A program made the translations under genes and the position numbers. Shown piece after piece: positions 1-64,000 of a DNA stretch of 64,000 nt (positions within the stretch are counted from its first letter, which is position 1; the number at the start of each line of letters is the position of its first letter). The notes below the pieces were generated by a model that saw only the letters and a list, made by a program, of their open reading frames with translations, was not told where the DNA came from and made no database searches. This DNA comes from Deroplatys truncata (lineage: Eukaryota > Arthropoda > Insecta > Mantodea > Mantidae). The DNA lies in assembly GCA_030765065.1 (NCBI GenBank), contig CM060990.1, forward strand, positions 414,851,198 through 414,915,197, in the 5' to 3' direction.

Positions 1-478
1 CTTTAATTCAGAAGGTAACAGTTCATCGAAGTGTAGATGTCAGAGACGCGCGACTGGCTGCAACGGTCCGAGAGCGGAAATGTTAGCGAGACCCAGTGCA
101 TCGTAAGCTGTTCAGATCTATACCGATCACCAAACTTTACTTCAGAATGCCACAGATCCTCGACATACAGGTGACACAGACGAGCGACGAGCTGGAATGG
201 TCCAGGAGCTGGAAATGTTAGGGCCACCTCAGCGCAATGCAGACTAAAAATCTAAACCAACTGCCAGACTTTACTTCAGAAGGTAACAAATCGGCGACAT
301 GAAGATGGCAGAAATGTGCGACGAGCTGGAGCGGTACGAGATCTGGAAATGTTAGGGACATCCAGTGCAATGCAAGTTGTTCAGATCTACAAAGACCATC
401 AAACTTTAATTCAGAAGATAACAGTTCATCGAAATGTGTATGACAGAGACGCGGGACGAGCTGGAACGGTCCGAATGA
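1..478. repeat. 134-bp tandem repeat (satellite fragment)
   Basis: About 3.5 head-to-tail copies, starting near 1, 135, 269 and 404 at the recurring 'ctttaattcagaag / ctttacttcagaa' motif and each including 'gacgagctggaa..ggtcc' and 'ggaaatgttag'. Copies differ at many positions, so the array is old. It runs off the left edge. Short open frames here are by-products of the repeat. Confidence 0.85.
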
Positions 479-881
479 CTCTTGTTCCAGAGAGTATCCT
501 TTTTCCCTGCTCGCACCCGCCATCTTCTGGTTACGTGGCGTTGTAACGTGATGTTATGCTGTTAGGACGGACCAGGAGACGTGACAGTGAAAGGGCGGGG
601 CCCCTACCCTTTAAAGATTTGAACATGGAGTCTGTTCCATCCAACCTGACATTTACTGCCTCCGTGAACAATCGTTGCGCGGAGGACGAATGTTTCCAGA
701 GAGCATCCTTTCACGTTGCTGTGCATAGATAGAGGTTCTCTCCGCTGTTCTCATCTAAAATATATACATAGTTGCGTGATATGAATTTATTCATTCGCTT
801 TTAACTCCTTCGAGCGTTAGCACTCACGTATTCATTTAATTTCTTTACAGTTTTAGCATGAAGTAATTCCGGAGAAAATCT
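479..881. other. No gene; dispersed repeat pieces
   Basis: No credible coding sequence. A module reading 'cagagag(t/c)atcctttt' occurs at about 490 and 694 and again near 1,575. A GC-rich motif, 'gggcggggcccctaccctt', at about 593 recurs in altered form near 1,434 ('gggcggggaccctatcttt'). These look like dispersed pieces of one older repeat. Confidence 0.5.
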
Positions 882-893
882 GTGCAACCAGCG

Positions 894-1258
894 TATGAGA
901 AACTCAATTTTTCATACATTACACATGGAGGAAAACGACTCATTAATTGTTGTATATGCGGTCGGATTTTTAAGAATCGTTCTTTGTCAAGACTTAAGCT
1001 TCATAGAGCAAGATCTCATACTGAATCGAGCCTCTCTCCCACACTCAGGTCTCCTGTAGGCGAGGAGTTAGAATACATCGGAAGTCGCGTGAATTTGAAT
1101 TCTCCATTGATGATAATTCAGTGATATCTACGCTTGAAAATCAGGATAGACTGGTAAATATATTGAGGTTACTAACTGCATCGAAAGAAGCTGGTATTAG
1201 TGATCATACGGTGGAGATTGAAGACATTATAAGTAAGCTGAAAGCATCTAAAGTTTGA
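894..1258 (+). pseudogene. Possible degraded zinc-finger ORF, unrecognised
   Basis: An open frame from an ATG at 894 ends at 1,122-1,124. It holds a CCxC...HxxxxH segment (about 947-1,015) that looks like a zinc finger with 14 rather than the usual 12 residues between the Cys and His pairs. A second frame, open from about 1,091 to the TGA at 1,256-1,258, encodes a hydrophilic helical stretch (LVNILRLLTASKEAG, then IEDIISKLKASKV). That stretch vaguely resembles short Leu-rich helices in proteins of Polinton-like elements, but I cannot confirm this. The two frames could be one gene broken by a frameshift. Function is unknown and coding status is doubtful. Confidence 0.25.
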
Positions 1259-1672
1259 GCATGACAGGATCTGGAAATTGTGTTAATCAATTTCGACAAT
1301 GGTTAATACGAACTTTGAAATATAAAGAACTTATAGCTATAAAATACATTATCCGGACATTTCCGGGGTGTTTAATTTCACGGTTGGGAGAGGCGAGTTG
1401 TGTGTGAAGAGAGGTAACATCTATAGGGTAGAGGGCGGGGACCCTATCTTTCACGGATTAAAAAATTCCCTGGTGGTAGCTGGCGCAATCTATTGCTCCT
1501 CTCGAGGACTACCGACTTACACATCTCCTGAGAGATCCAGGATTCGGGGACCACCCTCATTCCGTGGATGAAAGTTACAGAGAGCATCCTTTTTCCAGCT
1601 GTGCTTATGCCGAGACTCCCCATCCGACACTTGAAACAACCAAGAAGATGAAACAATTAGAATGAGGATGGA
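1259..1672. other. No gene; AT-rich then GC-rich spacer
   Basis: Nothing convincing is encoded. The segment carries the second copies of the GC-rich and 'cagagagcatcctttttcc' modules seen upstream. Confidence 0.4.
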
Positions 1673-1838
1673 GGTGAAACGTGAGAGGAAAACTTCAGAG
1701 GTGGAACGAACCTTCACAGCATTCGCCTAGCAATCAGGGAAACCCGAAAAACCTCTGGGGGTCAGGAGGTGTAGGTTGCTGGGAATGAACCCTCGATCCG
1801 AATTCAAGTCACGGACGTTACCACCTGAGCTATTCCAC
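1673..1838 (-). repeat. tRNA-derived SINE copy (family 1)
   Basis: On the minus strand the segment begins with a tRNA-like head, 'ggaatagctcaggtggtaac' (A-box-like), followed by 'gagggttcattccc' (B-box-like). It continues into the body 'gaggtttttcgggtttccct..gctaggcgaatgctg'. The same body is seen at about 3,770-3,850, and a related core recurs at about 37,340-37,440 and inside the palindromic element. Pol III promoter boxes plus dispersed relatives are the basis for calling a SINE. No terminal duplication was found. Confidence 0.65.
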
Positions 1839-1883
1839 TCGATTAGTTAGTGTGTAACACGCAAATGACCTTAGTTGGGTGTC

Positions 1884-2095
1884 GTCCTCCGTAGTGTAGT
1901 GGTTACCATGCTAGCCTCTATTTCCCGACGTCGCGGGTTCAAACCCGGCGGAGGGCGATGCAATTTTCGGGCGTAAATTTCGTAGCATGGCTACCTTCGG
2001 AAGGGAAGTAAAGCCGGTGGTCCCGTGTCGTAGATTTACGGCACGTAAGAGAACCTCAAGCCTGATGGAGGCCTCTGAGCAAAATTACTAGTCTT
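1884..2095 (+). repeat. tRNA-derived SINE copy (family 2)
   Basis: The 5' part looks like a tRNA: 'gtagtgtagtggttacca' as A box and 'cgggttcaaacccgg' as B box, with near-complementary acceptor-like ends (gtcctccg / cggagggc). The anticodon and T stems pair imperfectly, so it is not a functional tRNA. The 3' body ('gtaaagccggtggtcccgtg', 'tacggcacgtaagagaacctc') recurs in reverse at 58,247-58,360, showing a dispersed family. Confidence 0.75.
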
Positions 2096-2469
2096 TCACG
2101 CCCAATATACATTTATCAAGTTTCTGAACAAAACGGTGAAAAAATTAGTTGATTGTCGGATACATGCATCTGAATTCGCGAACTCGCAATTGTAAGCATA
2201 TATGAGAAGCATTATCTGGTAAATGTTACATATCGTGCGTTGCTTAAGAGAATCCTCGATAAAGTTGTCTTAACTTTAAGAGCGTCCTAAATTGCCTACA
2301 CAACTTTTTCCGATATGTAAGTTTGGAACCTCTATTGAGTCTAAACAAAGGAATAGCATACATATCGTGTCTTAAAGAGAAAGTTCCTGTCTAAGACACT
2401 GTTTAGATGTGATCTGTTCTTTTTATGATTGTAAATAAATATCTACATTAAATCCTGCCATTCCAATCT
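2096..2469. other. No gene; AT-rich spacer
   Basis: No coding signal. It includes 'tctgaacaaaacggtgaaaa' near 2,121, close to the 'gtctgaacaaaacagtaaaa' found in the B repeat units of the palindromic element. Confidence 0.4.
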
Positions 2470-3420
2470 GATTATGGGATCTGGTAAGGACATGTCCGTA
2501 AGTTTTCCTGAGTGTTCGAGTATTTAGAGATTCGGTCAGAGATGTTTATGTCTGATTGCATGTATTCATATGTCTTCGTATAGCTTCGCGTGCTTAGAGT
2601 GAGCAAAGTATTGCGACGATGATGTATTGTTCGGCGGTGTTCGGACGTCCCCGTACAGGTTCGGATGCTTAGAGTAAGTTTAAGGTATTGTGAAGATGTA
2701 TGTATTGTTTGGGTATAATCGTTCAGATTCGGGTGCTTGACTCGTGAGTGTGTTGAAAGATTTATCAACCGAGCAAGGGATAAGTATCCTTTGAGCAAGC
2801 AGTCACCATGCGCAACGAAGCCTAGAAGCACAAAGATGCGAATGAAAATAAATCGCGATGGCATACACCACTCCTGCATTCGCCAGCAGACCAAGGAAAC
2901 AACGAAAAACCTGAGGTCAGGGTAAGAGACCAACGGGAAGCGAACCAGGGTTCCTAGACGCACAAATGAGACATGTGAATTATATAGAATGACAGGAAAC
3001 CGTGATAGATGAGAAACCACTCAGGCATTCGCCTACAGATCAGGGAAAATCAGGAAAAATCCGAGTTCAGAGTGAGCGGCCGACGGTAATTAAACCAGGG
3101 GCCTTAGAAGCACACGTGAAAGAGGCAAATGAAAAAGAATTAAAGGGAAAGGAAGTTTTAATCGATGAGAAACTACTAGCATTCACCTGCAGACCAGTGA
3201 AAATCACGAAATATCCGAGGGCAGAGTGAGTGACAGACGGTAATGGAAACAGGGATCCAAGAAGCATACCTGAAAGATGCAAATTATATAGAATGAAAGG
3301 AAATCGTGCTAGCATACACCACTCAGACATTCGCCTACAGACAAGGGAAAATCACGAAAACTACGAGGTCGGAGTAAGCGATCGACATGTTTAAGAATGT
3401 GGAATTACTAGCTGTATATG
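2470..3420. repeat. Array homologous to the 147-bp units of the palindromic element
   Basis: Two to three motifs of the type 'cgtatagcttcg(c/t)(a/g)tg(c/t)ttagag' and 'gtattgtgaagatg' precede units about 145-155 bp apart (near 2,856, 3,007, 3,162 and 3,306) of the form 'gatgagaaaccact...cattcgcc..cagacca..gaaaatc'. The same succession occurs at 20,825-21,430 in the palindromic element, in the same orientation as its left arm. Homology extends beyond the SINE-like core, so a common source element is likely. The open frame on the minus strand (2,472-3,020) is a by-product of the repeat. Confidence 0.7.
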
Positions 3421-3739
3421 CTGTCACATCAAAAGAGAAGTAAAAAACATACACTCGAACAGCTTTCCTTTCTTTCTGCGTCTGTTTAAGGATAGCACTC
3501 TATATATAGGACTTTTACAACTTATCTTCTCAGAATGCATGTTTTGAGGTATTCCCTGTATCTACCCCGAGGGTGCGAAAATTTCTGTTTTAAACACTAC
3601 GTCATCCCTGTCCTTTTATCTACATGCAATATACATCTACGTTACTTTATTGATAAAGCATTTGTATCGCATGAGTGCCGATGTTCAGTATTAAATATTA
3701 CCAGTCAGAGCCGGAGAGATGAAAGCCTGAGTAAAAGGA

Positions 3740-3910
3740 GAATGTAGGGTGGAGGAAAAAGTTCGGTGTTGTAATGAACCTTCGCAGCATTCGCCTAGCA
3801 ACCAGGGAAACCTGAAGAACCCCTGGGGTCAGGATCAGTGTCAGCTGCTGGGAATTGAACTCACAACCTCCGATTGCAGTCCATAGACGTTACCAACTAA
3901 ACCCTTGCTT
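3740..3910 (-). repeat. tRNA-derived SINE copy (family 1)
   Basis: Same body as the copy at 1,673-1,838: 'accttcgcagcattcgcctag', 'aaccagggaaacctgaag' and 'cccctggggtcagga', followed by a reversed B-box-like 'gctgggaattgaactc' and a tRNA-like head. A further tRNA-like segment, 'ggaatcgaatccgcgacctt', lies at about 3,999-4,018. Confidence 0.65.
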
Positions 3911-4059
3911 ATAAAAACCGTTAATGGGAGGGCTTGCACTGTATCTATGTATTCGTAGACCTTCATGCAGGTCCTAAAGACAGACAGGGTGATCACCTGG
4001 AATCGAATCCGCGACCTTTCGAATTCAAACCTCACACGTTACCACGAAGTAGTGTTTAT

Positions 4060-5089
4060 CAAAACAGGCTTTAAACACCTTGTACCCTTGTTAAATAAGA
4101 CTGTCATTCATCAAATATTTCATTCATCTATAAAGCAGACCTTAAGAATGGTTAGCTAAAAAGACACATTAAGAAAAATATTAGATACATTGGAACGCTT
4201 AAGTTCAATTCTTTCGTCCATTTTAATTTTAAAATACCATACTCTTCGAATCACCCTCTCCAAAACGTATTTATTTGTTTAGCTTTCCATAACAATTAGT
4301 TTAATTGTCGGTATCATGCAAACAATTCTTGTATTTGAGAAGTATATAACAAGTTAGGATATTTACACCGTCGTCTATATGACCAGGGTTTTCCGCCAAG
4401 GATGGTCTTTTCAGGAGAATGAGAAATCATTTTAAAACACAATGCACGCCTTAATGGGAAGGGTTTGACATTGACGCTAAATGGGCTATAGAACACTACC
4501 GGAAATTTCCCGAGGCCTGTCGGTATACTCTCGTCAGGGATGTACAACATATTTTTGCAAGGGGTGTGCAACTGAATAACTCGTCGAATTTTTCGAAGAT
4601 CACTGGTGAAGAAAAAGCTTTTAAACAAATAAGAAATTTATAATTTTAAGTCTTCGTAATGGGCCGATCTTTCTGCCTTGCGCGGTAAATCACCTAACCG
4701 AGATTCGAACCAGTGCCTCTCGAATGTGAATAGACACATTATCTCTCAGAGAATTCTGATATTTATTCTATTGGAATGATGCTGGATCAAATAATTTTAG
4801 ATATGGCTGCTGTAACACCAGTCTGTTTAAATGGAATAAACAAATAAGCTTTCTTGACGATAATATAATTTTAGCGTTAGTAATGAAAATAAATTATCCT
4901 TGTTCCTCTCGCTGTATTTTCTGGCGTCTTGGGGAAAATCCATTCACCCGCTTTAGACTCTCTCTTCTCAGGAATCCCGTCCATTAAGCCTGTGTAGAAA
5001 CCAAGGTAGCGGTAGGGTTTACCCTTTACAAAGGTGTACAACATATTTTTGCAAGGGTGCGTAAACCGCTATATAAATCGTTGGCGTAA
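4060..5089. other. No gene; AT-rich with short repeats
   Basis: No credible coding sequence. The phrase 'tgtacaacatatttttgcaag' type motif appears twice (about 4,540 and 5,035). A reversed B-box-like 'cgagattcgaaccagtgcct' lies near 4,700. Several frames of 60-100 codons lack any recognisable family. Confidence 0.4.
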
Positions 5090-5640
5090 TGTAGAGAGTG
5101 AGAGAGAGAGTGCTTGCGTGATGGATGCGTTTTTTTATCGGTAATGACTGTTTTAAAGTCCATGCCTACGCGTGTGCTTGCACTGGCAGTGTGGTACTTT
5201 ATCGACAATGTCTGTTTTAAAGTCCATGCATATGCGCGTGATTGCGTTGGCGCGTGTGGTACCTTATCGGTAACGTCTGTTTTAAAGACTGTGGATATGC
5301 GCGTGATTGCGTGAGCTGGTTGGGTACTTTATTGGCGATGTCTGTTTTAAAGTCCCTACCTATGCGCTTGCTTGTGTGAGCGGGCTGGGGTACTTTATTA
5401 GAGATGTCTGTTTTAAAGTTCCCACCAATGCACTTGCTTGTGTGAGCGGGCTGGGGTACCTTATTGGCGATGTCTATTTTAAGGCCCATGCCTATGCACG
5501 TGTTTGCGTTGGCGTGTGTGGTATTTTATCGAGAATGCCTGTTTTAAAGTCCATGCCTATGCGCGTGGAGTGCTTTATCGAAAACGCCTGTTTTAATGTC
5601 CATGCCTATGCGCGTGGAGTGCTTTATCGACTCTCTTGAT
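5090..5640. repeat. 65-bp tandem repeat
   Basis: '(t/c)ctgttttaaag' recurs at about 5,148, 5,211, 5,276, 5,341, 5,407, 5,472, 5,538 and 5,587, a spacing of 64-66 bp except the last (about 50). Units contain 'tggtactttat(c/t)g' and 'catgcctatgcgcgtg'. A 110-codon plus-strand frame through it (5,307-5,639) is repetitive and I treat it as non-genic. A (GA)n tract precedes it at about 5,099-5,110. Confidence 0.85.
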
Positions 5641-5759
5641 ATATTTGTGCTGCTTTTCAGCTGTTTGGTAAAGAGTAAGAAGGAAGCTGTTTTCTTTAGG
5701 GTACTCTCCATAATCCATTATTTATTGTTTAATAACGCATGTAATATTTAACTTGACCT

Positions 5760-6850
5760 TTGACGCTGTCTGCTAGAGAGCGTAAAAATTCGCGGAAGGC
5801 TGTGCCAGGCATGGAGAGGGAAGGGGTGTTTGGGGAAGGGATCAGGCGGTCAACCCATGCCTATAGATCCAGAAGATCATTAGCGCGACAACACCTACAG
5901 GAGATGGACCGCGCGCTCGGGTTTTCAGTGAATGAATCACGCGTTAACGTCTCGTGTTAAGTATGTACGCTATCTCCGTCCTTTCAGTCATGCATTCTTA
6001 ATTCATCTAAGTGATGTAATAATCTTATAAACCCAAAAATATTTTCCCTCAAAAGCAGAATAATCAAATGTTATTAGTCGTAATAGTTATAGACGCGTAA
6101 TAATCACCTTAACACACATACGATGGCAAACATGTGCGCAAGTCAATTCATATACACTTATTTACATTAATCAATCAAAAATGCTTAATTGCATTCATCG
6201 AGCGACGAGTCCATTATTTATTTATTTATAGCATATGTAATATTCAGCTATAATGTTAACCGAATTTATTTTTCAGAGCCAATACTATGTGTAAACAAAC
6301 CTTGTAAAAAATATCTTGAAGCGTGAAGTTCCTTATCGGCCATTTCAAATGATTTATGCTAGCTTTTTCCCCGGAGTCAACATGGCCGCCATGCGTTCGT
6401 TAAACTCTTAAAATTGCTACTTCCGGCATCTTCATCGCTGAGCAGGAGAGCGAGCTTTCGACTCTGTCGGCTAGAGCGCGCGCGCTGCAGGTCGTGAGCA
6501 GCACCGAGAGGGAAGGGAGGGGATGCCAGGTAACCTGCTTGCAGTTGTGGTAGGGTTCAGTCGAGTGGTGTAATGCTCAGGGGATGGACCGATTGCGGGT
6601 TTTCAGCGAAATTATCATCGTTAACGTTTCGTTACGACAACTCTGTCCTTTCAGCCATGGATTCATCTAAGTGGTGTAATATTCTTATAAACTCCCTCAA
6701 AAGTGGAATTAAACAAATGTTATTAGTCGTAATAATTATACACTCGTAATAATCAATTACGAGTCAATTGATATACACTTAATTACATTAATCAATAAAA
6801 ATACTTAATCGTACTCATCGATCGACGAACAGCGTTTAATTACATTCATC
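5760..6850. repeat. Tandem duplication, ~690-bp period
   Basis: 5,763-6,230 and 6,455-6,850 share long stretches: 'ggagatggaccg', 'gggttttcag(t/c)gaa', 'gttaacgt(c/t)tcgt', 'ttcatctaagtg(a/g)tgtaat', 'tgttattagtcgtaat' and 'attacattaatcaat'. The 'attcatctaag..ataatattc' phrase also occurs near 23,665 in the inner arm of the palindromic element. No gene is apparent. Confidence 0.7.
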
Positions 6851-6949
6851 AATCAAGATACATGCGGTGGGGATGCATGCGGCGGGGGTTTGCGTCCAAC
6901 CCTTCAGAGGCGCCATGCCAGGACGTTAGCCGTATAAACCCTGATTATT

Positions 6950-7280
6950 TTTGATCACCTACATCGATTTGCGTGGGGGGCGACACGCGACGAAAACAAT
7001 AACCCATTTTTCTCCTATACCCAGGACGGCATTAGGTCAGGCCACTAGAGAGGGATGGGAGTGGCCTGCGTACGGGAACAATACCCTATTACCACCACTC
7101 CTCTACAGGGAACCATTCAGAACAGTCCGTAAAGAGGGAGGCGTGGCGAGCGTACGGGAACAGTACCCATTCTCCCACCCCTCTGCAAGGAACCATTCAG
7201 ACCAGTACACTCAAAGAGGGAGGCGTAGACAGCGTACGGGGTTAGACCACAAAGGGAAAGGGAGTGTGTGGTTAGCTGTG
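6950..7280. repeat. 82-bp tandem repeat, GC-rich
   Basis: 'tacgggaaca(a/g)taccc' recurs at about 7,071, 7,153 and 7,235, with a diverged copy near 6,990, giving a period of 82 bp. Units include 'ggaaccattcag' and 'agagggaggcg'. Confidence 0.8.
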
Positions 7281-7670
7281 TAAGGGTTAGGCAACAAAGG
7301 GGAGGGGAGGGGTATGGCCAGATGTGCAACAGTTAGGCCACTAAGAGAGGGTGTGGCCAACGGCACAGAACCGGGCGGAAATCTATTAGCACACATAGGA
7401 GTGGGTGTGGCCAACGGCACAGAGTCAGGCGGCATTAGGTCAGGCCACAAAGAGGGAGTGTGTTCAGCGGCTTGTGATAATGAGGCCACAAAGGAACAAT
7501 AGCCCTTTGTTCTACACCTCAGCCGAGCGAGCTCAGAGTAGAGTACAAAGAGGGGACGTGGTCAGCGGCTTTAAGGGTAAGGCCACAGGTAAGGGGGGGC
7601 GGAGTCGGCGGCTTTAAGGGTAAGGCCACAAAGCAAGGGGACGGAGTCGGCGGCATGTCTTTGAGGCTCT
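7281..7670. repeat. GC-rich repeat related to the centre of the palindrome
   Basis: Several copies of 'aaggccacaaag' and 'ggcggcattaggtcaggcc'. The segment from 'gaacaatagccctttgttct' (7,494) to 'ggcggagtcggcggc' closely parallels 24,276-24,500 in the palindromic element: both contain 'agtagag', 'ggctttaagggt' / 'gcttttaagggt', 'ccacaaag' and 'gagtcggcggcat'. Frames here are shadows of the repeat. Confidence 0.7.
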
Positions 7671-9436
7671 GTACCCGCCTGTTTATTCTACTTACAGTGT
7701 TTTAATTTATGAAAATACTTTAACAAGGAATATATATTAAAGTATTGTTTAGAATCAGATTCTGAATGAATGTGTCTTTTAAAGAAGCATGATTCTGAAT
7801 GAACGTGCCAGTGTTGTTAAACCCTTCGTCGGCTGTTTCCTTGTTTTTTAATTGAAACACCCTTATGTCTGGTTAAAATACTTCAAACTGCCTGGAACTT
7901 CTTTGTTTCACAAGTTTATTATTTTGACACCATTTTTATCCTTGTTTCACTTAATTTCGGTGAGTTTGGAATTTTAAAATGAATGTTTTACAGCAGCAGA
8001 GTTCTTTTGTATACACGCGGTGATAATGTACTTTTGATTCAGTTGAATACTTGCGGTATATCAGCTTTAAAGAAGTAGTGAAACCGTTTAGGAGATGGAT
8101 TATTCGCTTAAAACATACAGTATATATCCAATTTAAAACAGATTTTCTTTATAGCAAAACGGTCGTTTCAAATGGCACTTCTGATATATATCACCATGTT
8201 TAAAATACCTCTTGTAGTTTTTAAAATATAAATTTGTCGTGTTCGTACCGTTATTTCACTTCACGAAAGCTGCATGCCAAAAGTTTAAAATAATGTTTAA
8301 ATAAATAAGAATTTATATTTAAAATAAGAATGTCCATACCCACATTTCTAAACTGTGGAGTGAAGTTAAAGACAAGATGATCTCTGAAAAGTTGAGGCGT
8401 TGAAGTTCAAAACTCTCTCAGATATATACCAGCTAACTACCACTATGACAACAGTCGTTTTTATTCTTGAACAAATGCTCCTATTTTTATGTCTCTATAC
8501 ATGTATGCATTATACAGTTATAATAGCCTCTCCGCTGTTTGATTTTCTGTACGGAATGAGTTGATAGAGTGAAGGAAGTTTGCTAACACCTCTTTTATGG
8601 TTTGTATGCAGTGAGTTGATTGGTAAAAGATTAGCGTATAGGCTAATGGAATGAACAGGGTGAGAAGGAGTTTGCATGCCCACGAGAGTTATTGAAATAT
8701 GTAGACTATTAGGTTAATTGTATTCTCAAAATTAAATTACTTCACTACACGATTATTATGTAAACGAAAATCTTTAGGTGCTATTTTTATTATTATCAGT
8801 GGAATTTATAGCTAGGGAAAGATATTGTGTGGGAAATGGTCTAGGCATGCTGGAAATAATTACAATGTTTGTGATACCTCAGAAAACCTATAGCTTGGAG
8901 TTAAATAGCTTAGGTGTTTTGTTTATATTGCCTAACGTAATGCTAGGCAATGCAGTTCCTATTATCAAGGCTTAAAGCGCGCTGGATTAAAACTAATGCA
9001 TTTCTACAAAAGCAAACATTCATGTCGTACATGGTATAGGAAAAGTGTTTATCTCTATCTAGGAATTTTATGTCATTTTGGAAAATATTTATTTAGGACT
9101 ATTTAACTTTAAACATGTTGCCTAGCTTGCATTAACATGCTTAAAACAGGAGCGAAGTGTTTAGGAGCTTTTTAAATGCGAGGAAACATAATAACATTTT
9201 CCTGTGTTTCTGTTCCTACCGTAATATACCCTTTGTATGTAAACCCAATGGGGGGCGATATCGTAATCCAAAGTATGTTTTTAACTCTGTCAGAAAGAGA
9301 ATAAAGTTTCTTTCCTTGTGTAAACATAGTTTTGTATCAGAGAAACTATATTTCAAAAACATTGCTCTACTCCTTTTTACACGAGTTATAACATTTCTTA
9401 TTTTTTTAAATAGCACAGAATTGTACCTCTACTGTA

Positions 9437-9583
9437 AAGGAAACCGCCAGAGTCTAGGAGGGTCGCCCGCATACCTGTGCGACACTAATTGCAGTCACCA
9501 AGGTAACTGAAAGACAAAGAGGAGAAATGTCTGGCAAGCTAGGGGAGAAATGTCGCCACCCTCCAGGGGCGGTTTCTCGAGTG
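9437..9583. repeat. Short foldback repeat (small MITE-like)
   Basis: 'ggaaaccgcc..ctaggagggtcgcc' at the left end is mirrored by 'ggcg..ccctccaggggcggtttc' at the right end, giving an imperfect stem of roughly 30 bp around a ~85-bp loop. Target duplication was not identified. Confidence 0.45.
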
Positions 9584-11559
9584 AAGCTAGTGAAATGCCG
9601 CTTCAGCGGTTTTCTAACTATTAACATCTAATTTTATATCTATTTTTAAACACTTTGTTTAAATGTTCTGCTACTCACTTAGAGGAATATTGTTTTACGA
9701 ACCACTGCTTTAACAGCGAAAGTCACCCATTCCCAAATGTTACCGCGGCAGTAGCAGGGAATAAGAAAAATGGCTTTTAAGCGAGCAAAATAGGAAAGCC
9801 GCAATATCCATGAGCAGGTACAGAGGGTTGGTGCAGCTACTGTTGGCTCTGGGATTTTCAACTGCACTCTATATGTCTGGTTGCCATTATATCAACTCAG
9901 TCTTGGACTCTATGAGTGCTGTTGTATTCGCACAAACAAGTTGCTTCGAGGCTAAGCTGAAGCTAAAATCCCGGATTTTTTAAATAGAAAGACCCCCTTG
10001 TGGAGCCTATTCGGTGGCCATTGACACTAGTGAAATCTTTTGTAAACTTGCAAACGTCCCTTTCCTTTGGCAACGGAATGTTTTCCTTCTTAAATCGCTC
10101 CTCAAATTCCAAGTTTTCGGAATTGGACCTTCAGTGTCAATTCAGTTTATATGCGAAAACAATTTGTACTTAGCGATTACTGTCGTTGTGTGTATGATCT
10201 TAGAAGTTTTCTAGTGTGAATTAAAGTATCAACAATAAGTTTGTCTTAAAAATTTAAAGCATTGTCGATTTGCAATGAGTTTACAAAATTACATAGTGTG
10301 TTGCGTGTTACAAATATCTTTTTTGCGGTGGACGAGAACGATAAAAGAGACGTGATATTTATGGATGGACGTAAGCTAATTCTTAGTACATCGGCACGTG
10401 AAGTAGAAAGGAAAATCTTGAAGTTTTACATCAGACATTTTAAAAGCCCGTGATATAATGAATACTCCAACAGAAAGGATAGGAGAGTGTACTTAATATA
10501 CAAGAAATACGTAAGTTGCATGTCTCATTTTGTGTGAAAAGAGCTTCACCTATTGTTTAGGCTAGCAGCTGCCACCGCCACCCTTCGCTGAGAGCAGTAT
10601 CTTACGCGAGTTGGCCTGCGATATATGTCGGGAAGCATGCTGGCACCCTCCCCTTCTCTAGCACGAGAGTGATTTTATTTCTGCTTCACCCGACTGAGCA
10701 GTTTTGTGGGCTGGAGGGATGAGGTGTAACCCTCTTAGGAACACCTAGCACTGTAGTAGAACATATTCGACCCTGAGATGAACTAAGGGAAGCACGTATT
10801 ACGCTAGTAATCATGTTCTAGTGTTATATTTTTCGTAATTATTTTGCTTTTGTGTGTATGTGGATGCGTGAGTATGCTTGTATGTAGGATCGTATTCGTT
10901 ATATTATTTTAAATAATTGTTTGTACTAATCTCCCGCTCTATCTGTCTCTGCTTTGAGGGTTGCGCGTTATAATATTGATTGGGTAGTCTTATAACGAGT
11001 ATATACTTGGGAATTACTATGTAATCGTTAGCGGACTCATCAATACATACGCGTATATGCCATAGGGTGTTGTATTCTTACAATTTTTTTTTAGAGAAGG
11101 GTGTTATGTGTAAAATTTGTATTTTTTTAATTTATAGCTAAAGATGGAAACAGGCCGTCATTGAACTCTCTACAACACCTCATATTGTTATACATTAATA
11201 CGTATTATTGATGTTGCATATTAAAAATTAGGGTTAATTGCAAGAAATTGAATTTAGTCGACTACAGTCAGAGTAGGACAGTCAATATGCAAATTTTTGC
11301 AATATATTAAATGCAATTCAGGATAGAACATGCAAATAACCCTTCGGCGTGTTTGTGATCTTAAAAAAGCGGCGTGGCTGTTGGAACTCCTTGTCATTCA
11401 CATTGACTTCATGTTTAGCATGCTTATCGGCTGTCGGATTCTCTCTGTTATGTTGAAATTCTAAGTGGTGGGGAAGTTGAATTCATGTAGATGAGGGTCG
11501 TAGCTGTGAGCGTTTGGATGCTCCTTCTTCCCATTTCGCTTAGTTATCACTGTAGCTTT

Positions 11560-11790
11560 GCTACATCCAGAGATTTTGGACCTGCAGTAGCGGTGACGTC
11601 AAGTGAACCTAGTAACATCCCGCTATAATGCATTCTGATTGGTCGAGTTGAGGGCCAATCACACGGCGGCAGCCCTAGCAGACAATGCAGGAAACACCAG
11701 AGAAGAGGACTTTCCCAGCAGGTCAAAGAAGGGTAGTTAGTCGCCATAAGAGAGACCGATTACGTAGACAGCTGGGCGACATTCGCGGGG
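11560..11790. promoter_or_regulatory. Promoter-like GC-rich island
   Basis: The segment stands out from its AT-rich surroundings. It contains a perfect CRE-type octamer, TGACGTCA (11,594-11,601), and a facing pair of CCAAT boxes ('gattggtc' near 11,637 and 'ggccaatc' near 11,653). No start codon with a following intron signal was recognised, so this may be an isolated regulatory island or an old repeat fragment. Confidence 0.3.
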
Positions 11791-12194
11791 GTAATTGACA
11801 GTCATCAGCTATATTACTTTCTTTTGGATTTGTCAAAATGTTCTTAATTTACACAATTCGGTGAGTAAAGCTTTCAAAATTATTGCCAAAGATTCCTGAT
11901 GGTAGGCCACGGTGCATACTGGGAGAACGAAAGGCATTTGCATGTAAATGTAAAGGGAATATGACATGTGAAGAGAATCATTTTGTGAATTAGTTTCAAG
12001 CAAATGTTAAAGCTAAAAAGTTTACAATAAAAAAAATATTTGAATTATTAAGTTTAGTGGGATAAAATATACTTCCAGGCTCAACTTAACTATTTGGAAA
12101 ATAAAGGGAGACATGTTCTAGAACAGTGAATACTGTAAATATACCTTTTCCTTTATATATGCTAAGGTAAGTTCCGATCCACATCCTCTAGGGA

Positions 12195-12295
12195 AATCTG
12201 TTTAAAAGATGACGTGTAGTTAATCCTTTAGTGACACATACCTATAACTACACGTCAAAGTATACCACCAAAGGTTATTAAAATTAAACAGATTG
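12195..12295. repeat. Nested inverted repeat / hairpin
   Basis: A perfect 13-bp stem, 'tgacgtgtagtta' (12,210-12,222) and 'taactacacgtca' (12,245-12,257), lies inside an outer stem 'aatctgtttaa' / 'ttaaacagatt'. It is either a small MITE or an RNA hairpin, with no evidence to choose. Confidence 0.5.
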
Positions 12296-13226
12296 TAACT
12301 ATTGGCTCAGCTGTGGACCTTTTTTCTTTGAAATTTTGAACTCTCAGGGTGGTGGGGAATTCCTTTAGCTATTAATGTCACCCCAATTGATATTTATAGC
12401 CCCTGATCTGAATGAATGTCATCCTTATCAGAATTTATACCCTCATTAACGGAGTTTATGATCTACTTAACATAATTTGTTATCCCTTATCTTTAGAACC
12501 GCTCTGCTGACATCCATTAAAAGTCATTAAGGTAATTAATTACCTAATTAACTGTCCGTACGGTTTGACGGCATCTCTCTGTTTTTTTGAATTCCCAATA
12601 ATACGTACTTACATCATTACATGCTCGAGGACGTCACTAAATTTTTAATATCCACTTGAAATGCAGTACTTTCAGTATACAGACTTATTGCGTTACGTAA
12701 TTTGAGAATGCAGTTGTCACCAAAGGCTGGAATAACATACAGCTTATTACACAGCTTTACTACAGTGCCACTGCAGTATGCCTAACATTCTTAAGAACCG
12801 AGGCTTTTTCGCAGCCCCAACTACCCATGCAGAAAATGCACCAGTTATACCTTAATACTTGTAAATGAAGATATATAATTACCTCTCAATGTTTGAAATA
12901 TGGACTCAAGTTTTGGAATTCCATTTATAGTATATCAAATAAGTTAGAAATAATGCAGAATTTTTAACCTCTGGTGCGCTTTAAGTTTTCATATCTAGAA
13001 CGAAAGGCATATCATTCCTTCCTAAAATAATTCTTAAGTGTACAAAAGAAACATACGTGACCATCCATATGTGTTGTTAAATAATATTATACACTGCTTA
13101 TTGTGAAAATTGCAACAGCAAGAAGGAAACGCATGAGTTCAATGAATTTGATAGCACAGGCTAGGCACATGACAAGTAGCAAATGATAAACTTTTCAAAG
13201 CTATACGTGACCTTTGAGCCCTAATA

Positions 13227-14262
13227 TTCAGTATTTGGTGTGACCTGCAAACGCTGCAATTAGAGCTGCTATACGCCGTGGCATTGAATCAAAAAGGTTC
13301 TGAATAAGTTCCTGAGGGATTTCCCTACACGCAGTTTGCTTCCGAACCTACAAATCCGTGACACTGGTTACTGGAGGAGCGTGGCGCACCAGGTGCCGAC
13401 CAACCATATCCCAGACATGCTCGATGGGTGACATGTCAGGTGAACGTGCAGGCCAGAGAAGGAATAATACCCGTCGCTCTTCGAAGAAGGCTTGTACATT
13501 CCTCGCAGTATGCGGCCGGGCATTGTCCTGTTGAAATGTGGCCTGTGGAGATGCCTGAAGCAGGAGGAGTACCTAAGGCTCTACAACCACTGGTAGGTAC
13601 CGGTTGCTGTTCAAAGTGCCCTCAATTCGTAGGAAGCGAGATCGGTTGTTGTAACCAATGGCGCCCCAAACCATCACATCTGGTGTTTGTCCGCTATTCC
13701 GCTCAACAATGCAGCCGTTCAGGCTGCACTCACCACGGTACCGCCGGATACGTATGCGGCCATCACTGTAGGACACGTTGAAGCGGGACTCGTCCAAAAG
13801 ACTACCTTTTGCCACTCAGCACCCCAGTGACGGTGTTCACGTGCCCATTGAATTCGGAGGAGCTTGTGGGTTCTGGACAATGGAAGCTGACGTAATGGAA
13901 TGCTTGCAACCAGTCCAACCTGCAGCAGACGGCGACGAACCGTTGCAGACAAGTTTACACCTGTTGCAGTGCTTCAGCTTCGAGCCAACATTGTGGATGC
14001 AGCTGTACTGTTCGGTATGGCCATGCGTTCAAGATGACGGTCATCCCGTGCTGTGGTCATATTCTGTGGTCCAGTAGCCCCTCTTCGCTGCGTTTGACCT
14101 TCATCTATTCACGGCTTTCACACACGCATCATTATCGTTTCAGCATGCCCTGTACGAGCCGAAATGTCACGGTATGACAACCCCGCTTCCCGGAAACTGA
14201 TCATTCTGCACCGTTCGAACTCACACACATGCCGATATTGCTCCCTTTGACGTCGACGTGGC
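13227..14262 (-). pseudogene. Tc1-like transposase (DDE), frameshifted
   Basis: On the minus strand the N-terminus starts at a GTG where an ATG would be expected (14,260-14,262, reading PRRRQREQYRHVCEFER) and has a typical Tc1 helix-turn-helix (FREAGLSYRDISARTGH). It continues with TVRRRLLQVGLVASIPLRQL and QWAREHRHWGAEWQ, then across a frameshift to DESRFNVSYSDGRIR (first catalytic Asp) and VMVWGAIGYNNRSR. After a further break come the QDNARPH segment (second Asp) and the SPDMSPIEHVWD segment (catalytic Glu, about 13,400-13,440). At least two frame breaks make it inactive. The function would have been cut-and-paste transposition at TA dinucleotides. Confidence 0.9.
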
Positions 14263-14279
14263 ACTTACTTTATTGTTTC

Positions 14280-14285
14280 CACCTT
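14280..14285. other. 6-bp target-site duplication, left copy (CACCTT)
   Basis: CACCTT immediately precedes the first base of the palindromic element and is repeated exactly after its last base at 35,460-35,465. Six-base duplications are characteristic of Polinton/Maverick integration. Confidence 0.88.
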
Positions 14286-15380
14286 AGTAGGGTATATAGG
14301 AGAGAGCTGGGCCACATTTTTGCGTTTATATGGGAAAGGATAGGGAAAACGAGGCTAGATGGGACGGTTCAAGGAGGAAAATGCGTTTATATGGGAGAGA
14401 TAGGCAATGCGAGGACTACGCTAGGTTAGAGAGGGTTGAAGGAGGGAAATACGTTTATATGGAAGAAATAGTAGAGAGGTGCTAGGCTAGACGGAAGCTG
14501 AGGAGTAGAGTATGGTTTATATGAAAGGTATAGGAAAACGAGGAGGGGTGTTAGGCTAGACAGAGTTGAAGGGTAGAGTATGTCTTTTATATGAGAAGTA
14601 TAGGAAAACGATGAGAGGTGTTAGACTAGACAGGGCTTGAAACGTAGTGCAGGGTTTATATGAGAGATATAGGAACAGGAGGAGGGGTGTTAGGCTAGAC
14701 AGAGGTTGAGGAGTAGAGTATGGTTTTAGATGAGAGATATAGGAAAACGAGGAGAGGTGTTAGGCTAGGAGGGTTTAAGTATGCGTTTATAAGGAGAGAC
14801 GAGAAAACGGAGAGAGATCCTATGTTAGGATACACAGGTGTTTAAAGCTAGAATGTGTTTTATATAGGCTAGATAGGAAACCAAAGAGATACTCAGCTAG
14901 ACAGGGGACAGGAGAGGAATGCGCTTTATGAGAGGTAGAGGATACGGGGAGTGGTGTTAGGCTAGACAGAGGTTGAGAGTAGAGTATGCGTTTATATGTT
15001 TGAGAAGTATAGGAACAGGAAGAGGGTGCTAGGCTAGACAGAGGTTGAGGAGTAGAGTATAGGTTATATGAGAGGTATAGGAAAACGAGGGGAGGTGTTA
15101 GGCTAGACAGAGGTTGAAAATAGAGTATGGTTTATATGAGTGGTATAGGAAAACGAGGAGAGGAGTTAGACTAGACAGAGGTCGAGGAGCAGAGTATGGT
15201 TTATGTGAGAGTCATAGGTAAACGAGAGAGGCGTTAGGCTAGACAGAGCTAGAGGAGTAGAGTATGGTTTATATGAGAGGTATAGGAACAGGAGGAGAGG
15301 TGTTAGGCTAGACAGATACTAAAGGAGTAGCAATATGGGTTTATATACAGGAGAGATAGGGAATAGGAGGTGCTAGACTT
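14286..15380. repeat. Terminal ~70-bp tandem repeats, left arm
   Basis: About 14 diverged units of the type 'tatggtttatatgagaggtataggaaaacgagg..ggtgttaggctagacagaggttgagg' (quoted in pieces), spaced about 65-90 bp. They form the outer end of the element. Such subterminal arrays could serve as replication or integrase-binding sequence, but that is inference. Confidence 0.85.
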
Positions 15381-15467
15381 GAAAGCGACTTTAGACGCGA
15401 ACTTAGTGGAAAACTGTTTCATGTCAATGTTCTAGACATGCCCATCACGTAACCTATTCAGGGAAAA

Positions 15468-15655
15468 AGGTGACTCGTTCAGGGGTAAAAGGTGACTGCT
15501 CAGGGAAAAAGGAGGTCCACAAAGGGAAAAAGTTGACTAGCAACGGGAAAAAGGCGACCAGTAAAGGGAAAAATGTCACCAGCAAAGGGAAAAAGGCAGC
15601 CACCAAAGGGAAAAAGGTGAGCCATAAAGGGAAAAAGGTGACCTGCAACGGGAAA
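15468..15655. repeat. 21-bp tandem repeat with open frames on both strands, left arm
   Basis: Nine units of 'ggtgaccagcaaagggaaaaa' type, 21 bp each. Because 21 is a multiple of three, the plus-strand frame (15,470-15,661) reads a Lys/Gly-rich heptad of the GKKVTSK kind. The minus-strand frame reads an FFPLLVA-type hydrophobic heptad. The frames are identical in the right arm. I consider coding unlikely but not excluded. Confidence 0.75.
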
Positions 15656-15661
15656 AGCTAA

Positions 15662-16420
15662 CCCGCTAACACTAACAGGTAAGTAATTCAGCTAGTATTG
15701 CAAGAGACTGACTGGATCATAGCAGTGTATGATTTCACAGGTAATTCAGCTAGTATCGTATGTATTTAGGCTAATTCATCTAGTATCACTGGAGGATAGA
15801 TTCCAGAGGCTAACTGCATCATGGCTCTGCATGATTTCACAGGTAATTCAGCTAGTATCTTAGGTATTTAGGCTAATTCAGCTAGTATCACAAGAGGATA
15901 GATTCTAGGGTTGGGTATAGCTTAGTGTCGTATTTCACAGGTAATTCAGAGGGTATCGTAGGTATTTAGGTTAATTCAAGTATCACAGACGTTTAGAGTA
16001 ATTCAGCTAGCATTACAGGAGGGTAGGTTCCAGGGGTCGGTTATAACATAGCTTCGTATTTCACAGATAGTTCAGGTAATATCGTAAGTATTTGAGGTAA
16101 TCGACATAGCTTCACAGATATTATTGATAATTTCGATCAGAGATTTGTATCACAGCTATTTAAGGTAAATGCAGGTGATTCAGGTTGTATCAATGGTATT
16201 TGAGTCATTTTAACAGGTAATTCATCTAGTATCATTGATATTTAGGGCAAACCAGATAGTATCACAGGTGCTCGTACTAATTTAGAGCAGGAATTCGTAT
16301 CTGAGCTAGTTAAGGTAATTTCACACGATTCGGGTAGTATCACAGGTATTTAAGTCATTTTAACAGGCAATTCAACTAGTATCACAGGTACTCATGGTAA
16401 TATAGAGAGTAATTAAATTA
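15662..16420. repeat. ~40-bp diffuse tandem repeat, left arm
   Basis: Many imperfect copies of 'aggtaattcagctagtatc' and 'acaggtatttaggctaattc'. It is AT-rich and non-coding, and mirrored at 33,325-34,083. Confidence 0.8.
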
Positions 16421-16782
16421 TAAAACATTTCTCATCCAACGTTACAACAATTTAATATACTTTTTTCTAAATCTTACAAACTTATTATATGTTAAACAGT
16501 TATTGTACGATGCGGAGAGGGATAAACTACATATTGGTTCACAAATTGAAAAGCTTTACGTCAACATACCTTTATTTTAGTTCGTTGTAGATGTCTCTCC
16601 CCTTTTATCTAGGCTTGAGACTAGCACTAGGATTGCTCCTAATGGCAGGGTTACCACCTTCCCTTCCATCTTCTTCTTTCTTCATCAGGCGCCAGCTATC
16701 TGCATATACAGCACACAGATAACCTTCATTTTTTTAAGATTGTAGACTCACGAGAAAATCTTCATATTCGACTTACATTCTT
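16421..16782. other. 3' region of polymerase gene, left arm
   Basis: On the minus strand, the stop codon of the polymerase is followed after six bases by GTAAGT, and at 16,700-16,704 by an acceptor-like 'atatgcag'. A small 3'-UTR intron (about 16,700-16,776) is therefore possible. Downstream lie an 'ataaag' polyadenylation-like signal and AT-rich sequence. The same arrangement is mirrored in the right arm. Confidence 0.3.
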
Positions 16783-19700
16783 TTAAGCACTGTTTGTAAT
16801 GGCGTAATGTCCATAGGCGTATGTCGTTATACCGTCCTCAGCAATAATTCTTTTATCGTCGTATGGTGTCAATGTAATTTTATTCACTTGTACTGTGGCA
16901 AGAGCATGCTGTCGCGACAGGATCAGATTCATGGGCGTTCTGATAATTTCACTGGTTTTAAGACAGTCAGTATAGCTCTCGAACGTAACGTACTGCTTAA
17001 TAGCACTACGTTTTATACCTTTAATCTTTTTTATCATTGACCCTTGAATATCTAAGGCATACATTTTAGGACGTATTCCAGCAAAGCGTTGAATGATTTT
17101 ACCATTAGCCTCATCTTTAAATTTTCCCAATACCTTCTTGTTTAGAGGTGAATAGGATATATGGTTGACAGGGTAATCAGCTGTATCGAGATGCTCAAGA
17201 AAACGTAGCTTATCCTGGTACACATCTTCAGTTGTTACACGATGAATGAACGAATCAGTGTCCATATATATAAGCTTCAGGTTTTCAGCTCCATAATACG
17301 GTAACAACACATCATAATGATAGTTATACATTAATGTCTTGGAGATATCCAACACACTCATACCGATGTATATAGGCTTGTTGAATACAATCTGACGAGA
17401 GGCCATACGTACAGCTTCTCTAGAGTTTTTTCATTGGTCACCAGCCGTATATCCATACGGTTACGCAGGTTCTCCATAGTTTTTCCAAACATAGCGTTGT
17501 TAAAGAGCTTGTAGAGATCCTTCTCGAAATCATTTGTAGCTTGTTGTCGTAGCCTGTTGTTAATTCCACATAAGGTTTCAACCACTGGGACTGTCGGAAT
17601 TTTAGCACACGATGGATTTTTGTTAGTCGTAGTCCATGACTAAGAGCTTGCTTCAAAGCCATGTAATGCACTACATACTTCTTTCGAGGTCCAAGATGAG
17701 GTATCAGTTTCTTTGTAGATGATTCCAATGGTTTCATACACTCTGGCAGGAAAGGTAGATCGTTGTGTAGATCGTGAAGTTCAGCAGGATACTCGATGTC
17801 GACTTCTAATATGTACCCATGAGGATCATCTTCTTGTAGTGTTTCTAAGTTGATTTCTTCAGGTGTCACCCACTGAAATCCACCAAAAGGAAGGGCGTGA
17901 CACATTGCTCACCCATATTGGTTATTAGCGTCCTCGTATGTGATAAATTGGGTTGGTCTCGACGGATAAAACTTATCCATATAAGTGTTATTAGCCTCAG
18001 CATACCGATGGGAAACTTGGCATAAACCTCCTCTTATACCTGTTTCCACCATGAGTAGTTGATCATAATCTTGTAACAGCTCCAGCTTAATTCCAGTATA
18101 CAGTAACATGGCGTCCCATGTAAGACCTGGAGAGGTAAAATAATGGGCAGGATCAACTTTGTGTGTTTTAAGGGTTTGCTCTCTGAACGTCTCAAAGACA
18201 TCAGCTAGGAGAAGTACATCCGAAGTTAAGTAGAGATCGCTGTACTCTCCCAGGTTTCTCACATTAAACAGCTCCCATACATTTCTAGCATGATCGTAGT
18301 CAGTATCAGTAATTTCTTCTTCATTTAATCTATTGTAGAAGTAGTCCTTAGGAGGCAAGCAGGTTTCGTTCAGGACATCCCATGACGTAACAAAATCATA
18401 GGGAAATACACCCTTACGGGTCATCAACTTCAATTTGTCTTCTCCAAAGTACTTTAGCGTTTCAGGATACGAGGTTAGATTTTTTACCAACTTATCCAAG
18501 CTTGTACTGAGGAATCGGAAGCTATCGACAAATCGAAGCTTTATATCTCCTACATACTTGGTGAATGAGATATAGCTTTCTTCAGAGTTAGGAATTACCT
18601 CCACACGTTCACTTGTACAACCCAGCTCCTTAACAATGAAATGAGAGTCATATCCGCTAAGGTTATGCATGAAGACTGGTATATATTTAAGTGTTTTACA
18701 GGCTAAATTACATTCATTATGAAGACTTCCACGATATTCACCGCTGATGTGATCATGGTCGCGTACTTTGTAGTTTTCTCCTGTAAAGCCTTTTCCACAC
18801 AAGTAGCATGCTGAAGAAGACTCAAAATCCTTTTGCTCTTGATCCGTAAGTTTCAGAGGCTTAGCAGATTTGTATATGTCATCAATCATTTTTGCAAGAG
18901 ATGTCAGGTACAGCATAAACTTCTGAGCAGCATCAGCACCACGATACACATAGGGTTGCTTAGGAAGACCAGTTTCGAGATGTTCAACACTGGATGTAGG
19001 CTTCACGTAAACACAGAAGCTCATTGGTGTGTGCTCTTGATAAGGGGTTGTATAGGAAGTTTCAGGATTGGGTATACACGTATGGCATGGAGTGAGAATA
19101 CTCTCAAAATCAGCATAGATGACATAAGGTACTTTCAGCATCCTCTCAACATTTTAAACTGAACAATTGATTTCTCCTTGGTAGGCATAACTACCCTTGC
19201 AACACCATGCTGATTACAGATGGTTGCATGTTCTTGCAGTTTTTCCAGTCCACTTCGTCCATATCGATCATCAAAATGTGTAAAGCAGCGCTTACAAGTA
19301 TAAACCCGTCCATTATGGTTAGTTTTCTGGTGTCGAATGAGTTTCTCAAAATTCTTTATATATACGTAGTGACGTTTTCCACTACTATCACTCAATAGTA
19401 GCAGGTCGCAGTGTTCAGGTAGTTCAATATCAACAACCTTTATCGGATACACTTCATACTTCTCATCTATCCCGAAAACGTTAATAGACATATTGTTAAA
19501 CTTCTCAAATTTAGGTATTTGAGAAAGTGGAGTAGGGTAAGAAACACAGCTGAAGTCGTACTTATCTTGAAGTTGTTTGTATTTGATGACGCGTTGAGGC
19601 TTGGTGCTCACGAATTTAGCTAATACGGAGTACATGAAACATTTCTCGTCGCTAAAGTTCTGAATGTTTATACATGCTTTCCTTGCTTCAACAGCTGACG

Positions 19701-20379
19701 GTAGTGGTATGTAGCTACTTCCTCGCAACGGATTGTACCTGTTGATACGAAGTCGAACTCCTTCCACAGCAAGCAAAGCCCAGCTGCTACCCTTAAGCTG
19801 AGACTCCTCCATTTCAGTCACCAATTTCTTGAATTTCACTTCCATCGCTGACTCCAGATCAGTTTCCAGGAAAACAGCTTGATTCCGTGTTTTAAATGTT
19901 TTGTCACAGGTTTCACCAATACTGTTAACAAATCGACACTCAGCCAGCAGATAAATTTTAACACTCTTATGAATGCTAAGCTCTTTATGCACAGCCTGGA
20001 TTATCCGTTGTTTTGCCTCTTGCAGATACATATTCAGGTCCTTAGGTGACTCGCATCGTATAAAATACGATTTCAATCGTCCTTCGAATGAAGTTTCGTA
20101 TTCTTTCATATCACAGTCCTCCATTGTTGACAGCAACTGATGTTTAGTTGGCTCCAATCTTCTTTTCTTCTGAGGGCTGCTTAATTCACATATATCTTCG
20201 TGTCGCTGCCCCTTATAACCATCTTTGAAGGTTACATTACAATGTTTACATTTGAAGAGCTTCTTGCAGCTCATCTCGTGTCTTCTCTTGTCATAACCTC
20301 GGAGGAACTTCTTCCCACATTTTCCGCATGCATATCCAGTAGCGCTTGGAATAATATCCTTATACGCTGAGTTATTCAT
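16783..20379 (-). pseudogene. Polinton-type protein-primed DNA polymerase B, left-arm copy, broken
   Basis: About 1,196 codons, transcribed outward. Two C-x2-C-x12-H-x3-C fingers sit at residues 18-38 and 44-64 and a third Cys/His cluster at 362-388. Then follow Exo I (YADFES), a Cys/His endonuclease-VII-like insertion (CYLC...RDHDH...HNECN), Exo II (HNLSGYDSHF), Exo III (YLTSDVLLLADVFE), Pol motif A (EDANNQYG), motif B (KLFNNAMFGK) and motif C (YMDTDS, 17,251-17,268). This order is that of DNA_pol_B_2 proteins of Polintons and adintoviruses, which copy linear DNA from a protein primer. Lesions shared with the right copy are TGA at 17,909-17,911 and frameshifts near 17,555-17,565 and 17,405-17,415. 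Private lesion: a 1-nt loss in an A-run near 19,153. No terminal-protein domain was recognised. Confidence 0.95.
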
Positions 20380-20439
20380 CTTTATTCTTGATGTAATAAC
20401 GTATTAATCACTGATCAATGAAATGTAGCCCTCTTCACC

Positions 20440-20760
20440 TTGATACCACTTTAGAAAGCTGATTATTCTTGGAGAGAACACGATGTTAACACCTCAGAGA
20501 TGATCAACAGAATGAATTTCAATGCTAGAGGATGCTCTATTTATAGAGGAAGCACGAACCTTTATGCATCAATTATATATCGTATTAACCCTTCTTCAAG
20601 GAAATGTACTCTTCTTCACATTGATAACACTTTAGATTATTTTCTGAGAGAACAGCGATGTTAACACCTCAGAGATGATCAACAGAATGAATTTCAATAC
20701 TCAAGTTCGCTCTATTTATAGAGAAAGCACGAACCATTTTTAATCAATTATATCCTGATT
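20440..20760 (-). promoter_or_regulatory. Duplicated TATA promoter module of left polymerase
   Basis: Two copies, 175 bp apart, of a block containing the palindromic TATA box CTCTATAAATAGAG (20,535-20,548 and 20,710-20,723 on the minus strand). The blocks also share 'cattctgttgatcatctctgaggtgttaac' in shorter pieces, and 'ggttcgtgctt' just upstream of each TATA. The proximal TATA lies about 155 bp before the ATG, leaving a ~125-nt leader. Promoter function is inferred from position and the TATA motif. Confidence 0.65.
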
Positions 20761-20824
20761 ATTAATACTAAAAACGGTGATGTAGCGTGTAAGCTCTTAT
20801 ATATTTCAAGTCGTGTTACACTGA

Positions 20825-21430
20825 TGTTCGAGCGTCTCCGTATAGCTTCGTATGTTTAGAGAGAAAGTGTAAAGTATTGTGAAGATGTTATGTATTGTTC
20901 GGCTATAATCGTACAGATTCGGAGAGCTTGACTGGTGAAGGCGATGAACGATCCATCGACCGAGCAGGAGGCAAGCAGTCCCTTCGCGCAACGAAACCTA
21001 GATGCAAAAAGAAAGAAAATCGTGTTAGATGAGAAACCACCCAGACATTCGCATGCAGACCATGGAAAACCATGAAAAAATATGTCAGAGTGAGCGTCCA
21101 ACGGAACTCGAACCAGGGACTATAAAAGCACACGTGAAAGATACAAATTATATAGAATGAAAGAAATCGGTGACGATGAGAAACCACTACAGCATTAGGC
21201 AGCAGACCAGCGAAAATCGTGAGAAACGTAAGGTCAGAGTAAACAATCGATGGAAATCTAACCCCTGAACCCTAGAAATTCACGTGAAAAAATACAAATA
21301 AAATGGTTTGAAAGGGAATCGTGATAGCAAATACCTCTACTGCATTAGGCGGCAGACCAGCGAAAATCGCGAGAAACGTAAGGTGAGAGTGCTCCTCCCT
21401 ACAGGAATCGAATCCGAGACATCTCGAATG
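20825..21430. repeat. 147-bp tandem units with tRNA-like B boxes, left arm
   Basis: 'gatgagaaacc'-type starts lie at about 21,028, 21,175 and 21,323, spaced 147-148 bp. Each unit includes 'cagcagaccagcgaaaatcg', 'gtcagagt' and, reversed, a B-box-like stretch ('aactcgaaccaggg', 'gaatcgaatccgag'). Related single units occur outside the element (2,470-3,420; 37,270-37,510), so a SINE was probably captured and amplified. Confidence 0.75.
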
Positions 21431-23307
21431 CAAAGTGCTGCCGTTATTGTCTGAACAAAACAGTAAAAACAGACCTCATTAGCACTCGTCATGCTTAAGC
21501 ACGTTAACTTTCACCATATGACGTCACAGTCGGGGACAGTTTGACTGTTGCAGCCATGTCGGGACATGCATATTTTAGACATCTCATATTTTAGAGTCAT
21601 ATACAGAAGTTTCATACCAACGTACTCACTACGCTCGCAAAGATAATCTAAAATTTCATCGTTGAAATACCTTGGAAATAGTGTAGACGTTTTTCCGCAC
21701 TTATTTAATTAAATTCATGTATATACCCTATTATTTAGTGATTTTTTCAATAATTTCTTCCTCTCATTCGTCAAAAATCAGTGTACAATACGCATTTTTA
21801 TACGTTTCAATGTCCGTTTATTTTTAAAACCGCTGCATTTGTCCGTAATTACGAGCAATAATTTTTTTTCAGATTTACTCAGATGTGTAGCTTGTAGAAT
21901 CGAATTAGGAAATGTTTTAATAAATGTATTGTATTTTTAGGTTAAAGCATCTACATTTCAAAGCTGCCATGACCGTTATTTGTATTTAGTATAAAGATTG
22001 TTATATTTTCATTTTTAAGTCTTCCTTTGTTATAGATAATGTCTTGCAATCTATTTTAAATTTCTTTTAAAACCACCTGAACCCTAGAAATTCACGTGAA
22101 AAAATACAAATAAAATGGTTTGAAAGGGAATCGTGATAGCAAATACCTCTACTGCATTAGCCAGCAGACCAGCGAAAATCGTGAGAAACGTAAGGTTAGA
22201 GTGCTCGTCCCTACGGGAATCGAATCCGAGACATCTCGAATGCAAAGTGCTGCCGTTATTGTCTGAACAAAACAGTAAAAACAGACCTCATTAGCAGTCG
22301 ACAGTGCTTAAACACGTTAACTTTCACCATATGACGTTACAGTCGGGGACAGTTTGACTGTCGCCATCATGTCGGGACATGCATCTCATATACACAAGTT
22401 TCATACCAACGTACTCACTACGCTCGCAAAGATAGTCTGAGATTTCATCGTTGCAATACTTTGAAAATAGTGTAGAAGTTTTTCAGCCCTTATTTAATTA
22501 AATTCATGTATATACGCTATTATTTAGTGATTTTTTCAATAATTTCTTCCTGTCATTCGTCAAAAATCATTGTACAATACGCATTTTTATACGTTTTAAT
22601 GTCCGTTTATTTTTAAAACCGCTGCATTTGTCCGTAATTACGAACAATAATTTTTTTCAGATTTACTCAGATGTGTAGCTTGTAGAATTGAATTAGGAAA
22701 TGTTTTAATAAATGTTTTGTATTTTTTAACTTAAAGCATCTACATTTTTTAAAGCTGCCATAACCGTTATTTGCATTTAGTATAAAGATTGTTATATTTT
22801 CATTTTTAAGACTTCCTTTGTTAAAGATGTCTTGCAATCTATTTTTAATTTTCTTTTGCAAAGATAATCTAAAATTTCATCGTTGAAATACTTTGGAAAT
22901 AGTGTAGAAGTTTTTCCACCCTTATTTTATTAAAATTCATGTATATACCCTATTATTTAGTGATTTTTTCAATAATTTCTTCCTCTCATTCGTCAAAAAT
23001 CAGTGTACAATATGCATTTTTATACGTTTTAATGTTCGTTTATTTTTAAAACCGCTGCATTTTCCCGTAATTACGAGCAATAATTTTTTTTCAAATTTAC
23101 TCAGATGTGTAGCTTGTAGAATCGAATTAGGAAATGTTTTAATAAATGATTTGTATTTTTAGGTGAAAAACAACGATCTTCTTCTGACTGTGTATAATTA
23201 TAATCAAGACCGATTTGTATTTATTATAAAGATTGTTATATTTTCATTTTTATGGCTTCCTTTGTTTAAGATAATGTCTTGCAATCTATTTTTAAATTTC
23301 TTTTAAA
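21270..23307. repeat. Higher-order A/B repeat array, left arm (B-A-B-A-A)
   Basis: B units (about 21,270-21,639 and 22,075-22,428) begin near the amplified tRNA-like segment and end at 'cactacgctcgc'. A units (21,640-22,074; 22,429-22,858; 22,859-23,307) are AT-rich and include 'gtccgtttatttttaaaacc' and 'tgtgtagcttgtagaat'. Copies of the same type differ at only a few percent of positions by eye. No coding function is seen. Confidence 0.85.
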
Positions 23308-24003
23308 ACCAAAGCGAACGTTATCAACTATAATGGCTACCTTCATGTATCGGAAAGCTAACATGCATGCTTCAGCCGTCTTTTAGAAGCGTACCTTTCA
23401 TGTCGGCATCGGACGGGAGCGAGCAGCTGGCGGAGAGGAGAAGGCTTGCGAAAGGCGGCTGAGGGGTGGCACCTGGAGGGAGTAAGGTAGGATGAAAGGC
23501 CGGCTTCATGAGGCTATGAGAGCTACACGAGGCCGCCAGTACGGCATGGCACGCCGTAAGGGTCGGACCTATACGTAGTAGCATGCATATACATCTACAG
23601 CTCGCGCCAGCGTCTTACGTAATCTAGTTTTTACGCTCATTATACCATTTAAATATACATTCATCTAAGAGATATAATATTCGCAAGGATGACAGATGTC
23701 CAAATATACATAACAAAGAAATTAGTTACTGATATAAATGTTATATCGCACGTTCACCATTTCATTTTTAATTACTTTTTTTATTTTATTCGAGGATGAC
23801 TTTGTATTCATGTCACGGGATTCAATCCTAGTCCTCCAACCCGACTTGGAACAACAATCAATAACGAGCTACAATCCAAGGATATAATCGGTAATAATAC
23901 AAATATTTTTTTTGATAAAGACCGTCAAATAGAAAGGCCTGTAAACGTATGTATTTCCCCTCACTTTCCCTCTTCCCCCACCCTACAGTAGATAATATAT
24001 GGT
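23308..24003. other. Inner GC-rich segment, left arm
   Basis: Unique within the arm and mirrored at 24,551-25,246. It contains a 70-codon minus-strand frame with a true ATG (23,372-23,584, beginning MLLRIGPTLTACHAVLA) that is kept in the right arm with one residue change. It matches nothing I know, and conservation is expected from arm identity alone, so I do not call it a gene. Confidence 0.5.
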
Positions 24004-24550
24004 GACTTGAACCCTCAAAGGATATGCCGCCATCTGATAAGGTTCTTTGATCTTTGCCGACAAAACCCGCCGCCTCCCTTTGAGGCCTATATGCCGCCTG
24101 CTCGCTCGTGCCACTAGCCGCGCCCCCTCCCCCCATGTGGTCTGGTCACGTGCTGGCGGTCACCCCTCCCCCACCCCTTCCCTTGTGACCTCACCCTTAA
24201 ATGCTGCTGGACACCCGATCCCCCTACCCCATCCTTTCTAATCCTATCCCGTACTCTGGGCACGCCCTCTCTGGAGAACAATGGGCTATTGTTCAAATCG
24301 CCTAAGCCAGCGTTGGAGTAGAGCAGAGAGGAGGGGGCATCATGCTCCAGTAGCTTTTAAGGGTGAAACCACAAAGGTTAAGTTTTTTCACGTGTGCTAT
24401 ACTTTCACCGCAAAACAGAGACACAGGACAATGCATTATTGTTCTCATCGTAAATGGCGGTGTCGGAATAGCAAAAAGCGGGGGTGGGAGTCGGCGGCAT
24501 AGAAGAAAGGAACTTATCAGTGGTTGACATCAGCTTTGAAGCTGCGTGTT
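24004..24550. other. Diverged centre of the palindrome
   Basis: The two sides stop matching closely at 24,003 and 24,551, but traces of inverted homology continue to the middle: 'ctgataag', 'ttgccgac' / 'tatgccgccgac', 'ttaagggtga' and 'ccacaaagg / ccttgtgac'. The symmetry point is a short hairpin, GAACAAT-gggct-ATTGTTC (24,276-24,294). The segment is GC-rich and related to the repeat at 7,281-7,670. It is non-coding. Confidence 0.75.
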
Positions 24551-25246
24551 GCCATATATTATCTACTGTAGGGTGGGGGAAGAGGGGAAGTGAGGGGAAA
24601 TACATACGTTTACAGGCCTTTCTATTTGACGGTCTTTATCAAAAAAAGATATTTGTATTATTACCGATTATATCCTTGGATTGTAGCTCGTTATTGATTG
24701 TTGTTCCAAGTCGGGTTGGAGGACTAGGATTGAATCCCGTGACATGAATACAAAGTCATCCTCGAATAAAATAAAAAAAGTAATTAAAAATAAAATGGTG
24801 AACGTGCGATATTACATTTATATCAGTAACTAATTTCTTTGTTATGTATATTTGGACATCTGTCATCCTTGCGAATATTATATCTCTTAGATGAATGTAT
24901 ATTTAAATGGTATAGTGAGCGTAAAAACTAGATTACGTAAGACGCTGGCGCGAGCTGTAGCTGTATATGCATGCTACTACGTATAGGTCCGACCCTTACG
25001 GCGTGCCATGCCGTACTGGCGGTCTCGTGTAGCTCTCATAGCCTCATGAAGCCGGCCTTTCATCCTACCTTACTCCCTCCAGGTGCCACCCCTCAGCCGC
25101 CTTTCGCAAGCCTTCTCCTCTCCGCCAGCTGCTCGCTCCCGTCCGATGCCGACATGAAAGGTACGCTTCTAAAAGATGGCTGAAGCATGCATGTTAGCTT
25201 TCCGATACATGAAGGTAGCCATTATAGTTGATAACGTTCGCTTTGG
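24551..25246. other. Inner GC-rich segment, right arm
   Basis: Mirror of 23,308-24,003, including the 70-codon frame, here on the plus strand at 24,971-25,183 with Val in place of Ala. No recognisable gene. Confidence 0.5.
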
Positions 25247-28200
25247 TTTTAAAAGAAATTTAAAAATAGATTGCAAGACATTATCTTAAACAAAGGAAGT
25301 CTTAAAAATGAAAATATAACAATCTTTATACTAAACACAAATCGGTCTTGATTATAATTATAAACAGTCAGAAGAAGATCGTTGTTTTTCACCTAAAAAT
25401 ACAATACATTTATTAAAACATTTCCTAATTCGATTCTACAAGCTACACATCTGAGTAAATCTGAAAAAAAATTATTGCTCGTAATTACGGGAAAATGCAG
25501 CGGTTTTAAAAATAAACGAACATTAAAACGTATAAAAATGCATATTGTACACTGATTTTTGACGAATGAGAGGAAGAAATTATTGAAAAAATCACTAAAT
25601 AATAGGAAATATACATGAATTTTAATTAAATAAGGGTGGAAAAACTTCTACACTATTTCCAAAGTATTTAAACGATGAAATTTTAGATTATCTTTGCAAA
25701 AGAAATTTAAAAATAGATTGCAAGACATCTTTAACAAAGGAAGTCTTAAAAATGAAAATATAACAATCTTTATACTAAATGCAAATAACGGTTATGGCAG
25801 CTTTAAAAAATGTAGATGCTTTAAGCTAAAAAATACAAAACATTTCCTAATTCGATTCTACAAGCTACACATCTGAGTAAATCTGAAAAAAATTATTGTT
25901 CGTAATTACGGACAAATGCAGCGGTTTTAAAAATAAACGGACATTAAAACGTATAAAAATGCGTATTGTACACTGATTTTTGACGAACGAGAGGAAGAAA
26001 TTATTGAAAAAATCACTAAATAATAGGGTATATACATGAATTTAATTAAATAAGGGTTGAAAAACTTCTACGCTATTTCCAAAGTATTTCAACGATGAAA
26101 TCTTAGACTATCTTTGCGAGCGTAGCGAGTACGTTGGTATGAAACTTGTGTATATGAGATGCATGTCCCGACATGATGGCGACAGTCAAACTGTCCCCGA
26201 CTGTAACGTCATATGGTGAAAGTTAACGTGTTTAAGCACTGTCGACTGCTAATGAGGTCTGTTTTTACTGTTTTGTTCAGACAATAACGGCAGCACTTTG
26301 CATTCGAGATGTCTCGGATTCGATTCCCGTAGGGACGAGCACTCTAACCTTACGTTTCTCACGATTTTCGCTGGTCTGCTGGCTAATGCAGTAGAGGTAT
26401 TTGCTATCACGATTCCCTTTCAAACCATTTTATTTGTATTTTTTCTCGTGAATTTCTAGGGTTCAGGTGGTTTTAAAAGAAATTTAAAATAGATTGCAAG
26501 ACATTATCTATAACAAAGGAAGACTTAAAAATGAAAATATAACAATCTTTATACTAAATACAAATAACGGTCATGGCAGCTTTAAAATGTAGATGCTTTA
26601 ACCTAAAAAATACAATACATTTATTAAAACATTTCCTAATTCGATTCTACAAGCTACACATCTGAGTAAATCTAAAAAAAAATTATTGCTCGTAATTACG
26701 GACAAATGCAGCGGTTTTAAAAATAAACGGACATTAAAACGTATAAAAATGCGTATTGTACACTGATTTTTGACGAATGAGAGGAAGAAATTATTGAAAA
26801 AAATCACTAAATAATAGGGTATATACATGAATTTTAATTAAATAAGGGTGGAAAAACTTCTACACTATTTCCAAAGTATTTCAACGATGAAATTTTAGAT
26901 TATCTTTGCAAAAGAAATTTAAAAATAGATTGTAAGACATCTTTAACAAAGGAAGTCTTAAAAATGAAAATATAACAATCTTTATACTAAATGCAAATAA
27001 CGGTTATGGCAGCTTTAACAAATGTAGATGCTTTAAGCTAAAAAATACAAAACATTTCCTAATTCGATTCTACAAGCTACACATCTGAGTAAATCTGAAA
27101 AAAATTATTGTTCGTAATTACGGACAAATGCAGCGGTTTTAAAAATAAACGGACATTAAAGCGTATAAAAATGCGTATTGTACACTGATTTTTGACGAAT
27201 GAGAGGAAGAAATTATTGAAAAAATCACTAAATAATAGGGTATATACATGAATTTAATTAAATAAGGGCTGAAAAACTTCTACACTATTTTCAAAGTATT
27301 GCAACGATGAAATCTCAGACTATCTTTGCGAGCGTAGCGAGTACGTTGGTATGAAACTTGTGTATATGAGATGCATGTCCCGACATGATGGCGACAGTCA
27401 AACTGTCCCCGACTGTAACGTCATATGGTGAAAGTTAACGTGTTTAAGCACTGTCGACTGCTAATGAGGTCTGTTTTTACTGTTTTGTTCAGACAATAAC
27501 GGCAGCACTTTGCATTCGAGATGTCTCGGATTCGATTCCCGTAGGGACGAGCACTCTAACCTTACGTTTCTCACGATTTTCGCTGGTCTGCTGGCTAATG
27601 CAGTAGAGGTACTTGCTATCACGATTCCCTTTCAAACCATTTTATTTGTATTTTCTCTCGTGAATTTCTAGGGTTCAGGTGGTTTTAAAAGAAATTTAAA
27701 ATAGATTGCAAGACATTATCTATAACAAAGGAAGACTTAAAAATGAAAATATAACAATCTTTATACTAAATACAAATAACGGTCATGGCAGCTTTAAAAT
27801 GTAGATGCTTTAACCTAAAAATACAATACATTTATTAAAACATTTCCTAATTCGATTCTACAAGCTACACATCTGAGTAAATCTGAAAAAAATTATTGCT
27901 CGTAATTACGGACAAATGCAGCGGTTTTAAAAATAAACGGACATTAAAACGTATAAAAATGCGTATTGTACACTGATTTTTGACGAATGAGAGGAAGAAA
28001 TTATTGAAAAAATCACTAAATAATAGGGTATATACATGAATTTAATTAAATAAGTGCGGAAAAACTTCTACACTATTTCCAAAGTATTTCAACGATGAAA
28101 TTTTCGATTATCTTTGCGAGCGTAGTGAGTACGTTGGTATGAAACTTCTGTATATGACTCTAAAATATGAGATGTCTAAAATATGCATGTCCCGACATGG

Positions 28201-28490
28201 CTGCAACAGTCAAACTGTCCCCGACTGTGACGTCATATGGTGAAAGTTAACGTGCTTAAGCATGACGAGTGCTAATGAGGTCTGTTTTTACTGTTTTGTT
28301 CAGACAATAACGGCAGCACTTTGCATTCGAGATGTCTCGGATTCGATTCCTGTAGGGACGAGCACTCTCACCTTACGTTTCTCGCGATTTTCGCTGGTCT
28401 GCCGCCTAATGCAGTAGAGGTATTTGCTATCACGATTCCCTTTCAAACCATTTTATATGTATTTTTTCACGTGAATTTCTAGGGTTCAGG
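25246..28490. repeat. Higher-order A/B repeat array, right arm (A-A-B-A-A-B-A-B)
   Basis: A units at 25,246-25,697, 25,698-26,115, 26,473-26,907, 26,908-27,327 and 27,684-28,115; B units start at 26,116, 27,328 and 28,116 with 'gcgagcgtag(c/t)gagtacg'. The first two B starts are 1,212 bp apart. Relative to the left arm there is one extra A-A-B block, which accounts for the 1.2-kb length difference between arms. B units carry two adjacent hairpins, catgtc-cc-gacatg and gacagt-caa-actgtc. Confidence 0.85.
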
Positions 28491-28935
28491 GGTTAGATTT
28501 CCATCGATTGTTTACTCTGACCTTACGTTTCTCACGATTTTCGCTGGTCTGCTGCCTAATGCTGTAGTGGTTTCTCATCGTCACCGATTTCTTTCATTCT
28601 ATATAATTTGTATCTTTCACGTGTGCTTTTAGAGTCCCTGGTTCGAGTTCTGTTGGACGCTCACTCTGACATATTTTTTCATGGTTTTCCATGGTCTGCA
28701 TGCGAATGTCTGGGTGGTTTCTCATCTAGCACGATTTTCTTTCTTTTTGCATCTAGGTTTTGTTGCGCGAAGGGACTGCTTGCCTCCTGCTCGGTCGATG
28801 GATCGTTCATCACCTTCACCAGTCAAGCTCTCCGAATCTGTACGATTATAGCCGAACAATACATAACATCTTCACAATACTTTACACCTTCTCTCTAAAC
28901 ATACGAAGCTATACGGAGACGCTCGAACATCAGTG
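28330..28935. repeat. 147-bp tandem units with tRNA-like B boxes, right arm
   Basis: Mirror of 20,825-21,430. In this orientation the boxes read 'ctcggattcgattcc' and 'ccctggttcgagttc', matching the Pol III B-box pattern GGTTCGANTCC. Frames of 62-96 codons here are shadows. Confidence 0.75.
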
Positions 28936-28994
28936 TAACACGACTTGAAATATATAAGAGCTTACACGCTACATCACCGTTTTTAGTATTGATA

Positions 28995-29310
28995 ATCAGG
29001 ATATAATTGATTAAAAAAGGTCCATGCTTTCTCTATAAATAGAGCGAACTTGTGTATTGAAATTCATTCTGTTGATCATCTCTGAGGTGTTAACGTCGCT
29101 GTTCTCTCAGAAAATAATCTAAAGTGTTATCAATGTGAAGAAGAGTACATTTCCTTGAAGAAGGGTTAATACGATATATAATTGATGCATAAAGGTTCGT
29201 GCTTCCTCTATAAATAGAGCATCCTCTAGCATTGAAGTTGATTCTGTTGATCATCTCTGAGGTGTTAACATCCTGTTCTCTCCAAGAATAATCAGCTTTC
29301 TAAAGTGGTA
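28995..29310 (+). promoter_or_regulatory. Duplicated TATA promoter module of right polymerase
   Basis: CTCTATAAATAGAG occurs at 29,031-29,044 and 29,206-29,219, again 175 bp apart, each followed by 'ttctgttgatcatctctgag'. The second lies about 155 bp before the ATG at 29,375. Both copies have kept the 14-bp palindromic TATA unchanged although the surrounding sequence has drifted. Confidence 0.65.
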
Positions 29311-29374
29311 TCAAGGTGAAGAGGGCTACATTTCATTGATCAGTGATTAATACGTTATTACATCAAGAATAAAG

Positions 29375-32300
29375 ATGAATAACTCAGCGTATAAGGATAT
29401 TATTCCAAGCGCTACTGGATATGCATGCGGAAAATGTGGGAAGAAGTTCCTCCGAGGTTATGACAAGAGAAGACACGAGATGAGCTGCAAGAAGCTCTTC
29501 AAATGTAAAAATTGTAATGTAACCTTCAAAGATGGTTATAAGGGGCAGCGACACGAAGATATATGTGAAATAAGCAGCCCTCAGAAGAAATGAAGATTGG
29601 AGCCAACTAAACATCAGTTGCTGTCAACAATGGAGGACTGTGGTATGAAAGAATACGAAACTTCATTCGAAGGACGATTGAAATCGTATTTTATACGATG
29701 CGAGTCACCTAAGGACCTGAATATGTATCTGCAAGAGGCAAAACAATGGATAATCCAGGCTGTGCATAAAGAGCTTAGCATTCATAAGAGTGTTAAAATT
29801 AATCTGCTGGCTGAGTGTCGATTTGTTAACAGTATTGGTGAAACCTGTGACAAAACATTTAAAACACGGAATCAAGCTGTTTTCCTGGAAACTGAACTGG
29901 AGTCAGCGATGGAAGTGAAATTCAAGAAATTGGTGACTGAAATGGAGGAGTCTCAGCTTAAGGGTAGCAGCTGGGCTTTGCTTGCTGTGGAAGGAGTTCG
30001 ACTTCGTATCAACAAGTACAATCCGTTGCGAGGAAGTAGCTACATACCACTACCGTCAGCTGTTGAAGCAAGGAAAGCATGTATAAACATTCAGAACTTT
30101 AGCGACGAGAAATGTTTCATGTACTCCGTATTAGCTAAATTCGTGAGCACCAAGCCTCAACGCGTCAGCAAATACAAACAACTTCAAGATAAGTACGACT
30201 TCAGCTGTGTTTCTTACCCTACTCCACTTTCTCAAATACCTAAATTTGAGAAGTTTAACAATATGTCTATTAACGTTTTCGGGCTAGATGAGAAGTATGA
30301 AGTGTATCCGATAAAGGTTGTTGATATTGAACTACCTGAACACTGCGACCTGCTACTATTGAGTGATAGTAGTGGAAAACATCACTACGTATATATAAAG
30401 AATTTTGAGAAACTCATTCGACACCAGAAAACTAACCATAATGGACGGGTTTATACTTGTAAGCGCTGCTTTACACATTTTGATGATCGATATGGACGAA
30501 GTGGACTGGAAAAACTGCAAGAACATGCAACCATCTGTAATCAGCATGGTGTTGCAAGGGTAGTTATGCCTACCAAGGAGAAATCAATTGTTCAGTTTAA
30601 AAATGGTGAGAGGATGCTGAAAGTACCTTATGTCATCTATGCTGATTTTGAGAGTATTCTCACTCCATGCCATACGTGTATACCCAATCCTGAAACTTCC
30701 TATACAACCCCTTATCAAGAGCACACACCAATGAGCTTCTGTGTTTACGTGAAGCCTACATCCAGTGTTGAACATCTCGAAACTGGTCTTCCTAAGCAAC
30801 CCTATGTGTATCGTGGTGCTGATGCTGCTCAGAAGTTTATGCTGTACCTGACATCTCTTGCAAAAATGATTGATGACATATACAAATCTGCTAAGCCTCT
30901 GAAACTTACGGATCAAGAGCAAAAGGATTTTGAGTCTTCTTCAGCATGCTACTTGTGTGGAAAAGGCTTTACAGGAGAAAACTACAAAGTACGCGACCAT
31001 GATCACATCAGCGGTGAATATCGTGGAAGTCTTCATAATGAATGTAATTTAGCCTGTAAAACACTTAAATATATACCAGTCTTCATGCATAACCTTAGCG
31101 GATATGACTCTCATTTCATTGTTAAGGAGCTGGGTTGTACAAGTGAACGTGTGGAGGTAATTCCTAACTCTGAAGAAAGCTATATCTCATTCACCAAGTA
31201 TGTAGGAGATATAAAGCTTCGATTTGTCGATAGCTTCCGATTCCTCAGTACAAGCTTGGATAAGTTGGTAAAAAATCTAACCTCGTATCCTGAAACGCTA
31301 AAGTACTTTGGAGAAGACAAATTGAAGTTGATGACCCGTAAGGGTGTATTTCCCTATGATTTTGTTACGTCATGGGATGTCCTGAACGAAACCTGCTTGC
31401 CTCCTAAGGACTACTTCTACAATAGATTAAATGAAGAAGAAATTACTGATACTGACTACGATCATGCTAGAAATGTATGGGAGCTGTTTAATGTGAGAAA
31501 CCTGGGAGAGTACAGCGATCTCTACTTAACTTCGGATGTACTTCTCCTAGCTGATGTCTTTGAGACGTTCAGAGAGCAAACCCTTAAAACACACAAAGTT
31601 GATCCTGCCCATTATTTTACCTCTCCAGGTCTTACATGGGACGCCATGTTACTGTATACTGGAATTAAGCTGGAGCTGTTACAAGATTATGATCAACTAC
31701 TCATGGTGGAAACAGGTATAAGAGGAGGTTTATGCCAAGTTTCCCATCGGTATGCTGAGGCTAATAACACTTATATGGATAAGTTTTATCCGTCGAGACC
31801 AACCCAATTTATCACATACGAGGACGCTAATAACCAATATGGGTGAGCAATGTGTCACGCCCTTCCTTTTGGTGGATTTCAGTGGGTGACACCTGAAGAA
31901 ATCAACTTAGAAACACTACAAGAAGATGATCCTCATGGGTACATATTAGAAGTCGACATCGAGTATCCTGCTGAACTTCACGATCTACACAACGATCTAC
32001 CTTTCCTGCCAGAGTGTATGAAACCATTGGAATCATCTACAAAGAAACTGATACCTCATCTTGGACCTCGAAAGAAGTATGTAGTGCATTACATGGCTTT
32101 GAAGCAAGCTCTTAGTCATGGACTACGACTAACAAAAATCCATCGTGTGCTAAAATTCCGACAGTCCCAGTGGTTGAAACCTTATGTGGAATTAACAACA
32201 GGCTACGACAACAAGCTACAAATGATTTCGAGAAGGATCTCTACAAGCTCTTTAACAACGCTATGTTTGGAAAAACTATGGAGAACCTGCGTAACCGTAT

Positions 32301-32962
32301 GGATATACGGCTGGTGACCAATGAAAAAACTCTAGAGAAGCTGTACGTATGGCCTCTCGTCAGATTGTATTCAACAAGCCTATATACATCGGTATGAGTG
32401 TGTTGGATATCTCCAAGACATTAATGTATAACTATCATTATGATGTGTTGTTACCGTATTATGGAGCTGAAAACCTGAAGCTTATGTATATGGACACTGA
32501 TTCGTGCATTCATCGTGTAACAACTGAAGATGTGTACCAGGATAAGCTACGTTTTCTTGAGCATCTCGATACAGCTGATTACCCTGTCAACCATATATCC
32601 TATTCACCTCTAAACAAGAAGGTATTGGGAAAATTTAAAGATGAGGCTAATGGTAAAATCATTCAACGCTTTGCTGGACTACGTCCTAAAATGTATGCCT
32701 TAGATATTCAACGGTCAATGATAAAAAAGATTAAAGGTATAAAACGTAGTGCTATTAAGCAGTACGTTACGTTCGAGAGCTATACTGACTGTCTTAAAAC
32801 CAGTGAAATTATCAGAATCTGATCCTGTCGCGACAGCATGCTCTTGCCACAGTACAAGTGAATAAAATTACATTGACACCATACGACGATAAAAGAATTA
32901 TTGCTGAGGACGGTATAACGACATACGCCTATGGACATTACGCCATTACAAACAGTGCTTAA
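29375..32962 (+). pseudogene. Polinton-type protein-primed DNA polymerase B, right-arm copy, broken
   Basis: Same architecture as the left copy: two C2HC fingers at residues 18-38 and 44-64, a third finger, Exo I Asp424/Glu426, Cys/His insertion about 525-561, Exo II about 572-582, Exo III about 717-727, motif A Asp817, then motif B (about 32,241-32,276) and motif C YMDTDS (32,487-32,504). The start is the ATG at 29,375, which keeps both fingers. Lesions shared with the left copy: TGA at 31,844-31,846, where a Trp codon (TGG) would be expected after the NxYG motif, and frameshifts near 32,190-32,200 and 32,340-32,350. Private lesions: an AGA-to-TGA stop at 29,591-29,593 and a 10-bp deletion near 32,816. 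The exonuclease region is continuous here, unlike in the left arm. Confidence 0.95.
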
Positions 32963-33324
32963 AAGAATGTAAGTCGAATATGAAGATTTTCTCGTGAGTC
33001 TACAATCTTAAAAAAATGAAGGTTATCTGTGTGCTGTATATGCAGATAGCTGGCGCCTGATGAAGAAAGAAGAAGATGGAAGGGAAGGTGGTAACCCTGC
33101 CATTAGGAGCAATCCTAGTGCTAGTCTCAAGCCTAGATAAAAGGGGAGAGACATCTACAACGAACTAAAATAAAGGTATGTTGACGTAAAGCTTTTCAAT
33201 TTGTGAACCAATATGTAGTTTATCCCTCTCCGCATCGTACAATAACTGTTTAACATATAATAAGTTTGTAAGATTTAGAAAAAAGTATATAAATTGTTGT
33301 AACGTTGGATGAGAAATGTTTTAT
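32963..33324 (+). other. 3' region of polymerase gene, right arm
   Basis: Just after the stop codon, GTAAGT at 32,969 and a pyrimidine-poor but well-placed 'tatatgcag' ending at 33,045 could bound a 77-nt 3'-UTR intron. A 26-codon frame (MKKEEDGREGG...) follows at about 33,059, and an 'aaaataaag' polyadenylation-like signal lies near 33,166. All of it is mirrored in the left arm, so conservation gives no independent support. Confidence 0.3.
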
Positions 33325-34083
33325 AATTTAATTACTCTCTATATTACCATGAGTACCTGTGATACTAGTTGAATTGCCTGTTAAAATGACTTAAATACCT
33401 GTGATACTACCCGAATCGTGTGAAATTACCTTAACTAGCTCAGATACGAATTCCTGCTCTAAATTAGTACGAGCACCTGTGATACTATCTGGTTTGCCCT
33501 AAATATCAATGATACTAGATGAATTACCTGTTAAAATGACTCAAATACCATTGATACAACCTGAATCACCTGCATTTACCTTAAATAGCTGTGATACAAA
33601 TCTCTGATCGAAATTATCAATAATATCTGTGAAGCTATGTCGATTACCTCAAATACTTACGATATTACCTGAACTATCTGTGAAATACGAAGCTATGTTA
33701 TAACCGACCCCTGGAACCTACCCTCCTGTAATGCTAGCTGAATTACTCTAAACGTCTGTGATACTTGAATTAACCTAAATACCTACGATACCCTCTGAAT
33801 TACCTGTGAAATACGACACTAAGCTATACCCAACCCTAGAATCTATCCTCTTGTGATACTAGCTGAATTAGCCTAAATACCTAAGATACTAGCTGAATTA
33901 CCTGTGAAATCATGCAGAGCCATGATGCAGTTAGCCTCTGGAATCTATCCTCCAGTGATACTAGATGAATTAGCCTAAATACATACGATACTAGCTGAAT
34001 TACCTGTGAAATCATACACTGCTATGATCCAGTCAGTCTCTTGCAATACTAGCTGAATTACTTACCTGTTAGTGTTAGCGGGT
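33325..34083. repeat. ~40-bp diffuse tandem repeat, right arm
   Basis: Mirror of 15,662-16,420, with units such as 'gatactagctgaattacct'. Non-coding. Confidence 0.8.
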
Positions 34084-34089
34084 TAGCTT

Positions 34090-34277
34090 TTCCCGTTGCA
34101 GGTCACCTTTTTCCCTTTATGGCTCACCTTTTTCCCTTTGGTGGCTGCCTTTTTCCCTTTGCTGGTGACATTTTTCCCTTTACTGGTCGCCTTTTTCCCG
34201 TTGCTAGTCAACTTTTTCCCTTTGTGGACCTCCTTTTTCCCTGAGCAGTCACCTTTTACCCCTGAACGAGTCACCTT
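34090..34277. repeat. 21-bp tandem repeat, right arm
   Basis: Mirror of 15,468-15,655. The encoded heptad frames on both strands (34,083-34,274 minus; 34,096-34,290 plus) are the same as in the left arm. Confidence 0.75.
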
Positions 34278-34364
34278 TTTCCCTGAATAGGTTACGTGAT
34301 GGGCATGTCTAGAACATTGACATGAAACAGTTTTCCACTAAGTTCGCGTCTAAAGTCGCTTTCA

Positions 34365-35459
34365 AGTCTAGCACCTCCTATTCCCTATCTCTCCTGTATA
34401 TAATCCCATATTGCTACTCCTTTAGTATCTGTCTAGCCTAACACCTCTCCTCCTGTTCCTATACCTCTCATATAAACCATACTCTACTCCTCTAGCTCTG
34501 TCTAGCCTAACGCCTCTCTCGTTTACCTATGACTCTCACATAAACCATACTCTGCTCCTCGACCTCTGTCTAGTCTAACTCCTCTCCTCGTTTTCCTATA
34601 CCACTCATATAAACCATACTCTATTTTCAACCTCTGTCTAGCCTAACACCTCCCCTCGTTTTCCTATACCTCTCATATAACCTATACTCTACTCCTCAAC
34701 CTCTGTCTAGCCTAGCACCCTCTTCCTGTTCCTATACTTCTCAAACATATAAACGCATACTCTACTCTCAACCTCTGTCTAGCCTAACACCACTCCCCGT
34801 ATCCTCTACCTCTCATAAAGCGCATTCCTCTCCTGTCCCCTGTCTAGCTGAGTATCTCTTTGGTTTCCTATCTAGCCTATATAAAACACATTCTAGCTTT
34901 AAACACCTGTGTATCCTAACATAGGATCTCTCTCCGTTTTCTCGTCTCTCCTTATAAACGCATACTTAAACCCTCCTAGCCTAACACCTCTCCTCGTTTT
35001 CCTATATCTCTCATCTAAAACCATACTCTACTCCTCAACCTCTGTCTAGCCTAACACCCCTCCTCCTGTTCCTATATCTCTCATATAAACCCTGCACTAC
35101 GTTTCAAGCCCTGTCTAGTCTAACACCTCTCATCGTTTTCCTATACTTCTCATATAAAAGACATACTCTACCCTTCAACTCTGTCTAGCCTAACACCCCT
35201 CCTCGTTTTCCTATACCTTTCATATAAACCATACTCTACTCCTCAGCCTCCGTCTAGGCTAGCACCTCTCTACTATTTCTTCCATATAAATGTATTTCCC
35301 TCCTTCAACCCTCTCTAGCCTAGCGTCAGTCCTCGTATTCCCTATCTCTCCCATATAAACGCATTTTGCTCCTTGAACCGTCCCATCTAGCCTCGTTTAT
35401 CCTATCCTTTCCCATATAAACGAAAAAAAGTGGTCCAGCTCTCTCCTATATACCCTACT
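34365..35459. repeat. Terminal ~70-bp tandem repeats, right arm
   Basis: Mirror of the left terminal array; units read 'ctctgtctagcctaacacc' and 'cctatacctctcatataaacc'. Small indels distinguish the two outermost 100 bp, for example 'gggaaaacgagg' on the left against 'taaacgagg' on the right (same strand sense). Confidence 0.85.
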
Positions 35460-35465
35460 CACCTT
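35460..35465. other. 6-bp target-site duplication, right copy (CACCTT)
   Basis: Exact repeat of 14,280-14,285, directly after the terminal CCCTACT of the palindromic element. Confidence 0.88.
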
Positions 35466-35667
35466 GTTTGACAGCTCTGCACTGACTACACTGGGAGCAA
35501 CACTGACCATGTTGGACCGACATGAAAAGGCTCTGCTCGACCTACGTGTACCCCATCTCTTTGCAAACCTAATCACGTATTGCTTGCACACTCTTCTACA
35601 CTTACACCAAGTTTGGAGTTATTCGGGAAATTCTTTCTTGGTGTTGCAATTTTCACAAACGTCAGTG
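35466..35667 (-). mobile_element. Tc1-like transposon, 5' end fragment
   Basis: Continuation of the split Tc1-like element. It carries the 5' untranslated part and the terminal inverted repeat 'tgttgcaattttcacaa....cagtg', the mirror of 13,092-13,124. The expected TA after the end reads CA, a likely point mutation. Frames here are not transposase. Confidence 0.85.
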
Positions 35668-35984
35668 CACTTTGCAATAGAACGTGAAGGATCAGTAAAG
35701 AAATTGGTCTGCAATTAGTACCTATACATCCTTTCACATTTTGGTACTTAGCATTGCTAATGAACGTGGATTTCTCGACAGTCTGAAATTTCATAATATC
35801 AGGGATACATTCTTCTATATACAGAGTGAGCCAAAAGACTCCGAAACGCCTGCGTGGTATTTTTCCTTCCGCGTCCTCGGCGCTCGTTGCCGTCTGACGC
35901 TATCATAGAAAGGCGCGGATGAAACCATACAACATTTTTAAAACTACTTTTAAAAGCTTTACTTACCAACTTTACGAAGGAAGA

Positions 35985-36256
35985 TGGTGAAACTGGCCAC
36001 CGTCGTTGTCCATACATTTTTGTCACCTTTTTAGGAAACTATCCATCACTCGCCGTAGTTCACGCTGAGAAATTTCTTGGCGGATATTTTGTTCTAATTC
36101 TTCCAGAGTGTGTGGATTTGTCTTATACACTTTATGTTTTAAGATACCTCGGAGGGGTATTTTATGAACAATATTACCGGCTGCGCGGTGTTTTTCCACG
36201 GGTGTGTGGAAATATGATAAAACACGATAACGCACTGCTGCTATAAACAAAGTCAC
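35985..36256 (-). pseudogene. Mariner-like transposase C-terminal fragment
   Basis: The minus-strand frame reads ...LKHKVYKTNPHTLEELEQNIR QEISQRELRRVMDSFLKR (quoted in two parts), continuing after a frame change to the terminal KCMDNDGGQF. This matches the C-terminus of insect mariner-like transposases of the DUF4817/HTH type. The catalytic triad is absent. Confidence 0.85.
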
Positions 36257-36410
36257 GTTGTTGTGGTTTTACTCTGCAGTGTGAAGTCCAGTTTTGAGTT
36301 GACGTAATGTCATGTGTTATTACGAGTTATTTATTATTTTGTCCTGTACTTAGTCACAAAGTATATTATGGCTCAGTATATGTTTTCTACTGCACAGCCT
36401 GTATTTATTT

Positions 36411-36700
36411 ATGATTCGTATGTGTTCACTATGCCAAGTGAAAATACGATTTGCAGAAAGATTTCCAGCTGTAAAAGTTCCAAGCCGTACAACAATCCAT
36501 GAGCTTTGCAGTAAATTTCAGGCCACAGGAAGTGTTCAGGCTAAGAAATCTAAAAGACGCCGTTCCGTTCTTACCGAAGAAACATTAGACCACATCAGTC
36601 ATCGTTTGTAAAATTCCCCCCAAAAATTCCATGATGGATAGTTTTCTAAAGAGGTGCCAAAAATGTATGGACAACGACGGTGGCCAGTTTCAGCATTTTC
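36411..36700 (+). pseudogene. Mariner-like transposase N-terminal HTH fused to C-terminal end
   Basis: The plus strand encodes the DUF4817-type helix-turn-helix (FAERFPAVKVPSRTTIHEL, SKFQATGSVQAKKSKRRR, SVLTEETLDHI). It runs after a short spacer directly into the extreme C-terminus shared with the opposite arm. The central DDE domain was deleted. Confidence 0.85.
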
Positions 36701-36859
36701 TTTCATAAAGTTGGTAAGTGAAGCCTTTAAAAGTAGTTTTAAAAATGTTCTATGGTTTCATCCGCGGCTTTCTATGATAGCAGCAGACGGCAACCAGCGC
36801 CGAGGACGAGGACGGGAAAAACACCGTGCAGGCGGTTCGGAGTCTTTTGCTCATCCTGT

Positions 36860-37269
36860 AGAATATGGTTAGGTATATTACAGCAGACATTATTTCTGTT
36901 TTTATCAAAAGAAATTCAAAATATTATCAGCTACTTTAAGAAAACGTTCCTAGAACACTCCGATAGAGAATTACTTACCTTTCTAACAATCAGGCTCCTC
37001 GACTTGAAGCGTAATGTTTTCGTATTGCTCAAATAAGAGCTCGGTTTTAGTTGCGGGTACTGATGAGATACTACTTGCGTGTAACTATTTTCCTTTGATT
37101 TTATTACCTTCACTTTAGCTTGTGTCTTCCAAATTGGGGGAGTCAGGTTCAGTCATCCTTTAGGTGAATTTTCTGGATAAGGTTTTTCTCGGAGGGTTTC
37201 CTTATGCACATAAGATAAACTATGCGCAAACCGCCAGCAGACCACGAGCACACCGCGAGTTTGCTCATT
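36860..37269. other. No gene; AT-rich
   Basis: No family recognised. The minus-strand frame from 37,149 is a shadow of the GC-rich repeat that follows. Confidence 0.4.
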
Positions 37270-37835
37270 TGATTTACGGTCTCTTTAAGCCAGCGGGATG
37301 GCTCTAGCAGCATTCCGTGGCCCGCATTCCGGAGGTCCCGGTTTTGTACCTCGGCGACCGTCCACTCTGACCCATGGACTTTTTCGACGGTTTCGATGTT
37401 GGTCAGCCAGATGCTGGAGTGGTTTCTTTCTGGCCTCGGATTTCCTGTCCTTCCATTTCGTTCCATTCATCATTTCATTCATCCTTCATCTCGTTGGTCT
37501 CTTTCAAGGTCTGAAGTGTTGGCGATGGTGTTTTGGTGCAGCGTGGTAGGGAAAATGATCCTCTGTGACAGCTCTATCCACTGCTCAGCTTTCGGCTGGC
37601 TCCCGGACTATCCGTAACGCCTTGAGGGGCGTTGGACACCCTTGGGACGGGGTCCCCGGTCTACCTGTCCAACTCCTGGGGTGCGTTTTTCTGGAAACTT
37701 AGGGACCCTTTCATTGTTGTACGTCACTCCTGGATCCGGCCGCCCGGTGTCTCCTCTCGCCTCGTCCTTCCTTCCAGGGACGCCCCCTCGTAGGGCATAG
37801 GTGCAATATCCCCTCTGGATCAACATCCAGTCCCC
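37270..37835. repeat. GC-rich SINE-related repeat
   Basis: 'ggaggtcccggttttgtacc' (B-box-like), 'ccactctgaccc', 'gatgttggtcagccagatgc' and 'ggagtggtttct' follow the same order as the 147-bp units of the palindromic element ('ccctggttcgag', 'cactctgaca', 'ggtctgcatgcgaatgtctg', 'gggtggtttct'). The part after about 37,520 is GC-rich and unassigned. Confidence 0.5.
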
Positions 37836-40800
37836 TTCGTAACAGAAGATATCATCTCAACAGATAGAACTTGTTATAAAGGTATTTCAACAAATAAGCA
37901 AAATATTTGGCACGTTGAATTAGTGTGTGTAACGGCGTTTTAAAATTTTCTTTCTAACAAAGGCATTGGGCCGTTTCTAAATTAAATAGGGGTATTTTTC
38001 TTTTACCAAAGAAGTAAAATCCGCTTTACCATTGTAGTGAAGAGCATAAAGCTCATGTTTTAGTGTCCGTGCTATCCACAGAGCAATTGAGACCGCCGTA
38101 ATAAGAGTGAATGTTTTCTCAGCCCGTGTACGTAATTGCGTTTACTGTAATCGAGTGAGTTAAATAGGTCAGTGTTTTTTGTAAAATGAAAGTGGCAAGT
38201 TAAGAAAGTCATTATTAATAGCAGAAAAAATGTGCTATGAGTTGCTTTGTTTCATTGCAGTAACTTGTTACAATTATTTTACAAATGTTATGCTTTTTAA
38301 GAGTTCATAGAATTCCGGCATGTCTGTGCCTTCTTCGCATCCAAACTAGTGTCATATTTTAAACTGTCAGTTACATACAAAAGCTGCACCACATGAAAAC
38401 ACTCTAAGATTTGCTCTCCTCATCAATCTGCAAAAGCTGTTTTAATTTTCCTGACACACTAAAGCATATGAATATATGTAGTATTAACACAAGACCATTG
38501 ATGAATATTATTAAACTACAGCTTTATGCAGCAGTGAATTTTGAGAACGACACAAGTTAGAGATATTATGCTGCCAAATTTTGCTTTGCAGCAAACCCAT
38601 TTATAAATGATTGTCCATCATAATGTATTCAGGTATTGAAAAGCCTAAAATACATTTCATATGTTCAAGGTAGTTTTTTATTCTCAAAATGTCATTATAA
38701 CACTAAAATTATTGTAAGAGAATATACTCACCAACAAAAATTCTGTATTCATAGTTCCATATCGAGTATAATTTTGCAATCGGCTTAAGATTCGCATACA
38801 AGCGGTGGACATAGGTGTTATACTGAAAGGATAAACGTGATAAGTAGTTTTCTTGGAAAATAGCAATTATGTACTGAAATTAGTATAATGGCAAGTAAGA
38901 AATGTGTGCTCATGAGGTTCACTTTTATTTCCTTTTCCCATTATTGGATTTTAGTCCAATGGTACCCAAATTTGGAGTAATGAACGCTTCAAACAATTTG
39001 GATACCAATCTTTCTGATCCGGAAATGTGTATCTATATAAGATGAATTAAACTATTTGGTATTTCTACATGTTTAAATTTGTTTACTTTCGTTTCATTTC
39101 CGTTGTACAGTTTAAACGTTTTTAGTTTCCTCTTCGGCAAAGATGTATAACATTTGCAACACAGCTTCACACCCACATACACACATAAAGAAAAAACAAA
39201 AGAAGCTATGCCAATGATCCATCATCGTATGAAGTAACGTTTTCTACACGGAGAATGTAGTGCGGTGGTTTTCTTTCTTTCTTTTTCTTGAATAAGAAAT
39301 ACTCGAGTTGCTCAAATCCCATGTTTTGCTTGTGGAATAAGCTCCAATTCATTTAATGAAACTGTGCACAATTATATGGAGAAGGCGATTAGAATCGAAT
39401 TTCACATCCGTGACTCTATGTTATGCATCACAAAATATAGTGTAACATGGCATGTGTATTGTTTGAATACGTTATATTCAGTTTGATCTTCCGGTAGCTT
39501 ACAAACAAGGTAGCAAGCATGGCGGCCTTCAGAGATTATATCTGGGTAGTAGCACATACTAGCATAATGCAGAGCGCAAGAAGGGTCTCTGGCTATAACA
39601 TTTACTAACTAAATAGCGCTCAAGTGGATAAATGTATATTATGTACAAAAGTATTAGAACTAGAATGCCTGAAAACGCCCTCCTGAGAAGCAGAAAAGTC
39701 TGTTAGCCTACGAATCCAAAGGTCTTTGAGAAGCCTGAACTGAAATATTACTTAAACTTTATTCCTAGGTAGTTCTTGAGAAGCTCGTTTGGAAGTTACC
39801 TGCAGTATGGACAAGGTTTGCGATTTTAGCTGTTCATTAAATGCTTTAGGTAGCCCGAATAGCTAGAACAGCTGCTATTGGTATTTACAATTCTTTAACT
39901 ATGAGAGATTTGTTTCGTTTAAAGAAATTTTATGAAACAACTGTCATAATAAATAAAAATATAGGTATTAGCTGTTGTATTTATTATAGATACACTGCAG
40001 AAACGACCAGTGAGGGATGCTTAATGTAATAAAGTACCTGGCGCCTTCGCGACATTCCGAAAGTGAGCATTAGAGCTACAGTCACAGACTGGGGTAGTAA
40101 GAAGAATGTCGTGCACTGCATCGTGAGGAATAGTAACCGTTAACATCCATATAGAATGATGATCTCATAGGATCTTGTGTGAATGCCTTCGAAAGAAGAC
40201 GTTATTGCTGTTAACAAGGGTCTAGGTTTCTATTTGAGATCTCGAAATACATAATACGACGTGTCCTAGGGCGTAAACTGAATATCTTCTTCAGCGACGT
40301 AGCCAACAACGGGATTAATATGCACTGTTGGGTGGCACGAACCTCTGATTATTCTGGTATGATATGACCTAAAGGGATTTCCACACTTCTTGTGGAGGAA
40401 GCTGTGCTACTAGGTCTATTGGAGAATGTGTCTTTCGCATTGGTGACGGATCACTGGTTTCAGTTCCACGGCGTATCCGTTCATCACTATAGAGAGTGGT
40501 AAAATATGTCGATCACGCGTGTGCGGGAGATGGAGCTGGACTTCTGCTGTGACCTGTTGGATTTGCTCCCTTAGATTTCCTTCAATGGGGCTGCCTGAAG
40601 AGTAAGGTGTACAAAGCGAGTCCACCAACCTGCCTTGATCTTTGGTGTAAGATGCCAGTTACCAGTCATGCCGTGATAGTCGGACTGTTGCACCATGTCT
40701 ACATCGAATCAGATGTCTGAGGACGCAACGATGTCATTTCGACCAGCGATGATATTCATACCCTATAATATTGTCGCCGTTTATGAAAATATAATCTGAT

Positions 40801-41225
40801 TGTATTCTTATTTAAGGCAATAACGCGATGTTGTCACGGTTGTAAGTTAGAAGAGTATTTATAGCATATCTAGAGAAAAATAAAAAAATTGTGATAATTT
40901 ATTGTCGGCTTTGTAAATAATTAACTTTCTACTTACACCGAAACAATCACTACTTTCATATCGAAACACATCTCAAAACGTTTCCCGTGTCACATATGTG
41001 CTATAAGAGATCTATTTTCCAAAAATGAGCTGTGTTTTTAACTGAGACTAATTTATAATGAATTGACGACATCTTGGCACATATAGGAAACATAACATGG
41101 TGAAGTAGAGAAGGGATTGGGCAACTCTGACGGCAGAGTCTTTTGTCCATGTGTATAATAGACATGACGATAGCACTGGCTCTGTTTGTGGGCTCTACCT
41201 GCCACGGGTATTATTATGTGATATT
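37836..41225. other. Gene-free interval
   Basis: AT-rich sequence with no recognisable coding segment. The block at about 40,010-40,760 is less AT-rich and has a 70-codon minus-strand frame (40,416-40,628) of no known family. A short CA-rich tract lies near 39,165-39,190. Confidence 0.5.
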
Positions 41226-41611
41226 AACCTAGGTTCCGGCGTCGCCGTGGCCGAGTAATTAGACGACTTGCCTCTCACCAAGGCGGCCCGAGTTCAATGC
41301 CAGGGAATCGCATGTGGGATTTGTGGTTAACAAAGCGGCATCTGGGCTCTTAACTTTCCCCCGCCATTCATTCCACCAATTTCTCTATCATCACCTTTCC
41401 TTTCATTCATTTCACCGCCATTTCATATCATCACCTACCTCGCTGTCATACCAGCCTTCGGGCTGATTACCTATTATGGCTGTTCTCTCCGATCCATAGT
41501 CTGTGCTCCCCGACAGGCGCCTATCCCCAGGCTTGTAAGTCATGGGGATATACGTCGTAACAAAGGAGAGGGTAAACAGAGAAGGAGGAGAAGAAGCAGA
41601 ACCTAGGTTCC
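41226..41611 (+). repeat. tRNA-derived SINE (family 3) with 12-bp target duplications
   Basis: The body is 41,238-41,599 (362 bp). It is flanked by perfect copies of AACCTAGGTTCC at 41,226-41,237 and 41,600-41,611. The head 'gccgtggccgagtaattaga' (A box) and 'cccgagttcaatgcc' (B box) is tRNA-Leu/Ser-like. The body has CATT-rich and 'ccagccttcgggctgatta' segments and ends in a purine-rich tail instead of poly(A). The duplications show insertion by LINE machinery. Confidence 0.9.
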
Positions 41612-42187
41612 CTTATCTTGAGTTTCTTTAAAGAATCACACATGGGTCCTCTTAATGTGCTAGAGTACGCCTTGCGTCATTTTTAAGAGCGTGATTTTGC
41701 TTCGAGCGTAATACATTCGGAAGAAAAGGCAATTAGCCGGCATGTTAATAATTTATTGGAAATAAATCCTAAACGTGATGGTGTTATCCTGAAAAGATTA
41801 TACATGTAGAAAAGAAGAAGTAGCAGATACTAATCGTGGTGATAGATTATCTTCATTCTTCGCGTGCAAAATGCACCCTCAAGCACAAGCCGTGTAGCAG
41901 AACCACGTTCTAGCCCCGTGTTGGGATATGGGGCTTTAACAGTAAGTACAGTCTCTAACGAAGTCCGCTAGTTCTGGTTAAGCTTCCATTCCACAGAAAA
42001 AAAGAAATGGGAATATTATCAACGCATGCAAGAGAAACGCTGTATGTCTCTAGTTAAACGAAGTTGTTTTTATTAGCTTTTGTTTATCCTTTAAATAACG
42101 TTTAAAGCCCGCTTTTAGTGCATACGAAACCACCAGTGAGAGCGGTGGAAGCTGATGATACATAAAATCAAATTATAATTGGGAAAG

Positions 42188-42352
42188 GAAATTTGGAAAG
42201 GAAACGTTCCGGACCTTAGGGTACTTCCATCGTTTACCACATATAAGGACTCAGATAAACTGGGAAAACCTCAGGGAGGACGGCCCTGGCAGCGTTTGAA
42301 CCAAGACATACTATTCACAGGTCGATGTCTTAATGATTTCGGCTACCCGTGT
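42188..42352 (-). repeat. tRNA-derived SINE copy (family 4)
   Basis: Reverse strand: 'cacgggtagccgaaatcatt' (A-box-like), then 'cttggttcaaacgctgcca' (B box), then 'ctgaggttttcccag'. The post-tRNA body 'cctccct..tgaggtttt..cag' also occurs at 53,248-53,352. Confidence 0.7.
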
Positions 42353-43819
42353 TGGTAAACGAAGCTGGGAAGAGGCGCATTTCATTGTGTTATTTTTGCA
42401 GAAGGTTTGGTTTGGTGAGAGGCTATTATTATATACTTGGAAAAACACATAGAACCCACGCTCTTAAATTCCATTGCGGCTAAAAAAACGTATGTATCAT
42501 AAAGTGTTTTCTCGTTTTAGAAGCAAGAATAGAAAAGAAACGGATAACCGACAAAGATTTTTAGCCTTGGATCTTGGAAATAAAACAAAAAACACTATTT
42601 ATTTGGAAGAGTAGATTCTAGCACATTCTCAAAAGATACTATAAAATTAAAACGCAGGAAGATAAACTTCCTCACATGGGCATTCGTAATGGAGGAAAAA
42701 GAAGATGAGGAAAAGAGTAAGCGGCAGAAAGGTTTTTGGAAACAGCTAGAGAGTGGCTCTCAAAGTATACTCCTTCCTGTAGATATTACACCGATTGGAG
42801 TGGTTTCAACCGCGAAATGAGAGCAAAAAGCTTTTATCTTTCCTTGGGTAGAAATATATACAAACTATTGTACAATCTACAATTTATGTCACCTATTCAT
42901 ATCCTAATATGCCCACAATTGGTATTGTTTAAGGTGGAAAATTTCATTGTGAGGGCAACGAAATCGGGAAAAGTTGGAAAAAGGAGTTGAGATTCTAGTT
43001 GAATGATACCTTTTCCCCTTTTCTGCAAATTGTTGTACCCTAATTTTGAAATTATGGACGAATTATGTAAATAGATGCCTTCAAAATATTTCTCCCGCAT
43101 AAACCAATGAAGTTCTGCGGATTTTTTCCTGGCACCATGGGGAAACTTCAACTTTTGAATAAGTTTTTCTTCCAGCAGTTGAAATCTCTTCATCTTCGTC
43201 TAACTGAAGATTTATCAGCTGATGCAGGCGTTCACTTCGAGGATTTTCAGCGGGACAGTATTTTGAAAATTCTGTCATTTATTCATTACCAAATTTCTTC
43301 CCCGCAGTTACAGGACACGATTAAATATTAGCGGCTTGCAACAGAGTGATCCCCGAGTTCAGTGTATCTGTTAAAATTTGTCTACAAATATCTGTTAGAA
43401 TGGGTGGTACTAACAAAAGCGCGTCGTGAGTTAAAGTCACTGGTACTGAGTCACGTCTCGTTTTCATATTCGTAGAAACCCCGTCTCAAGTTTAGCATGA
43501 CTTTGATCTTATCAGAGACTCAACCCCTTCTGATAATGAGTCAGGACTCCAGTTGTGGCGTACATAAAATGTAGATCTGACTTCACTGAAAGAGCCACAA
43601 TTAACATTTCTTAAGTTACCTCAGGGGATATTTCCAACGAGAAGGTGATGGCTAAATTGCAAGTGAGCGTCCATAAAAGGAGAGAAAAGCATTATAAAAT
43701 GCGTAGGGAATCCAATACAAATACAACAAAATACTTTACAGATTTGAAATGAAAAGCTGGAATGGCTCTCCCAACATGTTTTTCATGAATATGCAGAGAC
43801 GAGATGAAACGCTCTGACC
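42353..43819. other. No assignable gene
   Basis: Frames of 65-98 codons occur (for example 42,736-42,990 plus; 42,897-43,193 minus) without known domains. Some of the sequence after about 43,380 could be the eroded N-terminal part of the Harbinger gene that follows. Confidence 0.35.
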
Positions 43820-44034
43820 AGAAAAGGACAACTTATAATCTTTTTGCGCTGTGCTGGAGAAACTGGCTTCTCTCCCAGTCTGGTGTGGCAGAAGATTCTG
43901 GTGATTCATAAAGCATCGTTTTGAAGAAATTTTGAGAACTTACAAATTGGATTAAATTTCCAGATACTGCAGCTCTACAGGCCAGCAAATCAATGGCAAC
44001 TGCTATTGGGGCAGTAGACTGTTCTCACATTTTA

Positions 44035-44927
44035 CGAGGGCTGATCAATAAAGATTGAACTGATTTATTCCTGTAGCTTTCTTGAGAGTTTCCTGTCTCT
44101 ACCATGAATATTTGAAAAGAGCGGGGTTTCATTTATAATGTCCATAGACGGCAGCACTTTTGTATCGGTAGGTTGGTAGTAATGCTGTGTATTGTTGCCC
44201 CGACTTGAATTTCGCATACCACTCCACACGAGAGGAGCAATAAAATGTTGTTTTTGTTTAAATCATACAGCCTCTGAAACTTTGGAAAAGCTAAAGCAAG
44301 CATACGGTGAAGATGCACTATCTCGTGCAACAGTGTTTAGGTGGTACAAGGACTTCAAAGAAGGGCGAGTTCTCTGTGCTAAGCAAGGTGGGCCTGGTGC
44401 TTCGGCTTCTGCTATCACTGAAGTCAACATCAACACAGCTGCTGTGATTATTGTTCTTCCTCACACTACTGCTACAGCAGCGTACTACACGCCAGTATTG
44501 GCTACACTGAGGAAACACATTGCAAGGAAACATCCACAACTTCATCAAAATGGGTGGCGACTTCATCACAACAACGCATGGCCTCACGTCGCAAATCAAG
44601 TCCAGGAATTCAACATCACCTGCGTACTGCATCCGCCTTATAACCCCAATCTTGCCCCCTGTGATTTCGTTTTTATTCCCATCACTAAAGGCAAAGCTCC
44701 GGTGCATTCGATTTGAGAGCCCTGAAGCCTGCAGAGGAAAAGTGAGGCGATTCTCAAATACTTGACAAAGAATGGCCTGCACCATGTGTTCGAGGACTGG
44801 CAGAGACGGTATAAAAAGTGCATTCAAGTAGGAGGGGACTACTTTGAAAAATATCATGTCAACATTGAAATGGACTAATAAATACTGTGAAAAAAAATGA
44901 GTCTCAGTCTTGATTGATCAGCCCTCG
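44035..44927 (+). mobile_element. Mariner element, internally deleted (893 bp)
   Basis: TA duplications (44,033-44,034 and 44,928-44,929) and inverted ends 'cgagggctgatcaataaaga' / 'ttgattgatcagccctcg'. It is inserted in the Harbinger pseudogene, so it is the younger of the two. Confidence 0.95.
44192..44716 (+). pseudogene. Mariner transposase, internally deleted
   Basis: The frame has the mariner HTH (TASETLEKLKQAYGEDALSR, ATVFRWYKDFKEGR). It jumps over most of the catalytic domain to HKN-type sequence with HHNNAWPH (second Asp changed to Asn; usually HDNAxPH) and NPNLAPCDFVFIP (third Asp present). The first Asp block is missing. About 174 codons against about 350 in intact proteins. Inactive. 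Confidence 0.9.
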
Positions 44928-45768
44928 TATCAAAGAACATAAAAATCATGTTGATGACTATATTAACAGAAAAGGTTTGCGAGCGTAAACGTTCTCATCA
45001 GGTATAATATAAGCGAAAACCTTACTAATGTAAACTGACCTGGATCTATCCGAAGGAGCGCATATGCAAAAATTTTAGTCTTCGTCGGGTAATGACAGAA
45101 AATGATGCAAATGCACTACTGCTCGGAGATGTAACTTATGGTATTGCACCATGGCTTATGAACCCATACCATAATGCTGCGACTACCGAAGAGAGGTCAT
45201 ATAACATTTGAATATCTAAGGAACGTCTTATTATTGAACGGCGTTTTTGTTAACTAAGACAGCGTTTCCCAAAACAACATAGCAAGATAAGGTTTGCCAC
45301 GTAGAGGATACCTTCTGTTATCCTTACTGTGTGATTCTACACAAGGCGGCTAGGTATCTGCAGGATGCGTATTTCGAGCCCCTACGATGCCAGGAAAATG
45401 GTTTTGAGGAAGAAGAAGAGCTACCAACTGGTGATGAAAGTGTCAGAGTGCAGAGACAATAAAACAGAAATGCGATGACAATATTAATATACGACTGTCT
45501 ATACGAAGTGAAGATTTTAATTATTTTAGAAGTATTTCTGTCATTCTGTATTGTGAGATGAGGCAGGTGTAAAGCTGAGGAGTTGCACGAGTGAAACGAA
45601 TAGCAGTAGAGCTGAGTACTTTTCCGATAGAGAAGAAGACGACTGAGGATGTGTACCGGTAACTGGTGACTTTGACACTTATATTTTTTTACGTGTTGTT
45701 GTCAATTGTTTGTTTTATTTGGTAACTATGGTTATACAGTGTTCGTTCTAGGCAAAGAGAAGGTTAAG

Positions 45769-46045
45769 ATGCCAAGAAAGCATCAAAATGAACCTGTATC
45801 ACGGCCCTACCGTAGCTATAGAGAGGAGAGCCTTCAAAGGGCGTTGGATGTTACAAAAACCACATGTCAAAGAAACAGGTATCTAAAACTTTCAACATTT
45901 TACGTAGTGCGTTGAATAACCTATGCGTTTGCGAGATATGTAGACATCTTAGGAGGCCGCGGAGTTCTGAGTGATGAGGAATGAAAGAAACTTTCCAGTA
46001 CACTGGCATCAGTCGTAGTTTGGAGTTTTGATGTTAAGTACATGA
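45769..46045 (+). pseudogene. Pogo/Tigger-like transposase N-terminal fragment
   Basis: Starts MPRKHQNEPVSRPYRSYREE, then SLQRALD, the conserved N-terminus of pogo/jerky-type CENP-B DNA-binding domains. After a frame change it reads MSKKQVSKTFNILRSALNNL and, after another, GGRGVLSDEE-stop-KKLSSTLASVVVW, matching the second HTH boundary. The DDE domain is not found downstream. Confidence 0.75.
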
Positions 46046-46909
46046 GTACATGTTTTCTTATCTTTGGTTATCTGTACAGGTTTAAAAGTTCGCTTAGCCA
46101 TTTTGATGTATTTCATTCACAAGTGGTAATTAATCTTTGTTGTTGATTACATTTCATTTTTATGAAGAGGAGTCTTGATGAATTATATTCTAGTTGTGTT
46201 TTGCGATGTATTAAGATTTTCCTACCTAATAGCTCAAAGTTTAACGTTTTCTCATTGCAAATGTTGGCCCTATTTTCTAAGTTTTATAAGAAGTGCCAAA
46301 ATAAGTGCCAATGTGCAGTCTTTGACATTCAGAACACTAGAAGGCTAAAAATGATATGAAATCGTAAGTGAGTTAAAGTAATTCCAAAGGCTGAATAACC
46401 TTTCATCCTGAGTGTTGTCAGAGAGCACCCAAAGTACAAATTAAAACACAAATTTAATCGAAGGAAATGTTAAGCCATACAGCTATTGTTTTATACAAGT
46501 TTTAGTTTATGAAATTATATATATAAAGCAAATTTAACCAATAAAAAGTTTTCGTTGGCCAAGGACACTCCAGTTGTACGCCACCTAACATGACAGTGGA
46601 AAGGGGTGCAAAAAGGGTGTACCTTGTGTAAAGTAAGGGGAACCTGTAATACACTTACTCGCCGTTGAAACATTTTATATTTCCTCCAGCCCATAATACG
46701 GTATACTGAAACTTTAGAAACAAGGATTACCACCCATGCGGCATCTCTTACCTTATATTGCATTATGTGCAAATTTTGTAAGATTCTGTGTGGTCGTTTG
46801 AAGCTAAATTTAGTAAACTGAAATGGAGCTCAATATGAGCAGGAGTCGAATTGCCCCCGGTAGCAATGTTTTAGTTGAAGACAAAGAATTATAATCGTAG
46901 TCAAATTGG

Positions 46910-47960
46910 AGAATATCAAAGAACAACAGTTAAAAACGAGTGCCTTAATGCGGTTATGATGTTCCTGTTGCAACAAAATAAGGGTAGAAAAATCGTAATT
47001 GGGTTTGCTATGAAAGAAACAGATAACTACCAAGTAACGTCACTAATTGTAACCCAGATTTGACATCGAGCTAAGTTACAGTACGTTTCAAGGCAAGTGG
47101 TGTCTTTATGTTAAAAGAACTCTATTTCGTACTTCAAAGAGTGAGAAGAATAAAAGGATTTCATCCAAATTGAAGTTCCTTCTTACGGATAGTAATAAAC
47201 ATGAACCATTTTGATTTTGGTTTTCCATGATGGAAGGAATAGTTATGCAGGGCTCTGTACGAATTCCGGCTTATTCCTGAAAAGTGGTTCCGTTTCACTA
47301 AGATACCTCAGAAGTATTAACACATCTAAGATGAAGAACCTCCGTAACGCAAATGCAAACGCAAATTATGTATTCTTAAGATCATGTTTGTAACAGCAGT
47401 TGCAAGTCCTAGATGGGACTGGCACTACATACACTGGTTAAAACAGCCGAATAGGCATTTGGCCGTTCACTGACGTAAGGAATTGAAAAGAGCAATAAAA
47501 ATATAGCATATGAGACTCATGAACACTAAAACAGAATTGACACAAAATGATATCCAGCAAACGCTTATCAAGAAGTATATTCCAGCTATCCAGCAACAGA
47601 TTCCGGCCGTTTGAAAGAAGAGGACAGTAATAATGCAGAAGGACAAAGCAAAGCTAATTTTTTCTGATTAGGATCCTCAAATTCTTTTGTGCTGCCCGAT
47701 AAAGCTGAATGGAATACTGTCCGGAAGAAGCAGCCACCCAGCAGCCCTGACTTCAACATTTTAGACCTTTGACTCTTTAAAGCAATCCGGTCTTTACAGC
47801 ACCAGAGAAATCGAAGATTAACACAAGAATTGATTGACTGACTGAGCTGTCGAAGGACTAAAGCTCCCACAAGGGAAAACATGAATGATGTCCTTCCTCA
47901 CTTTCCAATAATACATGGAGTGCTGCACAATGTGTGTATTGCCCTATGCATGCAAGAAAA
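46910..47960 (+). pseudogene. Plant-mariner-like (DD39D-type) transposase relic
   Basis: Recognisable blocks in order, across many stops and frameshifts: an HTH-like start (LLQQNKGRKI, VTSLIVTQI, HRAKLQ) at about 46,960-47,080; LIPEKWFRFTKIPQKY (cf. DEKWFYL, first Asp region) near 47,270; DEEPP.RKCKRK and MFVTAVASPRWD near 47,330-47,420; KKYIPAIQQQIPA near 47,570; and PPSSPDFNILDLxLFKAIQSLQHQ in two parts near 47,735-47,815. The family is that with VHVDEKWFYL and PDFNVLDLGFF motifs. Very old copy. Confidence 0.75.
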
Positions 47961-48061
47961 CGACGTTCAGGAGCATTATCTAATCCCTTCAATGTAAATA
48001 AGACGCTGTGAAGGTGGCGCAACAGGCTTTAGCCAAGTGAGGTGTTAATAATTCTATGCTA

Positions 48062-48620
48062 TTAAGGGGAGTCGTCAAAACAAAAATGAAAAGAAATAGA
48101 TTTTTATTTTTTGCATTTTATAAAAATGTAGATAATTCGCTTAATTTGGTGTTGGGTTCATTAAAATACTCAAATATTTACTATCATAAATTAGTTTATG
48201 AAAATATTATGATTAAGTCAGTTTTGTAGATTTTTTTTACTTTAAATGCGAATTAATCAAAACAACATTTTTCAACAAAAATTACCGGTTTTCTCTGAAA
48301 CTATAAGGTGAATTTGCATAAAACGTTTACCACGTAGTGCAACTATCTCATAATCATTTGGAAATGTTTTAGTTGAAGTTGTTCAAATAGTTTATTTTTT
48401 AAAAAATAAAATGTGAGAAATGTAGACAATTTTAGATGCTTACAAAACATATATTTTTTCCAGCAGTATCTTAACATAAAAACAAATCAGTATACTCAAA
48501 AGGAATGAATAAATGTCATGTGAAAATATTGCATTTCTATATCAAGTGGATTCTCAGAAAACGGGTCATTAACATTGCTAATTTAACATTAGTGAGATAA
48601 GGCTTGACGACTCCCCTTAA
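48062..48620. mobile_element. MITE with TTAA ends (559 bp)
   Basis: A perfect 17-bp inverted repeat, TTAAGGGGAGTCGTCAA, at both ends with AT-rich non-coding interior. The terminal TTAA could be a piggyBac-type target duplication or simply part of the repeat; no transposase is present. Confidence 0.8.
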
Positions 48621-50262
48621 TGTTCAAAGCGTGAGTAGTTATACTGAAAGACGTCATGTATCACGAAATATTTCAGTATAATAACATGTTGACGAAATGA
48701 AATATATGAGGGACATGTTAGGAAATTTCGCAATGTATTATCACATCTCTCCGTGGGCGAAAATGATTCCAACGCCACCTTGGTAATGCACTTAAGTAAA
48801 GCCTTGCTTGTGCTAATACAAACTGCGTACTTTACTAGCAGGTTTCACTCTGTGCATAAATTTTTGGTTAGGTAGTATTAACAACACAAATGTTTTGGAT
48901 ACACATGTAAATAAGGAAATGTGAGTGCACCACTCATAGGACCATTACTTTTATTCGCCCTAGAACGCTGGATGGGATTAAGCCCTAATAGACAACGATA
49001 GGCTTGTTTTACGGTATTTAGCCAATGCTAAAGTCTTTATAGAAACACCGCTTAGAAAACTGCAATTCTGCCGAAACACATTTGAGAAATGTAAATATTT
49101 CAATCTCTAAATTACATGTCAGCTGATTGCAGGGCTGCAATAGAACAAAGGGCTGTTATGATAATGTAAAGTTTATATTTTACTTGCCGCAAATTATTAA
49201 TAGTATAGCAAAATTTAATGGTTAATGTTTAAAGTGCAAGCAAAATAAAACGAAATTGTAGTAAAAGTCATTTCAAGTATTCACTATTTTCATAAAAAAT
49301 AGCGGGTGTACTGATCTGCATTTCAAAAATAGTGTGAAGTGCATGCACAAAATACAAGCATGTCCTTGTGGACAATGAAATGAAAGAAATTAGATAATAG
49401 CGTAAATTAAAAAAAATAGAAAAGAGAACGCCTCTGACCATATAAGGAAAAATTAAAACAATATGCCAAAGTAAAGTTTGAGGCTATTATGCATATAAAC
49501 CAGTATGCATATATGATAACGCCAATTTTGTATAAATTGTTAACAGAAAATGAAATAAAATGTAAAAATACCAAGTGTTCAAGAGAAAGGCAAGGTCACT
49601 TAAAACAACCAGTCCTGTTAAATAATGTTGTCGGATATTTGAAGGAAAGGAAACTGTTTAAAGCTTTCTCGTTCTATCCACAAGACACCATTACTAATAA
49701 AAATGTACAACTTGAAATTTAGACAATCATGAACGCATTATTTGTAAACCTGTAAATAATTCCGTAAATGGTGTAAATATTGAATATAATGGTAGAGATA
49801 ATTCAATTTCGTTATATCTTTAAAGTAAAATAAATTAATTCTGTTCTTTTGGAGAAAATCCCGATGAAATACATTGATTTTGGTTTCCCAACAGTAAGTC
49901 TGAAACATGCATCCAGAGATAATCAAGCATTATAGTATTTAAATACGTGGTAACGGCCATTATCTCTTAGCAAAAGTGATATCATAAGAATACACGTAGA
50001 TACTACCAGAGTTCTCAAATAGTATGCAGCTGAGGTTTCAAATGTGCGTTAGTACTGGTAAAGATAAATCGGTTTATCATTCAGTAATCTCATATGACCC
50101 TTGGATCCATTACTTCAGAAGACAGCCGAACTTGGTCTTTCAAGATGACCTCACTCCAAGATTATATGATAACTGTCACTGGACCTCGGTTATTACACTC
50201 GTCGATATAAATGAATATACTTGTATTTGTAATAGATCCTTAACATACAGGAAGATACAAAT
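48621..50262. other. Gene-free AT-rich interval
   Basis: Only short frames without known domains (for example 49,489-49,722). The 117-codon frame at 50,024-50,377 includes a poly-Gly run from a GGT microsatellite and has no recognisable domain. Confidence 0.5.
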
Positions 50263-50348
50263 TTATGGTGATGGTGGTGGTGGTGGTGGTGGTGGTGGTA
50301 GTGATGCTAAAGCGGATTATGCTGATGTTTGTGATGATGATGGTGATA
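50263..50348. repeat. (GGT)n / (GAT)n microsatellite
   Basis: About ten consecutive GGT triplets at 50,272-50,300, followed by degenerate GAT/GTG triplets. Confidence 0.9.
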
Positions 50349-51690
50349 ATAAAGTAATATACCTATCACTAAATTAATCAATGAATTAATACACACAAAT
50401 GTTAATAAACCATCTACAAAGATGGCTATACATTTTATTTTAAATGCATTCTCAACTCAAAATGTTGGAAGTGCTGAGTTCTAAGTATAGTTCCTGCGTT
50501 CTCCATTCCTGTTTCCTTTGCCCCATAACATGGGTTTAAAATGTTGGATGAATAAACACGCCATAATTCAATGAATGACAGAAAATTAATCAAAACCTAT
50601 ATAAAAATGTAAAGCTTTTGTCTCTTACGCAAGGGTTCGTTTAGATTCATGTGCGGGTTAGGCAGCTCCTCATTGCTGTTTATTTGTTCTGTTTCCGCGA
50701 TGCTTAGGATGTAGTCAACCGAATTTATTTTCACTTATATTTTATACTTTCTTTCATAGTCGGATATGGCATGTATGGCTTTAAACAATAACGTAAATAT
50801 AGCAATAGCAGCAACAGCAACAACAGCGCTACTCGATACTCAGTTAATAAAAACCTACTTGGGATAATGCCTACACTCTATGATTAGAGAATTCGTTTTC
50901 TTCTAAGTGTATTACACATTTAGAGCAAATTTTGTTTTTATGTCAACTCCGTGACTATTGCTACTTGTTTGGTGTTCTTTAATAACAGTTATCTTTTATT
51001 ATTTAATAAAATTACACATTATATATGCCTCATACCTAATCAAAGCTAGCAAACAACACAGCAATAATAATGGCAATAATGTTGATAATGTTAATAATAG
51101 TAATGTTAACAGTTTTAATAATAATAGTAATAATAAACTGTCTCACATCATTAAAGAGTTATTATTGCATAGAAGAATTTATACTAATAACTTCCTAATT
51201 CTGAAACTAGAATGCATTTTAAACTACTCATGAAGCAACAAAAATACCTTTTGACTTGAATTTTCTACCCGTATAAAGCAATATATATTTTCTCATCTAG
51301 TAAAGACACATTAGACATAAAATAATACTCAAACCAAGTGTACAGCATGCTTGTGATAAAAGTTTCCTTTTCCCTCATACATCAAGAGCACATGTCATAC
51401 TCATTTGTTAAATACATTATAAAACTCGTTAGGCATATGCCACTTGAAACATTCCTATTGGACATGGGCAATAACACACATAATTTCAAATAATACGTTA
51501 CTAAAAGACTAAATAGTATTTACAAAGCCTATATACTAGAATACGAACACATCACAGTTGTAAAAGAAAATGCTTGCGAAAAAGCCCTTGATATTCTCTT
51601 AAGATTGCCAAGAAGTAATATATAGCTGTTGTTACTCCCCAGAAAATGGATGTAAAGTGAGACAAATCCCATCGATCTTTCTTTACAAAC
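50349..51690. other. Gene-free AT-rich interval with AAT-rich stretch
   Basis: Imperfect (AAT)n between about 51,060 and 51,140, and an AGC/AAC-rich stretch near 50,800-50,826. No gene recognised. Confidence 0.5.
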
Positions 51691-51715
51691 AAACAAACAA
51701 ACAAACACACACACC

Positions 51716-51758
<43 letters not shown>

Positions 51759-52011
51759 TACATATAATAGAAGACGCAGATTAACAAAAAGGAATCGAAT
51801 CTGCTTATAATTCTACGACACGCATATGACATCGATGCCAAAATATTTTCATAATCTTCATATAAGAAAGTTTTGCTTATTGCCTTTGTACTTATATTAT
51901 AATCGGATTCATTAGCAGAGTACGCTAAATAATTGTATATAAGAGCGAAAATTATGACCAGATGGCATTAAAAATCCGTCAACCGCTATTTTGTCACCAA
52001 CAACTGAAAAA

Positions 52012-52060
<49 letters not shown>

Positions 52061-52300
52061 TACATACAATAGAAGACGCAGATTAACAAAAAGGAGTCGA
52101 ATCTGCTTATAATTCTACGACACGCATATGACATCAATGCCAAAATGTTTTCATAATCTTCATATAAGAAAGTTTTGCTTATTGCCTATTATAATTAGAT
52201 TCATTAGCAGAGTACGCTAAATAATTGTATATAAGAGCGAAAATTATGACCAGATGGCATTAAAAATCCGTCAACCGCTATTTTGTCACCAATTTGAGAA
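51683..52300. repeat. ~303-bp tandem duplication framed by (CA)n
   Basis: An (AAAC)n/(CA)n tract at 51,683-51,756 is followed by 'attacatataatagaagacg', and a second (CA)n at 52,013-52,060 by 'attacatacaatagaagacg'. The ~250 bp after each tract are nearly identical ('gaatctgcttataattctac', 'gaccagatggcattaaaaat'), with small indels. Confidence 0.9.
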
Positions 52301-53247
52301 AATTACTTTTCTCGATGGTGGCAGACTGCGTGTATTTTCCAAAGAGGTTAAATTTAAGCCTGGGAAAGGAATCTGCATATCACTAGCTTCACTTCCATTT
52401 CGTTCTATACGTTAAGGGTTTCTGCATTATGTGAAAACCAATAGCTTTTATGTTATTAAATAACCGTGCGACCCAAGAGAAGGTACAAAGATTTTATATT
52501 TTACCTACTGTAATTATCTATACGTTACTCCACCATGCCAACCAATAACCGTTTTACTGTCTAAGGGTACGTATAGGCTATGCAGCATTTCCAGAACTTG
52601 AAAGACTGTCGGGGGACCTTATGGAAGTCAGACATTCCGCCAATGACTCGAATTCTTTTGCGTGAATATTGGGGGATTTTTCATCCGTCATTGGCCGAGG
52701 CTGTGCGAAATTACAATTATAAGGGGTAAAAGGGAGCATTCACCATAAGAATCCTCTAGATCATTGTACAATTATTTCATAAAAAAATGGGAGAATATAA
52801 ACGGAATGAATTAATTCGTAATTCGAGTTTAATAAGTTAGGCGTGCAACATTGGCTAAGTTAGCTCCTAATTGTACATTTCTGTTATGAATATTTATCCT
52901 TTGGTAGACAATTAGAAACAGTCGGATGTCGATTAATTTGAGACTGAAATTGAAGACAAACGCAAATCGCGGCGGTGAACGAATTTTGTGATTTCACTAC
53001 GGCATCCGGCAATGGTTGGTACAAATTTAACATTTGCTTTCATATCATTGGTACAATTTTGATGAGGTCACATAAGTTAAATAGTCAATGCAATTCAATA
53101 CAGCACACGAGATACAAATGCAATCAGTGTAATCTAGTTGCCCAAGTGCACCATGGAATTTTTAATCAGCTTCTGCGTAACTTTTCAAAAGCATAATCTC
53201 AAAACCGCACTAAAACTTTTCAAATTTTTAATTATATGTTTACCGAC
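52301..53247. other. No gene recognised
   Basis: Mixed-composition sequence. A 73-codon frame at 52,975-53,196 contains two Cys pairs but no recognisable finger spacing. Confidence 0.4.
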
Positions 53248-53352
53248 AAGGATAGTAGAAGGTCGTTAAGGTATGGACTCGTGGGCGGGAGGTCTGCGGT
53301 TCAAATCTAGGCAGAACCTTCCTCCCTAACTGAGGTTTTTTCCAGATTTTCC
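53248..53352 (+). repeat. tRNA-derived SINE copy (family 4)
   Basis: 'gaaggtcgttaaggtatgga' (A-box-like), 'ctgcggttcaaatctaggc' (B box), and the shared body 'cctccctaactgaggttttt', 'ccagattttcctcag'. Confidence 0.65.
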
Positions 53353-53728
53353 TCAGACATCATGAATGGCAAATGTCAAATGTTGAACGTTTCCTTCCTA
53401 AATTCCCTTCATCAGTTACAATTTCATTTAATTTCAGCATCATCAGTGTCACCGCCTGTGGTGTCATCTGCGGTAAGAACTGGCGAGAAACAGTACCAAA
53501 ACACCTTATTTTTCTTCTTTGTTGTAAAATTTTGTTACAAACTGGCACTATAGCATTCCGTTTTTGTTTCATCTTATATCAATACAATGCAAAAAGCAGC
53601 TACAATGACAGTAGTACAAGCAATGATAAAGGTACGATAACCGTACAACAAAGGGATGTCGATTTTGAAACAAAATTCTTCACAAATTGGCAGACAGTAA
53701 GTAAGAGATTGCAAATCTGGTCTTAACT

Positions 53729-53729
53729 C

Positions 53730-53776
<47 letters not shown>
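53729..53776. repeat. (GA)n microsatellite
   Basis: About twenty GA dinucleotides with one interruption near the start. Confidence 0.95.
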
Positions 53777-54768
53777 CAGGGAAAGAGGGAAGAAGAGAGA
53801 GGGGTAGAATGATGACTTACCTGGTTCTTATACTACACAATCCATCTTAGTTTTATACTTGAGAACTGCGGTTTTTCTTTTTAAGCTATTGCATTTTATG
53901 TTTACGAAGTTTTTAATTTAAAAAGTCAGTTGCTGGATAAATGGCTGCCACTTATTACACTTGCTTCATTTTTCTTATTAACGTAGTATTATTAGCTAGA
54001 AAACGTAAACATTTTATGAGATTAATGCAGGATAAATGTATTAAAATAAACCACATGCTTTATTGTTAACATTTGCTGACTACTCCTGGAGGGCTCCTGA
54101 GTGCCAAATAAGCCACTTTTCAGAGGTGGTCCAGTAATGTGGTTACGGCGAATACCCGTAGTTGATCCGCTTCAAATGGCATACTGGCGATGCTTCAATA
54201 AACTTGATAATGCTTTCTCTTGTCCTTAGGATCCCGGAAGCCGATGACTTCTCTGACCGCAATAATGTTATTCCCAATTGGTATAACCTCGTAACGTAAA
54301 ACATCGAATAATATAACTGCTCAGTTAAACTTTTAACACAAATTCGTCATCTCCATTACACTATCTTTAACATCCTACTGGGCTGATATAAGTTGAACTG
54401 TGGATCCAAGCTTAATCACTGTTGGTTGCTTTTTAAGATTTAGATATATCAGCCGAATCCTACTTTGTAGGTTCATCCATAAATAAAATAGCTATGAAAA
54501 GACAAATGTTTTTATACAATCATTGGTATCTTCGTCGTCTTTGAGAAGAGCTTGAAATCTAGACTTGATAGATTACGAAAACTTCCAAGGCCTATAGCCC
54601 ATCGATAAAATGCAGTCGCGCTGCAAAAATGATTACATGCTCATCTAAAGTACTAGGTCTCATCTTTGCAGATGTGTTCGGTTTCAAGAAGTAGAATTCG
54701 AACACAGTATTCTGTTTCAATTACTTAAATTATAACCCAATTATCAAGATGTACTTTGTAAGCCAGTA
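53777..54768. other. No gene recognised
   Basis: AT-rich, without long frames. 'gactactcctggagggctcc' near 54,080 is a local GC-richer patch of unknown nature. Confidence 0.45.
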
Positions 54769-54770
54769 TA

Positions 54771-55125
54771 CAGGTTGGACCATTTAAGTTGAGACTTACA
54801 ATGGCTCCAAAAGTAAGCGTTATAGAAATAAATGTCTTTAATAAAAGTTGCTTGATATGGAGGAAAGTAAATGCCATTAGTCATGTTTTTAGAGGACGTT
54901 ATGATGGTCATTTTAGGCTTAATTTAATATCTTTAAATGAGAACCTACAATTAGAGTGAATTTAAATTGACCTTAAATTGACCATCACATCGTTCTCTGA
55001 ATTAAACACGACTAATGGCATATACTTTCCCCCATAATATCAAGCAACTTTTATCCAAGACATTTCTCTCTACAACGCCTAGTTTTGGAGATTTTGTACA
55101 GTCTCAACTTAAATGGTCCACTGTG
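54771..55125. mobile_element. Foldback MITE, TA-flanked (355 bp)
   Basis: TA at 54,769-54,770 and 55,126-55,127. Long inverted arms (about 165 bp each): 'ggaccatttaagttgagact' against 'gtctcaacttaaatggtcca', 'gccattagtcatgtttttag' against 'ttaaacacgactaatggc'. TA target and CAG-like ends suggest Tc1/mariner mobilisation. No coding. Confidence 0.9.
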
Positions 55126-55127
55126 TA

Positions 55128-57050
55128 TATCTTTCTTCTAGATGTTGTCATGCCTGATTAAACGCAGTACTATTTTGAACAACAGTAGTTATTTGGTTGT
55201 CTATGCATACCGTACACGTTATTCTGTAACCAATTTCTTTTGATCTGAGCTCACCTGTTTTAAATGTACCTTTTTATGAGGTGAGGTATTTTGAGTGGTA
55301 AAGAATATCATTCATTATTTCAACTGATTTGGGTGACGTGAAGTTCCAAGACTGTAAGAGATTATCTACTTCTTTTCTGTTGGGGAGAGAGAGTAATGTA
55401 GTTGAAGAGTTTGAAATAGAAGATTGGCTTATTTCGTTGTGATAAGCGTATGGTTTAAGGAAGAGGTGACAGAAAGAAAATTTCAGTGGGAATCTGGTAG
55501 CATTTCCTGGAAGAGGAATGATGGAGTCCAACTTGAACACCTCTCCTAGTAACACGGGTGTTGCGAACTGCCACCCAGTAGACGGGAGTGGGTCCATTGT
55601 TTTCTTCCGGCTACAGCCATAACGCTGTAGCACTGGGGGAATTACATGGGGTTTTGGAGTTTAATATGTGTGTTTATTTAATTATAGTTGTGTATAACAT
55701 AATGCTCTTTTGTGTGCGCTCTTCTTATCTCAAGTCACATATTCTGATTTCAGTTTGTGTAAAATTTTCGGCGCGGAATGCGTTGAAGATTGGCTGGTTA
55801 TTCCTTATTCGGTGAAGCTTGCTTTGAATGGTTGCCAGAATGTGTGTGTCGTTTGTGGTTTGAATGGGGTTAACGGCGAGATTAGTTTAATTGTCTGGCT
55901 ACTGTGGAAAGGGCGGTGCTGTTGTTATGTATTCTTTTTCCATTCACCTATTTTGGGGCGTCTGCAGGGCGTGGGTATGCAGATTTCTCTTGATCCTGGC
56001 AACAGATACCAGTATTTCTAGTAGAGTAATGTTGTCAGCGGTTTCTTTGGCCGGTGTTGGTGTAGTGTTAATGCGCTGACGGGGCTGTAGCATTACATCG
56101 TTGGTTGCAGAAACAGCTACCATTTGTGATGTGGTGCTAATCGGTTGGTGTTGATGCGTTGCAGCGTAGTTAGATGTAGTGCAGCCTTATTACGGTTGAA
56201 GTCCGTGGAATGTCTAGGGTGCACTGCGGGAATAGAATGGGCAGGAGATCTGGCCCGTGAAGTTGTTGCTTCCGTGGCATGTGGCACATCACTTCCGTCG
56301 GTGAGTCAGATCGCGCCCGGTGGAGGTCGATGAGAGGCTGGGCACAATAATAGTGGAAGGTTGTGCCTCATGGCAATGGCAAGAGCAGCGATGGTACGGT
56401 GTGGCTTTCGTTGTGCGGTTGAGCTCGTTTCGTCGGATTTTACCCAAGAAACTTAGGCCAGTAATTAATGCGACAGTGAAATGCGCCCTATCACTAAAGA
56501 TAAAGGGCAGAACGGCATTGACTCAGTGTGGGAGTGAATCCTGGAAGTTTTCAGTGGCGAGGGCTGTTGCTGCGCAGGTTCTAGGACGAACTGTGGAGGC
56601 AACTGGTCATGGACCCCTTATATGACTGCACAGTGACACCCTTTACTCGGATATGTGTCGGTGGGGGTTCTTGTAGTCCTGCCGTGAGGTGAGGAGTCAT
56701 CAATGTTGGTACAATACTTCTGTGAAGTTGATAGAGACTGAGAGAACCCTGGGCATGCAGTTGTAATTAGCATTCGAACAGATCTTTACTCCATAGACGG
56801 TGATTGATGAAATGCATGCGGTGTGTTGCTTTGCTTTGGGAAAATAGTTATAGGCTGGGAGGCCACTGCAGCAGGCGAAGAGATGCCGCGATTTCTGAGT
56901 TGGCAATGGATGTGTTCCGTGGAGTGGCGCTGCGAGCGCTGGATGAGCCAGCGATGTCTAGGGGCTGAAGCGGCGATGGCTACCGCCAGCTCGTCGAACA
57001 GTGCTGGCGTGGCAGCAGGTTAGCTGTAATTCTTCTTCTTCTTCTTAGCG
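55128..57050. other. GC-richer interval with unassigned frames
   Basis: The minus-strand frame 55,274-55,633 (119 codons, beginning MLQRYGCSRKKTMDPLPSTG) and several plus-strand frames (55,710-56,021; 56,320-56,625; 56,823-57,023) have no recognised domain. Composition differs from the AT-rich surroundings from about 55,740 to 57,030, consistent with an old retroelement or processed insert, but no reverse transcriptase, protease or integrase motif is visible. A (CTT)n run marks its right end near 57,028-57,045. Confidence 0.35.
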
Positions 57051-58246
57051 GGATCTAAGGGAAGTTTTTTCTACAGTGTCTTGAAGCGAAGTCATGACGA
57101 CATTTTAAAAGTAGCCAGATATTAGTCAAAATGAGAATACACGAATTTTCAGAACCCTTATATTTCTTCTCACCGGTACTCAATTATTTCATTTGTACAA
57201 AAAGTAAGGATATGCTAGCAATCCTTATACTTAACAATATTTGGTTGTTAAACTGGGAGAATAAACCTTGCCTCTAAACCAGAGAGGAGGTATTACCTTA
57301 TTACCCCAATACAGAATTACAATTCTGGATGGTAATTTCCCTAACCTACCAATACTTTATCGTGTCTTTATTGCAAGTATTGTTTTTTCTTCGTAGCATT
57401 AGTCCTTTCGCCATGTGCGTTGTGCGTTGTCTCACATCCCAAGATGAGCTGACGTGCAGCATTCCTATGTTGTTTTTTTTCTCCCTATGTTTCGTGTATG
57501 CAATTCTTAGTTGCACAAAACTGGCACGTTCTATGTATGAACAATTATGTCGTGCACGCCGGCACGTTTGTATCGCTTACATTTGAAATTATTTCCAGCC
57601 AATCAATAAACTGATCAATACTAATGCGAACTGAAAGAATCACTCTTATACTCACGAACACTGTTTCTACAAGGTATGTGGAGTTCTAACGTATTGGAGA
57701 AATGCATGTGATTATGACACCCTAGGTATGCATGGCTAAAGAGGGATATTTTTGTAAAGCAATGGAAATCTCCATGTGCAAGGGTATTCAGTTTTGCTTT
57801 CTTTGTTTTATTTTTGCGAGGATGCAGATTTATTACAATTCAGACATAGTTCATCGATGTAGTAGTCTTAATGTTCATCACTAATCATTATAATTTTTTC
57901 AGAAAATTTTCACTCCTGCTGCTATTAAAACAAATACATTCTTTGCAAACCATGCACATAATACAAAATGATTGGTGTATAAGGAAAATGAAGGTTATGA
58001 AAAGGCATAAGTACATGCTAATAAGCAGTTTGTGGAGATATATTTACTCTAGAAAAGTAAAGGATATTATTTGCATGAAAACCTATTTTTTCTGAAAAAC
58101 TGAAATATCCTAAACGCATTGAAACATTACTTTGTCTCTATTTTTCTGCAAAAGGGTAAACGATGCCATTTACATGCAAATTTAAATTGAGCTTTATATA
58201 TGGACGCACTTTAACTTACATTTTCCTTAGCGTCCCATTCTATACT
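57051..58246. other. Gene-free AT-rich interval
   Basis: Frames of 60-85 codons without domains; nothing supported. Confidence 0.5.
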
Positions 58247-58360
58247 GGGCGTAAAGACCTGAAATTTTGTTCAGAGACCTCTAACAGGCTTGCGGTTCTT
58301 TTACGTGCCGTAAATCTACGACACGAGGCCACCGGCTTTACTTCCCTTCAAAATTAAGTC
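58247..58360 (-). repeat. tRNA-derived SINE 3' part (family 2), reverse
   Basis: 'caggcttgcggttcttttac', 'gtgccgtaaatctacgacac' and 'ccaccggctttacttccctt' are the reverse complement of the 3' body at 1,990-2,090. The tRNA head is missing, so the copy is truncated. Confidence 0.8.
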
Positions 58361-58429
58361 ATGCTAAAGATTTTTAGGCCGGAAAAAGTAGTTTTACTAA
58401 ACAAATAGTATCAATTACTATTTTTCCAA

Positions 58430-58468
58430 TATGTATATATAAATATATATATATATAAATATATATAG
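58430..58468. repeat. (TA)n-rich microsatellite
   Basis: Alternating 'atatatat' with 'aaat' interruptions. Confidence 0.85.
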
Positions 58469-58737
58469 TCGGTATTGTTTGCTAATGAGGCCTTGTTTGC
58501 CAGAGGTGGTCTTGTTTTTAACTCAAGAAAAGGCCAAGTGTGTGACTACGCCAATGCACATGCTGCTTCAGAGCAAAGTCACCAGCAGACGTTTTCGGTG
58601 AACGTATGCTTCGGAATTGTTTCAAATATGACACTGGCTCACATCTCCTTTGCCTTCGATTAAATGGATATATTTGTCTTTATTTGTTGCAGAACATTAT
58701 AATTTTTATATAAGATGTACCCCTTCATATTCATCGC

Positions 58738-59085
58738 CAAATGCGGCCACAACGTGATGGAGCTCCACCCCATTTCTCCCTGGCTGTGCGAGAGCATTTG
58801 AATCTAGTTTTTCCTGCCCGATGGATCGGAAAGGGAGTCCAACAGTAGCGTGGCCACCACTCTCTCTGGACCTCCTTCCAGTGGATTTCTTTTTCTGGGG
58901 TCACCTCAAGTCTATGGTGTATCAAACACCTCAGAAGTGGACTTAATTCCCCGAATAATAGCAGTATGTAACGGTTATTCGACACACACCAGAAATCTTG
59001 GATAGGGTACGGCAATCGCTCCTTGATCACAGTGAACATTGTCTTGAAAATGCAGTTCGCAATTTCGAGCAATTCTTATAAAACT
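58738..59085 (+). pseudogene. Mariner-like (DUF4817-type) transposase C-terminal fragment
   Basis: The plus frame reads QRDGAPPHFSLAVREHLN (catalytic Asp in RDGAPPHF), FPARWIGKG, then WPPLSLDLLPVDFFFWGHLK (third catalytic Asp in the P(V/L)DFF motif) and, after stops near 58,940-58,960, RVRQSLLDHSEHCLENAVRN, FEQFL. This is the C-terminal third of an insect mariner-like transposase; at least two stops or frame changes. The upstream part is absent. Confidence 0.88.
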
Positions 59086-59979
59086 AACGTAAAAATATCG
59101 GTGTTTTTATTTCTTTCAACTTTTAAGCTATTTCCTATTATAAAGTAGTGCATGCGTATTCATTAAGCATGATTCAAAATTTTGTTAGGAAGGATTGTAA
59201 TTAATTCTACTGATATGTTGAAATTAAAATGCATGAATTCAAATATGAATTTAAACTGATTGCAAACGTCCATTAATATGCTCTACAAAAAAGTAGTGAA
59301 CGAAACTCGAAAACATAGACCATACTTTACTCTAAAGCTAATATCATAACCATTACGCCAGAAAAGTATCCTCTAAGGCGTCCGTTCGTTTTTGTGTGTT
59401 GTGCTATCGAATAGTATCATCATTAGCCAGTGGCGTACTGGCGCGTTAGAAACTTATAACCGTAGCTTCTAAATTTCATCATACAAGCCATAAGTCTCCT
59501 ATATAACCTATTTCGCTACTAAAACCATATGCAAATCATCAGATATTGACGAGGTGCTTGTATTGAATCATCCAGCCTCTGCAGCTTCTCTCATTTATGC
59601 TTTCAAAATTATATGTATAAAAGAAAATGTTTGGAAAATCATTTATATGTATAGAGAGAGCTGATTTATAGGAGAAGGGTACATTTGGGGGTTCTAAAAC
59701 AGTTAATTTATGCATGGCTATTCATATGCTAATTAGCCCCCCTCCCCCTCCCCCACCCCCCGCAGTGCCTTGGTAGTTTTACTTGCACCTGAGGGTCATA
59801 AATCTTGTTGAGTACAATGGAAGCTTGACAGTTAAGCAATTAAGGCTGTCAATCAACTGTCAAAACGAACAAAGGGGTCATAAATTTAAGGTTCTGTAAC
59901 AAAGGCGAGATGTTTTTCCTACCCATTCCACATCAGGCCACTTAGCAGTTACCCACTCCACTCCTATTGTTCTCGAACA
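59086..59979. other. No gene; AT-rich, one C-rich run
   Basis: A C-rich tract (about 59,737-59,764) is the only notable feature. Confidence 0.45.
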
Positions 59980-59980
59980 G

Positions 59981-60270
59981 TGGCATACTCATTCAACAAC
60001 CCAATAACAAAGCCGGTCCCTTTCCATTGTGTAAGAGATTCTATTGTGTGTGCCTTTCTATTGTCCCGGGGCAAGCATTCTTTAGAAAGACCATCTGGCA
60101 TACTCATTCCACAACCCAATAACAAAGCCTGACCCTTTCCATTGTGTAAGAGATTCTATTGTGTGTGCCTTTCTATTATCCTGGGCAATACTAGTTTAGA
60201 AAGACACCTGCGGCGTTCCCATCTCACTACTCCATCACAAAGCCTGACCTTTTCCATTGTTTGACCGTCT
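59981..60270. repeat. 115-bp tandem repeat (2.5 copies)
   Basis: 'tggcatactcattc' at 59,981 and 60,096, followed in both by 'acaacccaataacaaagcc' and 'tccattgtgtaagagattc'. A diverged partial third copy begins near 60,209. Confidence 0.9.
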
Positions 60271-60382
60271 GGCACCTTAACAAAAGAATTCGAGGGTTGC
60301 TTTATACTCGTCCTGTCCTTGTTTGTGTGAAAGAGAGAGAAACTTGTTTACCAACTCTGCGTAACAACGTCAGTCGGCCATC

Positions 60383-60631
60383 ATGATTTTGCCTGAGGGA
60401 CTGTTCTCTCCGATGTTTTACGACATCCTACGAATATACCCGAGCATAGTTACAAAGCATTCTGCTTGGTTTCTATCAGCCAGCGACTCCGAAAAAGCGC
60501 ATAATACACATTTCATTACATGCATTAAACCTCTGCGTGATATCCATAGATCGGTGTTCGATTCTTACTGTAATCACAAGTTTATTGCTAATGAGAAATT
60601 AATGATTGATATTATTATATCATTACCCTAA
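60383..60631 (+). other. Unassigned 82-codon frame
   Basis: Begins MILPEGLFSPMFYDILRIYP at an ATG in a fair context ('ggccatcATG'). It has no recognised domain, and its end runs into the tandem array that follows. It contains 'atcggtgttcgattctt', similar to the B-box-like motif of neighbouring repeats, so it may be repeat-derived. Confidence 0.2.
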
Positions 60632-61300
60632 TTAATAAAGAGGTGTTCATAGAATTCTAGCTCGACTCTTACCAAGTGAAACTCTAATGCGTAATAGCTA
60701 TTAAACTATGCACCACCAGATTAAAAAAATGTATTTATCAAATATAATTTAATTTTTTATATATCATTACCCTAATTAATGAAAGGGCGTTCAGAGGGTT
60801 CTAGTTCGAATCTTACGCAGCGAAACTCTAATGCGCAATAACTATTAAACTATGCACGACCGGATTAAAATGTATTTAACAAATATAATTTAATTTTTAT
60901 ATATCATTACAATAATTAATAAAAAGGGTGTTCAGAGGGTCCTAGATCGAATCTGCGAAACTCTAATGCTCAATAACTATTAAACTATGCACGGCTAGAT
61001 TAAAATGTATTTAACAAATATAATTCAATTAAGGAAACGGTGTTCAGAGGGTTCTAGATCGAATCTGCGATACTCTAATGCTTAATAAATATTAAACTAT
61101 GCGAGTATTGGGCGGTCAGATTAAAACGTGTTTAACAAATATAATTTAATATACACGACATTACAATGTCTAACGAGCTGTATTCTTAGGAACCAGAGGT
61201 CCCTAGTTCGAATCCTGCCCTGCGAAACGCTATAATAACTATTAAGTTATTGAAGCAGCGGGCGGTCGGATTAAAATTGCATTTAACAACTATCATTATT
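60630..61300. repeat. ~140-bp tandem repeat with B-box-like cores
   Basis: Four to five units beginning near 60,630, 60,772, 60,914, 61,026 and 61,170: 'ggtgttcagagggttctag', '(c/t)tcgaatct', 'gcgaaactctaatgc', 'aactattaaactatgcac' and 'tatttaacaaatataattta'. The last unit has the tRNA-like 'ctagttcgaatcctgcc'. Confidence 0.85.
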
Positions 61301-61429
61301 TATATTAAACCTGGTGCATACTTAGATATCCCGATGCCTAGACACCATTCTTTCTTCTTCTCTCTTTTTCTTTCCATCTATCTCTTTCTTTCTCCACAAC
61401 TTTTACACATTCAGGCGTTCGCATATACA

Positions 61430-61920
61430 GGAGCACTTGTACACACATCAGCAAACATACACTGGTGCACGCATGCACACACACGCACTCACGTACATGC
61501 AAGTACACGCACACACACAAGCACATACACACACGCACATACATACACCAGCACACCCACATACATGCATACACCAGTACACACACACGTATTCACGCAC
61601 CTCATGCGTATACATACATACACCAGTGCTCTTACACTCACACATACATATACATGGACACACACACACATACACGCACACACACTCACGTACATACATA
61701 CATACATACATACATACATACATACATACATACATACATACACCGTTACACTTGCACATACGCACACGACCACACACACACACACACGTGCAAGCACATA
61801 TGCCTGTTCACTTACACCCAGCAGCACACGACCACACACACACACACACACGTGCAAGCACATATGCCTGTTCACTTACACCCAACAGCACCCAACCCAC
61901 ACACACGCACACACCAACTC
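61430..61920. repeat. CA-rich microsatellite block with (CATA)n
   Basis: Long imperfect (CA)n, a (CATA)n run of about twelve units at 61,693-61,741, and a ~67-bp duplication ('gtgcaagcacatatgcctgt' at about 61,788 and 61,852). Frames of 100-230 codons on both strands are low-complexity shadows. Confidence 0.95.
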
Positions 61921-62117
61921 ACGCGCATGTCCTGAATGAAAAAAGACAAAATGACGCAATAAAAACTAATTATAGCTCGGGATGCAAGCCTCCATTTACG
62001 ATTTGCTCGAAACCGGTCTTGATGAATGGGTTCATCTTTTAATAACTCCAAAACTAATTAAAATAAAGACAGTAAATAAACTTTATTACTTTTATGTCAT
62101 TAGTTCCTTTCTTGTGC

Positions 62118-62765
62118 ATGTATATTAGAGTCCAGGTGTTATGGGTTCGATCCTTAATTTTAAAATCTCAATTATCTCAGAAACTAGCAGGGATTAAGGT
62201 GCGGACCAAAGCACGATTTTTAGTTTCTATGATGAACAATTAATGCTTTATATAATTTCCAATCAGTTGTCCCTAGCTCGAATCCCGATCTTTCAGTGAC
62301 TTCCTTAATTTTCCACTGTGTTCTAGAATATATCACTTAGATCGATGCTGTAACTGCATACAGGTCTTTTAAACATAAGGTAATATTATAAATAATTTTC
62401 TTTCTGGCGTTCTAAGTTCGAATACCGATTCAATGAAGTTTACTTATAAATTTAATAACATAGTAAATAATTAAGACAAAGGCACCAAATAAACCTATTA
62501 CGTTAATAATATCCAGCGGGTGTATATTAGGGTACCTGACGTCATGGGTTCGATCCTTAAGTTTAAATCTCAATTATTGCAGAAACTGACAGAGATAGAA
62601 CTGTAGACGAAAGCATGTTTGATAGCTCATACAATGAACAATTAATGCTGTATATAATTTCCAGTCAGTTGCCCCTAGTTCGAATCCCGATCTTTCAATG
62701 ACTTCACTGATTTTCCTCTGTATTCTAGAATACATCGCTTAGATTGATGCTTTAACTGCATGCAG
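62118..62765. repeat. ~405-bp tandem duplication with tRNA-like boxes
   Basis: Two copies (about 62,118-62,360 and 62,525-62,765) share 'atgggttcgatccttaa', 'tgaacaattaatgct', 'tatataatttcca' and 'tcgaatcccgatctttca'. The two 'ggttcgatcc' and 'agttcgaatccc' motifs per unit fit the Pol III B box. Confidence 0.85.
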
Positions 62766-62804
62766 CTTTGTGTAACGACATTATGGATGTACTCTGTGTA
62801 AGAG

Positions 62805-62840
62805 AGAGCGAGAGAGAGAGAGAGAGAGCGAGCGAGAGGA
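62805..62840. repeat. (GA)n-rich tract
   Basis: GA repeats with GC interruptions just upstream of the candidate promoter; GAGA-factor type sequence is possible. Confidence 0.85.
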
Positions 62841-62869
62841 AGTGAAAGAAGTAGGGATAGAAGTGCTGA

Positions 62870-63015
62870 GAGCCTCTGCGCATGCGCAGCAAGAGATGAT
62901 GTCATTGGCTGCAATAATCACGTGACGTGTAAGCATCACAGCCATGATGTATCGGCATCGCCTGGAGGGGGTTTAGATCCCTATATAAACAGATATCTGC
63001 CCATGTTAGAACTGT
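62870..63015 (+). promoter_or_regulatory. RNA polymerase II promoter of the gene at 63,113
   Basis: Perfect NRF1-type palindrome TGCGCATGCGCA (62,877-62,888), inverted CCAAT box (ATTGG, 62,904-62,908), a combined E-box and half-CRE TCACGTGACGT (62,918-62,928) and a TATA box TATATAAA (62,983-62,990). Initiation would fall near 63,010-63,020, giving a ~100-nt leader before the ATG. Element order and spacing are typical of a metazoan promoter. Confidence 0.75.
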
Positions 63016-63112
63016 TGTGCACTTATTAACTTTACATTCAAGTTTTAAAGAGCATTAAAAGCAACGTGAGCTGCAGGCCGTCTACACATTCAGCACACAT
63101 CAGAACGTGGCA

Positions 63113-64000
63113 ATGCAAGGTGAGTTTTACATAACTATACAAAATCACTGTTGGCTTTTACAATACATTTAATTTTGTTTAAACGTTACAGTACATGAAA
63201 GACGATTCGTTACAAGGAGCATCATATTTTCTAATATGTGCTGTACATTCACATGGATTTCACTGCATACTCTTCCTCAGTTCACATGATTTTCGCCACA
63301 CATTCTTCTTACATAAACATTCATACGATTTTCCACCTCATTCATTGTTTCACTATACACTCACATGATTTCCTCTACTCATTCTTTGTTCCCCTACAGG
63401 TTCATGCTCTGTTAACATTCACATGACTTTCTCTGCACATTCTTTGCTTCCATTAACATTCACATGATTTTCGCCACCCATTCTTCTTACATAAACATTC
63501 ATACGATTTTCCCCCTCATTCTTTGTTTCGCTATACACTCATATGATTTCCTCTACTCATTCTTTTTCCCCCTGCAGGTTCATGCTCTGTTAACATTCAC
63601 ACGACTTTCTCTGCACATTCTTTGCTTCCATTAACATTCACACGATCTTCGCTACACATTCTTCTTACTTAAACATTCATACGATTTTCCCCCCTCATTC
63701 TTTGTTTCACTATACATTCGCACACGATTTCCTCTACTCATTCTTTGGTTCTCTGCTGGCTCATCTTCAATGAACATTCACATGATATTCTGTACTTATT
63801 CTTTATTTCTCTACATATTCATAGGCTTACTTACAAAACATACACACCCTAGTTCTAATATAAAGAAGTGTATAACTCGTTCTTCAACTTGAATAATGTA
63901 GTGAAAATAATAATTCATGACATTGTCTGTTACAGATTGTTTAGCTGATAGACTTAACAAGATGGTTGAAGAGCGCAGTTTCCTACCGACTCGTCGAGTT
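63113..64000 (+). CDS. Candidate host gene start (two exons, runs off the window)
   Basis: Exon 1 coding part is ATG CAA G (63,113-63,119), followed by a consensus donor, AAG|GTGAGT. Exon 2 begins at 63,936 after the acceptor 'tgtctgttacag' and stays open through base 64,000 in the phase set by exon 1. The joined product begins MQDCLADRLNKMVEE and continues to the window edge; 24 residues are visible, too few to name the family. Support comes from the promoter upstream, both splice consensus sites and the maintained frame. The start is the first ATG after the predicted initiation site apart from one at about 63,004 that lies upstream of or at the start region. Confidence 0.6.
63240..63790. 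repeat. 178-bp tandem repeat in intron 1
   Basis: 'acataaacattcatacgat' at 63,311 and 63,489, and 'acttaaacattcatacgat' at 63,667. Three copies of a unit that itself consists of ~40-bp 'acattcacatga..ttctctgc' subrepeats. The plus-strand frame at 63,238-63,426 is a shadow. Confidence 0.9.

Follow-up and report, generated by a model that had tools for sequence, protein, structure and literature searches.

The window analysed here is a 64,000-nucleotide stretch of the Deroplatys truncata genome, and it contains an inverted repeat of about 21 kb (14286-35459) with a left arm of 9,700 bp and a right arm of 10,891 bp. The only gene recognised in it is a Polinton-type polymerase (pPolB) with endonuclease VII, present once per arm and broken several times in each copy. 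The features are as follows, in window positions and with the strand where one was assigned.

14280..14285: target-site duplication CACCTT, left copy (direct reading)
14286..23985: left arm, 9,700 bp (aligned in inverted orientation with the right arm)
14286..14496, plus strand: outermost end, apparently unconverted, with 12 mismatches in 211 bp (5.7%) against its mirror 35248-35459
14474..15316, plus strand: left subterminal array of about 12 ~69-bp repeats (TRF; mirror 34428-35270)
14497..16927: putatively homogenised tract 1; over its 2,431 bp the arms differ by 1 mismatch
16798..20385, minus strand: left-arm pPolB pseudogene (tblastn of P0001, P0002, P0003, P0006 and P0015; Pfam)
17270..19148: putatively homogenised tract 2; over its 1,879 bp the arms show 0 mismatches
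20825..21375: stretch without a long ORF, ~70% identical to flank 2572-3385 and also present in the right arm
21260..23311: AT-rich repeats at shifts of 432, 811 and 1,221 bp, 86-91% alike
23986..24568: central repeat, putatively hairpin-forming, 583 bp, 52% GC, with 17-bp perfect inverted ends (CAGTAGATAATATATGG) beside TA
24569..35459: right arm, 10,891 bp (inverted alignment to left arm)
25244..28117: ~1,212-bp tandem repeat in the right arm, about 2.4 copies (TRF)
29369..32947, plus strand: right-arm pPolB pseudogene (tblastn; Pfam)
29594..31846, plus strand: longest open part of pPolB, 750 codons from stop to stop (749-aa ORF from 29597)
34428..35270, minus strand: right subterminal ~69-bp array (TRF)
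35460..35465: target-site duplication CACCTT, right copy (direct reading)

The inverted arms were detected by two methods. In a MAFFT alignment of the arms (left arm 14286-23985), 83 of the 9,688 aligned columns are mismatched, and in a blastn comparison of the two halves of the element the left matches the minus strand of the right over 9,032 columns at 98.5%. As a control, pairs of 9.7-kb flank segments were drawn 20 times and 11 draws were dropped for overlap; in the 9 pairs kept, the longest inverted match spanned only 72 columns. The right arm holds one ~1.2-kb tandem copy more than the left, seen both by TRF and as a 1,200-column alignment gap. An earlier note on this DNA described a fully palindromic 21-kb element, which is right for the inverted arms; the centre (23986-24568) mirrors itself faithfully only in its 17-bp ends, and the extra copy in the right arm also breaks the symmetry. 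The two element ends are identical (AGTAGGGTATATAGG), and directly outside both lies a perfect duplication, CACCTT; a 6-bp duplication had been reported in the note. The outer flanks are dissimilar, and the mirror symmetry is confined within the element ends.

These borders bear on two trivial explanations. Long palindromes are difficult to assemble, but a foldback read would also have mirrored the flanks, and here the symmetry stops at the element termini with their 6-bp duplication. The arms also differ at 83 sites, with changes on both arms where these could be polarised, as well as by the 1.2-kb copy. A foldback chimera or false join is therefore highly improbable. If two Polintons had inserted separately, in opposite orientations, and deletions had then trimmed them, the presence of two polB copies would be explained, but the outer duplications of two insertions would mismatch, and the mirror passes through the same internal repeats up to the centre, so that this reading is barely credible. 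Searches for tRNA genes and against Rfam gave no match. A mariner-like fragment in the flank has 16 relatives, none carrying a name.

When 29 reading-frame pieces of the element were compared with Pfam, PolB (PF03175), endonuclease VII (PF02945) and DUF7128 alone passed the cut-offs, and the DUF7128 match is an N-terminal piece of the PolB protein. PF03175 is above cut-off in both arms (E=1.1e-14 right, 2.7e-15 left). The 749-aa ORF has Endonuclease_7 at residues 447-489 and DNA_pol_B_2 at 495-715. Whether the polymerase is protein-primed was addressed by a profile search of PDB sequences: the matches listed (60 of 85) are zinc-finger proteins on its N-terminal part, with no polymerase among them. 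The same 29 pieces gave no Pfam match to an rve integrase or to capsid, ATPase and protease genes. With no capsid, ATPase or protease match, the element would be at most a defective Polinton derivative, not an autonomous Polinton. The earlier proposal of a Polinton-type element that carries pPolB only, with its polymerase end duplicated and the integrase/capsid half not recognisable, is borne out by the arms, the ends and Pfam, with the addition that the gene is disrupted in both arms.

The features of a Polinton that are present are the 6-bp target-site duplication, AGT-type ends within terminal inverted repeats and a family-B polymerase of the viral/organellar type. PMC8097293 describes vertebrate Mavericks with the end motif (AGT)2 or (AG)3 and 6-bp duplications; AGTAGG, found here, is close but not identical. 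It gives 46-1,447 bp for the terminal repeats of intact vertebrate Mavericks, as opposed to ~9.7 kb here. Such elements carry several other genes, whereas Pfam detects none here beyond the PolB protein. The element also shares a feature with palindromic defective genomes, as one genome end is present twice, head to head, with the absence of the rest judged by Pfam.

A protein search with PolB found 1,472 relatives at E<=0.001. No near copy of the element is among the best 120 of these, where the best match has 55% identity. Hemipteran PolB proteins (Halyomorpha halys, Rhodnius prolixus, Nilaparvata lugens) are 48-57% identical to the 749-aa ORF over 54-100% of its length, and several carry endonuclease VII (precomputed Pfam), as here; their records are of single proteins. 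Among viral contigs, no locus was confirmed with the ORF as query (3 stretches matched a pattern) or with the protein alignment as query (34 matched). Prokaryote genome contigs yielded 8 related loci in bacterial or archaeal MAG records, which in our view are eukaryotic or viral contaminants. Of the three scanned with Pfam, all on contigs of distant PolB relatives, one (L006) has an rve integrase above cut-off, one (L005) a weak match below it and one (L001) none. No palindromic Polinton is described among the literature matches listed, and in the PMC12721341 passages with 'head-to-head' the term refers to gene orientation alone.

Divergence between the arms is uneven: it reaches 5.7% over the outermost 211 bp, falls to 0-0.04% in two tracts and is 1.2-1.8% elsewhere. 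The outer end (12/211) differs from the unconverted inner arm at 19149-23985 (66/4,837, about 1.4%) at p=7.9e-5 (Fisher). Under the inner rate, the counts in tract 2 (0/1,879) and tract 1 (1/2,431) have probabilities of about 1e-11 and 2e-13. This uneven mosaic implies that arm-to-arm gene conversion homogenised at least two stretches. Conversion from other units of the ~69-bp array was considered as a source of the outer-end differences, and no consistent match was found. The earlier note mentions neither the mosaic nor the central hairpin repeat.

The breaks in pPolB follow the same mosaic. Three are common to both arms: an in-frame stop near 17907 and frameshifts near 17558 and 17412 in the left arm, corresponding to a stop near 31845 and frameshifts near 32197 and 32341 in the right. 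All three lie inside tract 2. The three private breaks, a frameshift near 19151 in the left arm and a stop near 29591 and frameshift near 32816 in the right, all lie outside both tracts. Since no break is common to the arms outside the homogenised tracts, the palindrome probably arose while polB was still intact. For the same reason we rejected the idea that the whole palindrome is old enough for 5.7% divergence: in the unconverted coding stretches the arms have no break in common, where several would be expected at our estimate of about 0.2 breaks per private substitution. Both polymerase copies are now broken, so this copy of the element is presumably inactive. Within the right-arm 749-aa ORF, all 9 arm differences change a residue, a tally that covers 9 of the 16 arm differences in the polymerase region; comparison with homologues assigns 5 of them to the left arm and 2 to the right and leaves 2 undecided.

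The centre of the element is a repeat in its own right. Its flank relative supports the view that it is a host repeat: blastn aligns the centre with a left-flank repeat at 7.1-7.7 kb at 66% over 133 columns (E=2e-6), and the local score is 107, whereas none of 200 dinucleotide-preserving shuffles scored above 69. Folded as DNA together with 16 arm bases per side, the centre gives z=-9.9 against 20 shuffles, a value to which the mirrored ends contribute. The repeat may be MITE-like, given its inverted ends and TA flanks, although these 17-bp ends and flanks are part of what the arms mirror and so give no independent proof of a transposon. The window holds no second copy of the 17-bp ends at up to 3 mismatches, and no matching inverted ends were found in the flank relative.

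The two halves of the centre resemble each other in places. The first 60 nt have 41 of 58 aligned letters alike (score 17, maximum 0 in 500 shuffles), a second stretch at mirrored offsets has 37 of 44 (score 36, maximum 28 in 500 shuffles), and there is scant likeness between the two. These stretches, 71% and 84% alike in register against 99.1% for the arms, are what would remain in an inherited palindromic lineage, in which hairpin replication kept the arms alike and the loop was free to diverge. However, a foldback repeat accounts for the centre equally well, and in the 8 related MAG loci, which are contig pieces 3 to 16 kb long, no inverted repeat reaches 40 nt; such a lineage is very unlikely. 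It is also unlikely that a spacer-free palindrome formed first and received the central repeat later. The arms do end in mirrored CCCACCC/GGGTGGG next to TA and would meet without the repeat, and one may conjecture that perfect palindrome centres are insertion hot spots. Against this, the element holds 1,882 TA dinucleotides, so that a later insertion at the exact centre would occur by chance about once in 1,900, and a spacer-free palindrome of such size should be very unstable.

We consider it likely that the integrase/capsid half of a Polinton/Maverick-type element was lost and that fold-back copying, with the central repeat as its seed, added a mirror image of the polymerase half. First, a hairpin-forming host repeat would have been located in the middle of the parent element. 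Second, a single strand ending at this repeat would have folded back on the inverted ends and been extended along the polymerase arm to the element end. Third, the product is bounded by a single 6-bp duplication, as observed, and this would stem either from integration of the ready-made inverted dimer or from such repair of an already integrated element, finished by annealing to the other terminal repeat. Finally, the arms would have decayed without visible selection, and arm-to-arm conversion, to judge from the mosaic, may have spread three polB-breaking mutations to both. The evidence comes from one locus, and fold-back copying leaves the structure as its sole trace. According to PMC10164571, spaced, diverged inverted repeats fold back in single-stranded DNA in yeast, which is a precedent for the step proposed here; the yeast products are dicentric chromosomes, whereas here the mirror copy stops at the terminal repeat.

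There are two possible times for this fold-back. An ordinary integrated Polinton may have broken in its integrase half, folded back at the central repeat, copied the polymerase arm and annealed to the other terminal repeat. We regard repair in place as quite possible, at somewhat less than an even chance. It accounts for the target-site duplication, puts both junctions within inverted homologies and makes the divergent outer 211 bp the two original terminal repeats; the divergent ends slightly favour it. It would nevertheless require about 9.5 kb of copying and two junctions, and, with no polB break common to the arms outside the homogenised tracts, the element was apparently young at the time, so most of the 5.7% would have to predate integration.

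The other timing, which we rate as slightly less probable, places the event before integration: a palindromic half-genome would arise by snap-back during protein-primed, strand-displacing extrachromosomal replication and then be integrated by an integrase acting in trans. One template switch would be enough, strand displacement would provide long single strands, the target-site duplication sits outside both ends, and polB looks as if intact at that time, with no break in common outside the homogenised tracts. Palindromic forms are known for adenovirus, the linear yeast plasmid pGKL1 and phi29-like phages; defective adenovirus genomes and pGKL1 derivatives are protein-primed linear genomes that yield mirror dimers of one end, extrachromosomal ones as opposed to the integrated copy here. 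PMC8235507 describes snap-back genomes of AAV in which a partial genome is duplicated in self-complementary form with one kind of end, as here, although AAV is a different virus family with a different replication system and its genomes were in virus particles.

Fold-back ends, however, are identical at birth, yet the outer 211 bp are several times more diverged than the inner arm. The light decay of polB speaks against 5.7% having accrued by drift, and an edge effect or end exchange with another genome would be required; a single fold-back before integration leaves the outer ends unexplained. Of the earlier proposal that a snap-back half-genome was integrated, a fold-back origin is still the best reading, but the timing does not follow from the structure, as in-place repair gives the same structure and duplication. 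Our grading of both timings holds without the central repeat having to be the seed. The further suggestion that two identical ends suffice for integration is not a new one: the two ends of a canonical Polinton already form an inverted repeat, which makes such integration unsurprising.

To our knowledge, Polinton replication has mostly been deduced from gene content. A mirror derivative within a single target-site duplication would be a physical trace of the fold-back copying of a Polinton. If the palindrome formed before integration, it would argue that replication includes a single-stranded phase with strand displacement and that animals have defective satellites. Host Polintons may then replicate extrachromosomally by protein priming and shed snap-back half-genomes, and the locus would be an integrated satellite of the defective-interfering kind, an idea we advance with the same reserve as that timing. 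If it formed in place, it shows how a 15-20 kb element can become a long palindrome with the help of inverted terminal repeats and a hairpin repeat, and then undergo gene conversion between its arms. As a fossil, the locus suggests how virus-like jumping elements can collapse into palindromes.

The inverted repeat spans 14286-35459 (21,174 bp) and consists of two long arms around a short centre:

Parts of the element
14286-23985: left arm, 9,700 bp
23986-24568: centre, 583 bp
24569-35459: right arm, 10,891 bp
25244-28117: tandem repeat of ~1,212 bp within the right arm, 2.4 copies (TRF)

A MAFFT alignment of the arms contains 83 mismatches in 9,688 aligned left-arm columns, and the element terminates in AGTAGGGTATATAGG at both ends, confirming an earlier note that described an inverted repeat carrying the same end twice. 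The 6-bp duplication in that description is CACCTT, which lies immediately outside each terminus. The same note called the element fully palindromic; the arms are indeed mirrored, but the symmetry is interrupted at 23986-24568. The right arm is the longer one mainly because of one additional copy of the ~1,212-bp tandem repeat, where the arm alignment has a gap of 1,200 columns. Among nine control pairs of flank segments (20 draws, 11 dropped for overlap), inverted matches never exceeded 72 columns.

From the end towards the centre, each arm holds ~69-bp subterminal repeats, a region of short tandem repeats without a long ORF, the polymerase gene pPolB oriented towards the element end, a segment 70% similar to left-flank positions 2572-3385, and AT-rich repeats offset by 432, 811 and 1,221 bp. 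The flank stretch 2572-3385 is itself a tandem-like repeat, with ~70% identity to 20825-21375 within the element. There are 81 stop-to-stop frames of at least 60 codons overlapping 14000-36900; as the arms are mirror images, mostly right-arm frames were scanned with Pfam. Only pieces of the polymerase gene passed the cut-off among 29 element frame pieces, matching PolB (PF03175), endonuclease VII (PF02945) and, at the N-terminus, DUF7128, in keeping with the claim that the element carries only pPolB. Zinc-finger matches in the N-terminal piece fell below the cut-off, with C-x2-C and H-x-C spacing visible by eye.

Its ends, target duplication and polymerase make the element a Polinton derivative, although its gene content falls short of the definition of an autonomous Polinton. 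Terminal repeats of intact vertebrate Mavericks are reported at 46-1,447 bp (PMC8097293). No palindromic Polinton appears among the papers that the literature searches listed.

The longest open part of the right-arm pPolB, a 749-aa ORF starting at 29597, had a best identity of 55% among the best 120 of 1,472 relatives. Apart from the scallop Pecten maximus, named relatives in these 120 were insects; true bugs came closest, with Halyomorpha halys at 52%, Rhodnius prolixus at 48-57% and Nilaparvata lugens at 50%, so an insect is the probable host. Genome contigs yielded eight related loci, three of which, on contigs assigned to bacterial or archaeal MAGs, were scanned with Pfam. An rve integrase lies ~5 kb from the PolB relative at L006 (29% identity) and passes the cut-off, a weak match at L005 (31%) is below it, and Pfam found none at L001 (42%). 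This lends modest support to a family of Polinton type. L001 and L005 have weak endonuclease VII matches below cut-off, L006 also carries TBP and TFIIB-like genes, and L001 carries Bro-N; these contigs are perhaps misbinned eukaryotic virus-like elements.

Each arm holds almost the entire polymerase, interrupted (tblastn, five relatives). One in-frame stop, immediately past the conserved DANNxYG stretch, and two frameshifts are common to both arms; one frameshift is private to the left arm, and an early stop and a frameshift to the right. Differences between the arms are unevenly spread:

Arm-to-arm mismatches, from the element end inwards (left-arm coordinates)
Outer end: 12/211 bp (5.7%)
Clean tract 1, 14497-16927: 1/2,431
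Between the clean tracts: 4/342
Clean tract 2, 17270-19148: 0/1,879
Inward of clean tract 2: 43/3,556
Closest to the centre: 23/1,281

Under the inner mismatch rate, the probabilities of the 2,431-bp and 1,879-bp tracts are ~2e-13 and ~1e-11. The mosaic has the look expected of gene conversion between the two arms of a palindrome. All three shared breaks fall within the 1,879-bp tract and all three private breaks outside both tracts, so the shared breaks are explicable as mutations of one arm copied into the other. The polymerase was therefore probably intact when the palindrome arose, on small numbers (three shared and three private breaks). Nine of the 16 polymerase-region differences lie inside the 749-aa ORF, and all nine alter a residue (five changes on the left arm, two on the right, two ambiguous), as expected without selection. 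Third-position changes (1/9) lack the excess expected under selection (p=0.29; n=9 is too few for a test).

The centre (52% GC) has 17-bp perfect inverted ends adjoining TA. These ends fall inside the mirrored arms, so any palindrome would be expected to have them. We nevertheless read the centre as a foldback, MITE-like host repeat, with independent support from a flank relative and from the remaining likeness of its halves. The halves are similar in register in two stretches (41/58 and 37/44 aligned letters), with scores unmatched by shuffles (0/500 for either), and resemble each other little in between. Compared with 20 shuffled versions, the centre folds more strongly (z=-9.9, a score to which the mirrored ends contribute). 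The left-flank repeat 7068-7660 has local scores of 107 and 71 against the centre on the two strands; the maximum among 200 dinucleotide-preserving shuffles, both strands, was 69. This GC-rich repeated stretch, with ~82-bp tandem repeats at 7068-7240, and the centre possibly form a host foldback repeat family. No further copy of the 17-bp ends was found within the 64-kb window. Near the element's right end, 35860-36820 is an inverted repeat (arms ~190-230 bp, ~90% alike, 583 bp spacer), perhaps another small transposon. Further right lie an N-terminal fragment of a mariner-type transposase (44192-44716; PF17906, E=2.9e-11) and tandem repeats of ~140 bp (60616-61030) and ~178 bp (63281-63747).

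Adenovirus and pGKL1 offer parallels for palindromic derivatives. Here, a single strand terminating in the central repeat would fold back via its inverted ends and be copied along the polymerase arm, and element sequence past the repeat would be lost. Seeding of the fold-back there would account for the exact coincidence of the centre with a hairpin repeat, and the copying would explain the polymerase-side end at both termini and the missing genes. The chance of a later insertion exactly at the centre is ~1 in 1,882 TA sites. Partial snap-back genomes are known in AAV (PMC8235507), and in yeast single-stranded DNA is reported to fold back at spaced, diverged inverted repeats (PMC10164571).

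This could have happened before integration, as the earlier note had it, through a snap-back dimer of the replicating genome that was then integrated. An intact polymerase fits such an active element, and is also compatible with a young insertion rearranged in place. The outer ends differ by 5.7% and the unconverted inner arm by ~1.4% (p=7.9e-5, or 5.6e-5 with slightly different bounds), a contrast that is awkward for a palindrome that preceded integration. It is natural if a break was repaired in place afterwards, with copying ending at the other terminal repeat, provided that the parent's two ends already differed. From this one locus we lean slightly towards in-place repair after integration as the origin of the palindrome.
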